Shown: positions 1 to 54,786 of the stretch, piece after piece
How positions within the stretch are numbered: position 1 is the first letter of the stretch
How the letters are laid out: each line of letters begins with the position of its first letter
DNA from: a virus
DNA length: 54,786 bases
Virus record (IMG/VR): IMGVR_UViG_3300021960_000004
Coordinates: 1 to 54,786 of that record
Strand: one strand, 5' to 3'
Program-made: the position numbers and the translations under genes
The notes under the pieces: generated by a model
Seen by the model: the letters and a program-made list of their open reading frames with translations, nothing else
Told to the model about the DNA's origin: nothing
Database searches by the model: none

Positions 1-125
1 CCATCACTCCAGAAAGAGGAAATTCATGGCAATGTGTGCAGGATCTTTGTGGACTACTTGAACCCTGACATGCGAGAAGATCCAAGCTGGGCTTTGCTGG
101 CCTATACGGTAGAGGATCGGGAAGG
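1..125. repeat. Left copy of 125-bp terminal direct repeat
   Basis: Bases 1-125 are identical to bases 54662-54786. An open reading frame runs through the junction without interruption. The simplest reading is a circular assembly cut at an arbitrary point, with an overlap about the length of an assembly k-mer. It could also be a real short terminal repeat, but lying inside a gene argues against a natural packaging end. Confidence 0.95.
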
Positions 126-198
126 GTATCTTGTCCTGCAAGAGGGCTTTGACAATGTGGACAAGCTCGTAATTTTCCTGACAGAGACGATTAATTAG
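1..198 (+). CDS. Hypothetical protein, C-terminal part (gene spans the circular junction)
   Basis: This is the 3' part of the gene that begins at 54473; base 1 is the first base of a proline codon. When the two window ends are joined at the 125-bp repeat, the protein is about 128 aa and ends at TAG 196-198. It is acidic, with no signal peptide or membrane segment. I recognise no family. The methyltransferase start follows 13 bases downstream, so the gene sits in the early plus-strand operon. Confidence 0.8.
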   Translation, partial: PSLQKEEIHGNVCRIFVDYLNPDMREDPSWALLAYTVEDREGYLVLQEGFDNVDKLVIFLTETIN

Positions 199-211
199 AG
201 AGGATAAGACC

Positions 212-1264
212 ATGAACGTGTTAAGTTTATTCGATGGGATGTCATGCGGTCAGATTGCACTTGATCAGCTGGGCATCGAAGTGAAAAACTATTTCGCAGC
301 GGAGATTGATAAGTATGCAATCAAGGTGGCTCAGGCCAACTATCCTGACATGATACACCTAGGCGATGTGCGGCATGTGCAAACATCAGGTGACCACTTG
401 ATTGATGACTTTGAGTGCGGCCATAAGATTGACCTTCTGATTGGTGGGTCTCCGTGCCAAGGCTTCAGCTTTGCAGGTAAGCAACTCAACTTTGATGACC
501 CACGCAGTAAGTTATTCTTTGAATATGTCCGACTGCTCAAGGCACTCAAGCCTAAGTATTTCCTGCTTGAAAATGTAAGGATGAAAAAGGAGAGCATGGA
601 CGTTATCACTGAGATGCTAGGTGTGGAGCCTGTGGCAATCAACAGCAACCTAGTGTCAGCACAGAACAGGCACCGACTGTATTGGACGAACATCCCTATG
701 GATGGCATTCCAGAGGATCGTGGCATTGTGTTGTCTGACATCCTAGAGGATGGGCACACCGACAGAGACAAGTCACACTGTATTGATGCAAACTACTTCA
801 AGGGCGGCAACCTCAAGTCATACTTTGAGAAGCACAGGCGACAGCTAGTGTTCAGTGGTGATGGCCTTGCTCATGTAGGCGATGCTGCCGAATACGATCA
901 CTACAAAAACAGTCAGATCAAAAGGGTGTACCACCCTGAAGGTAAGGCACCAACATTACTTGCATCTGCGGGAGGTAATTCAGAGCCTAAGATATTACAA
1001 AAGGGAAGGGGTTGGAACAAGGGAGGTCTCAAAGCTACAGATGGTAAGACACCTACCCTCAGCACTAGCTCATGGGAACACAACAACCACCTGACATATG
1101 ACGAGGGCATGACATGGCGCAAGCTGACACCCTTAGAATGTGAGAGGTTGCAGACTGTACCAGAGGGATACACTGCACACGTTAGTAATACGCAGCGGTA
1201 CCGTATGCTGGGCAATGGTTGGACAGTAGACGTAATCAAACACATCATGAAAGGAATGGCGTAA
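212..1264 (+). CDS. DNA (cytosine-5) methyltransferase, DNMT3-like
   Basis: The 350-aa protein transfers a methyl group from S-adenosylmethionine to C5 of cytosine in DNA. Motif I (LFDGMSCGQ, residues 6-14) binds the cofactor. Motif IV is GGSPCQGFS with catalytic Cys82, motif VI is ENVR, and motif VIII is QNRHRLYW. The C-terminal LGNGWTVDVI is motif X. The FDG form of motif I and the SAQNRHRLYWTN segment resemble the DNMT3 branch more than classical Dcm. GAGAGGAT lies upstream of the ATG. No restriction endonuclease is adjacent, so it is probably an orphan enzyme that protects phage DNA from host restriction or marks it. The target sequence cannot be read from the protein. Confidence 0.93.
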   Translation: MNVLSLFDGMSCGQIALDQLGIEVKNYFAAEIDKYAIKVAQANYPDMIHLGDVRHVQTSGDHLIDDFECGHKIDLLIGGSPCQGFSFAGKQLNFDDPRSKLFFEYVRLLKALKPKYFLLENVRMKKESMDVITEMLGVEPVAINSNLVSAQNRHRLYWTNIPMDGIPEDRGIVLSDILEDGHTDRDKSHCIDANYFKGGNLKSYFEKHRRQLVFSGDGLAHVGDAAEYDHYKNSQIKRVYHPEGKAPTLLASAGGNSEPKILQKGRGWNKGGLKATDGKTPTLSTSSWEHNNHLTYDEGMTWRKLTPLECERLQTVPEGYTAHVSNTQRYRMLGNGWTVDVIKHIMKGMA

Positions 1265-1419
1265 TGGATAGAGAAGTATTCTTTGATTGGCTTGATGCAA
1301 TGGTGTTGTCAGATGACAGCCGTGGGTTGTGGTGGCAAGTCGCACAGGATGACGGTGACGGGTGCATCACAGTAAAGTTTCACAAGGTAGAAGAGGAAGA
1401 GGAAGAGACAAATGGATAA
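1264..1419 (+). CDS. Small acidic hypothetical protein
   Basis: A 51-aa protein whose ATG overlaps the methyltransferase stop (TAATG), pointing to translational coupling. An upstream in-frame start at 1219 would lie wholly inside the methyltransferase gene and is less likely. The C-terminus is a run of glutamates. No family is recognised. The next gene starts in an overlapping frame at 1412. Confidence 0.6.
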   Translation: MDREVFFDWLDAMVLSDDSRGLWWQVAQDDGDGCITVKFHKVEEEEEETNG

Positions 1420-1585
1420 GCTAGAACTGTACACGAGTGAACTGTTGATGCTCAAGGATCTACTTGAGGGTGACATGGAGCAAACATCATGGGGTGAGGT
1501 TGAGTATGATGACGTTGAGCTCATGCAATACTATCTTGATCGTGCTAAGGTATTGGTCAAAGTTAAGGAGCTAGTTGGATCATGA
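1412..1585 (+). CDS. Small hypothetical protein
   Basis: A 57-aa acidic, probably helical protein from ATG 1412, overlapping the stop of the preceding gene. GGAAGAG precedes the start. Its stop overlaps the ATG of the next gene (ATGA, 1582-1585). The close-packed overlaps before and after it support a real gene. No function can be assigned. Confidence 0.6.
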   Translation: MDKLELYTSELLMLKDLLEGDMEQTSWGEVEYDDVELMQYYLDRAKVLVKVKELVGS

Positions 1586-1833
1586 AAAAGAACTATCGCA
1601 CAGCATATAACCAACTCAAGAAGCTAGGCGTGACAGTCTATGAGGATGACGATGGCTTCCGTATATCAGGGGAGGACAACTATCCAGAGGTGTGGGCCGA
1701 CTACTACTGTGAGTTTGGCGGCACTGTCTTGGATGACTTTGGGGTCAACCACAAGATCAACGCCATCTTAGAAAAGCAAGGACTGTTTGCAGAGTGGGAG
1801 AACACTGGCGTCCTAGGCGTTGCAGAATTATAA
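1582..1833 (+). CDS. Hypothetical protein
   Basis: An 83-aa protein starting in a 4-base ATGA overlap with the previous gene. It is acidic and aromatic-rich with no membrane segment. It belongs to the run of short coupled early genes after the methyltransferase. I do not recognise the family. Confidence 0.65.
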   Translation: MKKNYRTAYNQLKKLGVTVYEDDDGFRISGEDNYPEVWADYYCEFGGTVLDDFGVNHKINAILEKQGLFAEWENTGVLGVAEL

Positions 1834-1851
1834 TCTAAATGGAGAAGACAC

Positions 1852-2130
1852 ATGACTAAGAAGACAATCAAAACAGAACTGACCCGTGATGAAGTACGCA
1901 TACTACTCGAAGTCTACAACTGTATGGACAGCATGGTAGATGACACAATGGAGATGATGGATGTCCGAATGTCACAACTAAGTGACCTGCGAGATAAGGC
2001 GTACACACTGAAACATATGTTTGACTTCCGTCCGACTGTAAATGATGACGGCAACCCTAACCACTGGAAGCCATGCGTATTGCCTGACGATCCTACAGCT
2101 TGGTACTATGACAATGGGGAGACAGAGTAA
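1852..2130 (+). CDS. Hypothetical protein
   Basis: A 92-aa protein preceded by a good ribosome binding site (GGAGAAG). The N-terminal half looks helical and Met-rich; the C-terminal half is Pro- and Trp-containing and acidic. Its TAA stop overlaps the next ATG (TAATG at 2128-2132). No family is recognised. Confidence 0.65.
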   Translation: MTKKTIKTELTRDEVRILLEVYNCMDSMVDDTMEMMDVRMSQLSDLRDKAYTLKHMFDFRPTVNDDGNPNHWKPCVLPDDPTAWYYDNGETE

Positions 2131-2498
2131 TGCGAGTAGAATTGAGATCAGTACTTCACGATGACCTGATGTCAGACTGTGGCAACTGCTACCAAGCGGA
2201 GGTCTACCTAAATGATAGGCCTTTCGCTCACCTACAAAACGATGGCACAGGCGAGGAGACAGACATCAAACCACACCATCTATTCCAAGGGACACGGAAG
2301 CAATGGCAGTACTGGAGAGAGGCCATCAACAAACACCTGTCAGTTACGTCAGAGGAGGCAGTCCTGGACAGCAGCTATGGGTGGGAAGACTCCCTACTAA
2401 GTTGGGCTGATGGTGTGCTAAAAAAGCAACACCCTTGGGTCGCTGCGAGTACGTCCTCTATGGAGCAGAGAGACTTCAAGTTATTCATGTTAAAGTAA
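2130..2498 (+). CDS. Hypothetical protein
   Basis: A 122-aa protein starting in a TAATG overlap with the gene before it. It is rich in Trp, Asp and His, and has no obvious domain, signal or membrane segment. About 60 bases without a gene follow, then two very small membrane-protein genes. Confidence 0.65.
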   Translation: MRVELRSVLHDDLMSDCGNCYQAEVYLNDRPFAHLQNDGTGEETDIKPHHLFQGTRKQWQYWREAINKHLSVTSEEAVLDSSYGWEDSLLSWADGVLKKQHPWVAASTSSMEQRDFKLFMLK

Positions 2499-2559
2499 GA
2501 GTAACACAGGTATAACAGTAGGCTATCATGCTTACTTAAAGTGAAGGGTTAGGTCTTAA

Positions 2560-2643
2560 ATGCCTACATATGAGTTGATAGCAATAGGTACCACAGTAGT
2601 GTTCTGGTGTGTGGTCTACCTAATCTATAAAAAAGATGAATAG
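2560..2643 (+). CDS. Very small membrane protein (27 aa)
   Basis: The ORF encodes 27 residues: five polar residues, one hydrophobic segment of about 17 residues (from Leu6 through Ile22), then YKKDE. The topology is that of a single-pass inner-membrane peptide with a cytoplasmic positive C-terminus. The stop overlaps the start of the next small gene (ATGAATAG, 2636-2643). The upstream AGGG and AGG are weak ribosome sites. Function unknown. Confidence 0.5.
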   Translation: MPTYELIAIGTTVVFWCVVYLIYKKDE

Positions 2644-2752
2644 GGTACTTGAAATACAGAAGGAGGTACCTACGTTAATACTGTTAGTAGTACTGTTAGT
2701 ATTACCCTTGGTATTTATTTCTTTTATAGAAAATAATACTTATAGATACTAA
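2636..2752 (+). CDS. Very small membrane protein (38 aa)
   Basis: ATG 2636 overlaps the end of the previous small gene. The 38-aa product has a polar, charged N-terminus of about 13 residues, then a strongly hydrophobic Leu/Val segment at roughly residues 14-30, and a short polar tail. This predicts one membrane helix. Its second half lies over the inverted repeat at 2679-2770, so the Leu/Val codons (CTG TTA GTA) may owe something to the DNA or RNA structure. AAGGAGG inside the ORF could serve an alternative start, but no standard start codon follows it at a suitable distance. Confidence 0.45.
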   Translation: MNRVLEIQKEVPTLILLVVLLVLPLVFISFIENNTYRY

Positions 2753-2770
2753 CAGTATATACTAATAGTA
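2679..2770 (+). repeat. AT-rich inverted repeat with TACTGTTAGTA arms (copy 1)
   Basis: Arm 1 (2679-2702) has two tandem copies of TACTGTTAGTA. Arm 2 (2746-2770) is its near-exact reverse complement with a one-base insertion and two or three differences. The loop is 43 bases. The RNA could form a stem of about 24 bp just upstream of the gene at 2812. A related inverted repeat with the same core lies in the late-operon leader at 52518-52659. The role is unknown; regulatory RNA, processing site and recombination linker are all possible. Confidence 0.75.
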
Positions 2771-2811
2771 CATCTACTACTGGTCTGCATTTAATTAAAA
2801 GGATAAAAGCA

Positions 2812-2976
2812 ATGGCAGACGATAAGAAAGACGAAGAGTTACCACTAACAGAGTACGATGATGTCACTCATTGGGTGGGTAAGATGGAGAAAGACAATGA
2901 ACAAAAGACTGGTACTTCTGGACAGACACATAGCGAACCTACAAAAGGAAAGGGACGACCTAGAGTGGGAGGGTGA
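2812..2976 (+). CDS. Small charged hypothetical protein
   Basis: A 54-aa hydrophilic protein from ATG 2812 with AAAAGGATAAAAGC upstream, a usable ribosome site. It is acidic at the N-terminus and Lys/Arg/Gly-rich at the C-terminus. It is the first gene after the inverted repeat. Its last 80 bases overlap, in another frame, the gene starting at 2897. Both may be real, since the upstream start has the better ribosome site and the downstream ORF the more protein-like composition. Confidence 0.5.
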   Translation: MADDKKDEELPLTEYDDVTHWVGKMEKDNEQKTGTSGQTHSEPTKGKGRPRVGG

Positions 2977-3064
2977 GTACTCTCGATCAGACTTCCTTCA
3001 AAAACTTATTGACGATGCAATTCAAATGAGAGATAAGGGTGACACTCACTACCCCTTGTTCTAA
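2897..3064 (+). CDS. Small helical hypothetical protein
   Basis: A 55-aa protein from ATG 2897 preceded by GGAGAAAGACA. The sequence looks like a coiled coil (DRHIANLQKERDDLEWE) followed by a second helix. A longer in-frame start at 2858 lacks a ribosome site. It ends just before the tRNA gene. Confidence 0.55.
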   Translation: MNKRLVLLDRHIANLQKERDDLEWEGEYSRSDFLQKLIDDAIQMRDKGDTHYPLF

Positions 3065-3069
3065 AGATA

Positions 3070-3146
3070 CCACCCTTAGCTCAACTGGATAGAGCAAATG
3101 CCTTCTAAGCATTAGGTTGCAGGTTCGAGTCCTGCAGGGTGGGCCA
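3070..3146 (+). tRNA. tRNA-Arg (anticodon TCT)
   Basis: The full cloverleaf can be drawn. The acceptor stem CCACCCT (3070-3076) pairs with AGGGTGG (3136-3142). T8 and A9 are present, and the D stem GCTC pairs with GAGC. The anticodon stem is AATGC/GCATT with loop CTTCTAA, giving anticodon TCT at 3104-3106. The T arm is GCAGG-TTCGAGT-CCTGC, and the discriminator G is followed by an encoded CCA (3144-3146). It reads AGA and AGG codons, which often appear in these phage genes and are usually rare in GC-rich hosts. Confidence 0.97.
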
Positions 3147-3166
3147 AACAAAAAAGGATACACACT

Positions 3167-3379
3167 TTGGAAACACTTGACATCATTCTTCTAGGCTACG
3201 GGGTTATCCTTGCTTACTTGGTTTGGGAGAACATTCAGTTACGAAACAACGTGGAAGAGAATTCTGGATTAATTGACGAGCTAATTGCTAAGCACAATCT
3301 TTTGGGCGATGAATTTGGAGAATTTTTGGACATGATCGAGGACGGTCTAAAAGCAAGGGAGGAGAAGAACAATGGTTAA
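3167..3379 (+). CDS. Small N-terminally anchored membrane protein
   Basis: A 70-aa protein starting at TTG 3167 with AAAAGGAT upstream; no ATG suits the frame. A hydrophobic segment spans roughly residues 5-20, followed by an acidic helical domain with a Lys-rich C-terminus. The next gene overlaps by 8 bases. Single-pass membrane protein of unknown role. Confidence 0.55.
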   Translation: METLDIILLGYGVILAYLVWENIQLRNNVEENSGLIDELIAKHNLLGDEFGEFLDMIEDGLKAREEKNNG

Positions 3380-3554
3380 TACTTGGTTGTTGATATGGTT
3401 TGTCTTTGTACCTGAGTTAGGCATAAAATACTATCACTTAGGTACATACGAGAACGAGACCTTCTGCGGTACTGCTCTCAGAGATGCAGCGGTAATGGTC
3501 AACGATAAGAATGAAACAGTAGAATGTATTGGGATACAGGTAGATGTTAGGTAA
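3372..3554 (+). CDS. Small probable secreted protein
   Basis: A 60-aa protein with a hydrophobic N-terminus (WLLIWFVFV) that could be a signal peptide or membrane anchor. Two cysteines in the remainder (FCG and ECIG) could form a disulfide in the periplasm. It overlaps the genes on both sides. Function unknown. Confidence 0.5.
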   Translation: MVNTWLLIWFVFVPELGIKYYHLGTYENETFCGTALRDAAVMVNDKNETVECIGIQVDVR

Positions 3555-3819
3555 GTACGATAAAGGGGAGTATACCAAAGGTGAGAAGGTTATTAAGAAA
3601 CGTAAGCTTGGTCTGATTTTCTTTAAGCCTAATGGAAGGTCTGCGTACATGATAACTAAAAGGCTACAAATATTGGATGTTCCAAACAATAAAGTTAGTA
3701 GTGATTGGTTTGCTAAGACTTTAAACACTGTAGGCTACCAATCGCAGGTCGAATACTATCAGGACACCTTTGGTTGGAAAGTAGAGGGTAAAATATTGGA
3801 GGCAATAAAGAATGATTGA
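3544..3819 (+). CDS. Hypothetical basic protein
   Basis: A 91-aa Lys-rich soluble protein starting at ATG 3544, overlapping the previous gene by 11 bases and thyX by 8 bases. No known motif is visible. The overlaps suggest one transcript with thyX. Confidence 0.6.
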   Translation: MLGKYDKGEYTKGEKVIKKRKLGLIFFKPNGRSAYMITKRLQILDVPNNKVSSDWFAKTLNTVGYQSQVEYYQDTFGWKVEGKILEAIKND

Positions 3820-4504
3820 AGTAACATATATTGACCATATGGGTACAGACTTGACGGTAGCTAACGCTGCACGGGTATCCTTTGGTAAGGTGAGTGAGAT
3901 GGAGGACGATCCTTGGGGACCACCTAAGCTCAAGGAGAAAGACGATAAGCTGATCCGCTATCTTGCCAAGCACAAGCACATCAGTCCATTCGGTCACTGC
4001 TTTGCTAGCTTTCACATCAAGGCTCCTGTGTTTGTAGCACGGCAGCTAGTTAAGCATAAGTTCTTGAGATGGAACGAAATATCTAGGCGCTATGTGGATG
4101 AAGACCCTGAGATTTATGAACCTGATGTATGGAGAGGGCGTAGTAAAGACAAAAAGCAGGGAAGCTATGGTGATGTCACTGATTACGCAATGAACTTTGT
4201 TTGGTGGGACGATTATAAATTAGGTGACCAGATAGAGTTTTATAAAAAAGGTGTCGTGGCTATGTACAAAAGAATGATAGAGATAGGCATAGCACCGGAG
4301 CAAGCACGTATGGTACTACCACAAAGCACTATGACTGAGTGGTACTGGAGTGGTAGCCTTGATGCCTTCGCTGACATGTGTAACCTACGCTGCAAGTCTG
4401 ACACTCAGGCAGAGACACGGCAGGTAGCACAACAGATTGACCGCAAGATGATTGAGTTATTCCCTGTAGCATGGGACGCACTAACGGAGGATGACGATGA
4501 CTAA
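3812..4504 (+). CDS. thyX: FAD-dependent thymidylate synthase ThyX
   Basis: A 230-aa flavoenzyme that makes dTMP from dUMP using methylenetetrahydrofolate and NADPH. The family signature lies at residues 77-94: RQLVKHK, then WNEISRRY. The usual RHR is KHK here, and the usual Ser before the Asn is replaced by an Arg-Trp pair. Other family features are visible: an N-terminal NAARVSFG segment, HISPFGH, and a C-terminal block around ARMVLPQS. The ATG has GGAGG upstream. It supplies thymidylate for phage replication and works with the RNR and pyrophosphohydrolase encoded later in this operon. Confidence 0.93.
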
Positions 4505-4703
4505 GATGTATGAATTAGAGCCTATGATCTTAGACTGTTGGCGTGTGTGCAATGACCTTGAGGTTGTCTTCAAACAGGTGGGTGACGGTGAACATACTGA
4601 GGATGAACTGATGAACGCCTTGATAGGTATGCAGCAGCTTTACGAGTGGAAGTTTGAACAGCTGTTTAACAAATATGAGGAGACACTCCGTGATAAAGAG
4701 TGA
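4497..4703 (+). CDS. Hypothetical protein
   Basis: ATG 4497 overlaps the thyX stop and sits 6 bases after GGAGG (4486-4490). An ATG at 4491 is too close to that site. The 68-aa product is acidic and helical with Trp and Cys residues. Its end overlaps the next gene. Function unknown. Confidence 0.6.
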
Positions 4704-5001
4704 ATGGAATCGTCTAATAAAAGAACGTGAAGACTTTAAGGAGAGTGTATTGGCAGAACATACATCAGACATCGTAAATGAACCTAAGCACTATGCACGG
4801 TGGGCTATTGAACCCATCACATACATCATGCGTAATGGTTTTGAGTTCTGGCGAGGCAACATCGTTAAGTACGCTAGCCGTGCAGGCTACAAGATGTACG
4901 AGGGTAAGACGCAGGTTGAGAGTGAGATCATTGACTTGGAAAAAGTTATCAGGTACTCACAGATGCGCATCAATCAACTTAATGGCGAGGAGAAACTCTA
5001 G
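4690..5001 (+). CDS. DUF3310 protein (T7 gp1.7-like)
   Basis: Start chosen at GTG 4690, 7 bases after AGGAG (4678-4682), giving about 103 aa. Longer in-frame starts (TTG 4654, ATG 4675) lack a site. The core has VNEPKHY, then [21 protein letters not shown] and a [13 protein letters not shown] helix, the layout of DUF3310. Some members, such as T7 gp1.7, act as nucleotide kinases. It lies between thyX and the replication genes, which fits a role in nucleotide supply. Confidence 0.8.
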
Positions 5002-5045
5002 TGAATATCTTACTATCCATTCTTCTTGTCCTTGTTTTATTCTAG
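5001..5045 (+). CDS. Possible 14-aa hydrophobic peptide
   Basis: A GTG at 5001 overlaps the DUF3310 stop (TAGTG), with AGGAGAAA upstream. It opens a 14-codon frame of almost only Leu, Val and Ile, ended by TAG at 5043-5045, which is also the start of the next ribosome site. It could be a translational coupling leader or a tiny membrane peptide. Composition alone cannot prove it. Confidence 0.25.
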   Translation: MNILLSILLVLVLF

Positions 5046-5053
5046 GAGGCGGT

Positions 5054-5287
5054 ATGTTTACAGTTGAGTTTGAACCGGACGCAGCAATCATTCAAAGCCT
5101 TGATGAAACAGGGAACATGAATGACGTTGAGATGATTATAGCGGAGGAAGGTGTTGTGTATATACGACAGTGGGATGATAGTTTAGAGAAGTACGAGATG
5201 CTTGTCATGACATACCAACAGCTTCTTGATATAATACTTTCTCTAAAGCAGACAGAAGGTCTTTTCCAAATAGTACCAAGAGGATAA
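5054..5287 (+). CDS. Hypothetical protein
   Basis: A 77-aa acidic protein from ATG 5054 preceded by an ideal TAGGAGG. A longer frame extends upstream to 4778 but lies inside the DUF3310 gene in another frame, so the shorter start is right. No motif recognised. It is part of the early operon just before the replication genes. Confidence 0.65.
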   Translation: MFTVEFEPDAAIIQSLDETGNMNDVEMIIAEEGVVYIRQWDDSLEKYEMLVMTYQQLLDIILSLKQTEGLFQIVPRG

Positions 5288-5291
5288 AGAG

Positions 5292-5468
5292 ATGGATAAC
5301 ACAGACACACAACAGTTAGACCACTACATGCGGGAGAATAACCTGTCAAAGGAGGACGTTCTTCTCATAGTTCAACGTCATGTGAATGACTTACAGTTCG
5401 AGAGAGACTTGGACGAAGCTTACAACAAAGACGAGTGGGATGACTGGTCAGAAGGAGACATGGTATGA
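5292..5468 (+). CDS. Small acidic hypothetical protein
   Basis: A 58-aa very acidic, helical protein from ATG 5292 with AGGATAAAG upstream. It ends in the ATGA overlap that starts the primase-helicase gene, so the two are probably translationally coupled. Function unknown. Confidence 0.6.
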   Translation: MDNTDTQQLDHYMRENNLSKEDVLLIVQRHVNDLQFERDLDEAYNKDEWDDWSEGDMV

Positions 5469-7087
5469 TAGCCTCAGAAGAAAAGAAGTTTGATGTGGAA
5501 AGAGTTGCGTGTCCCTACGTGGATTGTGGTAGCTCAGACGGGTTCTACTACAGTTCAGTAACTAAGTCAGGTTTTTGCCACGTGTGCGACAGTAAGACAG
5601 GTAAGCCTGGTAAGTACCCACGCCCTAACTTTAGGAGTGATATTGCTGATTGGGCAGAGGAGGCTTATCCAGTGAACACAATGAAACCACCAGTACACAC
5701 AAGGCAGATAGCTTCAGCAACATTCAACGGCATACGGGGTATTGATCCTGACGTTTGTAAACTCTTTAAGATCCAGCTTCAACTGGACAGTGAGGGTGAC
5801 GAGGTTAGGTACGCATTTAAGTACCCATCAAATGTAAAGTACAGAGGCTTTGAGGAGAAGAAGTTCTGGACTGAGGAGAAGGGTGCCTTACAGGATCTCT
5901 TTGGCCCAGACTTTAACGCTGGCTCTAGTAAACGTCTTTACCTTACAGAAGGTGAGTTTGATGCTGCATCTTTATATCAAGCCCTAGGTAAGAGTTTCCC
6001 AGTTAAGTCGATACCATCTGCCTCACTGTCTGATAAGTTTATCAAGCGTAACTTTGACTACCTCAACTCATTCCAAGAGATTGTCTACGCTGGTGAACAG
6101 GACGATGCAGGTAAGGGTGCAGCGACTAGGCTCTATGAGTTATTCCCTGAGAAGTTTTACTATGTCCCTTTGACTAAGCACAAAGATGCTAATGACTTTA
6201 TACTAGCAGGTGACCAAGACGATCTGAAGTGGGCTGCGGTTAAGCCTCAGCGGTTTTCCCCAGATAACTTCTTTGTGGGTGACGTTGAAGTAGAGAAAGC
6301 TATCAGGACTGAGAACCCCTACGAGTACGTAGCTACTGGTCACACTGCACTAGACGATAAGATCAGAGGGTTAGTGAAGGGTGGTCTCACCTTCATTAAA
6401 GCTTTACGTGGTCAAGGTAAGACTGAGTTGATTAGGTACTTTGAGATAGGGCTCCTAAAGTCAGAGGCTAAGATAGCCTTGCTACACATGGAGGAGATGA
6501 AGTCTACAACGTACCGTGCCATGGCTACGTATGAGCTAGGTTGTAATGTCCGTACAAAGGAAGACGCTGCAGAGAATGGCGTTAGTGAGGACGATGTGGT
6601 CTTGTCTGCTAAGATAGCTGCACGAGATGATCAAACCATTATCTTTGAGATGCAAGCTCACGATGACCCAATGAAGCTTCTTGATTATGTTCGACTGGCT
6701 GCTACGGTTTACGGCGCTAGTTTTATTTTCATAGACCATGTCCAACGCCTAGCCTACCTGTCAAATGCAGGGGTGGAGGGTGCAACCAGTACTCTTACAA
6801 CCTTGGGTGCACGTATGGCTCAGCTTGCTAAGGAACTGAATATAGGTGTGGTCTTTATCTCTCAGGTTAATGACGATGGCCGTACCAAGTATGCTGCCTC
6901 CCTTGAGGAAGAAGCTATCATGTGTATCAAACTCAACCGTGACACTGAAGCAGAGGACGAGTCAGAAAGAAACACTACTTACTTTATTGTTGACAAGAAC
7001 AGACCATTCGCTAAGTTAGGTAATGCAGGGTCCGTCTACTATGATCCCGACACAACACTACTAGAGGAGGTTTCATTCAACGTATGA
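5465..7087 (+). CDS. T7 gp4-like primase-helicase
   Basis: A 540-aa replication protein. The N-terminal zinc ribbon has Cys16, Cys21, Cys38 and Cys41 for template recognition. The TOPRIM primase domain has YLTEGEFDAAS and a later GEQDDAGKG with the metal-binding acidic residues. The C-terminal RecA-type helicase has Walker A (RGQGKT, around residues 315-320), a Walker B-like strand FIFIDHVQRL, FISQVNDDGR, and an arginine near the end (DKNRPF). It should unwind DNA 5' to 3' as a hexamer and prime the lagging strand for the polymerase that follows with a 4-base overlap. Confidence 0.93.
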   Translation: MIASEEKKFDVERVACPYVDCGSSDGFYYSSVTKSGFCHVCDSKTGKPGKYPRPNFRSDIADWAEEAYPVNTMKPPVHTRQIASATFNGIRGIDPDVCKLFKIQLQLDSEGDEVRYAFKYPSNVKYRGFEEKKFWTEEKGALQDLFGPDFNAGSSKRLYLTEGEFDAASLYQALGKSFPVKSIPSASLSDKFIKRNFDYLNSFQEIVYAGEQDDAGKGAATRLYELFPEKFYYVPLTKHKDANDFILAGDQDDLKWAAVKPQRFSPDNFFVGDVEVEKAIRTENPYEYVATGHTALDDKIRGLVKGGLTFIKALRGQGKTELIRYFEIGLLKSEAKIALLHMEEMKSTTYRAMATYELGCNVRTKEDAAENGVSEDDVVLSAKIAARDDQTIIFEMQAHDDPMKLLDYVRLAATVYGASFIFIDHVQRLAYLSNAGVEGATSTLTTLGARMAQLAKELNIGVVFISQVNDDGRTKYAASLEEEAIMCIKLNRDTEAEDESERNTTYFIVDKNRPFAKLGNAGSVYYDPDTTLLEEVSFNV

Positions 7088-9045
7088 GAGTCGTAGTCAG
7101 TGACATAGAAACAGAAGGTCTCAACAACTGCCAAAAGCTTTGGATCTGTGGTGGTCAGGACATTAAGACAGGTGAGGTTACCCGCTTTGATAACTGTCAT
7201 GAAGATCCTGTAGCTAAGGCTGAGGCAATCAAGTGGTACGAGTCTGCTGACCTGATCATTGGTCACAACTTCCTTTCCTTTGACGCTGTGCAGCTTAACA
7301 GTTTACTTAAGCCTAGACTAATTGACCCAAAGAAAATCATAGACACTCTAATCATAAGCAGACTGGTAAACTACGATATACAAATACCTAAGGGCGCTAA
7401 GAATCGTCACAGCTTACAGGCTTGGGGTATCCGCCTAGGCAACTACAAAGGAGAACATAATGACTGGACTAAATTCAGTGAAGAAATGGTTGAGTACTGG
7501 TATCAAGACATCGAGGTTTCACATGCTTTGTACGAACACTTCTCTAGTGTTATTCGGAATCCTGATTGGAGTAAGTCTCTAAGGGCTGAGCATGACCTGC
7601 AGACTGAGTTAGTAAGAACAAAGTACTACGGCTTTGCATTTGATAAGCCTAAGGCAGAGATGCTTCTAAGTTCTATTCAGACTAAGCTTGCTGAGCTAAC
7701 GGATCAGTTTCGGGTAGACTTCACGCCTAAGTTAAACTTGGTAAACACAATTAAGTATCGCCTAAAGGAAGACGGGGAGGAGATGGCTACAGTCAAGAAA
7801 GCCAAGGAACGTTATGCCCTTACTGATCGTGTGGGTGACGACTTGCTCTGCTATGACTGGGTACACTTTAAGCCTTCGTCATCTAAGGATCGTGCTGATG
7901 CGCTGTGGGATGCTGGATGGACTCCAGTTGATAAGAGCAAGACCTTCAACAACTTCAGCCGACTGTCTGTTGGAGATCCTTATGGCAAGACTGTACCTTC
8001 AATGTCTAAGGAGTTCTACAATGAGAAGAAGAAACACTTTGAGAGGTATGGTTGGTCTGTGTCTGAGGATAATCTCACCACCCTGCCTGAGGATGCACCT
8101 GAAGGGGCGAAGACTTTAGCTAAATGGCTCACACTGGAGGGACGTAGAAGCTCACTCGTTGAGTGGTTAGGTCAGGTTGGTACTGACGGTAGGATACATG
8201 GTACCATCAACAACATAGGTGCTTGGACAGGCAGGTGCTCACATAACAACCCTAACACTGCTAACATACCTTCAGTCTTTCATGGAGAACCTAAGACAGC
8301 TGTGGAAGAGGTAAAGAAACAGTACGACTCACACCTTCGTGCTTGCTGGACAACCCCCAGTGGATCTTTCCTAGTAGGTACGGACGCAGACGGTATTCAA
8401 CTACGGGTACTTGCAGATTATTTATGGAGATACTTTGATGCTGACCAGTATGCTAGAGCTATCATGGAGGGTAAGAAGGAAGACGAGACAGACATTCACA
8501 ATGTTAACAAACGTGCACTGGGACTTGACCATGCTACTAGGGATATGGCAAAGACTTTTATCTATGCTTGGTTACTAGGGGCGGGTGTAGCTAAGACCGC
8601 CCAGATACTTAAGGTAAGTCAGCCCAAGGCAGTTGAGGCTAGAGATAACTTCGTTAAGTCTATCGACGGTCTAGCTAAACTGAAGAACAAACTGATACCC
8701 GCAGTGGGTGAGCAGGGATACTTTACTGGGTACGATGGCCGAAAGGTACTTGTACCTTCAACACACAAGGCACTTGCAGGTATGCTGCAGAACGCTGAAA
8801 GTATCTTAATGAAGTACACACTACTACGCTGGACTTCTGAGGCTAGGAAGCTAGGTATAAACTTTAAGCTTGTTGGCTTCATTCATGACGAGTATCAGAC
8901 AGAGGTGATAGGAACAAAGGAAGAAGCAGAAGAACTAGGAAAGCTTCAAGCAGACTGTATGCTTGAGGTAGGAAAAGAACTGGGGTTTAAAATACCTACC
9001 CCTGGATCTTATGATGTAGGAAAAAACTGGCTTGACACCCATTAA
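7084..9045 (+). CDS. Family A DNA polymerase (T7 gp5-like)
   Basis: A 653-aa replicative polymerase. The N-terminal 3'-5' exonuclease has Asp7 and Glu9 (SDIETEG), a GHNFLSFD strand, and YWYQDIEVS. In the polymerase domain, the segment around WTGRCSHNNPN matches the T7 TGR region. Motif A has Asp434 (GTDADGIQLR). Motif B has Lys490 and Tyr494 (AKTFIY). Motif C has Asp602-Glu603 (IHDEYQ). Tyr494 aligns with T7 Tyr526. The gene starts in the last bases of the primase-helicase. I see no zinc-finger insertion of the DnaJ type between exonuclease and polymerase domains. Confidence 0.95.
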   Translation: MRVVVSDIETEGLNNCQKLWICGGQDIKTGEVTRFDNCHEDPVAKAEAIKWYESADLIIGHNFLSFDAVQLNSLLKPRLIDPKKIIDTLIISRLVNYDIQIPKGAKNRHSLQAWGIRLGNYKGEHNDWTKFSEEMVEYWYQDIEVSHALYEHFSSVIRNPDWSKSLRAEHDLQTELVRTKYYGFAFDKPKAEMLLSSIQTKLAELTDQFRVDFTPKLNLVNTIKYRLKEDGEEMATVKKAKERYALTDRVGDDLLCYDWVHFKPSSSKDRADALWDAGWTPVDKSKTFNNFSRLSVGDPYGKTVPSMSKEFYNEKKKHFERYGWSVSEDNLTTLPEDAPEGAKTLAKWLTLEGRRSSLVEWLGQVGTDGRIHGTINNIGAWTGRCSHNNPNTANIPSVFHGEPKTAVEEVKKQYDSHLRACWTTPSGSFLVGTDADGIQLRVLADYLWRYFDADQYARAIMEGKKEDETDIHNVNKRALGLDHATRDMAKTFIYAWLLGAGVAKTAQILKVSQPKAVEARDNFVKSIDGLAKLKNKLIPAVGEQGYFTGYDGRKVLVPSTHKALAGMLQNAESILMKYTLLRWTSEARKLGINFKLVGFIHDEYQTEVIGTKEEAEELGKLQADCMLEVGKELGFKIPTPGSYDVGKNWLDTH

Positions 9046-9061
9046 AGTCCTATGCTAAAAC
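9032..9061 (+). promoter_or_regulatory. Candidate sigma70 promoter for the ssDNA-binding protein
   Basis: TTGACA (9032-9037), an 18-base spacer, then TAAAAC (9056-9061). It overlaps the polymerase stop and lies just ahead of a gene that T7-like phages express heavily. The -10 matches only four of six consensus bases. Confidence 0.35.
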
Positions 9062-9093
9062 GAATCAATATGAAACTCAATGAGGATAACAAC

Positions 9094-9639
9094 ATGCCTA
9101 ACGAATCTAAAACACAAATCCTAGAACTATTCGGTACACTGGAGTGGGCAAAAGTATTTGAACACAATCGAGATCGTGCTGTTTGGAATGAAGAAAAAGA
9201 GGGTGAGTACAAAGTTACTATTATCTTAGACGAGGAGAACACTGAGAAGTTCAAGGCGTCTGGCTGTGGTAAGGTTTTAGTCGCAGTAGATGGAGGTAAT
9301 AAAGTTACCTTTGCTCGTCCACATAAGGGTAAGTTTGAGTGGCAAGGTGGTGCACCCAAAGTTGCCAACATTAAAGGACAACCTTGGGACTTTGAGACTG
9401 ACGGTTACATCGGTAACGGTTCTACTGGTCTCGTTAACGTATCCCTCTTCAATGCTAATGGACGCACAGGTTCACGCCTTGAGGCTGTTCAAGTAGTTGA
9501 CCATGTAGAGTTTGAGTCAGACGGTAATAGTGGACCCTCCTCTACCTTCAGAGACCTATCAAACCTTACGACTAAGACCGACATTAAACCTAAGAAGGCA
9601 GCACCAGTCGCTGTCGAAGACGACGCCATCCCTTTCTAG
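9094..9639 (+). CDS. Single-stranded DNA-binding protein (T7 gp2.5-like)
   Basis: Start chosen at ATG 9094, 6 bases after GAGGAT; an in-frame ATG at 9052 lacks a site. The 181-aa protein has a mixed beta OB-fold-like core with WNEEKEGEYKVTIIL and a GGAPKVANIKGQPW segment. A flexible region follows, then an acidic tail ending EDDAIPF. The acidic tail with a terminal Phe is the mark of phage gp2.5 proteins and docks polymerase and helicase. It coats ssDNA and promotes annealing. Confidence 0.85.
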   Translation: MPNESKTQILELFGTLEWAKVFEHNRDRAVWNEEKEGEYKVTIILDEENTEKFKASGCGKVLVAVDGGNKVTFARPHKGKFEWQGGAPKVANIKGQPWDFETDGYIGNGSTGLVNVSLFNANGRTGSRLEAVQVVDHVEFESDGNSGPSSTFRDLSNLTTKTDIKPKKAAPVAVEDDAIPF

Positions 9640-9656
9640 GTTTACTTTCTTTCTGC

Positions 9657-9714
9657 TGTGTGTGTGTGTGCCAAAGCCCCTTCCCTTAGTTGGGTGGGGG
9701 CAACCAACCCTAAG
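9657..9714 (+). other. TG7 run and stem-loop between ssb-like gene and exonuclease
   Basis: Seven TG dinucleotides (9657-9670) follow the ssDNA-binding protein stop. A stem then forms between CTTAGTTGG (9685-9693) and CCAA plus CTAAG (9704-9714, two-base bulge) around a GGGGG-containing loop. No T-run follows, so it is not a simple intrinsic terminator. It might protect or process the mRNA. Confidence 0.35.
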
Positions 9715-9725
9715 AGGAACATAAG

Positions 9726-10610
9726 ATGAAAACAATAGACACCTTAGTAAGTGACATTGAGCAGACAATCTTCGGCTACAACGGTTGGGACAAAGCTCTT
9801 GGCGACTTCATGGCTAACAACATCTCCACTATGGCAGAACAACGGTTCGCTAAACCACAAGAGCCACGGGGTTACCTATCTCTGTCAGCCCTAGGCACAC
9901 AGTGTGAGCGGAAGTTGTGGTACAAGATCAACAAAACAAACTTAGCTGAGCCTCTTAATGCATCAACACTTCTCAAGTTCTTTTATGGTGACATCATCGA
10001 GGAGTTAGTACTTACGATAGCAGCTGTCTCAGGTCACAGTGTTACTGGTATGCAAGATCGTATGGACGTTCACGGTATTAAGGGACACAGAGACGCTGTC
10101 ATAGACGGTATGACGGTGGACGTTAAGTCAGCTTCACCTTACGCATTTAAGAAGTTCAAGGATGGCAACCTGCGTGATGACGATCCATTCGGTTACATCT
10201 CACAGCTGTCTTCCTACGTCTACGCTGCGAAGGATGACCCCCTTGTCACAAACAAAACCCAGGGCGCATTTTTAGTTATAGATAAAGTTAATGGAAATAT
10301 TTGCTTGGATATTTATGACTTCACGGAGGAGATGAAGGACAAAGAGAAAGAGGTAGCTCACCTAAAGTCTATGGTATCTCAGCAGGAGCCACCTGATAGA
10401 GCCTTCAAACCTGTTCCTCAGTCCCCTAAGAATCCAAAGGGGAACCAGAAGCTTAGCGTGGCCTGTTCCTACTGTGACTTCAAGAAAGAATGCTACCCTG
10501 AGCTTCGCAAGTTTATCTACAGCGACAAGCCCCTGTTCCTAACTAAGGTAGTAAAGAAACCAATGGTTGCAGAAGACTTGGAGTATAGCGGTGAGCTACA
10601 ACAAAACTAG
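9726..10610 (+). CDS. Cas4/RecB-like PD-(D/E)XK exonuclease with Fe-S cluster
   Basis: A 294-aa nuclease. The active site is Asp123 (GHRDAVIDG), then Asp132-Val-Lys134, followed by a QLSSYVYA helix (the QxxxY motif). Cys60 (near GTQCERK) together with Cys247, Cys250 and Cys256 (CSYCDFKKEC) forms the 4Fe-4S signature of Cas4 and AddB nucleases. It takes the place that the gp6 5'-exonuclease holds in T7, so it probably resects DNA for recombination or degrades host DNA. The next gene overlaps by 20 bases. Confidence 0.85.
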   Translation: MKTIDTLVSDIEQTIFGYNGWDKALGDFMANNISTMAEQRFAKPQEPRGYLSLSALGTQCERKLWYKINKTNLAEPLNASTLLKFFYGDIIEELVLTIAAVSGHSVTGMQDRMDVHGIKGHRDAVIDGMTVDVKSASPYAFKKFKDGNLRDDDPFGYISQLSSYVYAAKDDPLVTNKTQGAFLVIDKVNGNICLDIYDFTEEMKDKEKEVAHLKSMVSQQEPPDRAFKPVPQSPKNPKGNQKLSVACSYCDFKKECYPELRKFIYSDKPLFLTKVVKKPMVAEDLEYSGELQQN

Positions 10611-10998
10611 GCGAAGAGCCTTACAAGCAGGTTATCGTTCCGGTTTGGAAGAGGACACTGCGGAGTTCCTTCGCACTAAGAATGTAGAGTTTACATACGA
10701 GAAGGAGAAGATACGTTGGCTAGACATGAAGTACAGAACCTACACTCCCGACTTTGTACTAGCTAACGGCATCATAATAGAAACCAAAGGACGGTTTGTT
10801 TCAAATGACAGACGCAAACACAAGGAAATAAAAGATCAGTACCCAGACTTAGATATAAGGTTCGTCTTTAGTAACAGCAATCAGAAGTTATATAAAGGTG
10901 CGAAGAGTTCTTACGGTGACTGGTGTAAGAAGAACGGCTTCAAGTACGCAGACAAACTAATACCAGACGAATGGTTAGAGGAAATCAAAGATGACTGA
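10591..10998 (+). CDS. T7 endonuclease I-like Holliday junction resolvase
   Basis: Start chosen at GTG 10591, with GGAG upstream and inside the end of the exonuclease gene; the 135-aa product then aligns with T7 gp3 from its N-terminus. Catalytic residues are Glu20 (RSGLEE), Asp54 (YTPDF), Glu64 and Lys66 (ETKG). They correspond to T7 Glu20, Asp55, Glu65 and Lys67. KLYKG, SYGDWC and ADKLIPDEW also match. It resolves branched DNA before packaging and helps break down host DNA. Confidence 0.95.
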   Translation: MSYNKTRRRALQAGYRSGLEEDTAEFLRTKNVEFTYEKEKIRWLDMKYRTYTPDFVLANGIIIETKGRFVSNDRRKHKEIKDQYPDLDIRFVFSNSNQKLYKGAKSSYGDWCKKNGFKYADKLIPDEWLEEIKDD

Positions 10999-11266
10999 AC
11001 CCTTTAGAGGCAGAGTAGAGATACTCCAAGTTATACGTGGCCCTTACGACGACGAGGATGGGCATATATGGAACCTGTGTTTGGCAAGACACTGCTCAAC
11101 TAATGAACAGTTTGAAGAGGAGTACTACTACACGTCAATGAAAGATGCTATGGATGATGTAGACAGACTACACAAGACAGGTCCATTCTTAATTGATGAG
11201 TTAGGTAACACCGAACAAGATCACATGAACAAGATGACTAGGAAGGTTTTAGAGTATGTCGAATAA
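10991..11266 (+). CDS. Hypothetical protein
   Basis: A 91-aa acidic protein, overlapping the endonuclease gene by 8 bases and the phosphoesterase gene by 11. It has Tyr- and Glu-rich stretches and no known motif. The tight overlaps suggest co-translation with its neighbours. Confidence 0.65.
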   Translation: MTEPFRGRVEILQVIRGPYDDEDGHIWNLCLARHCSTNEQFEEEYYYTSMKDAMDDVDRLHKTGPFLIDELGNTEQDHMNKMTRKVLEYVE

Positions 11267-12032
11267 AACAGCAGTCGTATTCAGTTGTGCACATACAGAT
11301 CCAAACATACCTAATGATAGGTTTGATCTACTAGGTGAACTGATCTACGACATTAACCCTAGCTATGTTATCGACCTTGGTGACGGTGCAGACATGAAGT
11401 CACTAAATAGTTTTGACACTAGGTACCCTGAGGCCATCGTGTCACAGAACTATGGTCAGGACATTGAGCATTACAACGATGCAATGGAACGCTTAAGAAA
11501 GAAACCCAGTATAAGGAAATACAAGAAACCCTTTTGGATTGGGTTTGAAGGTAACCACGAAAATAGAATTAAGAAAGCTATCGCTCATGACCCAAGACTT
11601 AAGGGAGACAAATACGGGATATCCTTCGGGCATCTTCAAACGGACCACTGGTTCGACGAGTACCACGAATACCAAAACTCGGCACCAGCAATCGCTGACT
11701 ACGATGGTGTCTCATACGCTCACTTCTTTTCTAGTGGTAACTTTGGGTCAGCTATGTCTGGCATTCACCATGGTTACGGACTACTCCAAAGTAGAAACCA
11801 TTCTTCTACTTGTGGTCATAGTCACAAGCGTTCTATCTATTTCAAGGACTCTGCTCACCCTAACTCGATTATCGGCTTGGTCGCAGGGTGCTTCAAAGGC
11901 GGAGCAGAAGGCTGGGCTGGACAGTCTAATCTAGAGTGGTGGAAAGGTTGCATCATTAAAAGAGAGATAGCCAACGGTGTTTACGAACCAGAGTTTGTAT
12001 CTCTTGATAGGTTGAGAAAAGAATATGGTTGA
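11256..12032 (+). CDS. Calcineurin-like metallophosphoesterase
   Basis: A 258-aa protein with the motif series of the two-metal phosphoesterases: SCAHTDP near the N-terminus, DLGDGAD at about residue 41, GNHENR, and GHSHKR. The spacing fits a full domain. The first motif reads CAHTD where DxH is usual. Substrate unknown; phage members are thought to act on nucleic acid ends or nucleotides. It sits with the recombination enzymes. Confidence 0.85.
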   Translation: MSNKTAVVFSCAHTDPNIPNDRFDLLGELIYDINPSYVIDLGDGADMKSLNSFDTRYPEAIVSQNYGQDIEHYNDAMERLRKKPSIRKYKKPFWIGFEGNHENRIKKAIAHDPRLKGDKYGISFGHLQTDHWFDEYHEYQNSAPAIADYDGVSYAHFFSSGNFGSAMSGIHHGYGLLQSRNHSSTCGHSHKRSIYFKDSAHPNSIIGLVAGCFKGGAEGWAGQSNLEWWKGCIIKREIANGVYEPEFVSLDRLRKEYG

Positions 12033-12056
12033 CCTGAGGCATGTAACCGATATAAC
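12029..12056 (+). promoter_or_regulatory. Sigma70-type promoter ahead of the nucleotide metabolism block
   Basis: TTGACC (12029-12034), a 16-base spacer, then TATAAC (12051-12056); each hexamer is five of six against consensus. It starts at the phosphoesterase stop. The predicted start of transcription (about 12063) leaves only a few bases before ATG 12071, so its main clients may be the genes from 12250 on. Confidence 0.55.
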
Positions 12057-12070
12057 TAGGGGTTCTGTCA

Positions 12071-12238
12071 ATGCGATTTGAAGCTAGACTAATTCTAGAC
12101 GTTGACCCAGAAGCTAACTTCTTAGAGGTTGACTACGGAGAAAACTGCAGAGTAATAGACGAGTTACTGCAGGACTTGGTATACGATACGGATGACATCG
12201 AGGTTGTCCTTTGTGATGTAAGTACATATGATCAGTAA
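12071..12238 (+). CDS. Small acidic hypothetical protein
   Basis: A 55-aa protein from ATG 12071, with AGGGG upstream. It is acidic with alternating hydrophobic residues, suggesting a small beta or alpha/beta fold. No family recognised. It lies between the promoter at 12029 and the MazG-like gene. Confidence 0.6.
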   Translation: MRFEARLILDVDPEANFLEVDYGENCRVIDELLQDLVYDTDDIEVVLCDVSTYDQ

Positions 12239-12249
12239 GGAAATGAAGT

Positions 12250-12723
12250 ATGATAACCCAAGAAGACATTGAAGCTTTTTTACCACCAACACCAGAGGAG
12301 TGCTTAGAAGAGTTCATCTTAATCTTTAAGGCCTCCCTTGACCCCAGACTATGGGTTAACCTTATTAAAGAAGAGTACAATGAACTTGAAGCTGAGAAGG
12401 CTGGAACAGTAGACCACCTCAAAGAGGCAGCAGACTTGATGTATGTCCTAGAAGGGTTCCGATTAGTATCCCCAAACTACTTGGACCTATTGATCTCTGA
12501 CGATGAGCTGGAGGATATAAACAATCTGCTTGAGAGTGCCGATAAGGCAATAGAATCTGCTGAAGGTTTCTACGGACACAACACAGTGTACGATGCATTT
12601 CTTTTAGTACACGATAGTAACATGTCCAAGCTAGACGATGACGATAAGCCAATCTTTAGGTCTGACGGAAAGGTTCTTAAGGGACCAAACTACAGGGCAC
12701 CTAACTTAACATACTTACTTTAA
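12250..12723 (+). CDS. MazG-like nucleotide pyrophosphohydrolase
   Basis: A 157-aa protein. The metal-binding helices appear as KEEYNELEAE and then LKEAADLMYVL, the EExxE...ExxD pattern of all-alpha NTP pyrophosphatases. The C-terminus (HDSNMSKL, then GKVLKGPNYRAP) is typical of phage phosphoribosyl-ATP pyrophosphohydrolase-like proteins. It should hydrolyse (d)NTPs or related nucleotides and sits directly before RNR, thus in nucleotide pool control. Confidence 0.8.
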   Translation: MITQEDIEAFLPPTPEECLEEFILIFKASLDPRLWVNLIKEEYNELEAEKAGTVDHLKEAADLMYVLEGFRLVSPNYLDLLISDDELEDINNLLESADKAIESAEGFYGHNTVYDAFLLVHDSNMSKLDDDDKPIFRSDGKVLKGPNYRAPNLTYLL

Positions 12724-12738
12724 AGGACACAACGCACA

Positions 12739-14634
12739 ATGAGTAACCAATTACCCACCGACTACCAATCGTTTATCCACAAGTCACGGTACGCTAAGTA
12801 CTATGATGGCTCAGGCCGTGAGTCTTGGGACGACACAGTAACCCGCTTCTCTGTCAACATCATTCGTGATCTGGTAGACCCTAACACCAAGTACAAACTC
12901 GAACAAGCTATCCTTGGGTTAGAAATTATGCCATCTATGCGTGGCCTTATGACTGCAGGTCCAGCAGCTGAGCGGGATAACACTTGCATGTACAACTGCA
13001 GCTACCTACCTGTAGACGACCTCAAGTCATTCGACGAGGCTATGTTTATCCTGCTCTGTGGTACTGGTGTTGGCTTTAGTGTAGAGCGGCAGTTCGTCAG
13101 CAAGCTTCCAGAGGTGCCTCAACTCTTCGATAGTGAGACCAACATCGTCGTCAAGGACAGTAAGGAGGGGTGGGCTAAGTCTTTCCGTCAATTGATTGCA
13201 CTCCTATACAGTGGTGAGATCCCTACTTGGGATGTGTCAAAGGTACGACCAGCTGGTGCACCCTTGAAGACCTTTGGTGGTCGGGCGTCAGGTCCAGCAC
13301 CCTTGGTTGATTTGTTTAACTTCACTATCAAAACATTCAAGGATGCTCAAGGACGTAAGCTTTCTTCCGTTGAGTGTCACGATGTTATGTGTAAGATTGG
13401 TGAGGTGGTAGTCGTAGGTGGAGTGCGCCGTAGTGCCATGATCTCACTGTCTAACCTGAGTGATGACCGTATGCGTCACGCTAAGTCTGGTGAGTGGTGG
13501 AAGACTAACCCGCAACGTGCACTCGCAAACAACTCTGTGTCCTACACTGAGAAACCAGACAGTGTGTCTTTCATGAGGGAGTGGATGTCACTAGTTGAGT
13601 CAGGGTCTGGTGAGCGTGGTATCTTCAATAGGCAAGCCTCTAAGAACCAAGCTGCCAAGAACGGACGCCGTGACTCTAACTATGAATTCGGTACAAACCC
13701 TTGTTCTGAAATAATTTTAAGGCCCAATCAGTTTTGTAACTTAACGGAAGTTGTTGTACGTGCGACTGATACCCTAGAGACCTTGTCTGAGAAGGTACGT
13801 CTTGCTACGATACTGGGTACGATCCAGTCTAGCTTTACTAAGTTCCCGTACCTCCGTAAGATCTGGCAGAAGAACACTGAGGAGGAGCGTCTACTTGGTG
13901 TGTCACTGACAGGAATTATGGACAACCCACTAATGACCCTCAAGAATAAAGGACTGGAGAAAACACTTGAGCATCTTAAGTCTATCGCCGTTTCTACTAA
14001 TGCTGAGTGGGCTGAACGCCTTGGTCTGCCTGTCTCTGCTGCTATCACATGTGTTAAACCTTCCGGTACGGTATCACAGCTGGTTGATTCCGCCTCTGGT
14101 ATTCATGCTCGTCACTCACCCTATTACATTCGTACTGTACGTGGTGACAACAAAGATCCTCTAACACAGTTCATGAAGGACCAAGGTATTCCACATGAGC
14201 CTGAGGCATTTAAACCAGATCAGACAACCGTGTTTAGCTTTCCTATGAAGGCTCCGTCTGGTGCTGTGTGTACTGCCGATATGCCTGCCATTGACCAGCT
14301 GGAGATGTGGTTGGCTTATCAAAGGTCATGGTCAGAGCATAAGCCTAGCGTTACTATCAACGTAAAGAATGACGAATGGTTTGAAGTAGGTGCATTTGTG
14401 TACAAGAACTTTGACGAGATGTCAGGTGTGTCATTCCTACCTTACGACGAACACACGTACCAACAGGCTCCTTATCAAGAGTGCGACAAGAAAGCCTATA
14501 AAGAACTGCTAAGTGTGATGCCTAAGTCTATCAACTGGTCTAAGCTATCGGAGTATGAGAGCGAGGATAACACAGCAGGTAGTCAGACCTTAGCTTGTTC
14601 TGGGGATAGCTGCGAGATCGTAGACCTAGTGTAA
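12739..14634 (+). CDS. nrdJ: Adenosylcobalamin-dependent (class II) ribonucleotide reductase
   Basis: A 631-aa monomeric-type RNR that reduces ribonucleoside triphosphates. NPCSEI places the thiyl-radical Cys322 and Glu324. Cys333 (QFCNL) lies 11 residues on, as in the Lactobacillus enzyme, and pairs with Cys83 or Cys87 (NTCMYNC). The C-terminal redox pair is Cys620 and Cys625 (CSGDSC). No R2 subunit or activase is present, consistent with class II. It needs vitamin B12, so the host must make or import cobalamin. The downstream glutaredoxin probably reduces the C-terminal cysteines. Confidence 0.93.
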   Translation: MSNQLPTDYQSFIHKSRYAKYYDGSGRESWDDTVTRFSVNIIRDLVDPNTKYKLEQAILGLEIMPSMRGLMTAGPAAERDNTCMYNCSYLPVDDLKSFDEAMFILLCGTGVGFSVERQFVSKLPEVPQLFDSETNIVVKDSKEGWAKSFRQLIALLYSGEIPTWDVSKVRPAGAPLKTFGGRASGPAPLVDLFNFTIKTFKDAQGRKLSSVECHDVMCKIGEVVVVGGVRRSAMISLSNLSDDRMRHAKSGEWWKTNPQRALANNSVSYTEKPDSVSFMREWMSLVESGSGERGIFNRQASKNQAAKNGRRDSNYEFGTNPCSEIILRPNQFCNLTEVVVRATDTLETLSEKVRLATILGTIQSSFTKFPYLRKIWQKNTEEERLLGVSLTGIMDNPLMTLKNKGLEKTLEHLKSIAVSTNAEWAERLGLPVSAAITCVKPSGTVSQLVDSASGIHARHSPYYIRTVRGDNKDPLTQFMKDQGIPHEPEAFKPDQTTVFSFPMKAPSGAVCTADMPAIDQLEMWLAYQRSWSEHKPSVTINVKNDEWFEVGAFVYKNFDEMSGVSFLPYDEHTYQQAPYQECDKKAYKELLSVMPKSINWSKLSEYESEDNTAGSQTLACSGDSCEIVDLV

Positions 14635-14685
14635 CCAACTCACCTAAGCAAGTGTCTAAACTGCTTATTACCTTAAGGAGAACTT

Positions 14686-14922
14686 ATGTACACTATCATC
14701 ACCAGAGAACAATGTAACTTCTGTGATTCAGCTAAGGCCTTACTAAAAGGAAGGGGATACCCTTACACAGAGTACAACGTGCATTCCCAAAGCTCAAGGT
14801 GGGTCTTAACCTTAATCAAGAGGGCCAGTCTTACCACAGTTCCTCAGATCTTTTCACCCAATGGTAATTACATCGGCGGTTACACTCAGCTTAAAGAACT
14901 ACTGGAAAAGGAACAACGTTAA
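14686..14922 (+). CDS. Glutaredoxin
   Basis: A 78-aa thioredoxin-fold protein. The active site CNFC is at residues 10-13, followed by the cis-proline motif TTVPQIF and the GGYTQL glutathione-binding segment. AAGGAG precedes the ATG. It lies just downstream of RNR and probably supplies its electrons. The next gene starts at its stop (TAATG). Confidence 0.92.
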   Translation: MYTIITREQCNFCDSAKALLKGRGYPYTEYNVHSQSSRWVLTLIKRASLTTVPQIFSPNGNYIGGYTQLKELLEKEQR

Positions 14923-15626
14923 TGGAAGACTTTCCAGAGAAGCCAAAGAAGACAAGACGTAAGACCAACTATAAAAATGCAGCTAATAAGACAACGTCTG
15001 GTTTACTACCTAGGACCACCAATCAAAAGCTTCTCATTGATTCTCTGAGGGAGAACAAACAAGTCTTTATCTTAGGGCCAGCTGGAACGGGTAAGACCTA
15101 CATCGCCGCCACCTTTGCAGCTGACCTGTACACCCTAAAAGAGATTGACAAGATCGTAATCACCAGACCTCACGTAGCCGTGGGTAAAGATATGGGTTAC
15201 CTGCCAGGAACACTTGAGGAGAAGACCTACCCTTGGGCATTACCAGTTCTTGATGTCCTTATTAAACACCTAGGTAAGGGTGCCGTTGAGACAGGCATTA
15301 AGAATGGAAACATTGAGATGGCACCTCTAGCTTTAATGAGGGGTAGAAGCTTTGACAACTCATTCATTATCGTAGACGAGTCTCAGAACATTACCACTCA
15401 CGAACTAAAAATGCTATTGACTAGGGTAGGAGAAGGTAGTACTATTGTTCTCAACGGTGACGCTCAGCAGTCTGACCTCAAGGAGGCTGACGGTCTGTCC
15501 AAAGTAATACACTTAGCTAAGAAGTACATGCTTCCTGTACCAGTAGTTGAGTTTGGTGTAGACGATATTGTAAGATCTGACATCTGTGCACAGTGGGTGA
15601 AGGTCTTTATGAAAGAGAGTATATAG
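14922..15626 (+). CDS. phoH: PhoH-like ATPase
   Basis: A 234-aa P-loop protein. Walker A is GPAGTGKT (residues 52-59), Walker B is FIIVDESQN, and LTRVGEGS and LNGDAQQSD complete the PhoH set. The N-terminal 25 residues are Lys/Arg-rich and may bind nucleic acid. PhoH is common in marine phages; RNA helicase or nuclease-linked roles are proposed but not settled. It overlaps both flanking genes by one base. Confidence 0.92.
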   Translation: MEDFPEKPKKTRRKTNYKNAANKTTSGLLPRTTNQKLLIDSLRENKQVFILGPAGTGKTYIAATFAADLYTLKEIDKIVITRPHVAVGKDMGYLPGTLEEKTYPWALPVLDVLIKHLGKGAVETGIKNGNIEMAPLALMRGRSFDNSFIIVDESQNITTHELKMLLTRVGEGSTIVLNGDAQQSDLKEADGLSKVIHLAKKYMLPVPVVEFGVDDIVRSDICAQWVKVFMKESI

Positions 15627-15889
15627 TGAAGCCCATGACAGCTACTAACTCAAAGAGGCCCAGAGGTAGGCCACCCAAAAAGAAAACCCTTGAGCAAGAA
15701 GCCCAAGAGTTCTACCTCACTAAAGAAGTAAACGTTATTCCCCCTGGGCAAGTCCAGACTGGGGATTACTTTGCTGGATGCGCTCTGTCTGGTTTGATTG
15801 CATCTGGCAAGTTTCTACGGTCTGACGAGATTGTAGAAGAAGCTTACAGGTATCGAGACTTGATGCTTGAGGCCAACGATAAGAAATGA
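15626..15889 (+). CDS. AT-hook-like small DNA-binding protein
   Basis: Start chosen at GTG 15626, overlapping the phoH stop (TAGTG) with GAGAG upstream; the result is about 87 aa. An in-frame ATG at 15635 would remove three residues. The N-terminus has KRPRGRPPKKK, a classic AT-hook with the RGRP core that binds the minor groove of AT-rich DNA. The remainder is helical and acidic. It is the last gene of the plus arm. It could act on the AT-rich control region; that is inference only. Confidence 0.65.
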   Translation: MKPMTATNSKRPRGRPPKKKTLEQEAQEFYLTKEVNVIPPGQVQTGDYFAGCALSGLIASGKFLRSDEIVEEAYRYRDLMLEANDKK

Positions 15890-15901
15890 TACTTCAAACT
15901 A

Positions 15902-15934
15902 AACCCCCAGTTACTAGCTGGGGGTTCTTTCTTT
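15902..15934 (+). terminator. Bidirectional intrinsic terminator between convergent arms
   Basis: A 9-bp perfect stem AACCCCCAG (15902-15910) and CTGGGGGTT (15918-15926) with a 7-base loop. A T-rich run (TTCTTTCTTTT) follows on the plus strand. On the minus strand it lies just past the stop of the last late gene and is followed by TTTAGTTT. It therefore ends transcription from both directions. Confidence 0.92.
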
Positions 15935-18900
15935 TAGTCCGTCTCCTCAGATCCTAGGAACTGTTGAGGGAAGATGGCCTTGTCAAAGTCGTAGTTATCC
16001 TCTGCGTACCTGATTACCCTTCTCCTACGGGCTAGCTCTTCTTCAACGCTTGACGAGTCGCCTAGGTAGTCCCTTGCGGATTTGTACTTTACGTCCTCGT
16101 CCTGAGTCATCAGGGACACTAGTTCATCAAAGTTTCTACCACTACTTGACTCAAGTAATTTCTCAGTCAGTACGTACTGGTTTCGTAGGAAACCTGCAGC
16201 CCTTTTTCTACCTGTGTTTGATTCAAGCATAGTCTCAAATGCATCTGTCATAAGGTCTTGTGCATTTGAGACTCTATGATTTACAAAATCCTGTAGTGCC
16301 ATCTTCTTCAGTGTGTAATCATCACCCAATTCATCGTATGTTCTACCAGCGTACTCTGTCCTGTTGTTCAACTGCCAGTTTGCCTTCCAAGATTTAAACT
16401 CTTCTGCCATAGTGGGAACACCAGGCATACCTCTGGCTAGAAGTTTTCTAACTGTGTAGTCGAGAGTGGCATTCTTTGTCTTAGTATTCCCATACAGTTT
16501 GTATTCCTCAAGCCCAAGGAGTGTCATCTCCTTTTGTATGTCGGTACTAGGGGGTTCTTGGGTAAAGCCAAGCTGCCTTGTTATGGGGTTGTACCCACCT
16601 ACAGGTGTTGGGTTAAACGGCGAGTAAAGCTTTAGGTCTTCACCGTCAGAGTCCCTACGTGTTTGAGTAAGGGCTACACCCTTCATATCCATTACAAAAC
16701 GTAAGGCCTGATTTCTGAGGATACCTTCTCCTACAACGTCTTCTAGAAAGTTTCTTTCACCCGTAAGTGGATTACCCTTAACGTCCCTCACGTAAGGATT
16801 ACCTCTTGCGAAGTCAGATAACTGTGCTGCGACATCTCTTGCCATAGTTTGAGGGTACGTAAAGGTAGCCACAATGTTGCCTAGTCCCTTAAGGGCAGCC
16901 TCATTAAACTCACCATCCTTGATAGACGCCGCAAGGTCACCCACAAGATCTATATCAAAGCCTAAGTCTCCCATACCTGCCAGTACTTCGCTGGCGTTCT
17001 TAGCAAATGCCTCACCGCTGATTGGTAGTGGCTCATTGCCAAACAACCCAGACCGCCAGACTAGGTCACCTATTAGGAGGTTAGCCGCCCAAGGACCAGC
17101 TGTTCTACCTACGTCCACCTCGGCACCAGTAGCTGTGACAATCTTGTCGTAGTCTATTTCACCATTCTTTTGAGCAGCAATTACGACACCACCTATAGTA
17201 ATCATAGCCCCTGTCATTTGTCTGGCTACTCTATCTTTACCTGTCTTAAACTGGTCACCCAAGTACGATACTGACTTAGCGTCCTGTTTGTATAAACGCT
17301 TCTCCAGTTGGTCTAGACCACCAGTCGCTATACCTATGGGCGTGTAGTCGTTTATGTATTCCAAGTGGTTCGCTACATACCTAGGGAACGGAATGTTTAG
17401 ACCTCCAGAAATAACAAACGGAAACTTCCTGTGAGCCTGCTGGAGTCCAACAGCACCCCTACCAAATAGAGACTTATCTCCCTCGTACCCACGTTGAAAT
17501 GTAAAACGTTTAGCGTAGTCCGTTGCGTAGTCTACCACACCCGCAGACCTAGCAGCCTCAAGGTCAGTATGCTTTGATAGGTAATCAGAAAAGTTTGTTC
17601 CTAGGTTTGGATCATTCAGTTCCCTCAGCCTCCTGTCAAATGCCCCATAGAAAGAACCCTGCTTGAAGACAGCATCGGTTGCCATGTTAAGGGTGTTCAC
17701 AAACCTAGCGGATCTATTTAGAAAGCTGTCTGATTTAGTTAGGTCACCCACCCTCTGCGTCTCATAGAATAACTCAGTGAACTTAAGAGGGGCATCCTCA
17801 AGGAGCATAGACCCAAGGACTTCTGATTCTTTTCTATTGACTGTAAAGCTTTTTAAAACTGAGAGGGTACCGCCAGTCCACCCTCTCTGCACTGAACCGT
17901 CTGGCATCTTAGTACCTACAGTACTGTTCAAGACATCCTTCCAGAAAGAGTCGGACATGTCAGCTACGACATTGTAACCACCCGTTGCAACGTTTGCAGC
18001 TGTAGTGCCTACTTGAGAGGTCATGAAAGCAATTCTAGTTTGGTCTAAGTTTTGCAAGAGGCTATAAGCACCACCCCTCTCCAACCTACTAAATATTTCT
18101 GTAGCCTCGTTCCCTGTGAAGACGGAAGCACCCTTACTTGCTAGGATGTCTAGCTCTTGGGTCATAGCCTTCTTAAGCTTAGAACCTTCGGCAAGGACTT
18201 TACCAGCCTTAGACAACTCAGCTAACCAAAGGTAAGACATTTCTTCAGAGGAAAGATTAAACTCTCTACGGATGTTTGTTAGTTGCTCTGCCTGTACAGA
18301 TCCATCAGAGATACCTCGAGCTACTGCAGAACTGACACGCTCCCCAGGTCTTAGCTTCAGAGTCTCCTTTAACTTCAGACTAGCCGCAGCAATACCTCTG
18401 ACTGTGTTCATGTCTAGACCAGGGGCGATCAACTCGTTAGCTCTTTCGTCTAGCATACGGCTGAAGATCATCTCACCTTCTTTAACTGCGTCTTTGCTCA
18501 AAGGGTCCAGTGTCTTACCTGTTTCTCTTGCTCGGAACATCTGAGCTAGGTCCACGATATCACTCATAGTGTCGTTGATCTGTTCATCTGAAAGACCACT
18601 AGAGGTTATTGAATCCATAGCTGCTTTTGCATTTGCTTTAGCGGTATCACTAGCCTTCTTGGCTTGATCAACTAGAATGTCAGCAGCTTTATTTCTGGAT
18701 GACTGTGTCCAAGCACCGCCGAACCCACCAACAACCGCACCTAGAGTGCCATCTATTGTAGCGTCAATAGCCAAGTCACCAACGGTGTAGTCGTATCCTT
18801 CAATAACAGCTTCCCTTGTCTCACCCCTACCATAAGAGGCTACACCCCCTACAGCAGCTTCCCCAGCAAAAGAAATGCCTGCAGCCTTGAGGCCTTCCTT

Positions 18901-19425
18901 AGTCACACCCTTCTTAACTGTCTCCTTAACAGCTTGCTTGGACAGCCCCTCGGCAAGAAGCTTGTTAGCATACGACCTAACAGCCATTTGACTGGCTTTA
19001 GCAGTAGCCTTAGCGGCAATCTTAGACCCTACACCAAAGCCAAATGTAGCTGCAGTTACAGCCGTTGAAGGGGAAGCGATAAAAGAAGATGTGTAGTCCC
19101 AAGCTGTTTCAAAACCTCCAGTACCTCCACCCTCGGATACATCGTAGGCCTGCATTAGTTTTCCGAAGGCAAGCTTTCCCGACTTCGGGGCTTCCTCTTC
19201 CGACTTTTGTACATACAACAAATCAAAGACAGCTGTAGCCTCGTTCATAGACTGCCATCTCATGTGCTGTGCAAAGTCGTCTGCAAGTTGGTCAGTGTCC
19301 TCCAGCTGTTCAGGTGTGTAGTTGTACCTACCTCCAGAGAAGAAAGACTTAAGGTCTTCCTGAAACTCTTCCTGGTCCAGTAACTCGTTAAAGTACTTTC
19401 CTTCAGCTTGCTCTACGTAACTCAT
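15934..19425 (-). CDS. Large internal virion (ejection) protein
   Basis: A 1163-aa protein, the last gene of the late arm. The N-terminal 100 residues are acidic. A long Ala/Gly-rich stretch follows (around residues 110-240) with small-residue segments such as TAATFGFGVG and GAVVGGFGG that could enter a membrane. The rest is helical. Its size and position beside the transglycosylase and other virion genes match T7 gp15/gp16-type ejection proteins, which form a conduit across the cell envelope. I see no enzymatic motif. The start overlaps the stop of the previous gene (TGATG). Confidence 0.75.
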   Translation of the reverse strand: MSYVEQAEGKYFNELLDQEEFQEDLKSFFSGGRYNYTPEQLEDTDQLADDFAQHMRWQSMNEATAVFDLLYVQKSEEEAPKSGKLAFGKLMQAYDVSEGGGTGGFETAWDYTSSFIASPSTAVTAATFGFGVGSKIAAKATAKASQMAVRSYANKLLAEGLSKQAVKETVKKGVTKEGLKAAGISFAGEAAVGGVASYGRGETREAVIEGYDYTVGDLAIDATIDGTLGAVVGGFGGAWTQSSRNKAADILVDQAKKASDTAKANAKAAMDSITSSGLSDEQINDTMSDIVDLAQMFRARETGKTLDPLSKDAVKEGEMIFSRMLDERANELIAPGLDMNTVRGIAAASLKLKETLKLRPGERVSSAVARGISDGSVQAEQLTNIRREFNLSSEEMSYLWLAELSKAGKVLAEGSKLKKAMTQELDILASKGASVFTGNEATEIFSRLERGGAYSLLQNLDQTRIAFMTSQVGTTAANVATGGYNVVADMSDSFWKDVLNSTVGTKMPDGSVQRGWTGGTLSVLKSFTVNRKESEVLGSMLLEDAPLKFTELFYETQRVGDLTKSDSFLNRSARFVNTLNMATDAVFKQGSFYGAFDRRLRELNDPNLGTNFSDYLSKHTDLEAARSAGVVDYATDYAKRFTFQRGYEGDKSLFGRGAVGLQQAHRKFPFVISGGLNIPFPRYVANHLEYINDYTPIGIATGGLDQLEKRLYKQDAKSVSYLGDQFKTGKDRVARQMTGAMITIGGVVIAAQKNGEIDYDKIVTATGAEVDVGRTAGPWAANLLIGDLVWRSGLFGNEPLPISGEAFAKNASEVLAGMGDLGFDIDLVGDLAASIKDGEFNEAALKGLGNIVATFTYPQTMARDVAAQLSDFARGNPYVRDVKGNPLTGERNFLEDVVGEGILRNQALRFVMDMKGVALTQTRRDSDGEDLKLYSPFNPTPVGGYNPITRQLGFTQEPPSTDIQKEMTLLGLEEYKLYGNTKTKNATLDYTVRKLLARGMPGVPTMAEEFKSWKANWQLNNRTEYAGRTYDELGDDYTLKKMALQDFVNHRVSNAQDLMTDAFETMLESNTGRKRAAGFLRNQYVLTEKLLESSSGRNFDELVSLMTQDEDVKYKSARDYLGDSSSVEEELARRRRVIRYAEDNYDFDKAIFPQQFLGSEETD

Positions 19426-20378
19426 CAGATATCTCCTAACGGAGAACCAGTACCTGTACCAGTACCTGTACCTGTACCTGTACCAGTACCTGTACCAGTA
19501 CCTGTGGGGGCTTTGAAAGGTTCCCAGTTAAAGCCAGGTGTAGTAATTGCCTCATCTATCTTTTCAAGAACAGTGACTGCAGGTACGTTAGAACTGTTTT
19601 CAATACTACCAATAACCGTACTTAGAGCAGACACTGGGCTGAAACTGTTTGTAGGATCTTCTGCTAACTCTACCGTCTTTTCAGTAAGGTTATTAAAAAG
19701 TATTTGAACATCTGGTGCGGCGTCCTGGCTGAACACAACATCACCTACGTTGTTAATAGAGAAGTTAGTATCGTACATTGTACTGAGGGATGAGGCCAGC
19801 TGTGCTTGAATAGACTTCCGATCTGACAGTTCAATACGTGGCCCCTTAGTAGAGTTTAGCCTAAATGCGGGTAGCCTTGTCCTTCCAGAAGACTCAGTGG
19901 TTTTTAAGAACTGTTCTTGGAGTTCATTGAGGTCTCCCATTGCGTTAATAAGACCCAAGGACATGTCCTCTTCTGTCTTGAAGCTTTCACCTTGCAGACC
20001 CCTTGATACTGCAGCAGCAAGAGCCTCGTCGCCTTCTACCTTTTCGTCCAGAAATGCTGATAATGTTTCTACATAGTTCTCTGACAGCTTACCATTCTTT
20101 GTTAACGTAGCTACCTTGTCTATTTCAAACTCTAATTGACCAGACATTTCAAGCGCCCTAGCAGACTTAGTGGAGAAGCCAAACCTTTTAGCTTGGGAAA
20201 CCCTTGCCCTTGAAGCCTTAAGGGATTCCCTACGATCCTGTATATTTTTCAGACCAGTCTTAAATAAGTACTCACGCTTTACAGCATTGATCTCCGCAAC
20301 CTTAGCCTTCTTCTCTGCGACTTGATCGTTGTATGCTTTAGCAAGACTGCCAGCTATCATTATTTTCTTGAATGACAT
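19425..20378 (-). CDS. Virion protein with Thr-Gly repeat tail
   Basis: A 317-aa protein, mostly helical with a Lys/Arg-rich coiled coil over residues 10-70. The C-terminus carries ten Thr-Gly units before SPLGDI. Its place between two ejection-protein candidates suggests an internal virion protein. The Thr-Gly tail is encoded by an imperfect hexanucleotide repeat and may vary in length between relatives. Confidence 0.65.
   Translation of the reverse strand: MSFKKIMIAGSLAKAYNDQVAEKKAKVAEINAVKREYLFKTGLKNIQDRRESLKASRARVSQAKRFGFSTKSARALEMSGQLEFEIDKVATLTKNGKLSENYVETLSAFLDEKVEGDEALAAAVSRGLQGESFKTEEDMSLGLINAMGDLNELQEQFLKTTESSGRTRLPAFRLNSTKGPRIELSDRKSIQAQLASSLSTMYDTNFSINNVGDVVFSQDAAPDVQILFNNLTEKTVELAEDPTNSFSPVSALSTVIGSIENSSNVPAVTVLEKIDEAITTPGFNWEPFKAPTGTGTGTGTGTGTGTGTGTGSPLGDI
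19447..19506 (-). repeat. Hexanucleotide tandem repeat coding for (Thr-Gly)10
   Basis: Ten 6-base units, CCAGTA or CCTGTA on the plus strand (the last CCTGTG), keep the reading frame. The two unit types alternate irregularly, so the array may have grown by slippage. Loss or gain of units would change tail length without a frameshift. Confidence 0.95.
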
Positions 20379-20382
20379 GTCT

Positions 20383-20955
20383 TTATCCTCTCGCCATTAA
20401 GCCACGGGATTTACTTTGAGGCGCTTCCTCAGCCAGTGCATCGGCTACGTCAGAAACATCTGGTGATATCTCGCCTTCAGTATCCTGAGCAACATCAATG
20501 TCAGGCACTGCCTCAGCAAACTCACCAAGCATTTCGTAACCCTCGTCCCTCTCTTCGATGGGTGTCTCAGCAAGAGCTTTATCAAGTAGGATACCGACCT
20601 TATCTTTCTCTTCTTTTTCCGTTGTCTCTGTATTCTTAAAATCATCTAAGTATTCAACACCAGCTTCTTCCGCTGTTGAGGCTATGAACTTGTGTATGAC
20701 AGGGGCAATGATCAGACTGATGTCAAGGTTATGGATACCCTTGGCTACAGCTATGGTAAGTGCAGCCTGAGTTGCATGTTTAACTGGAAGCCCATACTCA
20801 AGGGTGAACAGCAAGTTATCCAATCTCTTTGGATCAGACAGCTTCTCCATATGCCAGATGACTGCATCGTTAGGGTCTGTAATCTCTGGAGGTCTCTCGT
20901 ACAGAGCATTACGTGGGGTCTTGGTTAGGGATTGCCCTGGGATAGGTCCGTCCAT
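20383..20955 (-). CDS. Hypothetical structural protein
   Basis: A 190-aa protein. The N-terminal half is helical and hydrophobic-patterned (LDNLLFTLEYGLPV, then DISLIIAPVIHKFI). The C-terminal half is very acidic and ends in a short basic SKSRGLMARG. Similar proteins are common in marine podovirus virion operons, but I know no function. It lies 4 bases upstream of the preceding gene in transcription order. Confidence 0.65.
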   Translation of the reverse strand: MDGPIPGQSLTKTPRNALYERPPEITDPNDAVIWHMEKLSDPKRLDNLLFTLEYGLPVKHATQAALTIAVAKGIHNLDISLIIAPVIHKFIASTAEEAGVEYLDDFKNTETTEKEEKDKVGILLDKALAETPIEERDEGYEMLGEFAEAVPDIDVAQDTEGEISPDVSDVADALAEEAPQSKSRGLMARG

Positions 20956-21833
20956 TATACTTCACCTCTAAAGTTTTCGACTAAGTCTAAGTACTTAGGT
21001 ACGTAAGGCATGATATGTTCCTCAGATAGACCTAAGCCTCCACTATCTAGGGCAGGTCCGTCATGGTGAAGAGCGTACACGTAGTCGTTGCTGTAACCCT
21101 TTTTCCTAGCCATCCTAAAGTTATCTGAAGTATGCTCAAGAACCGCTTGAACCTGCATGTCCACATCCCACTGATTCTCAGGGAAGATGCCATAACTTTT
21201 ACCTGTCTTGTCAATAAACTGCCCTAAGCCTCTGGCACTGCTAGACTTAGCTGCTGCGTCTGGATTGAACCCTGACTCATACCTAACAGTTGCGAGTGTG
21301 TAGGCAATCTCGTAATCTGTCATGCCTAGCTTGCTCCCTACATCAACAATCTTATTGACTATCTCTTGCTGTACAGCGGGGCTAACGTCACCAGCCCTAC
21401 GGGAGTTACCCCTTAGCTCACCTTCAATCAGAGGGGAGTCGAAGTAAGACTGAGGGGCAACCTCACCAGTTTGGACACCCTTCTTACCGTACAAGTCCTC
21501 TGAGAGTTGGATTGGGTTGTAAGACTCTTCTGGTTTATTCTCGCTGGCATCTTCCTCGATACCCTGAATCCAAGAAGCCATGTCTAAGTCAGGGGCTAAA
21601 GCTCTTTCCCTAGATGCACCGATATCCGACTGACTAAAAATCCTCCTAACACCTTGGGCACTACTCTTCATGGAGGCCTTGGTCTGCTCCGCTTGAGCCT
21701 CACCTAAGGCAAGCATCCTCTTAGTCCTCTCTCTTGAAGAAGTACCAGCAGCTTTAGTTGTGGGGTCTTCCTGCTGTTTAGCGAACCTGTCAAGCTGGTC
21801 GTACTTCGTCATGTAGTTAGTCTTGAAAGCCAT
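20955..21833 (-). CDS. Virion-associated lytic transglycosylase
   Basis: A 292-aa protein. An extended N-terminal region of 150 residues precedes a C-terminal SLT-type domain. The catalytic Glu186 sits in YESGFNP, followed by RGLGQF (residues 201-206) and a YALHHDGP segment near the end. It should cut peptidoglycan glycan strands during DNA entry, the job done in T7 by the gp16 domain. Here it is a separate protein. Confidence 0.85.
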   Translation of the reverse strand: MAFKTNYMTKYDQLDRFAKQQEDPTTKAAGTSSRERTKRMLALGEAQAEQTKASMKSSAQGVRRIFSQSDIGASRERALAPDLDMASWIQGIEEDASENKPEESYNPIQLSEDLYGKKGVQTGEVAPQSYFDSPLIEGELRGNSRRAGDVSPAVQQEIVNKIVDVGSKLGMTDYEIAYTLATVRYESGFNPDAAAKSSSARGLGQFIDKTGKSYGIFPENQWDVDMQVQAVLEHTSDNFRMARKKGYSNDYVYALHHDGPALDSGGLGLSEEHIMPYVPKYLDLVENFRGEV

Positions 21834-21845
21834 TACTTTTATCCT

Positions 21846-23684
21846 TTAGTATAACCAATCAAAGAGAGCCTTAGCAATCTCTTGGTTAGCTCCTATTTCT
21901 GCTTGGAGTTTAGCTGCATCAAGTTCAGCATCAGCGGCAAGTTTCTGTAGTACAATTGCGTTAGCCCTGTCCTGATCGTTCTGGTAAGAATTAAACACGT
22001 AGTCCATCTCGTCACGCTCACGCTGCCAGATCTCATCTATCTCAGCCTGTGTTAAAGCATTCTGCTCTTTGGCTACGTACAAGGCTCTCTCGTTAGCAGC
22101 CGATTGGTTTTGTGTAGCAGCTGTCTGTCTCCACTTAGCGTTAGCTTGAGCAACAACTAAACTATTTGAGATCATAAACTGTTTAAAGGCATTGTCTTGG
22201 GCTACATTAAATTGATTGGTAGAGTTTACAGCACTGGTATCAAACTGTGCGATAGCGTTGGTTTGGTCTGCGTTGAACTTAGAAACATTAGCTTGAAGGT
22301 CAGCAAAAAACTGATTTGTCTGGTTCTCAGATGCAGAGTTAAACTGTGCCGCAGCATTCTCAGCAGCTTGGTCCGTGAAGAGAGCCTGAATATTTTGCTG
22401 TGCCCTGAACATCTCGGTCTGCTGCCTATTATTAAGATTAGACATATCCATACCCAAGAAGGACTGAGCGTTCTGAACAGCTGCTTGCTGTCTATTATTT
22501 AAGTTAGCCATATCAAGGTTAGCTAAAGCAGAAGCCTCAGACATTACCATAGCTTGATCGTTAGATAGGTTAGTTAGAGCCATCGTGTTAGCTGCACGAG
22601 AGTTCTCTAAGGCTACCTGCTGTTCAGCAGTGAAGTTCATGTTGGCTATATCAGATATCTTAGCGGCGTTAGCTACTCTAGATTGAAATGCCTGATCAAA
22701 CTCCATGCCCATAAAGGTAGCACGTTGTTGTGCGGCAAGCATAGCACGTTGCTGTCTATTAGACAAGTTCTGAACTTCAAATTGTGCCTGTACCTGTGCA
22801 TCCATCTGAGCAATAGGCAGGGCCGCTTCCATAGCTGCTTGAACAACTGCTTGACCAGCCATACTAGATGCACCTAAGCCACGAGCAGACAAGGTAGCCA
22901 TAGCTGTGCGCATGGAACCAGCAGCCCAAGCAGGGGTTTCCCCACCCTCAAAGTCAGCCATCAAAGATTCGAGTTGACCCGCTACTGTAGCTTGCTTGGT
23001 AGGTGTAGCCGTTGCAGCCTGTATCTCTTCATTGAACTTAGACGCAGTTTCAGCATTAGCTACAGGCGATATCAACTCACTTTGACCAGTTACAGGGTCA
23101 GCTTCAATCTTACGCTGCACAGGGTTGTTCATCAGTACTGCAGCGCCTTGAGCAGCTGTTAGGTCAGACACTGCAGACTTATCTTGCTGAGCCGCATCTA
23201 CCTGAGCTTGCTGTGAGACAACGCCCTCTTGTGCTTTTGTTTCCTCTGTAACCTTCTTAACTTCAGGTGCAACAGTAGTGGGCGCAAAGGTAGAAACTTG
23301 GGCTGTCTGAGGGGAGGTAGCTTGGGCAGCAGTACCAATAGTGTCAAACCCAGCTGTGGTAGCTGCTTGGTCTGGCCCTGTTTGAATCTCTTGGTCAGCT
23401 TGAGGGGTGATGTAGCCGTAGTTAGGGGCAGCAACATTAGTAGAAGGGGTGACTGAGTCAGGACTAGTCAAGCCACCTGTAGCAAGGCCTACTGTCTTAG
23501 TATCTGTCTCAGCAGTAGGAGAGCCTTGCATTGCTCTAGCTTTTCGTTCCAGCTTTTTCATAAGGGATCTAGCCTCAGGCTTAGACTGCATGAAAGCTTC
23601 CATCTCGTCCCCTTGTTCAGACCCTGTATAGCCTGTCTTGGAAAGGATGGTGTATTTTTGTTTGTTGCTAAACATATCCAGCAT
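21846..23684 (-). CDS. Gln/Ala-rich internal virion protein
   Basis: A 612-aa low-complexity protein. Residues about 60-200 are Thr/Ala/Gln-rich and probably disordered. From about 280 onward, heptad-like Asn/Gln/Ala repeats occur (NLNNRQQ three times, QFN and QTNQF motifs), predicting a long coiled coil or fibrous rod. Position suggests an ejection or tail-sheath-like role in the virion. No catalytic motif is seen. Confidence 0.65.
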   Translation of the reverse strand: MLDMFSNKQKYTILSKTGYTGSEQGDEMEAFMQSKPEARSLMKKLERKARAMQGSPTAETDTKTVGLATGGLTSPDSVTPSTNVAAPNYGYITPQADQEIQTGPDQAATTAGFDTIGTAAQATSPQTAQVSTFAPTTVAPEVKKVTEETKAQEGVVSQQAQVDAAQQDKSAVSDLTAAQGAAVLMNNPVQRKIEADPVTGQSELISPVANAETASKFNEEIQAATATPTKQATVAGQLESLMADFEGGETPAWAAGSMRTAMATLSARGLGASSMAGQAVVQAAMEAALPIAQMDAQVQAQFEVQNLSNRQQRAMLAAQQRATFMGMEFDQAFQSRVANAAKISDIANMNFTAEQQVALENSRAANTMALTNLSNDQAMVMSEASALANLDMANLNNRQQAAVQNAQSFLGMDMSNLNNRQQTEMFRAQQNIQALFTDQAAENAAAQFNSASENQTNQFFADLQANVSKFNADQTNAIAQFDTSAVNSTNQFNVAQDNAFKQFMISNSLVVAQANAKWRQTAATQNQSAANERALYVAKEQNALTQAEIDEIWQRERDEMDYVFNSYQNDQDRANAIVLQKLAADAELDAAKLQAEIGANQEIAKALFDWLY

Positions 23685-23695
23685 TTAGATTACCC

Positions 23696-23950
23696 TTACT
23701 TATCTAAGTTCATCCATACTGCACCAGCTATAAAGGTGAGCATAGAGACTGTTATTACTTTTGTTACTGTATTCCAAATAGACTTACGAGTGTCACGCCA
23801 GGCCTCTAGTAAGCTGCGCATCTCAGTAATATCTTTCTGTGCGGAGTCATCGAGCAAGCCAATAGAAGCCAGTGCCTCCTTCGCACCCTTACGGGCAGCA
23901 CGGTCAAGCATAGCTTCAAGTTCTTCATTTGTGATTGTTGTTTGACCCAT
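23696..23950 (-). CDS. Small C-terminally anchored membrane protein (DUF6127-like)
   Basis: An 84-aa protein. An acidic-basic helix with EELEAMLDRAARKGAKEAL is followed by a coil and a C-terminal membrane segment (about residues 64-80, VITVSMLTFIAGAVW). The pattern resembles small phage and alphaproteobacterial proteins of the DUF6127 kind; that match is from memory. It is the first gene after the promoter at 23991-24019. It may be a virion or lysis accessory protein. Confidence 0.6.
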   Translation of the reverse strand: MGQTTITNEELEAMLDRAARKGAKEALASIGLLDDSAQKDITEMRSLLEAWRDTRKSIWNTVTKVITVSMLTFIAGAVWMNLDK

Positions 23951-23990
23951 GCTCTTTAGTACCTATAGTTAGTGAGTAAAGGATAGCTAA

Positions 23991-24019
23991 GTTATAGCAT
24001 TTATTGGTATACTTGTCAA
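23991..24019 (-). promoter_or_regulatory. Sigma70 promoter for the ejection-protein operon
   Basis: On the minus strand: TTGACA (24014-24019), a 17-base spacer, TATAAC (23991-23996). The -35 is perfect and the -10 is five of six. It starts about 40 bases upstream of ATG 23950 and would drive the genes from 23950 to 15934 independently of the upstream tail genes. Confidence 0.8.
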
Positions 24020-24032
24020 GTCAAGACAGCGT

Positions 24033-24506
24033 TTACTTTATCTCTTGAGCCAGTATAGCAGCACCCCAGATTAGACCTGCACTACCTAATGCGAAGATAA
24101 CGATAGCAGCTACTATTGTAAGAGCATAAAAGATCTTATCTCTCTTTGCAGCCTCAGCCTCAAGTGCATCCTTGCGTCTTTTACGTGCTCGTGCTTGCTC
24201 ATGTACTACACTCTCCCACATACCTGGAGGTCCATACAGCTGACATATAGAGCGGAGTTCATCTGTAACTTCTTTATGCTTCATCTTTGCTTGAGCAATT
24301 GCAAAGCCTTCTTCTTCTGTAGATGTTAAACGGCCCAGTGGTCCTTTGTGTCTACCCTTCTCTGCAACACCAATCTCTGCTTCAAGATTAGCAAGCTTAC
24401 CAAAAGCAGGCATAAGACTGTTTACATCTTTACCCGCCTTTACTGCACTACTGATACTACCAGCGACTGTACTTACCGCACTTGCAAGAGCTAATACTTC
24501 AATCAT
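24033..24506 (-). CDS. Hypothetical protein with membrane segment
   Basis: A 157-aa protein. The N-terminus is hydrophobic with small residues. A charged helical middle (ARARKRRKDALEAEAAKR) follows, then a strong C-terminal membrane helix (about residues 127-152). Similar proteins occur in marine podoviruses next to tail genes. Possible virion membrane-interacting or lysis accessory protein. Confidence 0.6.
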   Translation of the reverse strand: MIEVLALASAVSTVAGSISSAVKAGKDVNSLMPAFGKLANLEAEIGVAEKGRHKGPLGRLTSTEEEGFAIAQAKMKHKEVTDELRSICQLYGPPGMWESVVHEQARARKRRKDALEAEAAKRDKIFYALTIVAAIVIFALGSAGLIWGAAILAQEIK

Positions 24507-24507
24507 C

Positions 24508-24855
24508 TTACTTAGTCATGTCCCTATGATCTCTGTTGATGTATCGTAGTTCACTCTCCATAACGGCTATGCGTTGCTTAAGCTTATTGATCTCATTAAT
24601 AGCTAAGGTCATAGAGGCAAGCTCATCCCATAACTCTTCTATGTCACTCCATACGTACTGTATCTCTACGCCATTGCTTTCAACGTCACGCTTAAGGTTA
24701 ATGTTATCCTCAATAGCCATACGTGAGCCAAGCTGACTGACAGTCTCCTCTAAGCTTGCAATGGTAGCAGCCTGCTGTGACACCCACCATACACCACCTG
24801 CAAGCTGGACAGCCATAGCTGCAACAAGAGCTATAGGCAGTTTAATGTTTTCCAT
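24508..24855 (-). CDS. Membrane-anchored coiled-coil protein (possible i-spanin)
   Basis: A 115-aa protein. A membrane segment spans residues 5-25 (LPIALVAAMAVQLAGGVWW), followed by a long coiled coil to the end. This is the layout of an Rz-type inner-membrane spanin, but no outer-membrane lipoprotein partner is obvious nearby. A tail chaperone or virion role is also open. Confidence 0.5.
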   Translation of the reverse strand: MENIKLPIALVAAMAVQLAGGVWWVSQQAATIASLEETVSQLGSRMAIEDNINLKRDVESNGVEIQYVWSDIEELWDELASMTLAINEINKLKQRIAVMESELRYINRDHRDMTK

Positions 24856-24869
24856 AGCTTTACTAGCCT

Positions 24870-25043
24870 CTACTTAAACTTAATTTCTATAGGACATACG
24901 TAGTTGTAACTCACTCTGTATACCCTGTCGTACCACGTACCGTTCTTAGTTAATCCACAGTCGTAGTAACAGTACTGAAACAGTCGGTTACCACTCTGTG
25001 TCCAAGCGTGGTTAAATGAAATAAATGCAAGGACACAGAGCAT
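24870..25043 (-). CDS. Small secreted Cys-rich protein
   Basis: A 57-aa ORF. The N-terminus (MLCVLAFISFNHAWT) looks like a short signal peptide cut after Ala13. The mature part is Tyr-rich with three more cysteines (Cys25, Cys29, Cys50), suggesting a disulfide-bonded periplasmic protein. The start is 4 bases after the stop of the upstream gene. There is no clear ribosome site, so translation may be coupled. Confidence 0.5.
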   Translation of the reverse strand: MLCVLAFISFNHAWTQSGNRLFQYCYYDCGLTKNGTWYDRVYRVSYNYVCPIEIKFK

Positions 25044-25047
25044 TACA

Positions 25048-25395
25048 CTAAGGCTTAGTAGGCCAGTCAGACTCTTCTAGGTTAGGCCAGTTCTCATGTG
25101 CTGGTAGGTCACGCAGAGCTTGGCGATAGGTAATCATCTCAGTAGACATAGTAACGTCAGACAACGCAAGATAGTCCGTCTTAGCAAGTAAAGCGTTTCT
25201 GAGGTTACGCATTGAAATACTTTTACGTGCATCTAGTTCTTCTTGAGTAGGTGCATTAGGATCACTAAAAGATGAACCATCATATAACCACCCAATACCC
25301 CCAGAAGTAGCAGCAACAAGGTTAGGTATATCAGAAAGATTGTCTACCTCTACTGTGTTAGTAACAACACCGTTTTCTACAACGTGGGCTTTCAT
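25048..25395 (-). CDS. Tail fibre assembly chaperone-like protein
   Basis: A 115-aa protein. The C-terminal half has RNALLAKTDYLALSD, then TYRQALRDLP, and WPTKP at the end. This pattern is seen in phage tail assembly chaperones (Phage_tail_APC type). It overlaps the adhesin gene by one base, so it probably helps fold or attach that tail-tip protein. Confidence 0.75.
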   Translation of the reverse strand: MKAHVVENGVVTNTVEVDNLSDIPNLVAATSGGIGWLYDGSSFSDPNAPTQEELDARKSISMRNLRNALLAKTDYLALSDVTMSTEMITYRQALRDLPAHENWPNLEESDWPTKP

Positions 25396-26033
25396 TAGAC
25401 GTACTCCTCTACGATTACGATACCAGCACTACCTGCGCCACCTGTGGGGGAGCCAGCTCCGTTCATACCTCCGCCGCCGCCGCCAAAACCAGTAGCAGCT
25501 TGGGCATTACTATTTCGCTGCATAAACGCACCACCAAAACCTAGAAGTGAATTACCGCCCATACCGCCGTTGACTTCGTTGCTGTATTGATCCATACCAC
25601 CACTACCTTTTTGACCAGTAAAGTTTATGTCTCCATTAGAGCCAACACCACCTGCCGCAGCAGTTGGCGATCCGTTAGACCGACTACCACCGTCACCGCC
25701 TGTTGCTTGTAAGTAACTCCCAAAAGACGTAGTGCCGCCAGTACTTCCATCAGCATTAGTACCACTACCTGCGCCACCTGCACCAATAGTTACAGCGACA
25801 GAAGATACGCTCGAAACATCAATTACTTCAATAGACGCTCCGCCACCGCCACCGCCCATTGGGTTATCATTACTGCTATCCCATGCCGATCCACCACCAC
25901 CACCACCAACTACAGTAACCTTTACCTTTGTTACACCTGATGGTTTTGTCCAAGTGCCACTTGAAGTAAACACCTGCATTGATGCAAAGCCACTACTACC
26001 AGCGGTAGCTACTAAATCTGTTAAGTTAGCCAT
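25395..26033 (-). CDS. Glycine-rich tail adhesin
   Basis: A 212-aa protein. The N-terminal beta segment MQVFTSSGTWTKPSGVTKV precedes long Gly-rich runs (GGGGGG at several places). The order FTSSGTWT...VKVTVVGGGGGG is the mark of phage glycine-rich adhesins in which polyglycine II helices hold variable receptor-binding loops. It should sit at the tail-fibre tip and decide host range. Confidence 0.8.
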   Translation of the reverse strand: MANLTDLVATAGSSGFASMQVFTSSGTWTKPSGVTKVKVTVVGGGGGGSAWDSSNDNPMGGGGGGASIEVIDVSSVSSVAVTIGAGGAGSGTNADGSTGGTTSFGSYLQATGGDGGSRSNGSPTAAAGGVGSNGDINFTGQKGSGGMDQYSNEVNGGMGGNSLLGFGGAFMQRNSNAQAATGFGGGGGGMNGAGSPTGGAGSAGIVIVEEYV

Positions 26034-26293
26034 TACTCGCCCTCCTCTTCAAGTGTCGCAGGGTCTACCCAATCAGGATTAGCTGTCCATGTAGTGCCAT
26101 CAAAAGTGTAACGATTACCTGTCCAGTTTTCTGGTGGTGTTACGTTCTCGTGTAACGTTGCATTAACAGCATTCAAGTCACCGATAATAAAGTCAGGCGT
26201 AATGATGTTATCAGGAGACATCACTATTTCTGCTGCATCCTCAAAGACATACTTCGATAGACCTGTTGCTGTTTCTACGATAGTCTTTTTCAT
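26033..26293 (-). CDS. Hypothetical tail-associated protein
   Basis: An 86-aa acidic protein with a GNRYTFDGTTWTANPDW segment. Proteins with a similar F-D-G-x-x-W pattern flank fibre genes in other marine phages. It lies between a fibre gene and the adhesin with one-base overlaps, so it is probably an accessory or chaperone for them. Confidence 0.6.
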   Translation of the reverse strand: MKKTIVETATGLSKYVFEDAAEIVMSPDNIITPDFIIGDLNAVNATLHENVTPPENWTGNRYTFDGTTWTANPDWVDPATLEEEGE

Positions 26294-28617
26294 TAGACCA
26301 AACCTCCTAAGTATTCATTCATCTCACTACCAGTGAGTTTTGTTTTAACTTGTAATTCTGTTGAACTGATAGCTTTACCTATTTTACGCCCGTTGTTAGT
26401 AGTACTAAATGTACCATCGTTAGCTACGAAGTATGATGTGTTTGCCGTAGGGGCGCTTCCTGTGGTGTATTGGAATACGGTATCGTTTGCATTTCCAACA
26501 ACAAACATTTTCACGCCGTTACTACTGAATGCTAACCCTAGTGGAGTAGTCTCTTGCGTGGCAACACTAAAGTTAGTACTGTCGTAAGAGGCTGTGCTTA
26601 TATCATAAGCTGTAGATAAAGAGTATTGGAAAACAGAGTCTTGATTATTAATCAAGATAAATAATTTAGTTCCATCTCCATTAAATGTTATACTATTAGG
26701 ATTTGATCCTTGAGAGGTGACACTTAAACTCTTTCCGCTGTAAGATACTGCACTTAAATCAAAGGCGGTGGCTAAGGTGTATTGATAAAGCGTATTATTA
26801 TTACCCGCCAACACATACATTTTTGTGCCATCTGGGCTAAGAGCAACGTCCTGCCCTCCCGAAACTTGGCTGTAAACAGTATATGAAGAGCTATCAAGGG
26901 AGGCTGTACTTACATCCCATGACGTAGATAAAGAGTAGCTATGCACTCTAGCGAAAGAATTATCTATCACAAACATCTTAGTCCCGTCTGGACTAAAGTG
27001 CATTCCATAAATGATACCAGACAGACCTGTAGTAAAACTAGTACCGCCATAAGATGCTGTGCTTATATCATAAGCGGTAGAAAGGGTGTATTGATAAACT
27101 ACTTTGTCTGTCCAACTTAGAATATACATTATAGTACCGCTTGAGTCAAAGGCAACATCATAAGGTACTGAAACTTGAGAAGAAACACTAAAACTAGATG
27201 AGTCATAACTAGCATTAGCAATGTCGTAACTAGAAAAAGTACCGACATTTACCACCCCGCCAATAATGGTGATCTCACCTGTGGCAGTATCTGCAATATC
27301 TTCCGCTGCTATGCCAATGTAGGATGAGGCGTTGGTTGAAGATGTAGGTTCAAAAACAACAGCAGTCCCGTAATTAGAGTTACCGCTATCTTGATAGGCA
27401 ATAACTATTTTATTAGAGTTACTATCAAAAACAGCAGACGTGTAACTTGTACCAGAACTTTCGAAAACTATAGGTGTACCGAAACTAATAGAAGTACCGC
27501 TTACAGTGCCAATAACAACAGAGCCTGCACTAGAATATGCAATAACTACTTTACTAGAGTTAGCATCAAATGTAGCGGAAATCCATACTGTGTTTGTAGT
27601 TTCAAAAACTACAGGCGTACCGAAACTAACGGAAGTACCACTTACAGTTCCAACAATAGCAGTTCCATAGTTACCGTTTCCAGCATCTTTGTATGCAATA
27701 ACTGCTTTATTAGATGTACTATCAAAAGCAGCCGAGATTTCGTATGAAGCAGCACTTTCAAATACCACAGGAGTTCCATAACTAATGGAAGTACCACTTA
27801 CAGTACCTACTACAGCAGTCCCGTAATTAGAGTTACTGACATCTGTATAGGCAATAACTATTTTATTAGAGTTACTATCTTTAACAGTGGATGTATACGC
27901 TACATAACCACTGTCAAAAACTGCGGGAGTTCCAAAGCTAATAGACGTACCACTTACCGTGGCTACCACAGCCTTCCCGTCATTAGCATTACCTTGATAT
28001 GCAATAATAACTTTGCCTGAACTGCTATCAAAAGTTGAGGAAATATAGTTAGACGCAGAGCTTTCGAAAACTACAGGCGTACCAAAGCTTATCGATGTAC
28101 CACTTACCGTCCCAACAATAGAGGTTCCATAATTAGTGTTACTATCGTCACGATAAGAAGTAACAATCTTATTGGTGTTACTGTCATATGTTGATGAAAT
28201 AAAAGCAGTAAAAGCACTTTTAAAAACTACAGGTGTACCAAAGCTAATACTTGTACCGCTTACAGTCCCTACTACTGCAGTCCCATAATAAGAATTTGCG
28301 GCATCAGTGTAAAAAACAACTACTTTATTGGAAGAAATATCCAGTACGGCTGATACATAGTCAACTCTTGCGCTTTCAAAAACTTCAGGAGTTCCAGCAA
28401 AAGGCGGTGCTTCAGCAACCACACTAACCGTACCATCAGCATTAACCACAACAACATCACCGTTACTAATAGCCCCACTAGCAACAAACTCATGTGTACC
28501 TCCACCGCCTACACCAGCAGCACCTATAGCTGTAGCAGTAGTAGCATCTACAGAAGCAATGTTAGTTAAGCCTCTGCTATTATCTACTACTGTAGTACCT
28601 GCAATCTTTATAGCCAT
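26293..28617 (-). CDS. Beta-propeller tail fibre protein A
   Basis: A 774-aa fibre. A conserved N-terminal cap (residues 1-70) with AIKIAGTTVVD probably attaches it. The first repeat block (about 75-430) has six full copies of GTVSGTSISFGTPVVF plus a partial first and last one, spaced about 50 residues. The second block (about 450-710) has five units of about 47 residues with SPDGTKMYVL and YQYTLSTAYDIS-type motifs. A conserved C-terminal domain holds NNGRKIGKAISSTEL. Each block probably folds as a beta-propeller. It is a paralogue of the next gene (28630-30981). Confidence 0.8.
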   Translation of the reverse strand: MAIKIAGTTVVDNSRGLTNIASVDATTATAIGAAGVGGGGTHEFVASGAISNGDVVVVNADGTVSVVAEAPPFAGTPEVFESARVDYVSAVLDISSNKVVVFYTDAANSYYGTAVVGTVSGTSISFGTPVVFKSAFTAFISSTYDSNTNKIVTSYRDDSNTNYGTSIVGTVSGTSISFGTPVVFESSASNYISSTFDSSSGKVIIAYQGNANDGKAVVATVSGTSISFGTPAVFDSGYVAYTSTVKDSNSNKIVIAYTDVSNSNYGTAVVGTVSGTSISYGTPVVFESAASYEISAAFDSTSNKAVIAYKDAGNGNYGTAIVGTVSGTSVSFGTPVVFETTNTVWISATFDANSSKVVIAYSSAGSVVIGTVSGTSISFGTPIVFESSGTSYTSAVFDSNSNKIVIAYQDSGNSNYGTAVVFEPTSSTNASSYIGIAAEDIADTATGEITIIGGVVNVGTFSSYDIANASYDSSSFSVSSQVSVPYDVAFDSSGTIMYILSWTDKVVYQYTLSTAYDISTASYGGTSFTTGLSGIIYGMHFSPDGTKMFVIDNSFARVHSYSLSTSWDVSTASLDSSSYTVYSQVSGGQDVALSPDGTKMYVLAGNNNTLYQYTLATAFDLSAVSYSGKSLSVTSQGSNPNSITFNGDGTKLFILINNQDSVFQYSLSTAYDISTASYDSTNFSVATQETTPLGLAFSSNGVKMFVVGNANDTVFQYTTGSAPTANTSYFVANDGTFSTTNNGRKIGKAISSTELQVKTKLTGSEMNEYLGGLV

Positions 28618-28629
28618 TAGAGTACCACC

Positions 28630-30981
28630 TTATACCAGAGAGCCAAGATATTCGTTTGTCTCATCGCCAGTCATTGCGCTGTCGATTAGTAACTCTGTTG
28701 TGGAAATACCTCTGCCAATCTTGCGTCCGTTGTTAGTGGTGGTAAGGCTTCCGTCATCCGCTACAAAATGTGAAGCGTTAATAGTGTAACCGCCGAAAGT
28801 GCCTGTGGTGTATTGGTATACGGTGTCGTTGACGTAACCTATTATGTACATCTTAGTGCCGTCAGGTTTAATAAATATACCCTGTGGGCCTGTTTCTTGC
28901 CCAGCAACACTAAACTCTCGAATAAAAGAAGAAGTAGAAATATCCCAAGCTGTACTTAAAGAATACTCGGTTACGTCATCTCCAGAAGAACCAACAACAT
29001 ACATCCTAGTGCCATCAGGTTTAATGGATATACCTGACGCATCATACTCTCGAGAGTAAACAGAATAGTTCTGAGTATAGGAAGAGCTAGAAATATCCCA
29101 AGCTGTACTTAAAGAGTACTCGTTCACATAACCATCAGAAGAGCCAAGAACGTACATCTTAGTGCCATCAGACTTAAAGAACAATCCTTGTGCTACCGAA
29201 ACCTGAGTAGCGACATTGTATGCTTGGAGATAGGAAGCAGTAGAAACATCCCAAGCTGTGCTTAAAGTATACTCATAAACTTGGTCTGTAGCCTGAGCCG
29301 CAATGTACATCTTAGTGCCATCAGGCTTAAAGAATAAGCCGTTAGGGTAAAGCGTTTGACTAGAAACACTAAAGCTCTGAACGTAAGAGGCAGTAGATAC
29401 ATCCCAAGCTGTGCTTAATGAGTATTCATTTACGTCACGCCCAGCGGTGCCGCAGATATACATCTTAGTGCCATCAGGCTTAAAAAATACGTCTTTAGGA
29501 ATTGTTTCCTGCCCACTAACACTAAAGTTAACACTATCGTAACTAGCATTAGCCAAGTCATAACTATTTACAGTTTGCTCATTCACACCACCATCAATAG
29601 TGACAGCACCAGTAGCTGTATCTGAGATGTCCTCTGCTGCTATACCAATGTAGGAGTCTGCGGTGGTTGAGAGAAGAGTATTAATAGTCGCTGCTTTCCC
29701 CGGAAAAGGTGAGGAAGAACCATCTCGCCATCCAATAGCTGTTTTAGTGGCGTTTTCATCATAAACAACAAAACCTCTTTCAGAATAATAGGAAGTACTA
29801 ACAGTAGGGTCTGAAAAAGAAATAGAAGTTCCACTAACCGTACCTGTTGCAAAGTAGCCGTAGGTAGAGTTCTGTGGGTCTCTGTAGTTAAATATTACCT
29901 TACCCAAGTTCACATCATAAGTAGTGTCTAAATACGAAGTTTCACTTGGACCTAAACTTGTACCTAAACCTACAGGGGTGCCAAACGTAATGGAGGTTCC
30001 TGATACAGTCCCCACAGCGGCTGTGATTTTATTTGTACCACCATCATTATAGTATGATGCGACTATCTTTTGATTTACGCTATCGTAGACACAGCTAGGC
30101 TCATCGCCGCTTCCTGTAGAGTCAATTAAGGTAGCACTGCCAAATGAAATAGATGTTCCACTAACAGTCCCAACAATACCATAAGGTCTAAAGGAATTAC
30201 CCCAATCTTGGTATATACAAACTACTTTTTGTGCAGCCGCATGGTATGCCGCACCTGTAGGGTAAGTAGTTCCATTTGAAGAAAAGGCTACTTTTGTTCC
30301 GAAGCTAACAGATGTACCACTTATAGTCGCAACAACGGCTGTACCATAATTATTATTCCCACCATCCCTATAAAAAAGTACCATTTTTTGAGCATTTGCA
30401 TCGTATGCAAGAGAAGGAACATAGGAAGTTCCGCTGGTGTTGTGCTGTACAGGACTACCAAACGATATACTAGTACCGCTTACCGTACCTACGATAGCCC
30501 TGCCATCACTTGATTGACTATATGCAATAAGTACTTTTCCTGCGTTTACATCAAATCCAATAGTCAAATTATCGGTGTATGCCGCATTAAACTCTACAGG
30601 AGTACCAAAAGATATAGACGTGCCGCTTACAGTACCAACAACTGCATCGGCATGGAAACTATCCGTGTGCTTGTTATATGCTACAACTATTTTATTATTA
30701 GTAGAGTCATATGTTGCGACTGATTGATATACACTTGAGCTATATTGAGTAAAGGAATTTGGGCCGGGAGTAGTTTGTGTTATCACACTAACAGTGCCAT
30801 CAGCATTAAGAGTAACAACATCGCCATTAGCAATCGCACCACTGGCTACAAAGTCATGCTCTCCGCCACCACCAACACCTGCAGCACTAATAGCAGCCGC
30901 TGTAGTTGCGTCTACTGTTGCAATGTTAGTAAGACCTCGTGAGTCATCTACTACGGTTGTACCGCCTACTTTAATCGCCAT
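28630..30981 (-). CDS. Beta-propeller tail fibre protein B (paralogue of A)
   Basis: A 783-aa protein with the same order as fibre A: N-terminal cap (AIKVGGTTVVD), six GTVSGTSISFG-type repeats, five KPDGTKMYI-type repeats, and a C-terminal domain with NNGRKIGRGISTTEL. The caps and C-terminal domains are close between the two, while the surface repeats differ strongly. This is what a duplicated receptor-binding protein under diversifying selection looks like. The genes are separated by only 12 bases. Confidence 0.8.
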   Translation of the reverse strand: MAIKVGGTTVVDDSRGLTNIATVDATTAAAISAAGVGGGGEHDFVASGAIANGDVVTLNADGTVSVITQTTPGPNSFTQYSSSVYQSVATYDSTNNKIVVAYNKHTDSFHADAVVGTVSGTSISFGTPVEFNAAYTDNLTIGFDVNAGKVLIAYSQSSDGRAIVGTVSGTSISFGSPVQHNTSGTSYVPSLAYDANAQKMVLFYRDGGNNNYGTAVVATISGTSVSFGTKVAFSSNGTTYPTGAAYHAAAQKVVCIYQDWGNSFRPYGIVGTVSGTSISFGSATLIDSTGSGDEPSCVYDSVNQKIVASYYNDGGTNKITAAVGTVSGTSITFGTPVGLGTSLGPSETSYLDTTYDVNLGKVIFNYRDPQNSTYGYFATGTVSGTSISFSDPTVSTSYYSERGFVVYDENATKTAIGWRDGSSSPFPGKAATINTLLSTTADSYIGIAAEDISDTATGAVTIDGGVNEQTVNSYDLANASYDSVNFSVSGQETIPKDVFFKPDGTKMYICGTAGRDVNEYSLSTAWDVSTASYVQSFSVSSQTLYPNGLFFKPDGTKMYIAAQATDQVYEYTLSTAWDVSTASYLQAYNVATQVSVAQGLFFKSDGTKMYVLGSSDGYVNEYSLSTAWDISSSSYTQNYSVYSREYDASGISIKPDGTRMYVVGSSGDDVTEYSLSTAWDISTSSFIREFSVAGQETGPQGIFIKPDGTKMYIIGYVNDTVYQYTTGTFGGYTINASHFVADDGSLTTTNNGRKIGRGISTTELLIDSAMTGDETNEYLGSLV

Positions 30982-30995
30982 CTTCGTATCCTTTA

Positions 30996-33900
30996 CTAGG
31001 TGATTGTTGCGTTGGAGTTTACGTTGCCTACAACATCAAGGTTGCCTGATGCGTCTAGCTTCATCTTGTTTGAACCGCCTGTAGAGAAGTACAGGGAGCC
31101 ACCACTTTCTGTGACCGTCCAGCCATTGATTGTGAAGCTGTTAGATGCAGCACTGATGTTAAGGCCCGGGATGCGGAAGGCTGTGATGCTGTTGTTACCA
31201 AGGGTGATCTCATTAGACACTGTGGCAGTGGAAGCATCTGAGCCATTGCCGATAACAATGTTGTTAGCCCCCGTAGTCGTAGAGTTACCTGCTTCGTAGC
31301 CTAAAAAGGTATTCCGCCAACCTGTGGTAATACCATAACCAGCGTTCCAACCAACTGCGGTATTTCGGCTATGGTTGCTCCCAGACACACCCCTTAAAGC
31401 ACCCTGACCAATAGCTATGTTGTCACTACCTGTACTATTTGTGCCCATAGCTTGAGAGCCTAATGCTATATTGCTACTCCCAGTGGTGTTATCATTCATA
31501 GCTCTTTCACCTACGGCAACATTGTAGCCGCCAGTAGTATTGGAACTACCAGATTGATAGCCCCCAAAGAAGTTTCTGTCTCCTGTGCTAATAGCATAAC
31601 CAGCTTGATAACCAATAGCAGTGTTGTAGCTGTGAGAGGTACCAGCCGAACCTAGAAGAGCTTGATATCCAAAGGCTGAGTTATTAATACCTGTTAGGTT
31701 ACGATAAAGAGACTGCATACCGACAGCTACGTTATTATTACCCGAAGTGTTAAACCTCATCGTGAGGCCACCTAGGGCTACGTTGCTCGAGCCTGTAGTA
31801 TCAGCCGCTGCTTCTGTACCAATAGCTACGTTGTAAGTGCCTGTTTGGTTGTCTTGTAGTGCATCTCTACCACCAGCAAAATTGTTAGAGCCTGTAGTGT
31901 TATTAAAGCCTGCGTTAGTTCCGATAAAAGAGTTTGATTCGCCTGTATTAGTGTTGTAACCAGTACCCCTTCCAATAAACGTGTTTTGAGAGGCCGTAGT
32001 AACAGAACGCCCTGACTCTGCACCGACAAATACACTTGAGTTAGTAAAGTATGTACTAGCAGAAGTACCCGCATTATAACCTAAAAACACATTTTCGTAT
32101 GCAGTTGTTGCTGATGCACCTGCACTATGCCCTAAAGCAGTGTTTTTATTAGAAGAACCATCATCGTTAGCTAAGGCGTTAGGGCCAAGACCAACAGAGT
32201 AATTTGAGTAGTAACCATCACTGAGATCATTAATACCACCACTGAAGTTAAACGTGATAGTCTCATTACCTGATTGATCTGTAGTAAAGTCACCACCGCC
32301 AGACAGGGCTGTGCCAGCACTCAGTGTGATTGTAGCATCGTTAGGAGGCGTGAGTGTAGCGAAGCTAGTGTTACCTGAACCGTCTGTCTTTAGGAACTGT
32401 CCTGTTGTACCATCTGTAGCTGTGTAAGTAACTGCACCTGCAGAAACTGTACCAGTAATATCAATAGCACCTGTACCTGTGATGTCAGAACCGTTAAGGT
32501 CAAGATCACCACCAAGCTGAGGTGTAGTATCTTCAAGTACATTCGCTAGAAGTGAGCCTGCAGTGAAGCTACCCTGTTGCCAATTACTACCATCCCAAAC
32601 ATACAGTTCATCACTTGTAGAGTTCCAGTACAAAGCACCAGTTACAAGCGCATCACCATCGTTGTCTGTAGTAGGAGCAGAAGCCTTAGCACCCAAGTAA
32701 CGATCATCAAAGTCGTCATAAGATGCAGCGGCTGCGGCGGCAGAGTTACCTGCGTTAGTCTCACTTGTTGCGGCATTAGTCTCAGAAGTAGCGGCAGCGG
32801 AAGCACTAGCAGCGGCACTCGTAGCTGAACCAAGGATGCCATCAACGTAACCTTTGCGTGTAAGATCATCAGCAGCAGTAGGTGTGGCTGTTGAGGTAGC
32901 CTTGTTGCCACCCAGTACAATGTTACCTGTCATCGTACCACCAGACAGGTTCAGCTTAGTAGCATCCTGCGTATCAGTGTACGATTTAGTTGCAGCATCT
33001 TGCGCTGCAGTAGGATCACCCAAGCCAGTAACCTTAGATGTACCCATAGCAATAGCACCCGACATGGTTCCACCAGACAGGTTAAGTTTGAGTGCATCTT
33101 GTGTGTCTACATAACCCTTACGAGTAAGCGTATCATCTGTAGCTGGGGTTGCAGTTGAGGTAACCTTATTAGAACCGAGTGACAGATCACCTGTCATTGT
33201 ATCGCCCGTTTTATCTACTTTAAGGGCGTCCTGCGTATCGACATAACCTTTACGGGTTAATGTATCATCAGTAGCAGGTGTTGCCGTCGAGGTGGCTTTG
33301 TTTGCACCAAGGGAAATATCCCCAGACATAGTGCCGCCAGCCAGAGGCAATTTAGTTGCGATTGAATTGGTGATTGTAGTTGAGAAGTTGGCATCGTCAT
33401 TAATAGCTGCTGCAAGCTCATTCAGCGTGTCTAATGCACCCGGGGCAGCATCAATAACTGCAGAGACTTCGGCATCAACATAAGCCTTGTTTGCTGCATC
33501 TGTGGCGGCTGTAGGCGTTCCAACCCCAGTGACTTTGTTGCTACCCATAGCAAGGTCGCCAGACATCGTGCCGCCGGAAAGGTTTAACTTCAACGCATCG
33601 GCTGTATCGACGTATGCTTTAGTTGCTGCGTCAGAAGAGGCGCTGGGCGTACCAAGACCAGTAACGGTATTGCCACCCATAGTGATGTCACCAGACATCG
33701 TACCACCAGCTTTGTCCAGCTTGAGGGCATCCGCTGTGTCAGTGTAGCTCTTCGTAGCGGCATGTTGTGGTGCTGTAGGATCACTGACGTTAAGCAATGC
33801 TGTGCTTGTGAAGTCTACAGTACCGTTGACTACAAGGTCATTCAGAGTTGTTGTACCTGTAGAAGCTGTAACATTACCTGTCAGGTCACCTGTTACATCT

Positions 33901-34913
33901 CCAGTTACATCGCCTGTAAGATTGCCCGTTACGTTACCTGTGACATTACCTGTAAGCGCACCCGTAAATCCTGTGTTGGCTGTGATTGTCGTACCAGTTA
34001 CAGCCTGTGGAGATGCACCACCAATAACTGAACCATCAATAGTACCGCCATTAATGTCAGCGGTTGCAAGAGTAGCTTGTCCAGATGTCGATATAGTTGT
34101 AAAGCTACCAGCAGCAGCACTAGAAGCACCAATGATTGTGCCATCAATAGCACCACCGTTAATGTCTACCGTAGCGTGTGTGGAGTTACCTGTAGTTGTA
34201 AGGCTACCTGCAGACATAGCGCCTGTGAAGGTAGATGTGCCAGTTACGTTAAACGTACCACCTACAGAAGCATTACCTGTGGTGTCCATTGTAGTGAAAT
34301 CAGCAGCGGCTGGAGTAGTAGCGCCGATAACTGTACCGTCTATGTTTCCACCGTTTACGTCTATAGTGGCAAAGGTAGAAGTTCCTGTAGAAGTAACATC
34401 GCCCGTCAAGTCACCCGTGACATCACCAGTTACATTACCTGTAACGTTACCTGTCAAGTTAGCAACTACACCAGCAGGAGCACTAATAACACCTGTTACA
34501 TTGAGGGTGCCTGCAATAGTAGCATTCTCGTGTACTGCAAGTGTATCAATGTAACCGATACCGTCAATATACAAGTCCTTGAATTCAGAGCCTAAAGCAC
34601 CCAAGTCAATGTCATCGTCTGTGATAGGAATAAGAACACCATCACGCACACTAATTTGTTCAACAGGGACACCTGACACTTCAACGTAAAAGTCTACAGA
34701 GTTACTTGTAGTATCAACCTCAACCTTGTTCTTAGCGTCTGAATCAGCAATAAGAGGTACGTATCCACCCTCGCCAGTGCCGCCATCATGCTTGTGACCT
34801 GTAGATGCAGCAAAGGCATCTCTAATAGTATTAAACTCAGCGTTAACGGGCGCAGACCGTACAACAGCTGTAGGTACAATATCCGCTACGGATTGGCGTG
34901 TGTAACCTGACAT
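30996..34913 (-). CDS. Long modular tail fibre protein
   Basis: A 1305-aa protein, the first fibre gene after the tail tubular genes. The N-terminus (about 1-140) is a likely attachment domain. Next come two tracts of TGNVTGDVTG repeats, and NGGxIDGTxIG units. Then about six copies of a GGTMSGDIxMGxNKVTG-DAATKAYVDT unit. From about 930 to 1240 come repeats such as NTAIGYQAG and NIALGSQAM, like the head of trimeric adhesins of the YadA type. No S74 autoprotease or carbohydrate enzyme is seen at the C-terminus. It probably forms a trimeric fibre shaft and head. Confidence 0.8.
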   Translation of the reverse strand: MSGYTRQSVADIVPTAVVRSAPVNAEFNTIRDAFAASTGHKHDGGTGEGGYVPLIADSDAKNKVEVDTTSNSVDFYVEVSGVPVEQISVRDGVLIPITDDDIDLGALGSEFKDLYIDGIGYIDTLAVHENATIAGTLNVTGVISAPAGVVANLTGNVTGNVTGDVTGDLTGDVTSTGTSTFATIDVNGGNIDGTVIGATTPAAADFTTMDTTGNASVGGTFNVTGTSTFTGAMSAGSLTTTGNSTHATVDINGGAIDGTIIGASSAAAGSFTTISTSGQATLATADINGGTIDGSVIGGASPQAVTGTTITANTGFTGALTGNVTGNVTGNLTGDVTGDVTGDLTGNVTASTGTTTLNDLVVNGTVDFTSTALLNVSDPTAPQHAATKSYTDTADALKLDKAGGTMSGDITMGGNTVTGLGTPSASSDAATKAYVDTADALKLNLSGGTMSGDLAMGSNKVTGVGTPTAATDAANKAYVDAEVSAVIDAAPGALDTLNELAAAINDDANFSTTITNSIATKLPLAGGTMSGDISLGANKATSTATPATDDTLTRKGYVDTQDALKVDKTGDTMTGDLSLGSNKVTSTATPATDDTLTRKGYVDTQDALKLNLSGGTMSGAIAMGTSKVTGLGDPTAAQDAATKSYTDTQDATKLNLSGGTMTGNIVLGGNKATSTATPTAADDLTRKGYVDGILGSATSAAASASAAATSETNAATSETNAGNSAAAAAASYDDFDDRYLGAKASAPTTDNDGDALVTGALYWNSTSDELYVWDGSNWQQGSFTAGSLLANVLEDTTPQLGGDLDLNGSDITGTGAIDITGTVSAGAVTYTATDGTTGQFLKTDGSGNTSFATLTPPNDATITLSAGTALSGGGDFTTDQSGNETITFNFSGGINDLSDGYYSNYSVGLGPNALANDDGSSNKNTALGHSAGASATTAYENVFLGYNAGTSASTYFTNSSVFVGAESGRSVTTASQNTFIGRGTGYNTNTGESNSFIGTNAGFNNTTGSNNFAGGRDALQDNQTGTYNVAIGTEAAADTTGSSNVALGGLTMRFNTSGNNNVAVGMQSLYRNLTGINNSAFGYQALLGSAGTSHSYNTAIGYQAGYAISTGDRNFFGGYQSGSSNTTGGYNVAVGERAMNDNTTGSSNIALGSQAMGTNSTGSDNIAIGQGALRGVSGSNHSRNTAVGWNAGYGITTGWRNTFLGYEAGNSTTTGANNIVIGNGSDASTATVSNEITLGNNSITAFRIPGLNISAASNSFTINGWTVTESGGSLYFSTGGSNKMKLDASGNLDVVGNVNSNATIT

Positions 34914-34920
34914 GTCTTAA

Positions 34921-36468
34921 TTATCTCCTGTCTGCAAGCGCATATGACACAACATAAGATTGTATGGTATGACTTGGTTGATCTTCTGTTGTAACGTAGG
35001 TCAAAGATATAGAACTACCTGACCCATTAAGGTTTGTTTTTCTTACGGGGCTAGGGTTACCATCATAGATATCACTTGCATCATACGAGGCAATACCCCA
35101 GTAGGAAGCGGCACCTGCAGTCGTAAACCCAAAGTTAAAAGGTATTAAAACGTCACTGTCTCCATAGTCGTACTCAACACCAATGTTTACTGTAACTTCA
35201 CCTTCTGATCTCATGTACGTGTGTACATCGTAAAAGATTTTCCTTACAATAGGATCATCCATATACACGTAAGGGGTCTGGTATAAAGAGAAGATAGGCT
35301 CTGTATCAAATGATGTACCTGTTTCTTGCCTGTGTACTTTACCTGTGGAGTCACCGTGAATAACAAACTCTTCTGTGTCTATATAACCCGTAGCACCACA
35401 CGATACTTCTACACCTACAAGCTGAGAGTACTCAAAGCCTAGACCCTGTTGCCCCGCTCTACGAAGGGAACCGATAAGACCCAAGGACTCAGCATTAGAG
35501 AAAAACAGTCTGAATTGAGACTTTCTATTTACTACCATCATAGTAATACTGTCTAGGTCTTCGTTACGAGAGTAAGCTTCAAAGATAGACTGTACAGGCT
35601 TAGACAGAGTACCAAGTTCAATATCACCAATACGTTCTGTAGCAGTAACGGGTCTAATACCATCTGGGCCTAAGAATAAAATATCTCCGTTGAACTCTAC
35701 TACAGCATCAGAAGACACACAACCAAGATTCTTAGTTACGTCAGATAGTACAAAGTCAGCAATGTTGTTACCGTTTAGTCTTTTAATGTTATTGACGCCG
35801 AATATATAAAGTTGATCTCTAAAAGACTTTATAGTAACAATGTCGAACCCTACGTTAATTACACCTGAACCTAACGCTGGGGTGAAGTTAGTCTCATCAA
35901 GAGGAGCAGAGAAATAAAGTAGGTTAGGTTCGCTAGGGTCACCCGCAAGAAATAAATGATTAGCAAATGTCTCACAGAACTTAGGTGCGGAGGGGGCCTC
36001 TGCGCTATTTAACTGCGTGTATGTTGTCCCGTCCCAAGATGCAGCAGGATTAATACCATCAGTAAGGACAAGCTTAGGTAAGCCCCAATTAAAACTCTCA
36101 AAGCGTACTTTGCTGACACCCGTCATACTAGGCGAACCAGCAGTACTAGGAGTTACCCAAGCAGAAGTTGTTTTGTCCCAGTAATGAAAGTAGTTGCTGC
36201 CAGTGGACGGCTTACGGCAAGCAAAAATACCATCATTTAAACCACTAAAAACAGAGACACCAAGTACAGGCGATCCCTCTAAACCCGGTACAGTGCCATA
36301 ACTGTTAGCATACCCACTAATACGTCTATAGCCGCCTTCGATAGCTGGTTCGTAATTAATCATACGGATAGCTGATCCCGGCATTTGAGCAGCTTGTGTC
36401 AGGTAATCTTGGTTATTAACTAACCCACCTGAACAAGGAGCCAAAAAGGATCTTACATTGTCAGCCAT
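34921..36468 (-). CDS. Tail tubular protein B (gp12-like)
   Basis: A 515-aa beta-rich protein just downstream of the gp11-like gene, the same order as in T7. Features include an N-terminal SFLAPCSGGLVNNQD, a repeated TDGxNP-AASWDGTTYTQL type of beta segment, and a C-terminal beta domain. It should form the tail nozzle with the gp11-like protein. Assignment rests on size, order and composition. Confidence 0.7.
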   Translation of the reverse strand: MADNVRSFLAPCSGGLVNNQDYLTQAAQMPGSAIRMINYEPAIEGGYRRISGYANSYGTVPGLEGSPVLGVSVFSGLNDGIFACRKPSTGSNYFHYWDKTTSAWVTPSTAGSPSMTGVSKVRFESFNWGLPKLVLTDGINPAASWDGTTYTQLNSAEAPSAPKFCETFANHLFLAGDPSEPNLLYFSAPLDETNFTPALGSGVINVGFDIVTIKSFRDQLYIFGVNNIKRLNGNNIADFVLSDVTKNLGCVSSDAVVEFNGDILFLGPDGIRPVTATERIGDIELGTLSKPVQSIFEAYSRNEDLDSITMMVVNRKSQFRLFFSNAESLGLIGSLRRAGQQGLGFEYSQLVGVEVSCGATGYIDTEEFVIHGDSTGKVHRQETGTSFDTEPIFSLYQTPYVYMDDPIVRKIFYDVHTYMRSEGEVTVNIGVEYDYGDSDVLIPFNFGFTTAGAASYWGIASYDASDIYDGNPSPVRKTNLNGSGSSISLTYVTTEDQPSHTIQSYVVSYALADRR

Positions 36469-37193
36469 CAGGCACCACCACCAAACGCAGAGTTAAAGCC
36501 CCTTGATACAGCTGTGGATCTAATTTCTATTGCGTCATCCATTAAGACACGGCGCATTGACTTAATGCCATCATCAAAGTTATTCTGGTGCATCGCAGCA
36601 CTCTGCTCATTACTACGGAAACGCATCATAAACATCATAGCACCATCAATAAGAACATGCTTGAATCTGTCTGGTATGATGCACACGTCATTGTACACTG
36701 CCATGTCGTCAGGGTAAGACCAGTACACATACTCAATTTCGTAGGCTGCATCCGGTACAGGTGTAACTCCGAAGGCAGGTCCATAAGTTTGGTACACAAC
36801 AGAAGGAGACGCATCCCCGTTAACTGTGTCACCTGTGTCGTCTATACTTCTATAGTTTTGAATGTAGTCCTCATACGTAATTACCTTTAGGTTACGAGGT
36901 GCATTACTCTTAGAGGATAATTGTTTAATATAAAAGGTGTTCCAGTCAGTACTTGAGTAGTCGGAAGGGAAGTCGTAGAGGCGTGTACCTGCCGTTAGTG
37001 TTTGGGTATACGTTGTCTTAAGGAAGGGCCACTCCTGACCATCCTGTAGAATAAGTCTAACGCTACTATTGACTGCATCTTTAGCTAGAGCCTGAACATT
37101 ACGTACCGTATCGAAGCCATCACCCGCAATGTCAAGTGTCACCTCGTTCATACGTCTTAGTAATTCATTAACTAGCGATACATAAGTAGCCAT
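36468..37193 (-). CDS. Tail tubular protein A (gp11-like)
   Basis: A 241-aa adaptor protein. ELLRRMNE near the N-terminus, then QEWPFLKTTYTQTL and RLYDFPSDY, and a PDRFKHVLIDGAMMFMMRFR helix fit gp11-like tail adaptors. It joins the portal to the nozzle. Position between capsid and gp12-like genes matches T7. Confidence 0.8.
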   Translation of the reverse strand: MATYVSLVNELLRRMNEVTLDIAGDGFDTVRNVQALAKDAVNSSVRLILQDGQEWPFLKTTYTQTLTAGTRLYDFPSDYSSTDWNTFYIKQLSSKSNAPRNLKVITYEDYIQNYRSIDDTGDTVNGDASPSVVYQTYGPAFGVTPVPDAAYEIEYVYWSYPDDMAVYNDVCIIPDRFKHVLIDGAMMFMMRFRSNEQSAAMHQNNFDDGIKSMRRVLMDDAIEIRSTAVSRGFNSAFGGGA

Positions 37194-37222
37194 AGAGTTA
37201 TCCTACCGTTGAGGTTGCTGAA

Positions 37223-37248
37223 GGGCCAGCCTCCTAGAAGACCAGCCC
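37223..37248 (-). other. Stem-loop after the capsid gene
   Basis: In minus-strand RNA, GGGCTGG (37242-37248) pairs with CTGGCCC (37223-37229), including two G-U pairs, around a 12-base loop; GTTG and CAAC outside can extend it with mismatches. There is no T-run, so at most it is a weak terminator or a processing site that lowers expression after the capsid gene. Confidence 0.25.
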
Positions 37249-37266
37249 AACAGATTATTGTATTGG

Positions 37267-38340
37267 TTAAGCCAAGTTGTACTTAGCTGTTACCAAAGCT
37301 TCTGGACGCAGAATCTTGCGACCGTAGAGATGCATACCACGGACAATGTCAGCGAATGAATCTGGATCACGGTAAGTTTCAGTCTTGTTGATTTGCTCAG
37401 CAGTTGCTACAGCAGAATCGTGACCAGCTACGATAGCACCGAAGTTGGTAGACTGGGCGGCTGTACCTGTTGTAGATGCGCCTGTGCCGATTTGTGGCAG
37501 GTTGTTAGACACATATACACGGAAGCCATTCCAGTTGTTGAGGACGAGACCGTTACGCAACCCGTTAGAGTCACCGAAGTCAGCGTTCAACAGACGGGAA
37601 TCTTCATCCATCAGGATTTCCATCATCACTGGGTCAATGATAACCCAACGACCAGCCTTGTCAACACTGTTTTGATCGAGAAGACGACCCATACGTGCAA
37701 TCAACATAGTAGGTGATACGTATGCAGTTGGCAAAGCAGTCGCACCTGGCAGACGAGCAGCAACTGGAATAGAGTCGCCAGCTACACCTGCAGTTGTGAT
37801 GTTGCCGAAGTCTGGGCGGGAAAGCTTATTAGCTGCAAGCAGTTCGTCAGAACCAGCAGCTGTGTCAGCTTTAGTGCCGTTGACTTGATCGTTTACTGTG
37901 TCAGCAGCAGTGTGCAAAGCAGACTGTTTGTAACCTGACAAGTAACCCAATACTTCTTGGTCATGCTGGTCAGCCAAGCGGTAAGCCGCACGGTTGGTTG
38001 CAAGATCCATGAAGTTTACATGGGAGTGAGCCTCCTCGATATCGTCCATCTTGAAAGCAAAATAGTTAGCTTTATCAACGACTAAGGAGAAGTCAGCGTC
38101 TGTAAGATCTTGTGCAGCAATGGTTGTACCACGTGCATAAGCAGATACGCTTACCTCTGGCTCTTTAATAATCTTAACAGTGTCCCCTTGGTTGGCAATC
38201 TCGCCAAAATAATCAGAGTTGGTTACGTCACCGACGACTGTTGACTTGCGGAATGCAAGCTGTACTTTTTTAGAGTAGATAACGGAACTGAAGTTACCGT
38301 TAGGGAGGTTGGTATAACCTCCAGCTGATGCGAATGCCAT
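37267..38340 (-). CDS. Major capsid protein (T7 gp10-like)
   Basis: A 357-aa protein. IYSKKVQLAFRKSTVVGDVTN and then GDTVKIIKEPE lie near the N-terminus. RWVIIDPVMMEILMDEDSRLLNADFGD, GFRVYVSNN and a DSAVATAEQINKTETYRDPDSFAD segment lie near the C-terminus. This is the set of landmarks of podovirus HK97-fold capsids. Scaffold gene upstream and tail adaptor downstream agree. I see no frameshift signal for a longer minor form. Confidence 0.92.
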   Translation of the reverse strand: MAFASAGGYTNLPNGNFSSVIYSKKVQLAFRKSTVVGDVTNSDYFGEIANQGDTVKIIKEPEVSVSAYARGTTIAAQDLTDADFSLVVDKANYFAFKMDDIEEAHSHVNFMDLATNRAAYRLADQHDQEVLGYLSGYKQSALHTAADTVNDQVNGTKADTAAGSDELLAANKLSRPDFGNITTAGVAGDSIPVAARLPGATALPTAYVSPTMLIARMGRLLDQNSVDKAGRWVIIDPVMMEILMDEDSRLLNADFGDSNGLRNGLVLNNWNGFRVYVSNNLPQIGTGASTTGTAAQSTNFGAIVAGHDSAVATAEQINKTETYRDPDSFADIVRGMHLYGRKILRPEALVTAKYNLA

Positions 38341-38600
38341 TGTAATTCTCCTAGAATGTTTGGCTTATGATAAGAAGTGAATGCGAGTATAAGGCAAACA
38401 CCTCAACTCAGAGAAACTAAACAAGACGAAGAGGCTGAGATATTTTCTAGGGTGCGTTTGGCTTCAGGTTGGCCAACCATTAGCTAACGGGCCTATACTT
38501 ACTCAGGTGGTTCTTGGTTGAATGTTATAGTTTTTAGGTTTGGGAAAGTTTTATAATTAAGAGGTAGTCTGCTAAGAGGCTCTTGAACTATACGTACTTA
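38341..38600 (-). other. Capsid gene leader (untranslated)
   Basis: About 290 bases without a gene separate scaffold from capsid, the longest gap inside the late arm. It is the 5' leader of the capsid message from the promoter at 38601-38628. A perfect 12-base palindrome GGTTGGCCAACC lies at 38467-38478. A leader this long suggests a stabilising RNA structure, or control of capsid translation. Confidence 0.5.
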
Positions 38601-38628
38601 GTTATATGCAGGCAAAAGTGTTTGTCAA
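38601..38628 (-). promoter_or_regulatory. Sigma70 promoter for the major capsid gene
   Basis: On the minus strand: TTGACA (38623-38628), a 16-base spacer, TATAAC (38601-38606). It begins just past the scaffold stop at 38632. Perfect -35 and five of six in the -10. It gives the capsid extra transcription beyond readthrough from upstream. Confidence 0.75.
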
Positions 38629-38631
38629 CAC

Positions 38632-39564
38632 CTATCGTGCATTACCGCTAAGATCATATACGAATTTCCCTGTTCGCATGGCCTTAGCAATTTCTTGTTC
38701 ACGGGCTTCAAACTCAGTGGCAGACATGTTGGAAACGTCTGACTCTCTGATAGTAGCTCCGCCTTCTGTGGGGTCAACCTTAGTCCTTGAACCCTTACCA
38801 ATAGTTTTAGCTGCTGCTTTAGTGCTAGCTTTCTTAGCTTGAGGGGTATGGCCTGTATCAATCTTGTACAAGTCAATAACTCTTACGACTGAGTCTGGGT
38901 CATCCATGTTCTCGTATAAAGCGTCTCGTACCCACTTAGGCTGGTTGTCTGCCCAAGAGTGGAACTCGTCAGACTCTCTTAGCTTACTAAAGTCAGGGTG
39001 AACCTCACTGATTCGTGCCTCTGCTGTCTTACGTTCCGCTTCGTACTGGATCTCGTCTAGTTGAGACAGCCTATCCTCAGCCTTCTTAAACATCTCTTGA
39101 GCTTTTCGAGAAGCAATGGTTTCTACAATACCCGCTACGTCTGGGTACTCCTTAGCCCATCTCTCAATGTCTTCCTCTGATTTGGGAGGTGCGATAGTCT
39201 GTCGGTTATCCTTAGCACTCAGCTTGTCCTCCCACTCCTTTTCCTTCTGCTGCATATGTCTACGCAGGTCACCATAACGTTTCTTAAAAGACTTCTCCTC
39301 AGCACTTAAATTTGAGTCATCTTCTTGTGCTTCATCTTCAACGATGGTTTCTTCTTGTTGGGGACTACTCTCGGCTTGTACTTCGGTTGCCTCAAGTCCC
39401 TCGCCATCGGATTCCTCTTCGACGGTTTCACCTCTGGCCTCCGCTTCTAGTTTGGCAATAGCGTTTTCTTCTTCCTCGATACGCTTGCGTTTACGGTCAT
39501 AGTTTGACCCCCTGTCAACAAATCCTGCTGTTTTAGGGGATTGCATTGCTAGTAGTTCAGGCAT
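38632..39564 (-). CDS. Scaffolding protein
   Basis: A 310-aa highly charged, helical protein just before the capsid gene. The first half is Glu-rich and likely disordered (EEENAIAKLEAEARGE). The middle has FKKRYGDLRRHMQQKEKEWE coils. The C-terminus is basic and small (GKFVYDLSGNAR). Composition and position match T7 gp9-type scaffolds that guide procapsid assembly. Confidence 0.85.
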   Translation of the reverse strand: MPELLAMQSPKTAGFVDRGSNYDRKRKRIEEEENAIAKLEAEARGETVEEESDGEGLEATEVQAESSPQQEETIVEDEAQEDDSNLSAEEKSFKKRYGDLRRHMQQKEKEWEDKLSAKDNRQTIAPPKSEEDIERWAKEYPDVAGIVETIASRKAQEMFKKAEDRLSQLDEIQYEAERKTAEARISEVHPDFSKLRESDEFHSWADNQPKWVRDALYENMDDPDSVVRVIDLYKIDTGHTPQAKKASTKAAAKTIGKGSRTKVDPTEGGATIRESDVSNMSATEFEAREQEIAKAMRTGKFVYDLSGNAR

Positions 39565-39632
39565 ATTTTTTCCTTATGTTGGGGCCAGCCTTGCGCTGGG
39601 TAGCCTTATAGTTATATGACGTATACTTAGAG

Positions 39633-39896
39633 TTAACGAGAACCCAAACCCATACGACTAGGTCTTACTTCCTCTTGAGGAATTTCTGGCTGTGCCTCAA
39701 CGACAGCACCCGCACTAACACCTGACAACTCAGGTCCAAGAACCTTACTTAATATTTCAGCAAAGGGTGAGTTAGGTAACTCTTGGAGAACCCTTTTGTC
39801 TTCGTCAGGCAGTCCTCGGACACGTTGAAGAACAGTCATCTTATAGATGTTCATGTAGTCTTCCATAGTGGCGATAGGTGGTTCAGTCTTTTCCAT
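39633..39896 (-). CDS. Hypothetical protein between portal and scaffold regions
   Basis: An 87-aa protein starting at ATG 39896, coupled to the upstream stop by TAATG. It is helical in the N-terminal half (YMNIYKMTVLQRVRG) with a Pro/Glu-rich tail. A TTG nine bases upstream is a poorer start. Function unknown; it could aid portal or capsid assembly. Confidence 0.6.
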   Translation of the reverse strand: MEKTEPPIATMEDYMNIYKMTVLQRVRGLPDEDKRVLQELPNSPFAEILSKVLGPELSGVSAGAVVEAQPEIPQEEVRPSRMGLGSR

Positions 39897-42800
39897 TATA
39901 GCCAATCCTTCTCAAGTTTTTTAACCATGTTTTTATAAGTAGTGTAGGCTTTATCTAAAAGGTTCTTGTCTATAAACTCAACCGACTTATCAACTTGAGA
40001 TCCAATCCAGTCCCAGTCATCGTGGTCTTCTGGTATAGACGCAACAATCTTAGGAGCTATACGGTAGTACTCCTCTACGTCTGCTATGTTTGAGGCCATA
40101 AACGTGTCCCTGAAGTTTCTCAACTTGGTGAGTGTAGGCCCGTTGTCTTCCTCACCTCTACGTTCAACGATGGCTGTTGTAAGGAAGCAGACACTGCTGT
40201 TCCCGTCATTGCTTGGGTCATTATCATTATTTCTTGCCTCTGTTGCAGCCTTTGCAGCTTGGGTAGCCGCTTTACTTGCAGCAGATTGTGCTTGGACAGC
40301 TGCGTGCCATGCAGCGCCATCATCGCTAGGGCTTATTGAGTTAACTACTTGGGTTGCTTTAGCCCATTCATTCGTTGCAGCGGTTGAGGCACTCTCTGCA
40401 GCAGCTACACTTGAAGGTGTTGATGTTGTTCCACCGCCGCCAGTATTGCTTGGAGTAGCCGTTGGCGTTCTTTCCTTAGGTCTTATAGACGACTCAACAG
40501 CTCCAGTAGTCCTAACGATAGTTCCTGGAATAATTGTAGAACCATCATCCCTCTTAGTCTCAGAGGTGACTACAGTTGCACCCGTGTAACCTGGGCTGTT
40601 TTCAATGAGGTAATCATTTACATTCTTCTGACCAACTTCATTCAGGGTGTCGTTGAAGATAACAGCCTCGTCCGGGGCGTTAACACTTGTAGCAGCTTCA
40701 AGAGCGTTGTTAAAGCGTTCCTCACCTTTAGCAAAAACACTGTCAAGGGCAGATACTACTCCAGGAGCTTTCTCAAGGAAGGAGTCTATCTCCTTTTGTA
40801 TTGCTTCGGAGGCTTCAGTCATACCTAAGAAGTCTGCCATCTTGAGGTTTGCGTTTGCTTTAGACAAAGCAGACAGTTGACCGATAGCGTTTACCCCAGC
40901 GCCTGCCACACCTAGGAAGGGATTAATAGCTGTAAGAAATGAGCCTGCCCCTTTTGATACTTTAAACGCTTCATTGAGGGCGGTCTTGGCGGCTGTGAGG
41001 GGATCTTTCACACTAACACCACTGTCCTCAAACATCACACTTGCGCCCTCAGGTGTGTTGGAGTCTACTGTTGTTTTGACATTTACGTTATAGTTTTCAA
41101 TGGCGTTGTCATCGTCCACGTCTACGGATGTACCTGTCGTCACGGTATCAGTATCCGTATCAGTAGTATCGGTAGTGTCCTCTATATCGGTTATGGTACA
41201 ACCAAAGAGAGCACTATTCTCTGGAGTATCCTCTAAGTACTCATTAAAGTTAGCTGGTACCGAACTGATAGGGTTACCATTTAACGTGAGTACTGAGATA
41301 CGTACACAGTCTTTGTTGATATAAAACTTTGTTGCCATACCCCCAGTGCTTGTTGAGGTGTCCGTTGTTGGGGTAGAAGTACCCGTGGTCGGTGTACTTG
41401 GAGTGTCTACTACAGCACGAGTAGTTGGGGGCGTAGCTGCAGTGTAAGGGGTTCCTGAGGCAGTGGTAACACCGTAGATACCTTGGGGGTTTGTTGGGTT
41501 AAGGGGAAGTACAGAGTAGGCTGGTTGGTTTGGGGACTGTGTTACTGGTTGAATAGGATTACCAAAAGGGTCTTTTGCGACAGAACCACCTGCAGCCATA
41601 CCTACGGGTTTATTATAACTTGTTGGCTGAGAGGGGTCAATACCCAACTGAGGGTTATTCATAGGTTGCTGAGGGGAGAGGTAAGGAACCTGCTGACTAA
41701 CAGCTCCTCCTTGGTTCATAGCTACAGGTTCACCTTGAGCCATAACCTCTTGAAGTAAAGCCATCTCGTCTTCTGTTAAGTCGTCTTCATCTTCTGGTAC
41801 TGGCTCACCGCCGATACGTCCGTTAGCCTCCATCTCTGATAGTTCTACCTTAGCGTTAGCTCTAAGATCCTCAAAGAACTTCACACCGTAGTAACGAGTA
41901 ACATCAGCAGGAACTACGTACTCACCTTCAGAGAGCATAGCAGGGATGTCATCCCGTACTTCTTCTGGAGTAGAACCTGGAGGTACTTCATTTCCTGACA
42001 CTGGGTCTATAGCTTCAACCTCACCGCCTAGGGCGTAGCCTGTCCGTCTGGACCTAAAGGTGAGTTTCATCTGGTCATCCATAGCCATACCGCCTTCGTT
42101 AAATTTTGGAATAGACCCCATTCCCTCAGGTGCTGCCGCTGTAGCGTCTACCTCAATATAGTCATAGAGTGGGTGATCATTATAACCTTTTGGGTTCTTT
42201 TCTGTTTTCTTAGTTGGTATTCTAATAGTACCTACTTGCTCACCTACATTAGTATCACCAACAGTAGCGGGGCGTAAGTTGGGCTGTTGAACTTCTTCTG
42301 TAACCTTGCCTGTCTTTTTATTTGTTCTTTTTGTTTTTCTAGTAATCCTATCCATACGAACAGGACCAACAAATTGGGTATCAAGGGTGTAGTAGTGTTT
42401 CTTATCACCTGTTATATTATGAACGGCAACAATGGGGTGGTCTAAAGACCTTTCACCTACATCTGTAACCATTTTAAATTGCTCAGGTTGAAGTAAATTT
42501 GTACGAACCTCTACACCCGTCTTACCAGTCGAAGCCTTGTAGTTTGACTTCATCTCAGCTATAGTTAAAGAAGGGCCATCATAAAGGTTGGCACGGGCTA
42601 CAGACTTATTGTTCTGACCAAATGTTGTCTTCTTTTGCGAAGGACGTGCAGATACAAATAAGTTCTCAAAGGTTTCATTAGATACATCTTTAGGGGCACC
42701 TTTACCCATCATAATATAATTACCAAACTCAAGATCTAATTCAATATCAGCATCCTTAAGCATACCTGTGAACCTATCCCCTTTGTAACCTTTCTTAGAA

Positions 42801-43423
42801 GGATCAAAGAACTTACCAGGACCAGGCATCACGCTACCTGCTGTTTCAGCGGCCATAGCTCTTTCGAGACGAGGGTCAAGGTCTGAAGCTAAATCAGCGG
42901 AGGGACGTAAGATAGTTTCGCCAGTTTTCTTAGTTCCTCTTTTAGTAACTTTAACTGGGGTCATTACCTCTTCAAAGGTATCTTTCTTCCTGAAGGCACC
43001 CACGCCAAAGGATGACATGGAATTAGGGTCTAGTTCGTATTGTCTTGCTTTATTAGCTAGAGCTTTAATACCTTTAGCGCCGTACTTAGTTGCGACACCT
43101 CCCATTAGGAGTAAGCCGGTCTCTAGAGCTGCACTTTGACCAGCTTCTTTAAACTGAGATTTTATGTAGTCGTAGTCTCTTTCTTCTTCAGGCTTGAGGT
43201 ATTCCTCCACTACATTGGCAATGTTAACACCTGAGTCGTAGTAGGGAACAAGGTAAGAGGCAGCTGTCTCTAAAGAACTGGAGTCATCCTCAGTGAACTC
43301 TGCTGCATACTTATCTGCCTCTTGCTGGAGACCTTCAGCTGTGTAACCAAAAATAGATTGGCTGTCGTCAGTAGGAGGATTTGTATCCTCAAAATTAAAA
43401 GCTTGTTGTGTTTGATCAGCCAT
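39896..43423 (-). CDS. Large unknown virion protein with CFI-box-like C-terminus
   Basis: A 1175-aa protein. A helical N-terminal region of about 120 residues comes first. Next is a beta-rich domain (residues about 150-440) with SLDHPIVAVHNITGDKKHYY. Then comes DIPAMLSEGEYVVPADVTRYYG, a motif common in marine phage virion proteins. Pro- and Thr-rich linkers follow (about 580-740), then a Ser/Ala-rich region. The C-terminal domain begins CFLTTAIVERR, resembling the CFI-box. The usual T7 order has nothing this large between portal and scaffold. It is probably a virion component; its role is unknown. Confidence 0.6.
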   Translation of the reverse strand: MADQTQQAFNFEDTNPPTDDSQSIFGYTAEGLQQEADKYAAEFTEDDSSSLETAASYLVPYYDSGVNIANVVEEYLKPEEERDYDYIKSQFKEAGQSAALETGLLLMGGVATKYGAKGIKALANKARQYELDPNSMSSFGVGAFRKKDTFEEVMTPVKVTKRGTKKTGETILRPSADLASDLDPRLERAMAAETAGSVMPGPGKFFDPSKKGYKGDRFTGMLKDADIELDLEFGNYIMMGKGAPKDVSNETFENLFVSARPSQKKTTFGQNNKSVARANLYDGPSLTIAEMKSNYKASTGKTGVEVRTNLLQPEQFKMVTDVGERSLDHPIVAVHNITGDKKHYYTLDTQFVGPVRMDRITRKTKRTNKKTGKVTEEVQQPNLRPATVGDTNVGEQVGTIRIPTKKTEKNPKGYNDHPLYDYIEVDATAAAPEGMGSIPKFNEGGMAMDDQMKLTFRSRRTGYALGGEVEAIDPVSGNEVPPGSTPEEVRDDIPAMLSEGEYVVPADVTRYYGVKFFEDLRANAKVELSEMEANGRIGGEPVPEDEDDLTEDEMALLQEVMAQGEPVAMNQGGAVSQQVPYLSPQQPMNNPQLGIDPSQPTSYNKPVGMAAGGSVAKDPFGNPIQPVTQSPNQPAYSVLPLNPTNPQGIYGVTTASGTPYTAATPPTTRAVVDTPSTPTTGTSTPTTDTSTSTGGMATKFYINKDCVRISVLTLNGNPISSVPANFNEYLEDTPENSALFGCTITDIEDTTDTTDTDTDTVTTGTSVDVDDDNAIENYNVNVKTTVDSNTPEGASVMFEDSGVSVKDPLTAAKTALNEAFKVSKGAGSFLTAINPFLGVAGAGVNAIGQLSALSKANANLKMADFLGMTEASEAIQKEIDSFLEKAPGVVSALDSVFAKGEERFNNALEAATSVNAPDEAVIFNDTLNEVGQKNVNDYLIENSPGYTGATVVTSETKRDDGSTIIPGTIVRTTGAVESSIRPKERTPTATPSNTGGGGTTSTPSSVAAAESASTAATNEWAKATQVVNSISPSDDGAAWHAAVQAQSAASKAATQAAKAATEARNNDNDPSNDGNSSVCFLTTAIVERRGEEDNGPTLTKLRNFRDTFMASNIADVEEYYRIAPKIVASIPEDHDDWDWIGSQVDKSVEFIDKNLLDKAYTTYKNMVKKLEKDWL

Positions 43424-43607
43424 TAACCTTTTCCCTCAAGAATTTAAATTTGTTTAAACAAGCTGCCTGCCCCTGCAGACGGTACAAGTCCTCAATGCCT
43501 TGGGCTTGTTCCATCTGCTTATGAACCTCGTTCAAACGGGATTGTATCTCTTCTAGGAAGGATTCCCAGAGTGCCTTATCATTTACTAAAGGTTTTAGAT
43601 TGTGCAT
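43416..43607 (-). CDS. Small coiled-coil hypothetical protein
   Basis: A 63-aa helical protein with one coiled coil (SRLNEVHKQMEQAQG). It overlaps the large protein start by 8 bases and touches the portal stop by one base. Short helical proteins in this place occur in other T7-like marine phages. Function unknown. Confidence 0.6.
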   Translation of the reverse strand: MHNLKPLVNDKALWESFLEEIQSRLNEVHKQMEQAQGIEDLYRLQGQAACLNKFKFLREKVNG

Positions 43608-45736
43608 TAAGCAGCACCTTGTTGGCCTGTGTTACCTGAGAAGCCCTGTTCTCCCGGCTGAGGGGCTGTTCCGGTTCCTATGTTGCCACCCCCTGCTCCA
43701 GAGGTATCCTGTACTCCAGGAGCCGCTCCTTGGCCCTGTGGGCCTCCCTGTGGTGGTTGCACACCCTGCTGGGGTTCAGGCGGTGGGTTCTGGGCTTGGA
43801 AGTCCTTCAGCAACTCAGCTTGAAGTCTAGCGTCTGCCATGGAGTTTACTACCTTGTCGGGGTCAAGATCCATAGACTTAGCAATTTCACGGATGATGTA
43901 GTCCATCTTAGAGAAGGGAGCTAAGGCAGGGTTCTGTGTAATCTGCAAGAACTGCATCAAACGTTGACTACGGACTTCGTTAGCCATCAGGCTTTCAGTA
44001 CCTTGAGCCTTAACCTCTAAGTCACCCTTGATCTCTTGGTCAAAGTCAAACTGCATATTAAAGTTGAAGAAAGCTTTACCTAGGGGAGATAAAAGGTAGT
44101 CGTCTACATTCTTAACCACATTACGAATAGAACCGTTAGCAGCAGACATAAGCATACTAATGCCGCTTGCAGTCCTACCAACACCACTAACGCCTGTTTG
44201 ACCATGAGCAAAAGACGGGAATCCTGTCGATTCATCTGCTAACACCCTCGCTTTATCAAATAGCTGCATGTTCTCATTAGAGACGTTGGGGAACTTGGTT
44301 CCAAAGAGGGCTTGCCCCGGCGCACCGCCTTGTCTTCTAAAGACTTTTCCAGGGTACACTGACATATCTTGACCTGGCACTAGGTTTGTCTCGTCAACTT
44401 CAATGATAAGATTGCCAGAAAGTGCAGCATTGTCAACAGCCATTCTCATGAAGCCATTCATAAGTGTCTGAGTGTCGTCCATGTTCTCTGCAATACCTAC
44501 ACCAAAGAAGGAGTAAGGGTTTACTTCATACGGAACTGCGTAGTAGGGAATGTAAGATGGGGTAAATGGATTAAGAACTAGACGTAGAACCTGCCCGTTA
44601 CAAATCCAGATGTTGACTGATACTTGGTCGAGGTCTTCTAGATCCTCAGGAATATCAACGTTCTGATCTTTAAGAAGGTCTGTATCGAGGTAACCCCAGA
44701 ACTCAAGAACCTCAAAGCGTTCGCTACGGGCCTCTTGGTCGTCGTCCTCCATAGCTTGCTCCCACCACTCTTTTGTGTAGGACTCACCCATGGATACTGC
44801 TGTATCAATAGCGTTCTCCCTAAAGAAAGGTCTTTTCTTAAGGGATCGTATCTGAGTGCGAGACATCTTGTGACGCTCAACGACATACTCTGCGTCATCC
44901 ATGTTTGCAGCATCTGGGTCTGGGTAGAAGTTCCAGATAGAAACAGAGGAGCACCTAGGCATGGTCTTAATAAGAGGGGAATACTCTCCTTCCTCAGTCC
45001 AGTTAGGATACTCTTTATCTACTGCAAACGGTCCTTTCATAATACCAGTACCAAACAAGGCGCACTCAAAGGCTGCTGTACGCAATTCCTTTCTGGCATT
45101 AGACTCTTCTAGCTGGTCGTGTATCTTCTTTTCCATCTTCTTAGCTGCTATCATAGCGGGATGGAAAGTAATCTGTGTGGGTGATCCCGCCTCACCTTCC
45201 TTTAGGTCAGCCTCCACTGGGGCTAGCTTATCCTTAAGGCCAGCGAGACGTTCCCTGAAGTCTACAAGTGTCTCCCCAGGTTCAAGGGTTGGAGTCTCAG
45301 CTAATGAATCCTGACGCTCATCCATTTGCTTAAGGCTGTCTTCAGTCTCAAGGTGTACAGCCTCAGTAACACCGTCAGGCAGAACCGTTGGGTCAATGCT
45401 GATAGGGAACTTATTTGCCCCAAACAGAACCTCTACGATCTGACCGTAAGCTGCCAGCACCTTTGTCTTCGTAACCTTAACAAACACTCTCGACTTCTCT
45501 GTAGAAGTGAACTGTACGTCTGGGCTGTAAAGACCTCTATAGTTTCTGTACGCTCTGATCCAGCGTTGCTCCTCAGCATTTCTAGCAGTCTCAGCCTTCT
45601 CAAAACGTTGCTGAACGTAGCCTACGATAGTTCCTACTGAGGGATCACTATAGGCTTCTTCGTCTGCGTCCTCAATAAAAGATACTTTAGCATCTTCCAT
45701 GTAGACTTCTTCAGCCAAGATGTCATCTTCTTCCAT
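43607..45736 (-). CDS. Portal protein
   Basis: A 709-aa protein. The N-terminus is acidic. RWIRAYRNYRGLY and KVTKTKVLAAYGQIVEVLF follow, then CSSVSIWNFYPDPDA and NPYSFFGVGIAENMDDTQ, and a Gly/Pro/Gln-rich C-terminal tail from about residue 650. These are landmarks of podovirus head-tail connectors. It forms the dodecamer for DNA passage and lies right after TerL. Confidence 0.88.
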   Translation of the reverse strand: MEEDDILAEEVYMEDAKVSFIEDADEEAYSDPSVGTIVGYVQQRFEKAETARNAEEQRWIRAYRNYRGLYSPDVQFTSTEKSRVFVKVTKTKVLAAYGQIVEVLFGANKFPISIDPTVLPDGVTEAVHLETEDSLKQMDERQDSLAETPTLEPGETLVDFRERLAGLKDKLAPVEADLKEGEAGSPTQITFHPAMIAAKKMEKKIHDQLEESNARKELRTAAFECALFGTGIMKGPFAVDKEYPNWTEEGEYSPLIKTMPRCSSVSIWNFYPDPDAANMDDAEYVVERHKMSRTQIRSLKKRPFFRENAIDTAVSMGESYTKEWWEQAMEDDDQEARSERFEVLEFWGYLDTDLLKDQNVDIPEDLEDLDQVSVNIWICNGQVLRLVLNPFTPSYIPYYAVPYEVNPYSFFGVGIAENMDDTQTLMNGFMRMAVDNAALSGNLIIEVDETNLVPGQDMSVYPGKVFRRQGGAPGQALFGTKFPNVSNENMQLFDKARVLADESTGFPSFAHGQTGVSGVGRTASGISMLMSAANGSIRNVVKNVDDYLLSPLGKAFFNFNMQFDFDQEIKGDLEVKAQGTESLMANEVRSQRLMQFLQITQNPALAPFSKMDYIIREIAKSMDLDPDKVVNSMADARLQAELLKDFQAQNPPPEPQQGVQPPQGGPQGQGAAPGVQDTSGAGGGNIGTGTAPQPGEQGFSGNTGQQGAA

Positions 45737-45745
45737 AATTATTCC

Positions 45746-47335
45746 TTAGTATCCAAACGTTGAGTCTGCTGCCTGAAAGCCTGTACGCTGAGTGCTAGCG
45801 TTGTAATCAAACAAGTTACTTCTAGGTCTTGTCATAATACCATAACGTAGGGCATCGTAGATGTGGTCTTCAGATTTAGTGTCCACGTCCTCAGGGTTTG
45901 TTTTGTCAAGAGGAAGGGATGGTAGTTGAGCAATTGTATTGTAGCAGGTATTAAAGAAAACTACTCTAGGTTCCTCTGTGAACTCGTCTACCTGAAGTCT
46001 TCTATGTAGTTCGTTCTTACCTGAGACCCTAGACCCCTTAGACCTGTCAGCTGGTCGCCATCTGCAACCTTTGACTATCATTTGTTCTGCTAGGCTGGGT
46101 CCAGTATCTCCCCTCTTGTGCCAAAGGGAACTGTCTAAAACACCATACCTTATATTCTCAGAAGACTCAAGGTCTAAAATTATGTCTGCTAAGTCTGTGG
46201 CTAGAACCTTAGATACGTAAAGCTCTCTGTAAACAATAAGCTGTTCGTCTGGAGATACAGCAAACCAAAGTACAGCACTGTAAGACCCGTATCCGTAGTC
46301 AGCCGCCCTAAACCTAGGCCAACTGTGGGGTATGTCGAAGGGTTCTACAACGTGAACTCTACGGTTAAACTCAGGAAAAGCAGCTCCCTCGTTGATGTCC
46401 CAATCCCCTTCCAACAGTTGACGCCGTTGATGCTCGGGCAAAGAGAGTAGGTTGGCTTCGTACATCCCGTCATCAGACAGGTAAGGGTTATCAAACAAAG
46501 TCGCAGGAATAAACTTCCTCTTGAATAGAGGATCTCCCTCCCTACTATGACCCTTGGGCCAACAGATTGTCTCACCTTCTTCGTCTGTAGCCCAAAATGC
46601 CTCGTTAGGTGTGTTAGGATCAATGAAGGTTTTCTTTACCCAATGGTGGCCGGGACCGCCGGGGTTACTTGTAGCCCTCATAAATAGAGGAAGGCCGCTA
46701 GCTTTTGTAGTCCTAAGCCGTGAGCGCATGTAATTCCAGGCATAGGGACTAGGCCATTGAGTTAGTTCGTCAAAACCAATCCAGTTGAAGGCCTGACCTT
46801 GGTACCTCATAACGTCATCGTCACGGTCAAGGTACGACATCCAGAGTGTGGCTCCGCTAGGAGCAACCCAAGTCTTGTCTCTCTCCATAAACTTAATACC
46901 TGGGATAGCCCGTGGGTATAGTTGTTTAGATACTGAGATAAGTTCTCTTAGTTCCTCTGTACTCCTACGTACAATAAGCATCCTAGAGTTAGGATTGTTG
47001 AAGTACCTGACTGGATCTGCGATTAGACTATAGCTCTTACCGCCACCAGCTGCACCACCGTAGAGAACCTCTTGCTCTGTGGCGGCTAGGAAGCTCGTTT
47101 GAGGCCCAGGGTTGGGTTCAAAGATAACTTCTCTTTGTACCTGCTCAACGTCATCGTCATTCTGAGTCAGAGTTGTATGGTCCTGTGCGAGGGTCTCCAA
47201 AGATTCTTTTGGTAGCTCTACCACCAAGTCTTTCTTTTTCGATCTTCTCCGCTTTCCTCGACGCTTCTTTATACTTTTTGGCATACTTCCTATAGCTTGA
47301 GGAAGCTCGTCTTCGCTTTTCTTCGATCCTGACAC
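45746..47335 (-). CDS. terL: Terminase large subunit
   Basis: A 529-aa packaging motor. The ATPase has Walker A GGAAGGGKS (about residues 91-99) and a Walker B-like IGFDELTQW. The nuclease has Asp in ADYGYGSY, Asp in GVLDSSLW, and SEDHIYDALRYG. The first 75 residues are basic and low-complexity and lie over the upstream gene in another frame. GTG 47335 is the longest start. ATG 47284, with AGGA just before it, would give 512 aa. The ATPase core begins near VIFEPNPGPQ in either case. Confidence 0.93.
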   Translation of the reverse strand: MSGSKKSEDELPQAIGSMPKSIKKRRGKRRRSKKKDLVVELPKESLETLAQDHTTLTQNDDDVEQVQREVIFEPNPGPQTSFLAATEQEVLYGGAAGGGKSYSLIADPVRYFNNPNSRMLIVRRSTEELRELISVSKQLYPRAIPGIKFMERDKTWVAPSGATLWMSYLDRDDDVMRYQGQAFNWIGFDELTQWPSPYAWNYMRSRLRTTKASGLPLFMRATSNPGGPGHHWVKKTFIDPNTPNEAFWATDEEGETICWPKGHSREGDPLFKRKFIPATLFDNPYLSDDGMYEANLLSLPEHQRRQLLEGDWDINEGAAFPEFNRRVHVVEPFDIPHSWPRFRAADYGYGSYSAVLWFAVSPDEQLIVYRELYVSKVLATDLADIILDLESSENIRYGVLDSSLWHKRGDTGPSLAEQMIVKGCRWRPADRSKGSRVSGKNELHRRLQVDEFTEEPRVVFFNTCYNTIAQLPSLPLDKTNPEDVDTKSEDHIYDALRYGIMTRPRSNLFDYNASTQRTGFQAADSTFGY

Positions 47336-47639
47336 GTTTGTCTAACCCTACATGTGATATATACCTACCTGACTGTTGGGAGAGCCATCGAGCTACCTGC
47401 CGTAAGCTGTACTCTTGTAGGAATAGTTTTGCTTTTTCTAAAAGTTCTAATTCTTCTGGTATGGGTATTAGTAGATCAGGATCTTCTTCGTCCTGCTTGT
47501 ATCCGAAAGGTACGTGTCTTCCAACTCTTATGATGGGGTACCACTCACCATTTTCTCCTCGGAGGGGTACTTGCCATTCTACTTTAGTTGGGTACTTTGC
47601 CTCTGATGCCCTTGCAGTCTTAACCTTAGGCATCATCAT
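47157..47639 (-). CDS. Helix-turn-helix protein overlapping terL
   Basis: A 160-aa basic protein starting with three tandem ATGs; the third (47633) has the best spacing to AAAGG. A central HTH-like segment (SLRQVARWLSQQSG, then ISHVGLDKRV) precedes a long Lys/Arg-rich helix. The gene overlaps terL by 179 bases and terS by 14. Its place between TerS and TerL suggests DNA recognition in packaging. The composition of both reading frames in the overlap is dominated by Lys and Arg, which makes a shared frame easier. Confidence 0.7.
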   Translation of the reverse strand: MMMPKVKTARASEAKYPTKVEWQVPLRGENGEWYPIIRVGRHVPFGYKQDEEDPDLLIPIPEELELLEKAKLFLQEYSLRQVARWLSQQSGRYISHVGLDKRVRIEEKRRRASSSYRKYAKKYKEASRKAEKIEKERLGGRATKRIFGDPRTGPYNSDSE

Positions 47640-47991
47640 CCTTTGATGGTAAGATAAAGAGAGGCTCCGAAGTCTTAACCTCTACCTTCTCTGTCTTAGT
47701 GAAACCCGCTCTGTCAAGAATATCTTTAGCGGCCATCATCTTTTCTTTAACACCTAGGTCTGTTGGGTCTGCCATAACGCTGAACATAGTATAAGCAGCC
47801 TTGGTGGAAGACTGTGAGATAAACTTCTTTGTTCTGTCTACAATTTCATCTTCGATAGACGCTACAATTTGAGCAGTAGCCACACCTTCGGCGTATCCTG
47901 CAAGCTTCTTAGCTTTAACAGGATCGCCTTTGGCTTCGTCAAACAGAACGTCTAAGAACTTCTGCTGTTTTTCAGTTAGTGTTCTGCCCAT
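47626..47991 (-). CDS. terS: Terminase small subunit
   Basis: A 121-aa protein. The N-terminus LTEKQQKFLDVLFDEAKGD, then KAKKLAGYAEG, is the helix-turn-helix of TerS family proteins. A helical middle and a C-terminal KTSEPLFILP peptide that could contact TerL follow. It recognises the packaging site and hands DNA to TerL. The start overlaps the DUF1127 gene by 20 bases. Confidence 0.82.
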   Translation of the reverse strand: MGRTLTEKQQKFLDVLFDEAKGDPVKAKKLAGYAEGVATAQIVASIEDEIVDRTKKFISQSSTKAAYTMFSVMADPTDLGVKEKMMAAKDILDRAGFTKTEKVEVKTSEPLFILPSKDDDA

Positions 47992-48136
47992 ATACTGTTC
48001 GCCTTATTTCAGTTCGTGAAATACCAATATCACGTAGCTCTTTGTTTGACATATTCTGGAGAATCCAGAAGTCTGCACGTCTTTGTTGAGAGTCTTGGAT
48101 TGATTTTAGTGCTGAACTTGCCCATACTTTAAACAT
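47972..48136 (-). CDS. DUF1127 (YjiS-like) small protein
   Basis: Start chosen at ATG 48136, 7 bases after GGAG; a longer frame to 48178 has no site. The 54-aa protein contains RRADFWILQNMSNKELRDIG followed by ISRTEI, the DUF1127 core. Such proteins are abundant in alphaproteobacteria, where some bind RNA and affect small-RNA turnover. A phage copy ahead of the terminase genes, first in its own transcript, suggests capture from the host and a regulatory role. Confidence 0.82.
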   Translation of the reverse strand: MFKVWASSALKSIQDSQQRRADFWILQNMSNKELRDIGISRTEIRRTVYGQNTN

Positions 48137-48201
48137 GATAGTCTCCGTTTGTATCTGATCTGTGGCTGAATTAACCACCGGAGACTAGTTTTACATATAT
48201 A

Positions 48202-48230
48202 GTTATATCATACTATAGACAATATTGCAA
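48202..48230 (-). promoter_or_regulatory. Sigma70-type promoter for DUF1127, terminase and head genes
   Basis: On the minus strand: TTGCAA (48225-48230), a 17-base spacer, TATAAC (48202-48207). The -35 matches four of six. It lies in the 99-base gap between the stop at 48236 and ATG 48136. The -10 is identical to other promoters in this genome. Confidence 0.65.
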
Positions 48231-48235
48231 CCCCG

Positions 48236-48595
48236 TTACCCGACTGGGACAAAGGTCTCTGTTACAGTAAGAATAGTATCAATGTGACCAGCACTTACTG
48301 GGGTTACTTGTATCTTGTCACCAGGTTGAAGTACTAAGTCAATATCAATGAAGGTAGTGTTATCGCCTGCTCCTAGACTTTTACCAGCTAAGAAGTGTGA
48401 AGTGTAGTCATCTGTAGCTACATACCACTCAACGTCTACAGAGTTAGTACTACCCCCACCGTTGACTACATGTACAAAGGTAAGCTCCGCTACACAGTTA
48501 GCAGGACACGTATATACTACCTCTGTAGTAGTGCCACTATTGTGACCATACACAGACCGCATACGTGAGGGTTTACCTTGATTGAATAAACTCAT
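48236..48595 (-). CDS. Hypothetical beta-rich virion protein
   Basis: A 119-aa protein with alternating hydrophobic residues and a QPGDKIQVTP turn, suggesting a small beta sandwich. Two cysteines (CPANC). Similar short beta proteins in marine phages are head-decoration or head-tail joining candidates. No function can be fixed from sequence. Confidence 0.6.
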   Translation of the reverse strand: MSLFNQGKPSRMRSVYGHNSGTTTEVVYTCPANCVAELTFVHVVNGGGSTNSVDVEWYVATDDYTSHFLAGKSLGAGDNTTFIDIDLVLQPGDKIQVTPVSAGHIDTILTVTETFVPVG

Positions 48596-48873
48596 TACTT
48601 TTTCAATACCTTCTTGGCTGTCTTAACTACCCAAGCCTCATTGACCTCAGTAGTCGGATCGTCAGCAATGAAATGACCATTCTCGTCACGTGCTCTTTCA
48701 AGAACAGGATCAGGAGTAGCCTTAGCTTTAGGCTTTGTTTTCTTCTTTGGTTTATCTTGACCTGCCAAGAAGTCTAGGACAGCAGCATCTTTAGTTTGCC
48801 ACTCCCCATAGACTTTTTCTGCAAGAACATCACCACGAGGGCTAACAACTTTATCACCTTCAAGTTTAAACAC
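48595..48873 (-). CDS. Small Lys-rich hypothetical protein
   Basis: A 92-aa protein. The folded-looking N-terminus (DKVVSPRGDVLAEKVYGEW) is followed by a Lys-rich linker (KPKKKTKPKAKA), a DENGHFIADDP-like segment and a basic end. It overlaps the next gene by one base. Possible nucleic-acid or head protein. Confidence 0.6.
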   Translation of the reverse strand: MFKLEGDKVVSPRGDVLAEKVYGEWQTKDAAVLDFLAGQDKPKKKTKPKAKATPDPVLERARDENGHFIADDPTTEVNEAWVVKTAKKVLKK

Positions 48874-48875
48874 TA

Positions 48876-49706
48876 TCAGTACTTACCCTCCACGCCAAAC
48901 TTCTTCTTGTGCTGAGCAATACTTTCTTCCTTGTATCGAGTAGTGTACTTCTTGTCCTTCCAAGTAAAGGTAGCATTGCCAGACTTACGGTTTCTAGCAA
49001 AAGCTTTACCGAAAGACTCATTGGTTACTGGACCTGCTGCAGGTCTTTTCTTGGGACGAGGTGTCTTCTTAGGCGCTGACTTAGTAGGAGCATCCTTACG
49101 TGTCTCTGCTGCCTTCTTGTTAGCGTCAGAAGTTTTCTTTTTAGTCTTAGGTAAAGTTTTCTTAGTTGGTTTTTTATCGTCAGAAGGAGCAACCAATACC
49201 TCAGGTGTAGCTGTGTCAAGAGCACCTAACTTAGTGCTTGGGCTACGCATGGCTTTAGGGTTCATACCCACAATACGAGAACCACTTGGTCTTCCAGGTG
49301 CATTCTTGTTAGGTGTGATATCCTTCATTGGGCGACTAGGGCCAGAACTACCACTACCTGAACGGGAAGCCTTAGGCTTAGCTACGCTTGTACTTGGTTT
49401 TGGTTTTGTATTCGTGGAAGGTACCTTAGGCTTACTACCTGGCTTGGTTGTTGCAGGTGGCTTAGGTGCAGTTCTAGGAGCGGCTGGAGCTGTGTTAGCA
49501 CGGGCAGCTGGTGGCTGACTCTTTCTGAACTGACCGGTGCTGGGGGACTTGGGCTGAGCTACTGTAGGTGCCTTCTTAACTGTTGCATTTTTTGGTAACT
49601 TACTTTTAGGGATACGCTTCCCACCTTGTCTTGCTAGGTCATCAGCTACACGTTTACTGTTGGTACCAAAGATCTCTTTACCAATTTTAATTAAGAACTT
49701 AAACAT
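48876..49706 (-). CDS. Lys/Pro-rich, histone-like basic protein
   Basis: A 276-aa protein, mostly disordered: Lys/Pro/Ala/Ser-rich repeats (KPKASRSGSG, KPTKKTLPKTKKK) resembling linker histone tails. The C-terminal 45 residues look folded, with FTWKDKKYTTRYKEE. It could neutralise or condense DNA, or be packaged with it. This is inference from composition. Confidence 0.6.
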   Translation of the reverse strand: MFKFLIKIGKEIFGTNSKRVADDLARQGGKRIPKSKLPKNATVKKAPTVAQPKSPSTGQFRKSQPPAARANTAPAAPRTAPKPPATTKPGSKPKVPSTNTKPKPSTSVAKPKASRSGSGSSGPSRPMKDITPNKNAPGRPSGSRIVGMNPKAMRSPSTKLGALDTATPEVLVAPSDDKKPTKKTLPKTKKKTSDANKKAAETRKDAPTKSAPKKTPRPKKRPAAGPVTNESFGKAFARNRKSGNATFTWKDKKYTTRYKEESIAQHKKKFGVEGKY

Positions 49707-49711
49707 TTCAT

Positions 49712-50122
49712 TTAACCCTTATAAGATGCGCCGCATTTGGCTTGCACTACGCCACCTGCTTTGTAGCCCATTGTTTTCTTCATACCACCCTTCGAGTAGC
49801 CCATCTTCTTGGCTACTGCTGGTGCCTTTTTCTTTAGTGCTTTCATGCCTTCGTTCATCGGAGTTTTCATTGCTAGGGTACCTTTTGCTGCTCTGAATGG
49901 TTTTACTTTTTCTGCTATCTTCTTAGGTTGTTTGACAAACTGCTTACCTTTAGCAGTGCCTTCTCTCTTAGCTTTTGTGGTTGCTGCGTACTCTGAAGAA
50001 GACAAAGACTTAATAGCTTTCTCTGGGAGGTATCTCTCACCAGTCTTAGCACTAGGCTTTCCACTCTTTGTGCGCCACTTCTGCTTTGTCCAGTTCTTTA
50101 AAGACTTCTGGGGTTCCTTCAT
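49712..50122 (-). CDS. DUF5872-like basic protein
   Basis: A 136-aa basic protein. KSLKNWTKQKWRTKSGKPS, then ERYLPEKAIKSLSS and EYAATTKAKREGT, form a conserved block I associate with DUF5872. The Lys-rich C-terminus ends MGYKAGGVVQAKCG, a motif often seen in marine phages. It forms a cluster with other small basic proteins here. Function unknown. Confidence 0.65.
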   Translation of the reverse strand: MKEPQKSLKNWTKQKWRTKSGKPSAKTGERYLPEKAIKSLSSSEYAATTKAKREGTAKGKQFVKQPKKIAEKVKPFRAAKGTLAMKTPMNEGMKALKKKAPAVAKKMGYSKGGMKKTMGYKAGGVVQAKCGASYKG

Positions 50123-50304
50123 GAAGTGTACCCTCCGCCCTTAGCTTTGTATTGCTTTGCAACCATCTGTGCTTTTCTTGCTGACCATTGTCCAGGCTTA
50201 CCACCTTTTCCACCCGCCTTAACTTGTTGTACGAGTTTCTTACGCATAGTGGGCTTGGTGTAGTTACCAGCAGCATTTACTGTAGATTTCTTTTTCTGTG
50301 GCAT
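50119..50304 (-). CDS. Small basic protein
   Basis: A 61-aa very basic protein with NYTKPTMRKKLVQQVKAG, then GKPGQWSARKAQMVAKQYK. Such proteins are common in marine podoviruses and cyanophages and often follow the DUF5872-like gene. Overlaps by 4 bases with the next gene. Function unknown; likely binds DNA or a head protein. Confidence 0.65.
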   Translation of the reverse strand: MPQKKKSTVNAAGNYTKPTMRKKLVQQVKAGGKGGKPGQWSARKAQMVAKQYKAKGGGYTS

Positions 50305-50492
50305 TAAGTACTTACTCCAACTTCTATACAGATAGGTAAGGCATAACTCCCTTTAGACATCAAGTAAGATGACATGTTGTACGAGTCAGCTTTACACTCT
50401 TTCTCTGTCCTGAATAATTCCTTTGAGTTTGCCATCACTTGACAGGAAAATGCAGACTCACTGGTGCAAGCAAGGACAAGCGCCATCCACAT
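50304..50492 (-). CDS. Small secreted Cys-containing protein
   Basis: A 62-aa protein with a short hydrophobic N-terminus (MWMALVLACTSESAFS) that reads as a signal peptide. Cys17, Cys33 and Cys54 in the mature part could form a disulfide. It starts in a TAATG overlap with the upstream gene. Periplasmic role unknown; lysis timing or receptor blocking are possible. Confidence 0.55.
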   Translation of the reverse strand: MWMALVLACTSESAFSCQVMANSKELFRTEKECKADSYNMSSYLMSKGSYALPICIEVGVST

Positions 50493-50809
50493 TACATTAA
50501 GTCTTCGTCAAAGCCCATGTCTTTGCAATCCCAAGCTTGACAAGAAGCGTCCTGAGAACACATGAACAAAAACTTCATACAGGCACCCATACCCGCTTCA
50601 GCATTTAAAGCCTTAAGGGTCTTGGCTCTGTTGTTAAAGTAATGGCAGTTACCACACTTCTTAAGCTTAGCATACTCAAGTTCTTTATCCCAAGCCTTAG
50701 CGAGGTCTTCTTCTGAAGCACCATACATCCAATACTCTTCAGCACGGTCTTTATTCTTGGGGTCTACGTCAGGTGTATCGCCACCCATCATTAAGCCGAC
50801 TTTCATCAT
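50492..50809 (-). CDS. Cys-rich metal-binding protein
   Basis: A 105-aa protein. The C-terminal half has KCGNCHYFNN, then GACMKFLFMCSQDASCQAWDC: seven cysteines in CxxC, CxxxxxxC and CxxxxC spacing. It resembles the HiPIP-like and zinc-ribbon proteins of marine phages. It could hold an Fe-S cluster or zinc. The acidic N-terminus carries no known motif. Confidence 0.65.
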   Translation of the reverse strand: MMKVGLMMGGDTPDVDPKNKDRAEEYWMYGASEEDLAKAWDKELEYAKLKKCGNCHYFNNRAKTLKALNAEAGMGACMKFLFMCSQDASCQAWDCKDMGFDEDLM

Positions 50810-50813
50810 AGTA

Positions 50814-51092
50814 TCACCACTTCACCTTGTCTGCCCAGTAGGCTGCGCTTAGTTTACCTTTTTTAATATTCTTTGCGTGTCTTGCCTTAAAGCTAGCACG
50901 TTTCTTCTTCATCTTATCGGACTCACCTGACTTAGGTTTACCTGCTGTGGATGCACCCTGCTCACCAAACCTGATAAGCTTAATTGTGTCACCTTCCTTA
51001 GCAAGGACCGCATGAGACTTTGTAGGGTGCTTAGGGGTTCTCTTAGGCTTATTGTAGCCTGCGAACTTCTCACCTCTGTACTCGATAGCCAT
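50814..51092 (-). CDS. DUF6321-like basic protein
   Basis: A 92-aa protein. FAGYNKPKRTPKHPTKSHAV, then AKEGDTIKLIRFGEQG and KKKRASFKARHAKNI, with AAYWADKVKW at the end. This block is well kept in many marine podoviruses; I associate it with DUF6321 from memory. Cofactor-free, basic, function unknown. It precedes the lysis genes in the map. Confidence 0.75.
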   Translation of the reverse strand: MAIEYRGEKFAGYNKPKRTPKHPTKSHAVLAKEGDTIKLIRFGEQGASTAGKPKSGESDKMKKKRASFKARHAKNIKKGKLSAAYWADKVKW

Positions 51093-51093
51093 A

Positions 51094-51546
51094 TTACATC
51101 AACTCAAAGTGAGGACCATCAATAAAGGGTCTTCTACCTTGAGACCTTCTTAAGTCCACGTAAGCCATCATAGCATCTTCAGACGTACCTGCATAGTCCC
51201 TAATGTCACCCTCTGACCAGGCTGCACCCCACTTGATTGCTACACCAAGTTCCTTAGCAGCTTCTTTCATTGCATCACAGAGGTCATCATAAACATTCAA
51301 CTCCCAGCAACCCTTACCATCTACATATGCCATGAGGTCTACTGCTCTACCCTCTAGGTGCTTGGACTTCATAGTCTGAGACTTGCCAGCAGCTACAAGC
51401 TTCTCCTGCTCCTCTACAGTCCTCAAACCATAGATAACCCCAAAGTCTACCTTAGTAAGTTCAATGGCACGTTTGACTACAGACACGAGCCTCTCGTCTA
51501 CGCCATCCATCTTAGTTAAGCTACGGTTGGAAAGTTTAAATGCCAT
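51094..51546 (-). CDS. M15 L-alanyl-D-glutamate endopeptidase (endolysin)
   Basis: A 150-aa zinc peptidase. The metal ligands are His63 and Asp70 in SKHLEGRAVDLM, and His146 in GPHFEL at the C-terminus. FGVIYGLRTVEEQ lies upstream as in M15C enzymes. It should cleave the peptide cross-links of peptidoglycan for host lysis. No signal peptide, so it needs the holin encoded by the adjacent gene. Confidence 0.9.
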   Translation of the reverse strand: MAFKLSNRSLTKMDGVDERLVSVVKRAIELTKVDFGVIYGLRTVEEQEKLVAAGKSQTMKSKHLEGRAVDLMAYVDGKGCWELNVYDDLCDAMKEAAKELGVAIKWGAAWSEGDIRDYAGTSEDAMMAYVDLRRSQGRRPFIDGPHFELM

Positions 51547-51547
51547 A

Positions 51548-51904
51548 TTACTTCTTACCTGTAAAGAATTTAGATACTGATCTCATACCAATGCTAGCAC
51601 TAACGATACCACCCAATGAGTACTGGTACCATGTAGGCATAGACTCAAGTGCTGTAAAGCCAGCCTGTACGATCTGGTTACCCCACTCACCACAGAAAGC
51701 TAAGATAAGGGGGATGCTAAATAGAAGAGTAATCCACTCATCCTTCCAGCTGTTCTTTGTGCTGTCCATTGCAGCTATGTCCCAGTCAAGCTCACCAGTT
51801 GCTTGCTTCACACGGATCTCTGCGTTGGCCTTCTGCACTGCTACCTTGCTGTCAAGATACGTGGAGGCTAGCCCACCTACTGCACCTATAAGTTGACCTA
51901 TCAT
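51548..51904 (-). CDS. GTA-type three-segment holin
   Basis: A 118-aa protein. GAVGGLASTYLDSKVAV is a first small-residue helix. A charged linker with DWDIAAMDSTKNSWKDEW follows, then a long hydrophobic segment (TLLFSIPLILAFCG) and a C-terminal segment (YSLGGIVSASIGMR). This is the pattern of the GTA_holin_3TM family of Rhodobacter gene transfer agents and related phages. It lets the endopeptidase reach the cell wall. Confidence 0.8.
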   Translation of the reverse strand: MIGQLIGAVGGLASTYLDSKVAVQKANAEIRVKQATGELDWDIAAMDSTKNSWKDEWITLLFSIPLILAFCGEWGNQIVQAGFTALESMPTWYQYSLGGIVSASIGMRSVSKFFTGKK

Positions 51905-52146
51905 TTGTTATAACTCTCTTCGTGTACTACACGTGTTGGGGTTACAGTAGTCTTAGACTCTTTGCCCATCCAGATGCCAAAGCAACCAGTTAGAGCACCC
52001 ATACAAACTGATACAAGTCCTGACTGTGCTACACTTGGATCTGGCAGTGACATAAACCAGTGTACTGCTTGGTAAGTCAATACAGTAACCGCAAGCATCA
52101 TAAGCCTGGGTAGTACCTTCCAATCGTCTAACACTGTTTTAGCCAT
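51901..52146 (-). CDS. Two-segment membrane protein (possible second holin or antiholin)
   Basis: An 81-aa protein with membrane segments at about residues 12-32 (LMMLAVTVLTYQAVHWFM) and 42-60 (GLVSVCMGALTGCFGIWMG), and a charged tail. It overlaps the holin gene by 4 bases. Pairing with the holin suggests antiholin or co-holin function; not proven. Confidence 0.6.
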   Translation of the reverse strand: MAKTVLDDWKVLPRLMMLAVTVLTYQAVHWFMSLPDPSVAQSGLVSVCMGALTGCFGIWMGKESKTTVTPTRVVHEESYNK

Positions 52147-52403
52147 TAGTCTTCCCAGTCTCTTGTTCTCTCAGGATCTAATACATTATATGCACTTAAC
52201 ATACCTTCTAAGTACATAGATCTTTCCATTCTGTCTAAAGTAATCCACTCACCTGAATGATTGTAATAAGCTTCCCTAGCATAGAAGACTGAACTGTGAG
52301 GGATGTGTACCCTTCTTAGTATCTTCTCATTACCTTTAGCTAAAGCCAAGTAGAATTCTTCTAGAACTTTATCAGACTGATAGTATCTTACTTTTTTAGA
52401 CAT
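52146..52403 (-). CDS. First late-arm gene, hypothetical protein
   Basis: An 85-aa protein from ATG 52403; a TTG at 52418 is the alternative. It is Tyr- and Arg-rich with EREAYYNHSGEW-like segments and no membrane helix. It overlaps the next gene by one base (TAATG). It follows the promoters of the control region, so it should be the first late protein. A regulator is possible, but no motif shows it. Confidence 0.6.
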   Translation of the reverse strand: MSKKVRYYQSDKVLEEFYLALAKGNEKILRRVHIPHSSVFYAREAYYNHSGEWITLDRMERSMYLEGMLSAYNVLDPERTRDWED

Positions 52404-52428
52404 CTTTATTAGAACCAATGCACCAGTA

Positions 52429-52456
52429 GTTGTATCTATTAGCCTGCATCTGTCAA
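52429..52456 (-). promoter_or_regulatory. Second, weaker late promoter candidate
   Basis: On the minus strand: TTGACA (52451-52456), a 16-base spacer, TACAAC (52429-52434; four of six). It would start transcription about 20 bases ahead of ATG 52403. The -35 lies inside a small hairpin (CTGCAT 52444-52449 with ATGCAG 52464-52469). Confidence 0.4.
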
Positions 52457-52517
52457 GGACTAAATGCAGAGACTAAAATTATATTTTACCTTTATAGATA
52501 TAAAGAGAAGTAGAGGG

Positions 52518-52659
52518 TACTGTTAGTTACTACTAGTAGTATTATAAGTATTATAAGTATTATAAGTAGAAGACTACTAGTATTAGCTAACAGTATTACT
52601 TATAAGTACTACTTACAGTCTATACTAAAAGGCTTTACTAGTAGTATATACTAACAGTA
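52518..52659 (-). repeat. AT-rich inverted repeat with TACTGTTAGTA arms (copy 2)
   Basis: Plus-strand arm 52518-52541 (TACTGTTAGTTACTACTAGTA start) is the near reverse complement of 52636-52659 (ending TACTAACAGTA). Between them lie three 9-base repeats (GTATTATAA) and further CTAACAGTA and ACTTATAAGTA motifs. The whole lies in the untranslated leader of the late message, just after the promoter. It is related to the inverted repeat at 2679-2770. Confidence 0.75.
52539..52565. repeat. Three tandem GTATTATAA repeats
   Basis: Exact 9-base units at 52539-52547, 52548-52556 and 52557-52565, with a partial fourth GTA. They form the AT-richest part of the late leader. Easy melting would suit an origin unwinding element, but their position downstream of the late promoter also fits an RNA element. 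Confidence 0.9.
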
Positions 52660-52662
52660 TTA

Positions 52663-52690
52663 ATTATATGGATACCCGCACTTTTGTCAA
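52663..52690 (-). promoter_or_regulatory. Consensus sigma70 late promoter
   Basis: On the minus strand: TTGACA (52685-52690), a 16-base spacer, TATAAT (52663-52668). Both hexamers are perfect. Transcription should begin near 52656, leaving a leader of about 250 bases before ATG 52403. This is the best promoter in the window and should feed the lysis genes and everything downstream. A GTGATCAC palindrome lies at -57.5. Confidence 0.88.
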
Positions 52691-52709
52691 GCCCTTATTT
52701 ATACTAAAT

Positions 52710-52717
52710 GTGATCAC
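52710..52717. promoter_or_regulatory. GTGATCAC palindrome, site 1
   Basis: Perfect 8-base palindrome upstream of the late promoter, centred at about -57.5. Read on the minus strand it continues ATTTAG, the same flank as site 3 at 53123, so sites 1 and 3 are inverted copies of one 14-base element. It is a candidate regulator-binding site. Confidence 0.6.
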
Positions 52718-52721
52718 GAAT

Positions 52722-52768
52722 TGTTACAACTATGTTACAAGTACGTTACCTCACCCCTAAAGTGTTAC
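52722..52768. repeat. TGTTACAA iterons
   Basis: TGTTACAA at 52722-52729 and 52733-52740, a degenerate GTTAC at 52745-52749, and a fourth copy at 52763-52770 whose GTTAC core ends at 52768. The first three GTTAC cores are spaced exactly 11 bases, one helical turn; the fourth is 19 bases on. Iterons on one DNA face are typical of initiator- or activator-binding sites. Confidence 0.6.
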
Positions 52769-52883
52769 AAGAATCTTAGTAAATGCTACAACCTGTAATA
52801 CTTGTAAACCATAAATTTCCATAAGTGGTTAACAGAACCGTTTTTACCCCCCGCTGTCATTGGGCATATACATATAGCGTACA

Positions 52884-52912
52884 CCCCCGCCCTGGCCCAC
52901 GCCCCCTACCCC
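52884..52912 (-). other. G-rich tract with G-quadruplex potential (minus strand)
   Basis: On the plus strand five C-runs lie within 29 bases: 52884-52888, 52890-52892, 52896-52898, 52902-52906 and 52909-52912. The minus strand thus has five runs of three or more G with loops of one to three bases, enough for a quadruplex. It stands out against the AT-rich surroundings. Confidence 0.6.
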
Positions 52913-52970
52913 AAGCGACACTCGGTTATATCCAGGATCTCTTATATAAACAAGCTCTTATGTATCGATG

Positions 52971-53047
52971 GTTTAATATTAAACTATTATTTCCAAAAGT
53001 AGTTTAACGTTAAACTAAATGTTTTGCCATATGGTTTAACCTTAAAC
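52971..53047. promoter_or_regulatory. Three GTTTAA-NN-TTAAAC operators
   Basis: GTTTAATATTAAAC (52971-52984), GTTTAACGTTAAAC (53002-53015, extending to an 18-base perfect palindrome from TAGTTTAA to TTAAACTA), and GTTTAACCTTAAAC (53034-53047). Centres are 31 and 32 bases apart, close to three helical turns, so a dimeric protein bound at all three would lie on one face. These are candidate operators for a phage-coded regulator or an initiator. Confidence 0.8.
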
Positions 53048-53078
53048 TAGTTTGGGTTTAGCTCTAGGAATTTTCAGC

Positions 53079-53090
53079 TTGTGATCACAA
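53079..53090. promoter_or_regulatory. TTGTGATCACAA palindrome, site 2
   Basis: A 12-base perfect palindrome with GTGATCAC core (53081-53088). Its centre is 41.5 bases upstream of the start of transcription predicted from the TATAAT at 53114. That is exactly the place taken by class II activators. Confidence 0.6.
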
Positions 53091-53113
53091 ATAGTGAAAG
53101 CATCTATAACCCC

Positions 53114-53119
53114 TATAAT
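53114..53119 (+). promoter_or_regulatory. Candidate early promoter -10 (TATAAT)
   Basis: A perfect TATAAT with no -35 of any quality at 16-18 bases upstream. Site 2 GTGATCAC is centred at -41.5 and site 3 (53123-53130) sits over the predicted start near 53126. The arrangement fits an activator-dependent promoter, or one repressed from site 3. A weaker alternative is TTGCAA (53209-53214), 16 bases, TATCTT (53231-53236). Confidence 0.45.
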
Positions 53120-53122
53120 TTT

Positions 53123-53130
53123 GTGATCAC
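53123..53130. promoter_or_regulatory. GTGATCAC palindrome, site 3
   Basis: The core is followed by ATTTAG, as at site 1 in the opposite orientation. It is 42 bases (four helical turns) from site 2. Lying at the predicted early start of transcription, it would repress if bound there. Confidence 0.6.
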
Positions 53131-53276
53131 ATTTAGAAAATCTTATCGCATATTATATAGTCAAAAACATAACGTGAAATTAATTTGAAAAAAATACATT
53201 TGAACCCCTTGCAATTCTATTTGTGCTGCATATCTTACTAACAAGAAATAACACATAACCTAAAAGGAAAATGACA

Positions 53277-53894
53277 ATGTATACCAGAGACGTTCAAGAG
53301 ATACTTAATATCTGCCACGCTAAAAAGTCTGTATTGCCGGTAGTTACTTTTACACTATCAACAATCCAAGCTGGTCTTTCCACATGCCTAGGCCAGATTG
53401 AGGATGTAAATGCTAACGGATCTGCATCCCGTTTTATGTGGGGCTTAAAAGGTGACGGATACGATTACACCATGCAAAATGATGCATACTTGTGGGGCAA
53501 GGTGAACCACATAAAAGACACATTGGGAACGGAAAGTGTAGAGGCATGTGTGGAGGTGATCATGTTATTTATGCGAGTGCCTAACCTAGGAATGGTGAAG
53601 GCGGCTTTCGTGGCGCAGATGTTTGGATTTAACGTGGCATGTATTGATAGCCATAACATCAAGCGCCTAGGCCTTAAACCTAGTGCCGTGCAAACTCCAC
53701 CAGCCAAAATGAAAGAGACCAGCAAGCGCAAGAAAGTGACAAAATATGTTGAGATGTGTCAGATTGAGGGCACGGAATACTGGTGGAATACATGGTGTGA
53801 ACACGTGGCGGGTAATCGTGCCAACAAGGCCTTGGATACTGGTGACGTAGTTTCCCGCTATCATGTGGAATGTGTGGAAGCGGTGGCGGTATGA
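53277..53894 (+). CDS. First early gene; helix-hairpin-helix-like protein
   Basis: ATG 53277 is 8 bases after AGGA; ATG 53271 is too close to it. The 205-aa protein has NLGMVKAAFVAQMFGFNVAC, then DSHNIKRLGL, which resembles the helix-hairpin-helix region of DNA glycosylases and a protein kind I have seen in marine podoviruses. The C-terminus carries a basic linker (KRKKVTKY) and Trp-rich segment. I cannot identify the glycosylase catalytic Lys/Asp with confidence, so an enzymatic role is not claimed. As the first early gene it may act on host DNA or regulate transcription. Confidence 0.65.
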   Translation: MYTRDVQEILNICHAKKSVLPVVTFTLSTIQAGLSTCLGQIEDVNANGSASRFMWGLKGDGYDYTMQNDAYLWGKVNHIKDTLGTESVEACVEVIMLFMRVPNLGMVKAAFVAQMFGFNVACIDSHNIKRLGLKPSAVQTPPAKMKETSKRKKVTKYVEMCQIEGTEYWWNTWCEHVAGNRANKALDTGDVVSRYHVECVEAVAV

Positions 53895-53986
53895 TGCCTA
53901 TCGCTTTCGTGGTGGCAATGCCCCTAGTTTTTGGAATAGTTTTGGCCCTGATTGTTTGGGCTGGTATAAAAGAGAGAGAGGAATAA
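53891..53986 (+). CDS. Very small membrane protein (31 aa)
   Basis: ATG 53891 overlaps the stop of the previous gene (ATGA). The 31-aa product is a single membrane helix (AFVVAMPLVFGIVLALIVWAG) ending in KEREE. Overlap and composition support a coupled small gene. Function unknown. Confidence 0.55.
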   Translation: MMPIAFVVAMPLVFGIVLALIVWAGIKEREE

Positions 53987-53988
53987 AA

Positions 53989-54144
53989 ATGACAAGACCA
54001 ACAATCAAAAGTAGCAGGGGTAGCAGTGGTCAAATGGTTTGGCATATAGAGGAAACAATTGACGACCATGGTATCGTGCAAGAGTTTGGGACGCTAAAAG
54101 AAGCGCAAGAATACTTGCAGTACATAAAAGAATTGGAGGGTTAA
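53989..54144 (+). CDS. Small hypothetical protein
   Basis: A 51-aa soluble protein from ATG 53989 with AGAGAGAGGAAT upstream. An upstream in-frame extension to 53863 lies inside other genes and is rejected. It has a beta-strand-like VWHIEETID segment followed by a helix. Function unknown. Confidence 0.6.
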   Translation: MTRPTIKSSRGSSGQMVWHIEETIDDHGIVQEFGTLKEAQEYLQYIKELEG

Positions 54145-54146
54145 AG

Positions 54147-54368
54147 ATGGCACACTTAGACATAGACACAACTACGCTGGAAGTGGCAACAAGAGCTTTG
54201 GCCCTTTTTAAGTCGGAGTATCCCGACAGAATTACTGTATGGGCAGAGACAGCAGAGGGCCAGTTGGATATTAAGATCGGCAGCATATCAAAGCACAAGA
54301 GCGAGAGGGGTGGATCTATGCGCCATCACATATATTTTCACAAGACATCATCACTTATGGAGGTGTAG
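54147..54368 (+). CDS. Hypothetical protein
   Basis: A 73-aa protein with a small alpha/beta look. GGAGGG lies 5-10 bases before ATG 54147. It has several His residues near the C-terminus (RHHIYFHK). No family recognised. Confidence 0.6.
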   Translation: MAHLDIDTTTLEVATRALALFKSEYPDRITVWAETAEGQLDIKIGSISKHKSERGGSMRHHIYFHKTSSLMEV

Positions 54369-54370
54369 GC

Positions 54371-54460
54371 ATGGATTGGCTCAAAGATATTGTGGCATTG
54401 CTTTGCCTATGTGCCACTGGCTACGTTTTACTGATGATCGGCTACGGCCTAGGATACTAA
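54371..54460 (+). CDS. Very small membrane protein (29 aa)
   Basis: A 29-aa ORF: MDWLKD, then one membrane segment (IVALLCLCATGYVLLMIGYG). GGAGGTG precedes the ATG. It sits two bases after the previous stop, so co-transcription is likely. Function unknown. Confidence 0.55.
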   Translation: MDWLKDIVALLCLCATGYVLLMIGYGLGY

Positions 54461-54472
54461 AGGGGAAAGAAA

Positions 54473-54786
54473 ATGGGAAAAGTTAACGCACTATTTCAGG
54501 ACGCACAGGAAGCAAGAGAGGAAGCACAGATGCACTTTCCAAACTATCTGATCACAGATGTACCGCATGAGGATTACGATAACTATGACATGCTCAACAA
54601 ACTCTTTCATGCATTGGCACCGCATGGCTGGGAGAATAGCACTTGGAAAAATGACACCTGCCCATCACTCCAGAAAGAGGAAATTCATGGCAATGTGTGC
54701 AGGATCTTTGTGGACTACTTGAACCCTGACATGCGAGAAGATCCAAGCTGGGCTTTGCTGGCCTATACGGTAGAGGATCGGGAAGG
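54473..54786 (+). CDS. Hypothetical protein, N-terminal part (gene spans the circular junction)
   Basis: Starts at ATG 54473, 5 bases after AAGGGGAAAG. The frame is open to the window end and continues at base 1 to the TAG at 196-198, giving about 128 aa in the closed circle. His- and Asp-rich N-terminal half; no domain recognised. Its unbroken frame across the repeat supports circularity. Confidence 0.75.
   Translation, partial: MGKVNALFQDAQEAREEAQMHFPNYLITDVPHEDYDNYDMLNKLFHALAPHGWENSTWKNDTCPSLQKEEIHGNVCRIFVDYLNPDMREDPSWALLAYTVEDRE
54662..54786. repeat. Right copy of 125-bp terminal direct repeat
   Basis: Identical to bases 1-125; removing one copy leaves a circle of about 54,661 bp. See the left copy. 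Confidence 0.95.

Follow-up and report, generated by a model that had tools for sequence, protein, structure and literature searches.

The two long inverted repeats in an early and a late leader of the window, the whole 54,786-nt stretch of phage DNA that was analysed (IMG/VR record IMGVR_UViG_3300021960_000004), are probably operator arrays through which a dimeric regulator would control two operons, one for replication that runs rightward and one for lysis and structural genes that runs leftward. Their repeating unit is an 11-bp mirror-symmetric dyad, TACT-N3-AGTA, which is usually present in two or three tandem copies with a step of 12–13 bp. The dyad occurs above chance, overlaps a predicted promoter at both loci (12/12 consensus matches at the late locus, a weak -10 at the early one) and is conserved at both loci across phages. 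The features of the two leaders are listed in Table 1.

Table 1. Features of the early and late leaders of the window and of associated genes.
Feature	Position	Strand	Remarks
Predicted promoter of the rightward replication operon	2649–2679	+	-35 TTGAAA 2649–2654; weak -10 GTTAAT 2674–2679, overlapping the first dyad
Early promoter-side tandem array, TACTGTTAGTA twice	2679–2689, 2691–2701	+	12-bp step
Early inverted-repeat element	2691–2771	+	sequence, pairing and spacing of the arms agree with those of the late inner repeat
Early distal tandem array, TACTAACAGTA and TACTAATAGTA	2747–2757, 2760–2770	+	13-bp step; inverted relative to the first array
Shared downstream word CTGCATTTA	2785–2793	+	after the array, ahead of the start codon
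First small ORF (54 aa) of the rightward replication operon	2812–2976	+	after the early array
Small protein with AT-hook-like N-terminus	15635–15889	+	present in 8/8 dyad-positive genomes compared
First late gene (85 aa), HIPxSxVFYxR family	52146–52403	-	always beside the array across the whole group
Second late promoter P2, TTGACA-16-TACAAC	52429–52456	-	downstream sequence is CTACTGGTGCATT of the initial annotation
Shared downstream word CTGCATTTA	52461–52469	-	after the late array
Inner inverted repeat of the late leader	52517–52595	-	17 pairs; 34-column loop with 9-bp TACTTATAA repeats
Late promoter-side tandem array, TACTGTTAGTA and TACTACTAGTA	52659–52649, 52646–52636	-	at the predicted late transcription start
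Late promoter P1, TTGACA-16-TATAAT	52663–52690	-	12/12 sigma70 consensus; same position in relatives

Genome setting and relatives

The window, apparently a complete phage genome, carries a direct terminal repeat of 125 nt (1–125 and 54662–54786). Among named phages the closest relative is Roseobacter phage CRP-13 (79% identity across most of 1–20000), which is among the phages described as carrying a Cobavirus-type replication module together with HMO-2011-type structural genes (PMC8528129). Rightward genes extend from about 53271 across the terminal repeat to 15889, and leftward genes from 52418 to 15934. The early repeat separates a block of small early genes from the replication operon. 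The late repeat occupies the divergent region, upstream of the operon for lysis, packaging and structural genes that runs leftward. Relatives were gathered with the polymerase, ThyX and the first late gene as queries, yielding about 240 loci, with many of the ThyX loci belonging to other phage groups; the sequences of named isolates were read directly beside these.

Several other features were recorded. A tRNA-Arg (TCT) gene is found at 3070–3146, shortly downstream of the early array, and arrays of coding repeats are present in large leftward genes (19431–19517 and 26500–34500). The divergent region contains three copies of a GTTTAA-N1-2-TTAAAC dyad (at 52971, 53002 and 53034, 31–32 bp apart), which was detected in 7/7 dyad-positive genomes scanned, was absent from CRP-1, CRP-2 and G006, and probably represents early-promoter operators or origin sites. 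The same region carries three TGTGATCAC palindromes (52709, 53080 and 53122), also seen in CRP-13, G003, CRP-1 and CRP-2. The GC skew is lowest at 52500–53300 and highest near 14 kb, a pattern expected of a bidirectional origin or a transcription switch. A coding explanation for the early left arm, an ORF at 2636–2752 running through it, was rejected: it is found only in L017 (63%) and missing from CRP-13, so it is not a conserved gene.

The dyad and its distribution

The initial annotation had described paired repeats whose arms share one core. This was confirmed, with a true unit smaller than the blocks proposed there, and the early and late loci are 81–84% similar over 25–26 nt. The window contains 11 TACTN3AGTA sites, compared with about 1.2 expected from block shuffling and 2.3 (maximum 7) in 100 Markov sequences, and 8 of the 11 fall inside the two intergenic patches. 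The outer tetranucleotides TACT and AGTA are mostly constant between phages and the central triplet varies (GTT, AAC, AAT, TAT, TAA and others), as would be the case for two half-sites of a dimer; the sites are symmetric, with their centres found in both orientations.

Arrays of TACTN3AGTA with changed central triplets are present at both of the same loci in CRP-13, CRP-9 and many IMG/VR phages. The annotated view that two separate transcription units have one common leader architecture is upheld. Exact sites number 5–11 per genome in eight dyad-positive complete genomes (1.1–1.5 expected), and the whole genomes of CRP-1, CRP-2 and G006 contain 0–1, the chance level. For CRP-207, CRP-603 and HMO-2011 the count covers the two end regions only and gives 0–1 per region. 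These three phages carry other dyad-like palindromic repeats in the homologous late leader, such as CACTTAAGTG in HMO-2011 (regions L251 9150–9700 for HMO-2011, L253 9340–9900 for CRP-603 and L005 9400–10000 for CRP-207). They hint at a group-wide design with lineage-specific operator sites.

The annotated late repeat (52518–52659) is a real inverted repeat, with the inverted pairs 52518–52555/52558–52595 and 52518–52541/52636–52659, but the counterpart of the early element is its inner part (52517–52595) only, the outer part being an array of its own that places two dyads at the promoter. The inner repeat contains partly degenerate dyads and has a total length of 78–80 nt in relatives. Both leaders had further been said to continue through CTACTGGT followed by GCATT. 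This succession is present in the window at 2777–2791 (plus strand) and 52429–52417 (minus strand), but the early copy is not kept in relatives, so that CTACTGGT was rejected as part of the shared element; the late copy directly follows the -10 hexamer of P2. The better shared word is CTGCATTTA, which the window contains only twice (0.7 expected) and whose kept form, TGCATTTA, follows the arrays in the CRP-13/L017/L025/L030 clade and is missing after those of CRP-9 and G002–G004.

Association of the dyads with promoters

For the analysis of promoters, about two dozen late loci were aligned, using the first dyad as an anchor. The late sigma70 promoters of relatives mostly show 9–12 of 12 matches to the consensus, and the first late dyad of every phage examined starts -4 to +4 nt relative to where its assigned -10 hexamer ends. 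In the window it lies within 4 nt of the -10 box and therefore covers the predicted start site. A further dyad is placed between the -35 and -10 elements of the late promoter in CRP-9, L199 and L201, and a dyad of the form TACTTTAAGTA takes the corresponding position in P2 in L042, L076, L192 and L196. The L210–L217 clade has lone dyads after the -10 box or in its place, with neither an inverted partner nor a long hairpin. Mainly because of this locking of dyads to promoters and the lone promoter dyads lacking a hairpin, DNA operators are the preferred reading of the arrays.

At the early locus, a -35 element (TTGAAA/TTGACA) is kept in relatives, preceding the first dyad by a similar distance, but the -10 element is weak, for which reason the early promoter is designated as predicted; it was absent from the output of a consensus promoter scan of the window. 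The weak early -10 counts against operators, as does the failure of both candidate regulators to match a DNA-binding fold (see below). So do a preference for native arms and compensatory changes in the inner stem (see below), neither of which plain operators would need.

According to the proposed mechanism, a dimeric DNA-binding protein, probably encoded by the phage, would recognise the 11-bp dyad. Two, sometimes three, tandem dyads would overlap the -10/start region of a promoter read by the host sigma70, with a second array further down the leader, and the bound protein would block RNA polymerase while binding cooperatively or looping one array to the other. The replication operon (rightward from 2812) and the operon for lysis, packaging and structural genes (leftward from 52403) would thus be timed together, and the early block, which reaches from the divergent region to 2640 and has no promoter dyads, would be expressed first. 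The regulator protein, its action by repression rather than activation, the looping and the timing are all what we infer from the arrangement of sites.

RNA folding and covariation

The initial annotation had offered an RNA switch, a processing or stability element and a recombination linker as explanations for the repeats. A structured RNA leader, in which a long AU-rich hairpin in both mRNAs would control their stability (by 5'-end protection or RNase III cleavage) or translation, is unlikely, albeit the strongest of the alternatives. Folding, as proposed in the annotation, yielded a 25-bp stem for the early leader (-37.1 kcal/mol, z -4.35, 0/200 shuffles as low) and a moderate deviation from shuffles for the late leader (z -2.85). 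A covariance model built from the inner late element matched the early element of the window with 42 bits (E 1.2e-4), compared with 26.8 bits for a separately built sequence-only model, and that of CRP-13 at E 1e-4. Across 46 sources its matches fall almost only in the two leaders. At E-values up to 10, no match was obtained in the sequence searched from CRP-1, CRP-2, CRP-4, CRP-6 and G006, or in that from CRP-207, CRP-603 and HMO-2011.

Compensatory changes, which the annotation had named as a further check, were found in the inner late stem but not in the outer one. In an alignment of late leaders from the window's clade (A5), 98.5% of the cells of the inner pairing are paired, and two pairs are changed on both sides (GC to AU in L178/L183, AU to GC in L187), compared with a mean of 0.4 in shuffles, although these amount to only about two independent events. 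In the outer pairing (52518 with 52659) compensatory changes are absent, and the paired fraction does not exceed that of shuffles (78.9% versus 79.3%); a linker base in the predicted outer stem is G, A or T among the near-identical window, L173 and L172, so that the pair is broken and left uncompensated. An RNAalifold alignment of the early leader (A4) was poorly aligned and given no weight. When arms were swapped between phages, native pairs were better both in duplex energy (p 0.004 early, <5e-5 late) and in their central triplets (p 0.003 early, 0.04 late), in permutations that ignore kinship. Where inverted repeats are imperfect, template switching brings their arms into agreement even if selection plays no part. 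The stem signals fit a selected stem, but would also fit symmetric operators kept alike by template switching.

Further observations weigh against a structured leader as the primary function. The L210–L217 clade retains its promoter dyads although it has no hairpin, and the short repeating dyad is locked to -10 boxes. Neither leader matches an Rfam family at gathering scores, as would also be the case for an undescribed RNA; over gathering scores and loose E-values together, Rfam returned only a tRNA elsewhere and, in the leaders, sub-threshold matches to animal miRNAs. No simple terminator was found near the late leader. An RNA function is most plausible in the inner late repeat and the early element that corresponds to it, where it may form a possible second layer.

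Such a combination, with a regulator on the DNA dyads and an additional role of the transcribed repeat as an RNA hairpin, would account for the DNA features and the arm co-variation holding at the same loci. It needs two mechanisms, each read from sequence, and appears improbable. We are comparably doubtful that a single phage product recognises the arrays in both forms, as operators in the DNA and as hairpins in the RNA of the leaders, or that an RNA switch with alternative pairings, of the promoter-side arm or the middle arm with the distal arm, coordinates both operons. An RNA switch is not the best explanation of promoter-locked dyads, of lone dyads without a hairpin and of an uncompensated outer late pairing. 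The recombination linker gained no support.

It is highly improbable that the arrays are replication-origin sites (iterons) or mark a transcription-primed origin beside the divergent region. The skew minimum near the late array, the AT-rich repeats and the one primase, polymerase and SSB set common to the dyad-positive genomes would agree with such a role, but the early array lies about 4.7 kb away around the circle, the arrays are promoter-locked rather than grouped at one origin, the GTTTAA-N2-TTAAAC and TGTGATCAC dyads fill the divergent region better, and CRP-4 and CRP-6 have related replication genes but no arrays.

Candidate regulators

If the arrays are operators, their binding protein is more likely to be encoded by the phage than by the host, because CRP-1, CRP-2 and CRP-4 share the host FZCC0023 with CRP-9 and CRP-13, yet are devoid of arrays; a host-encoded regulator is disfavoured on the same grounds. 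Two small phage proteins, singled out by position and phyletic pattern, serve as leads only, given that the second of them could just as well be inherited together with the replication module that these phages share. The 85-aa late protein is a candidate for either the regulator or a regulated gene, and its gene adjoins the late region across the whole group, also where the dyads differ. Its structural model (pLDDT 86.5) had no match among solved structures. A scan of bacterial genomes for this protein returned six contigs from metagenome-assembled genomes, one of them 60% identical, which look like misbinned phage contigs.

The presence of the AT-hook-like protein parallels that of the dyads in the genomes and phage records compared. 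Among 50,697 named phage records it was found only in CRP-9 and CRP-13, the named isolates with arrays, and it has relatives at 33 IMG/VR loci. The AT-hook match is sub-threshold, and only the C-terminal part was modelled well. For both proteins, searches gave no Pfam family at the cut-off, nothing usable in PHROGs or among solved structures, no significant Foldseek match and no match to a DNA-binding fold.

Relation to known systems and significance

In the lambda OL/OR and P22 Arc operators, dyads overlap strong sigma70 promoters, with several sites per promoter. The arrays described here likewise place several dyads at each sigma70 promoter, but their repressor is only predicted, and lysogeny is not demonstrated in CRP-9, CRP-13 or the window. 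The stoperators of Cluster A mycobacteriophages are 13-bp, asymmetric and oriented with transcription, whereas the present dyads are symmetric and located at promoters. Common to both are short repeated phage sites implicated in transcription control (as cited in PMC4351075, PMC3203893). Cluster O mycobacteriophages (Corndog) carry a 17-bp repeat, TGTTCGG-N3-CCGAACA, in more than 30 scattered copies, including within genes (PMC4351075). It too is a dyad with a variable 3-nt centre that is repeated in a phage genome and has no known function or binder, but here a small number of copies lies at two promoters, arranged in tandem and as inverted pairs and built from other half-sites. In Cluster K mycobacteriophages, the 13-bp SAS word of the ESAS/SAS system is found at 11–19 sites tied to translation starts (PMC3203893). 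The ESAS resembles the present leaders in that an imperfect inverted-repeat pair with a spacer is followed by a short shared word before the start codons of unrelated genes; in contrast to SAS, CTGCATTTA has two sites here, and it is with promoters that the repeats are associated. Of the described elements, those of Clusters O and K come closest, but they differ from the present arrays in sequence and lack their locking to promoters.

The statement in the initial annotation that no such element has been described agrees with the literature searched, in which neither the motif nor the regulation of these phages was found. A word search of two papers on the HMO-2011-type group returned no mention of promoters, repressors or intergenic elements. 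Phage operator arrays are a known kind of element, and most likely it is this instance and its predicted regulator that are new. Phages of the HMO-2011 type are described as both dominant and widespread in the ocean (PMC9038755). Should the arrays be operators, they would provide a first defined handle on the timing of replication and late gene expression in these phages, as well as a bait for the regulator.
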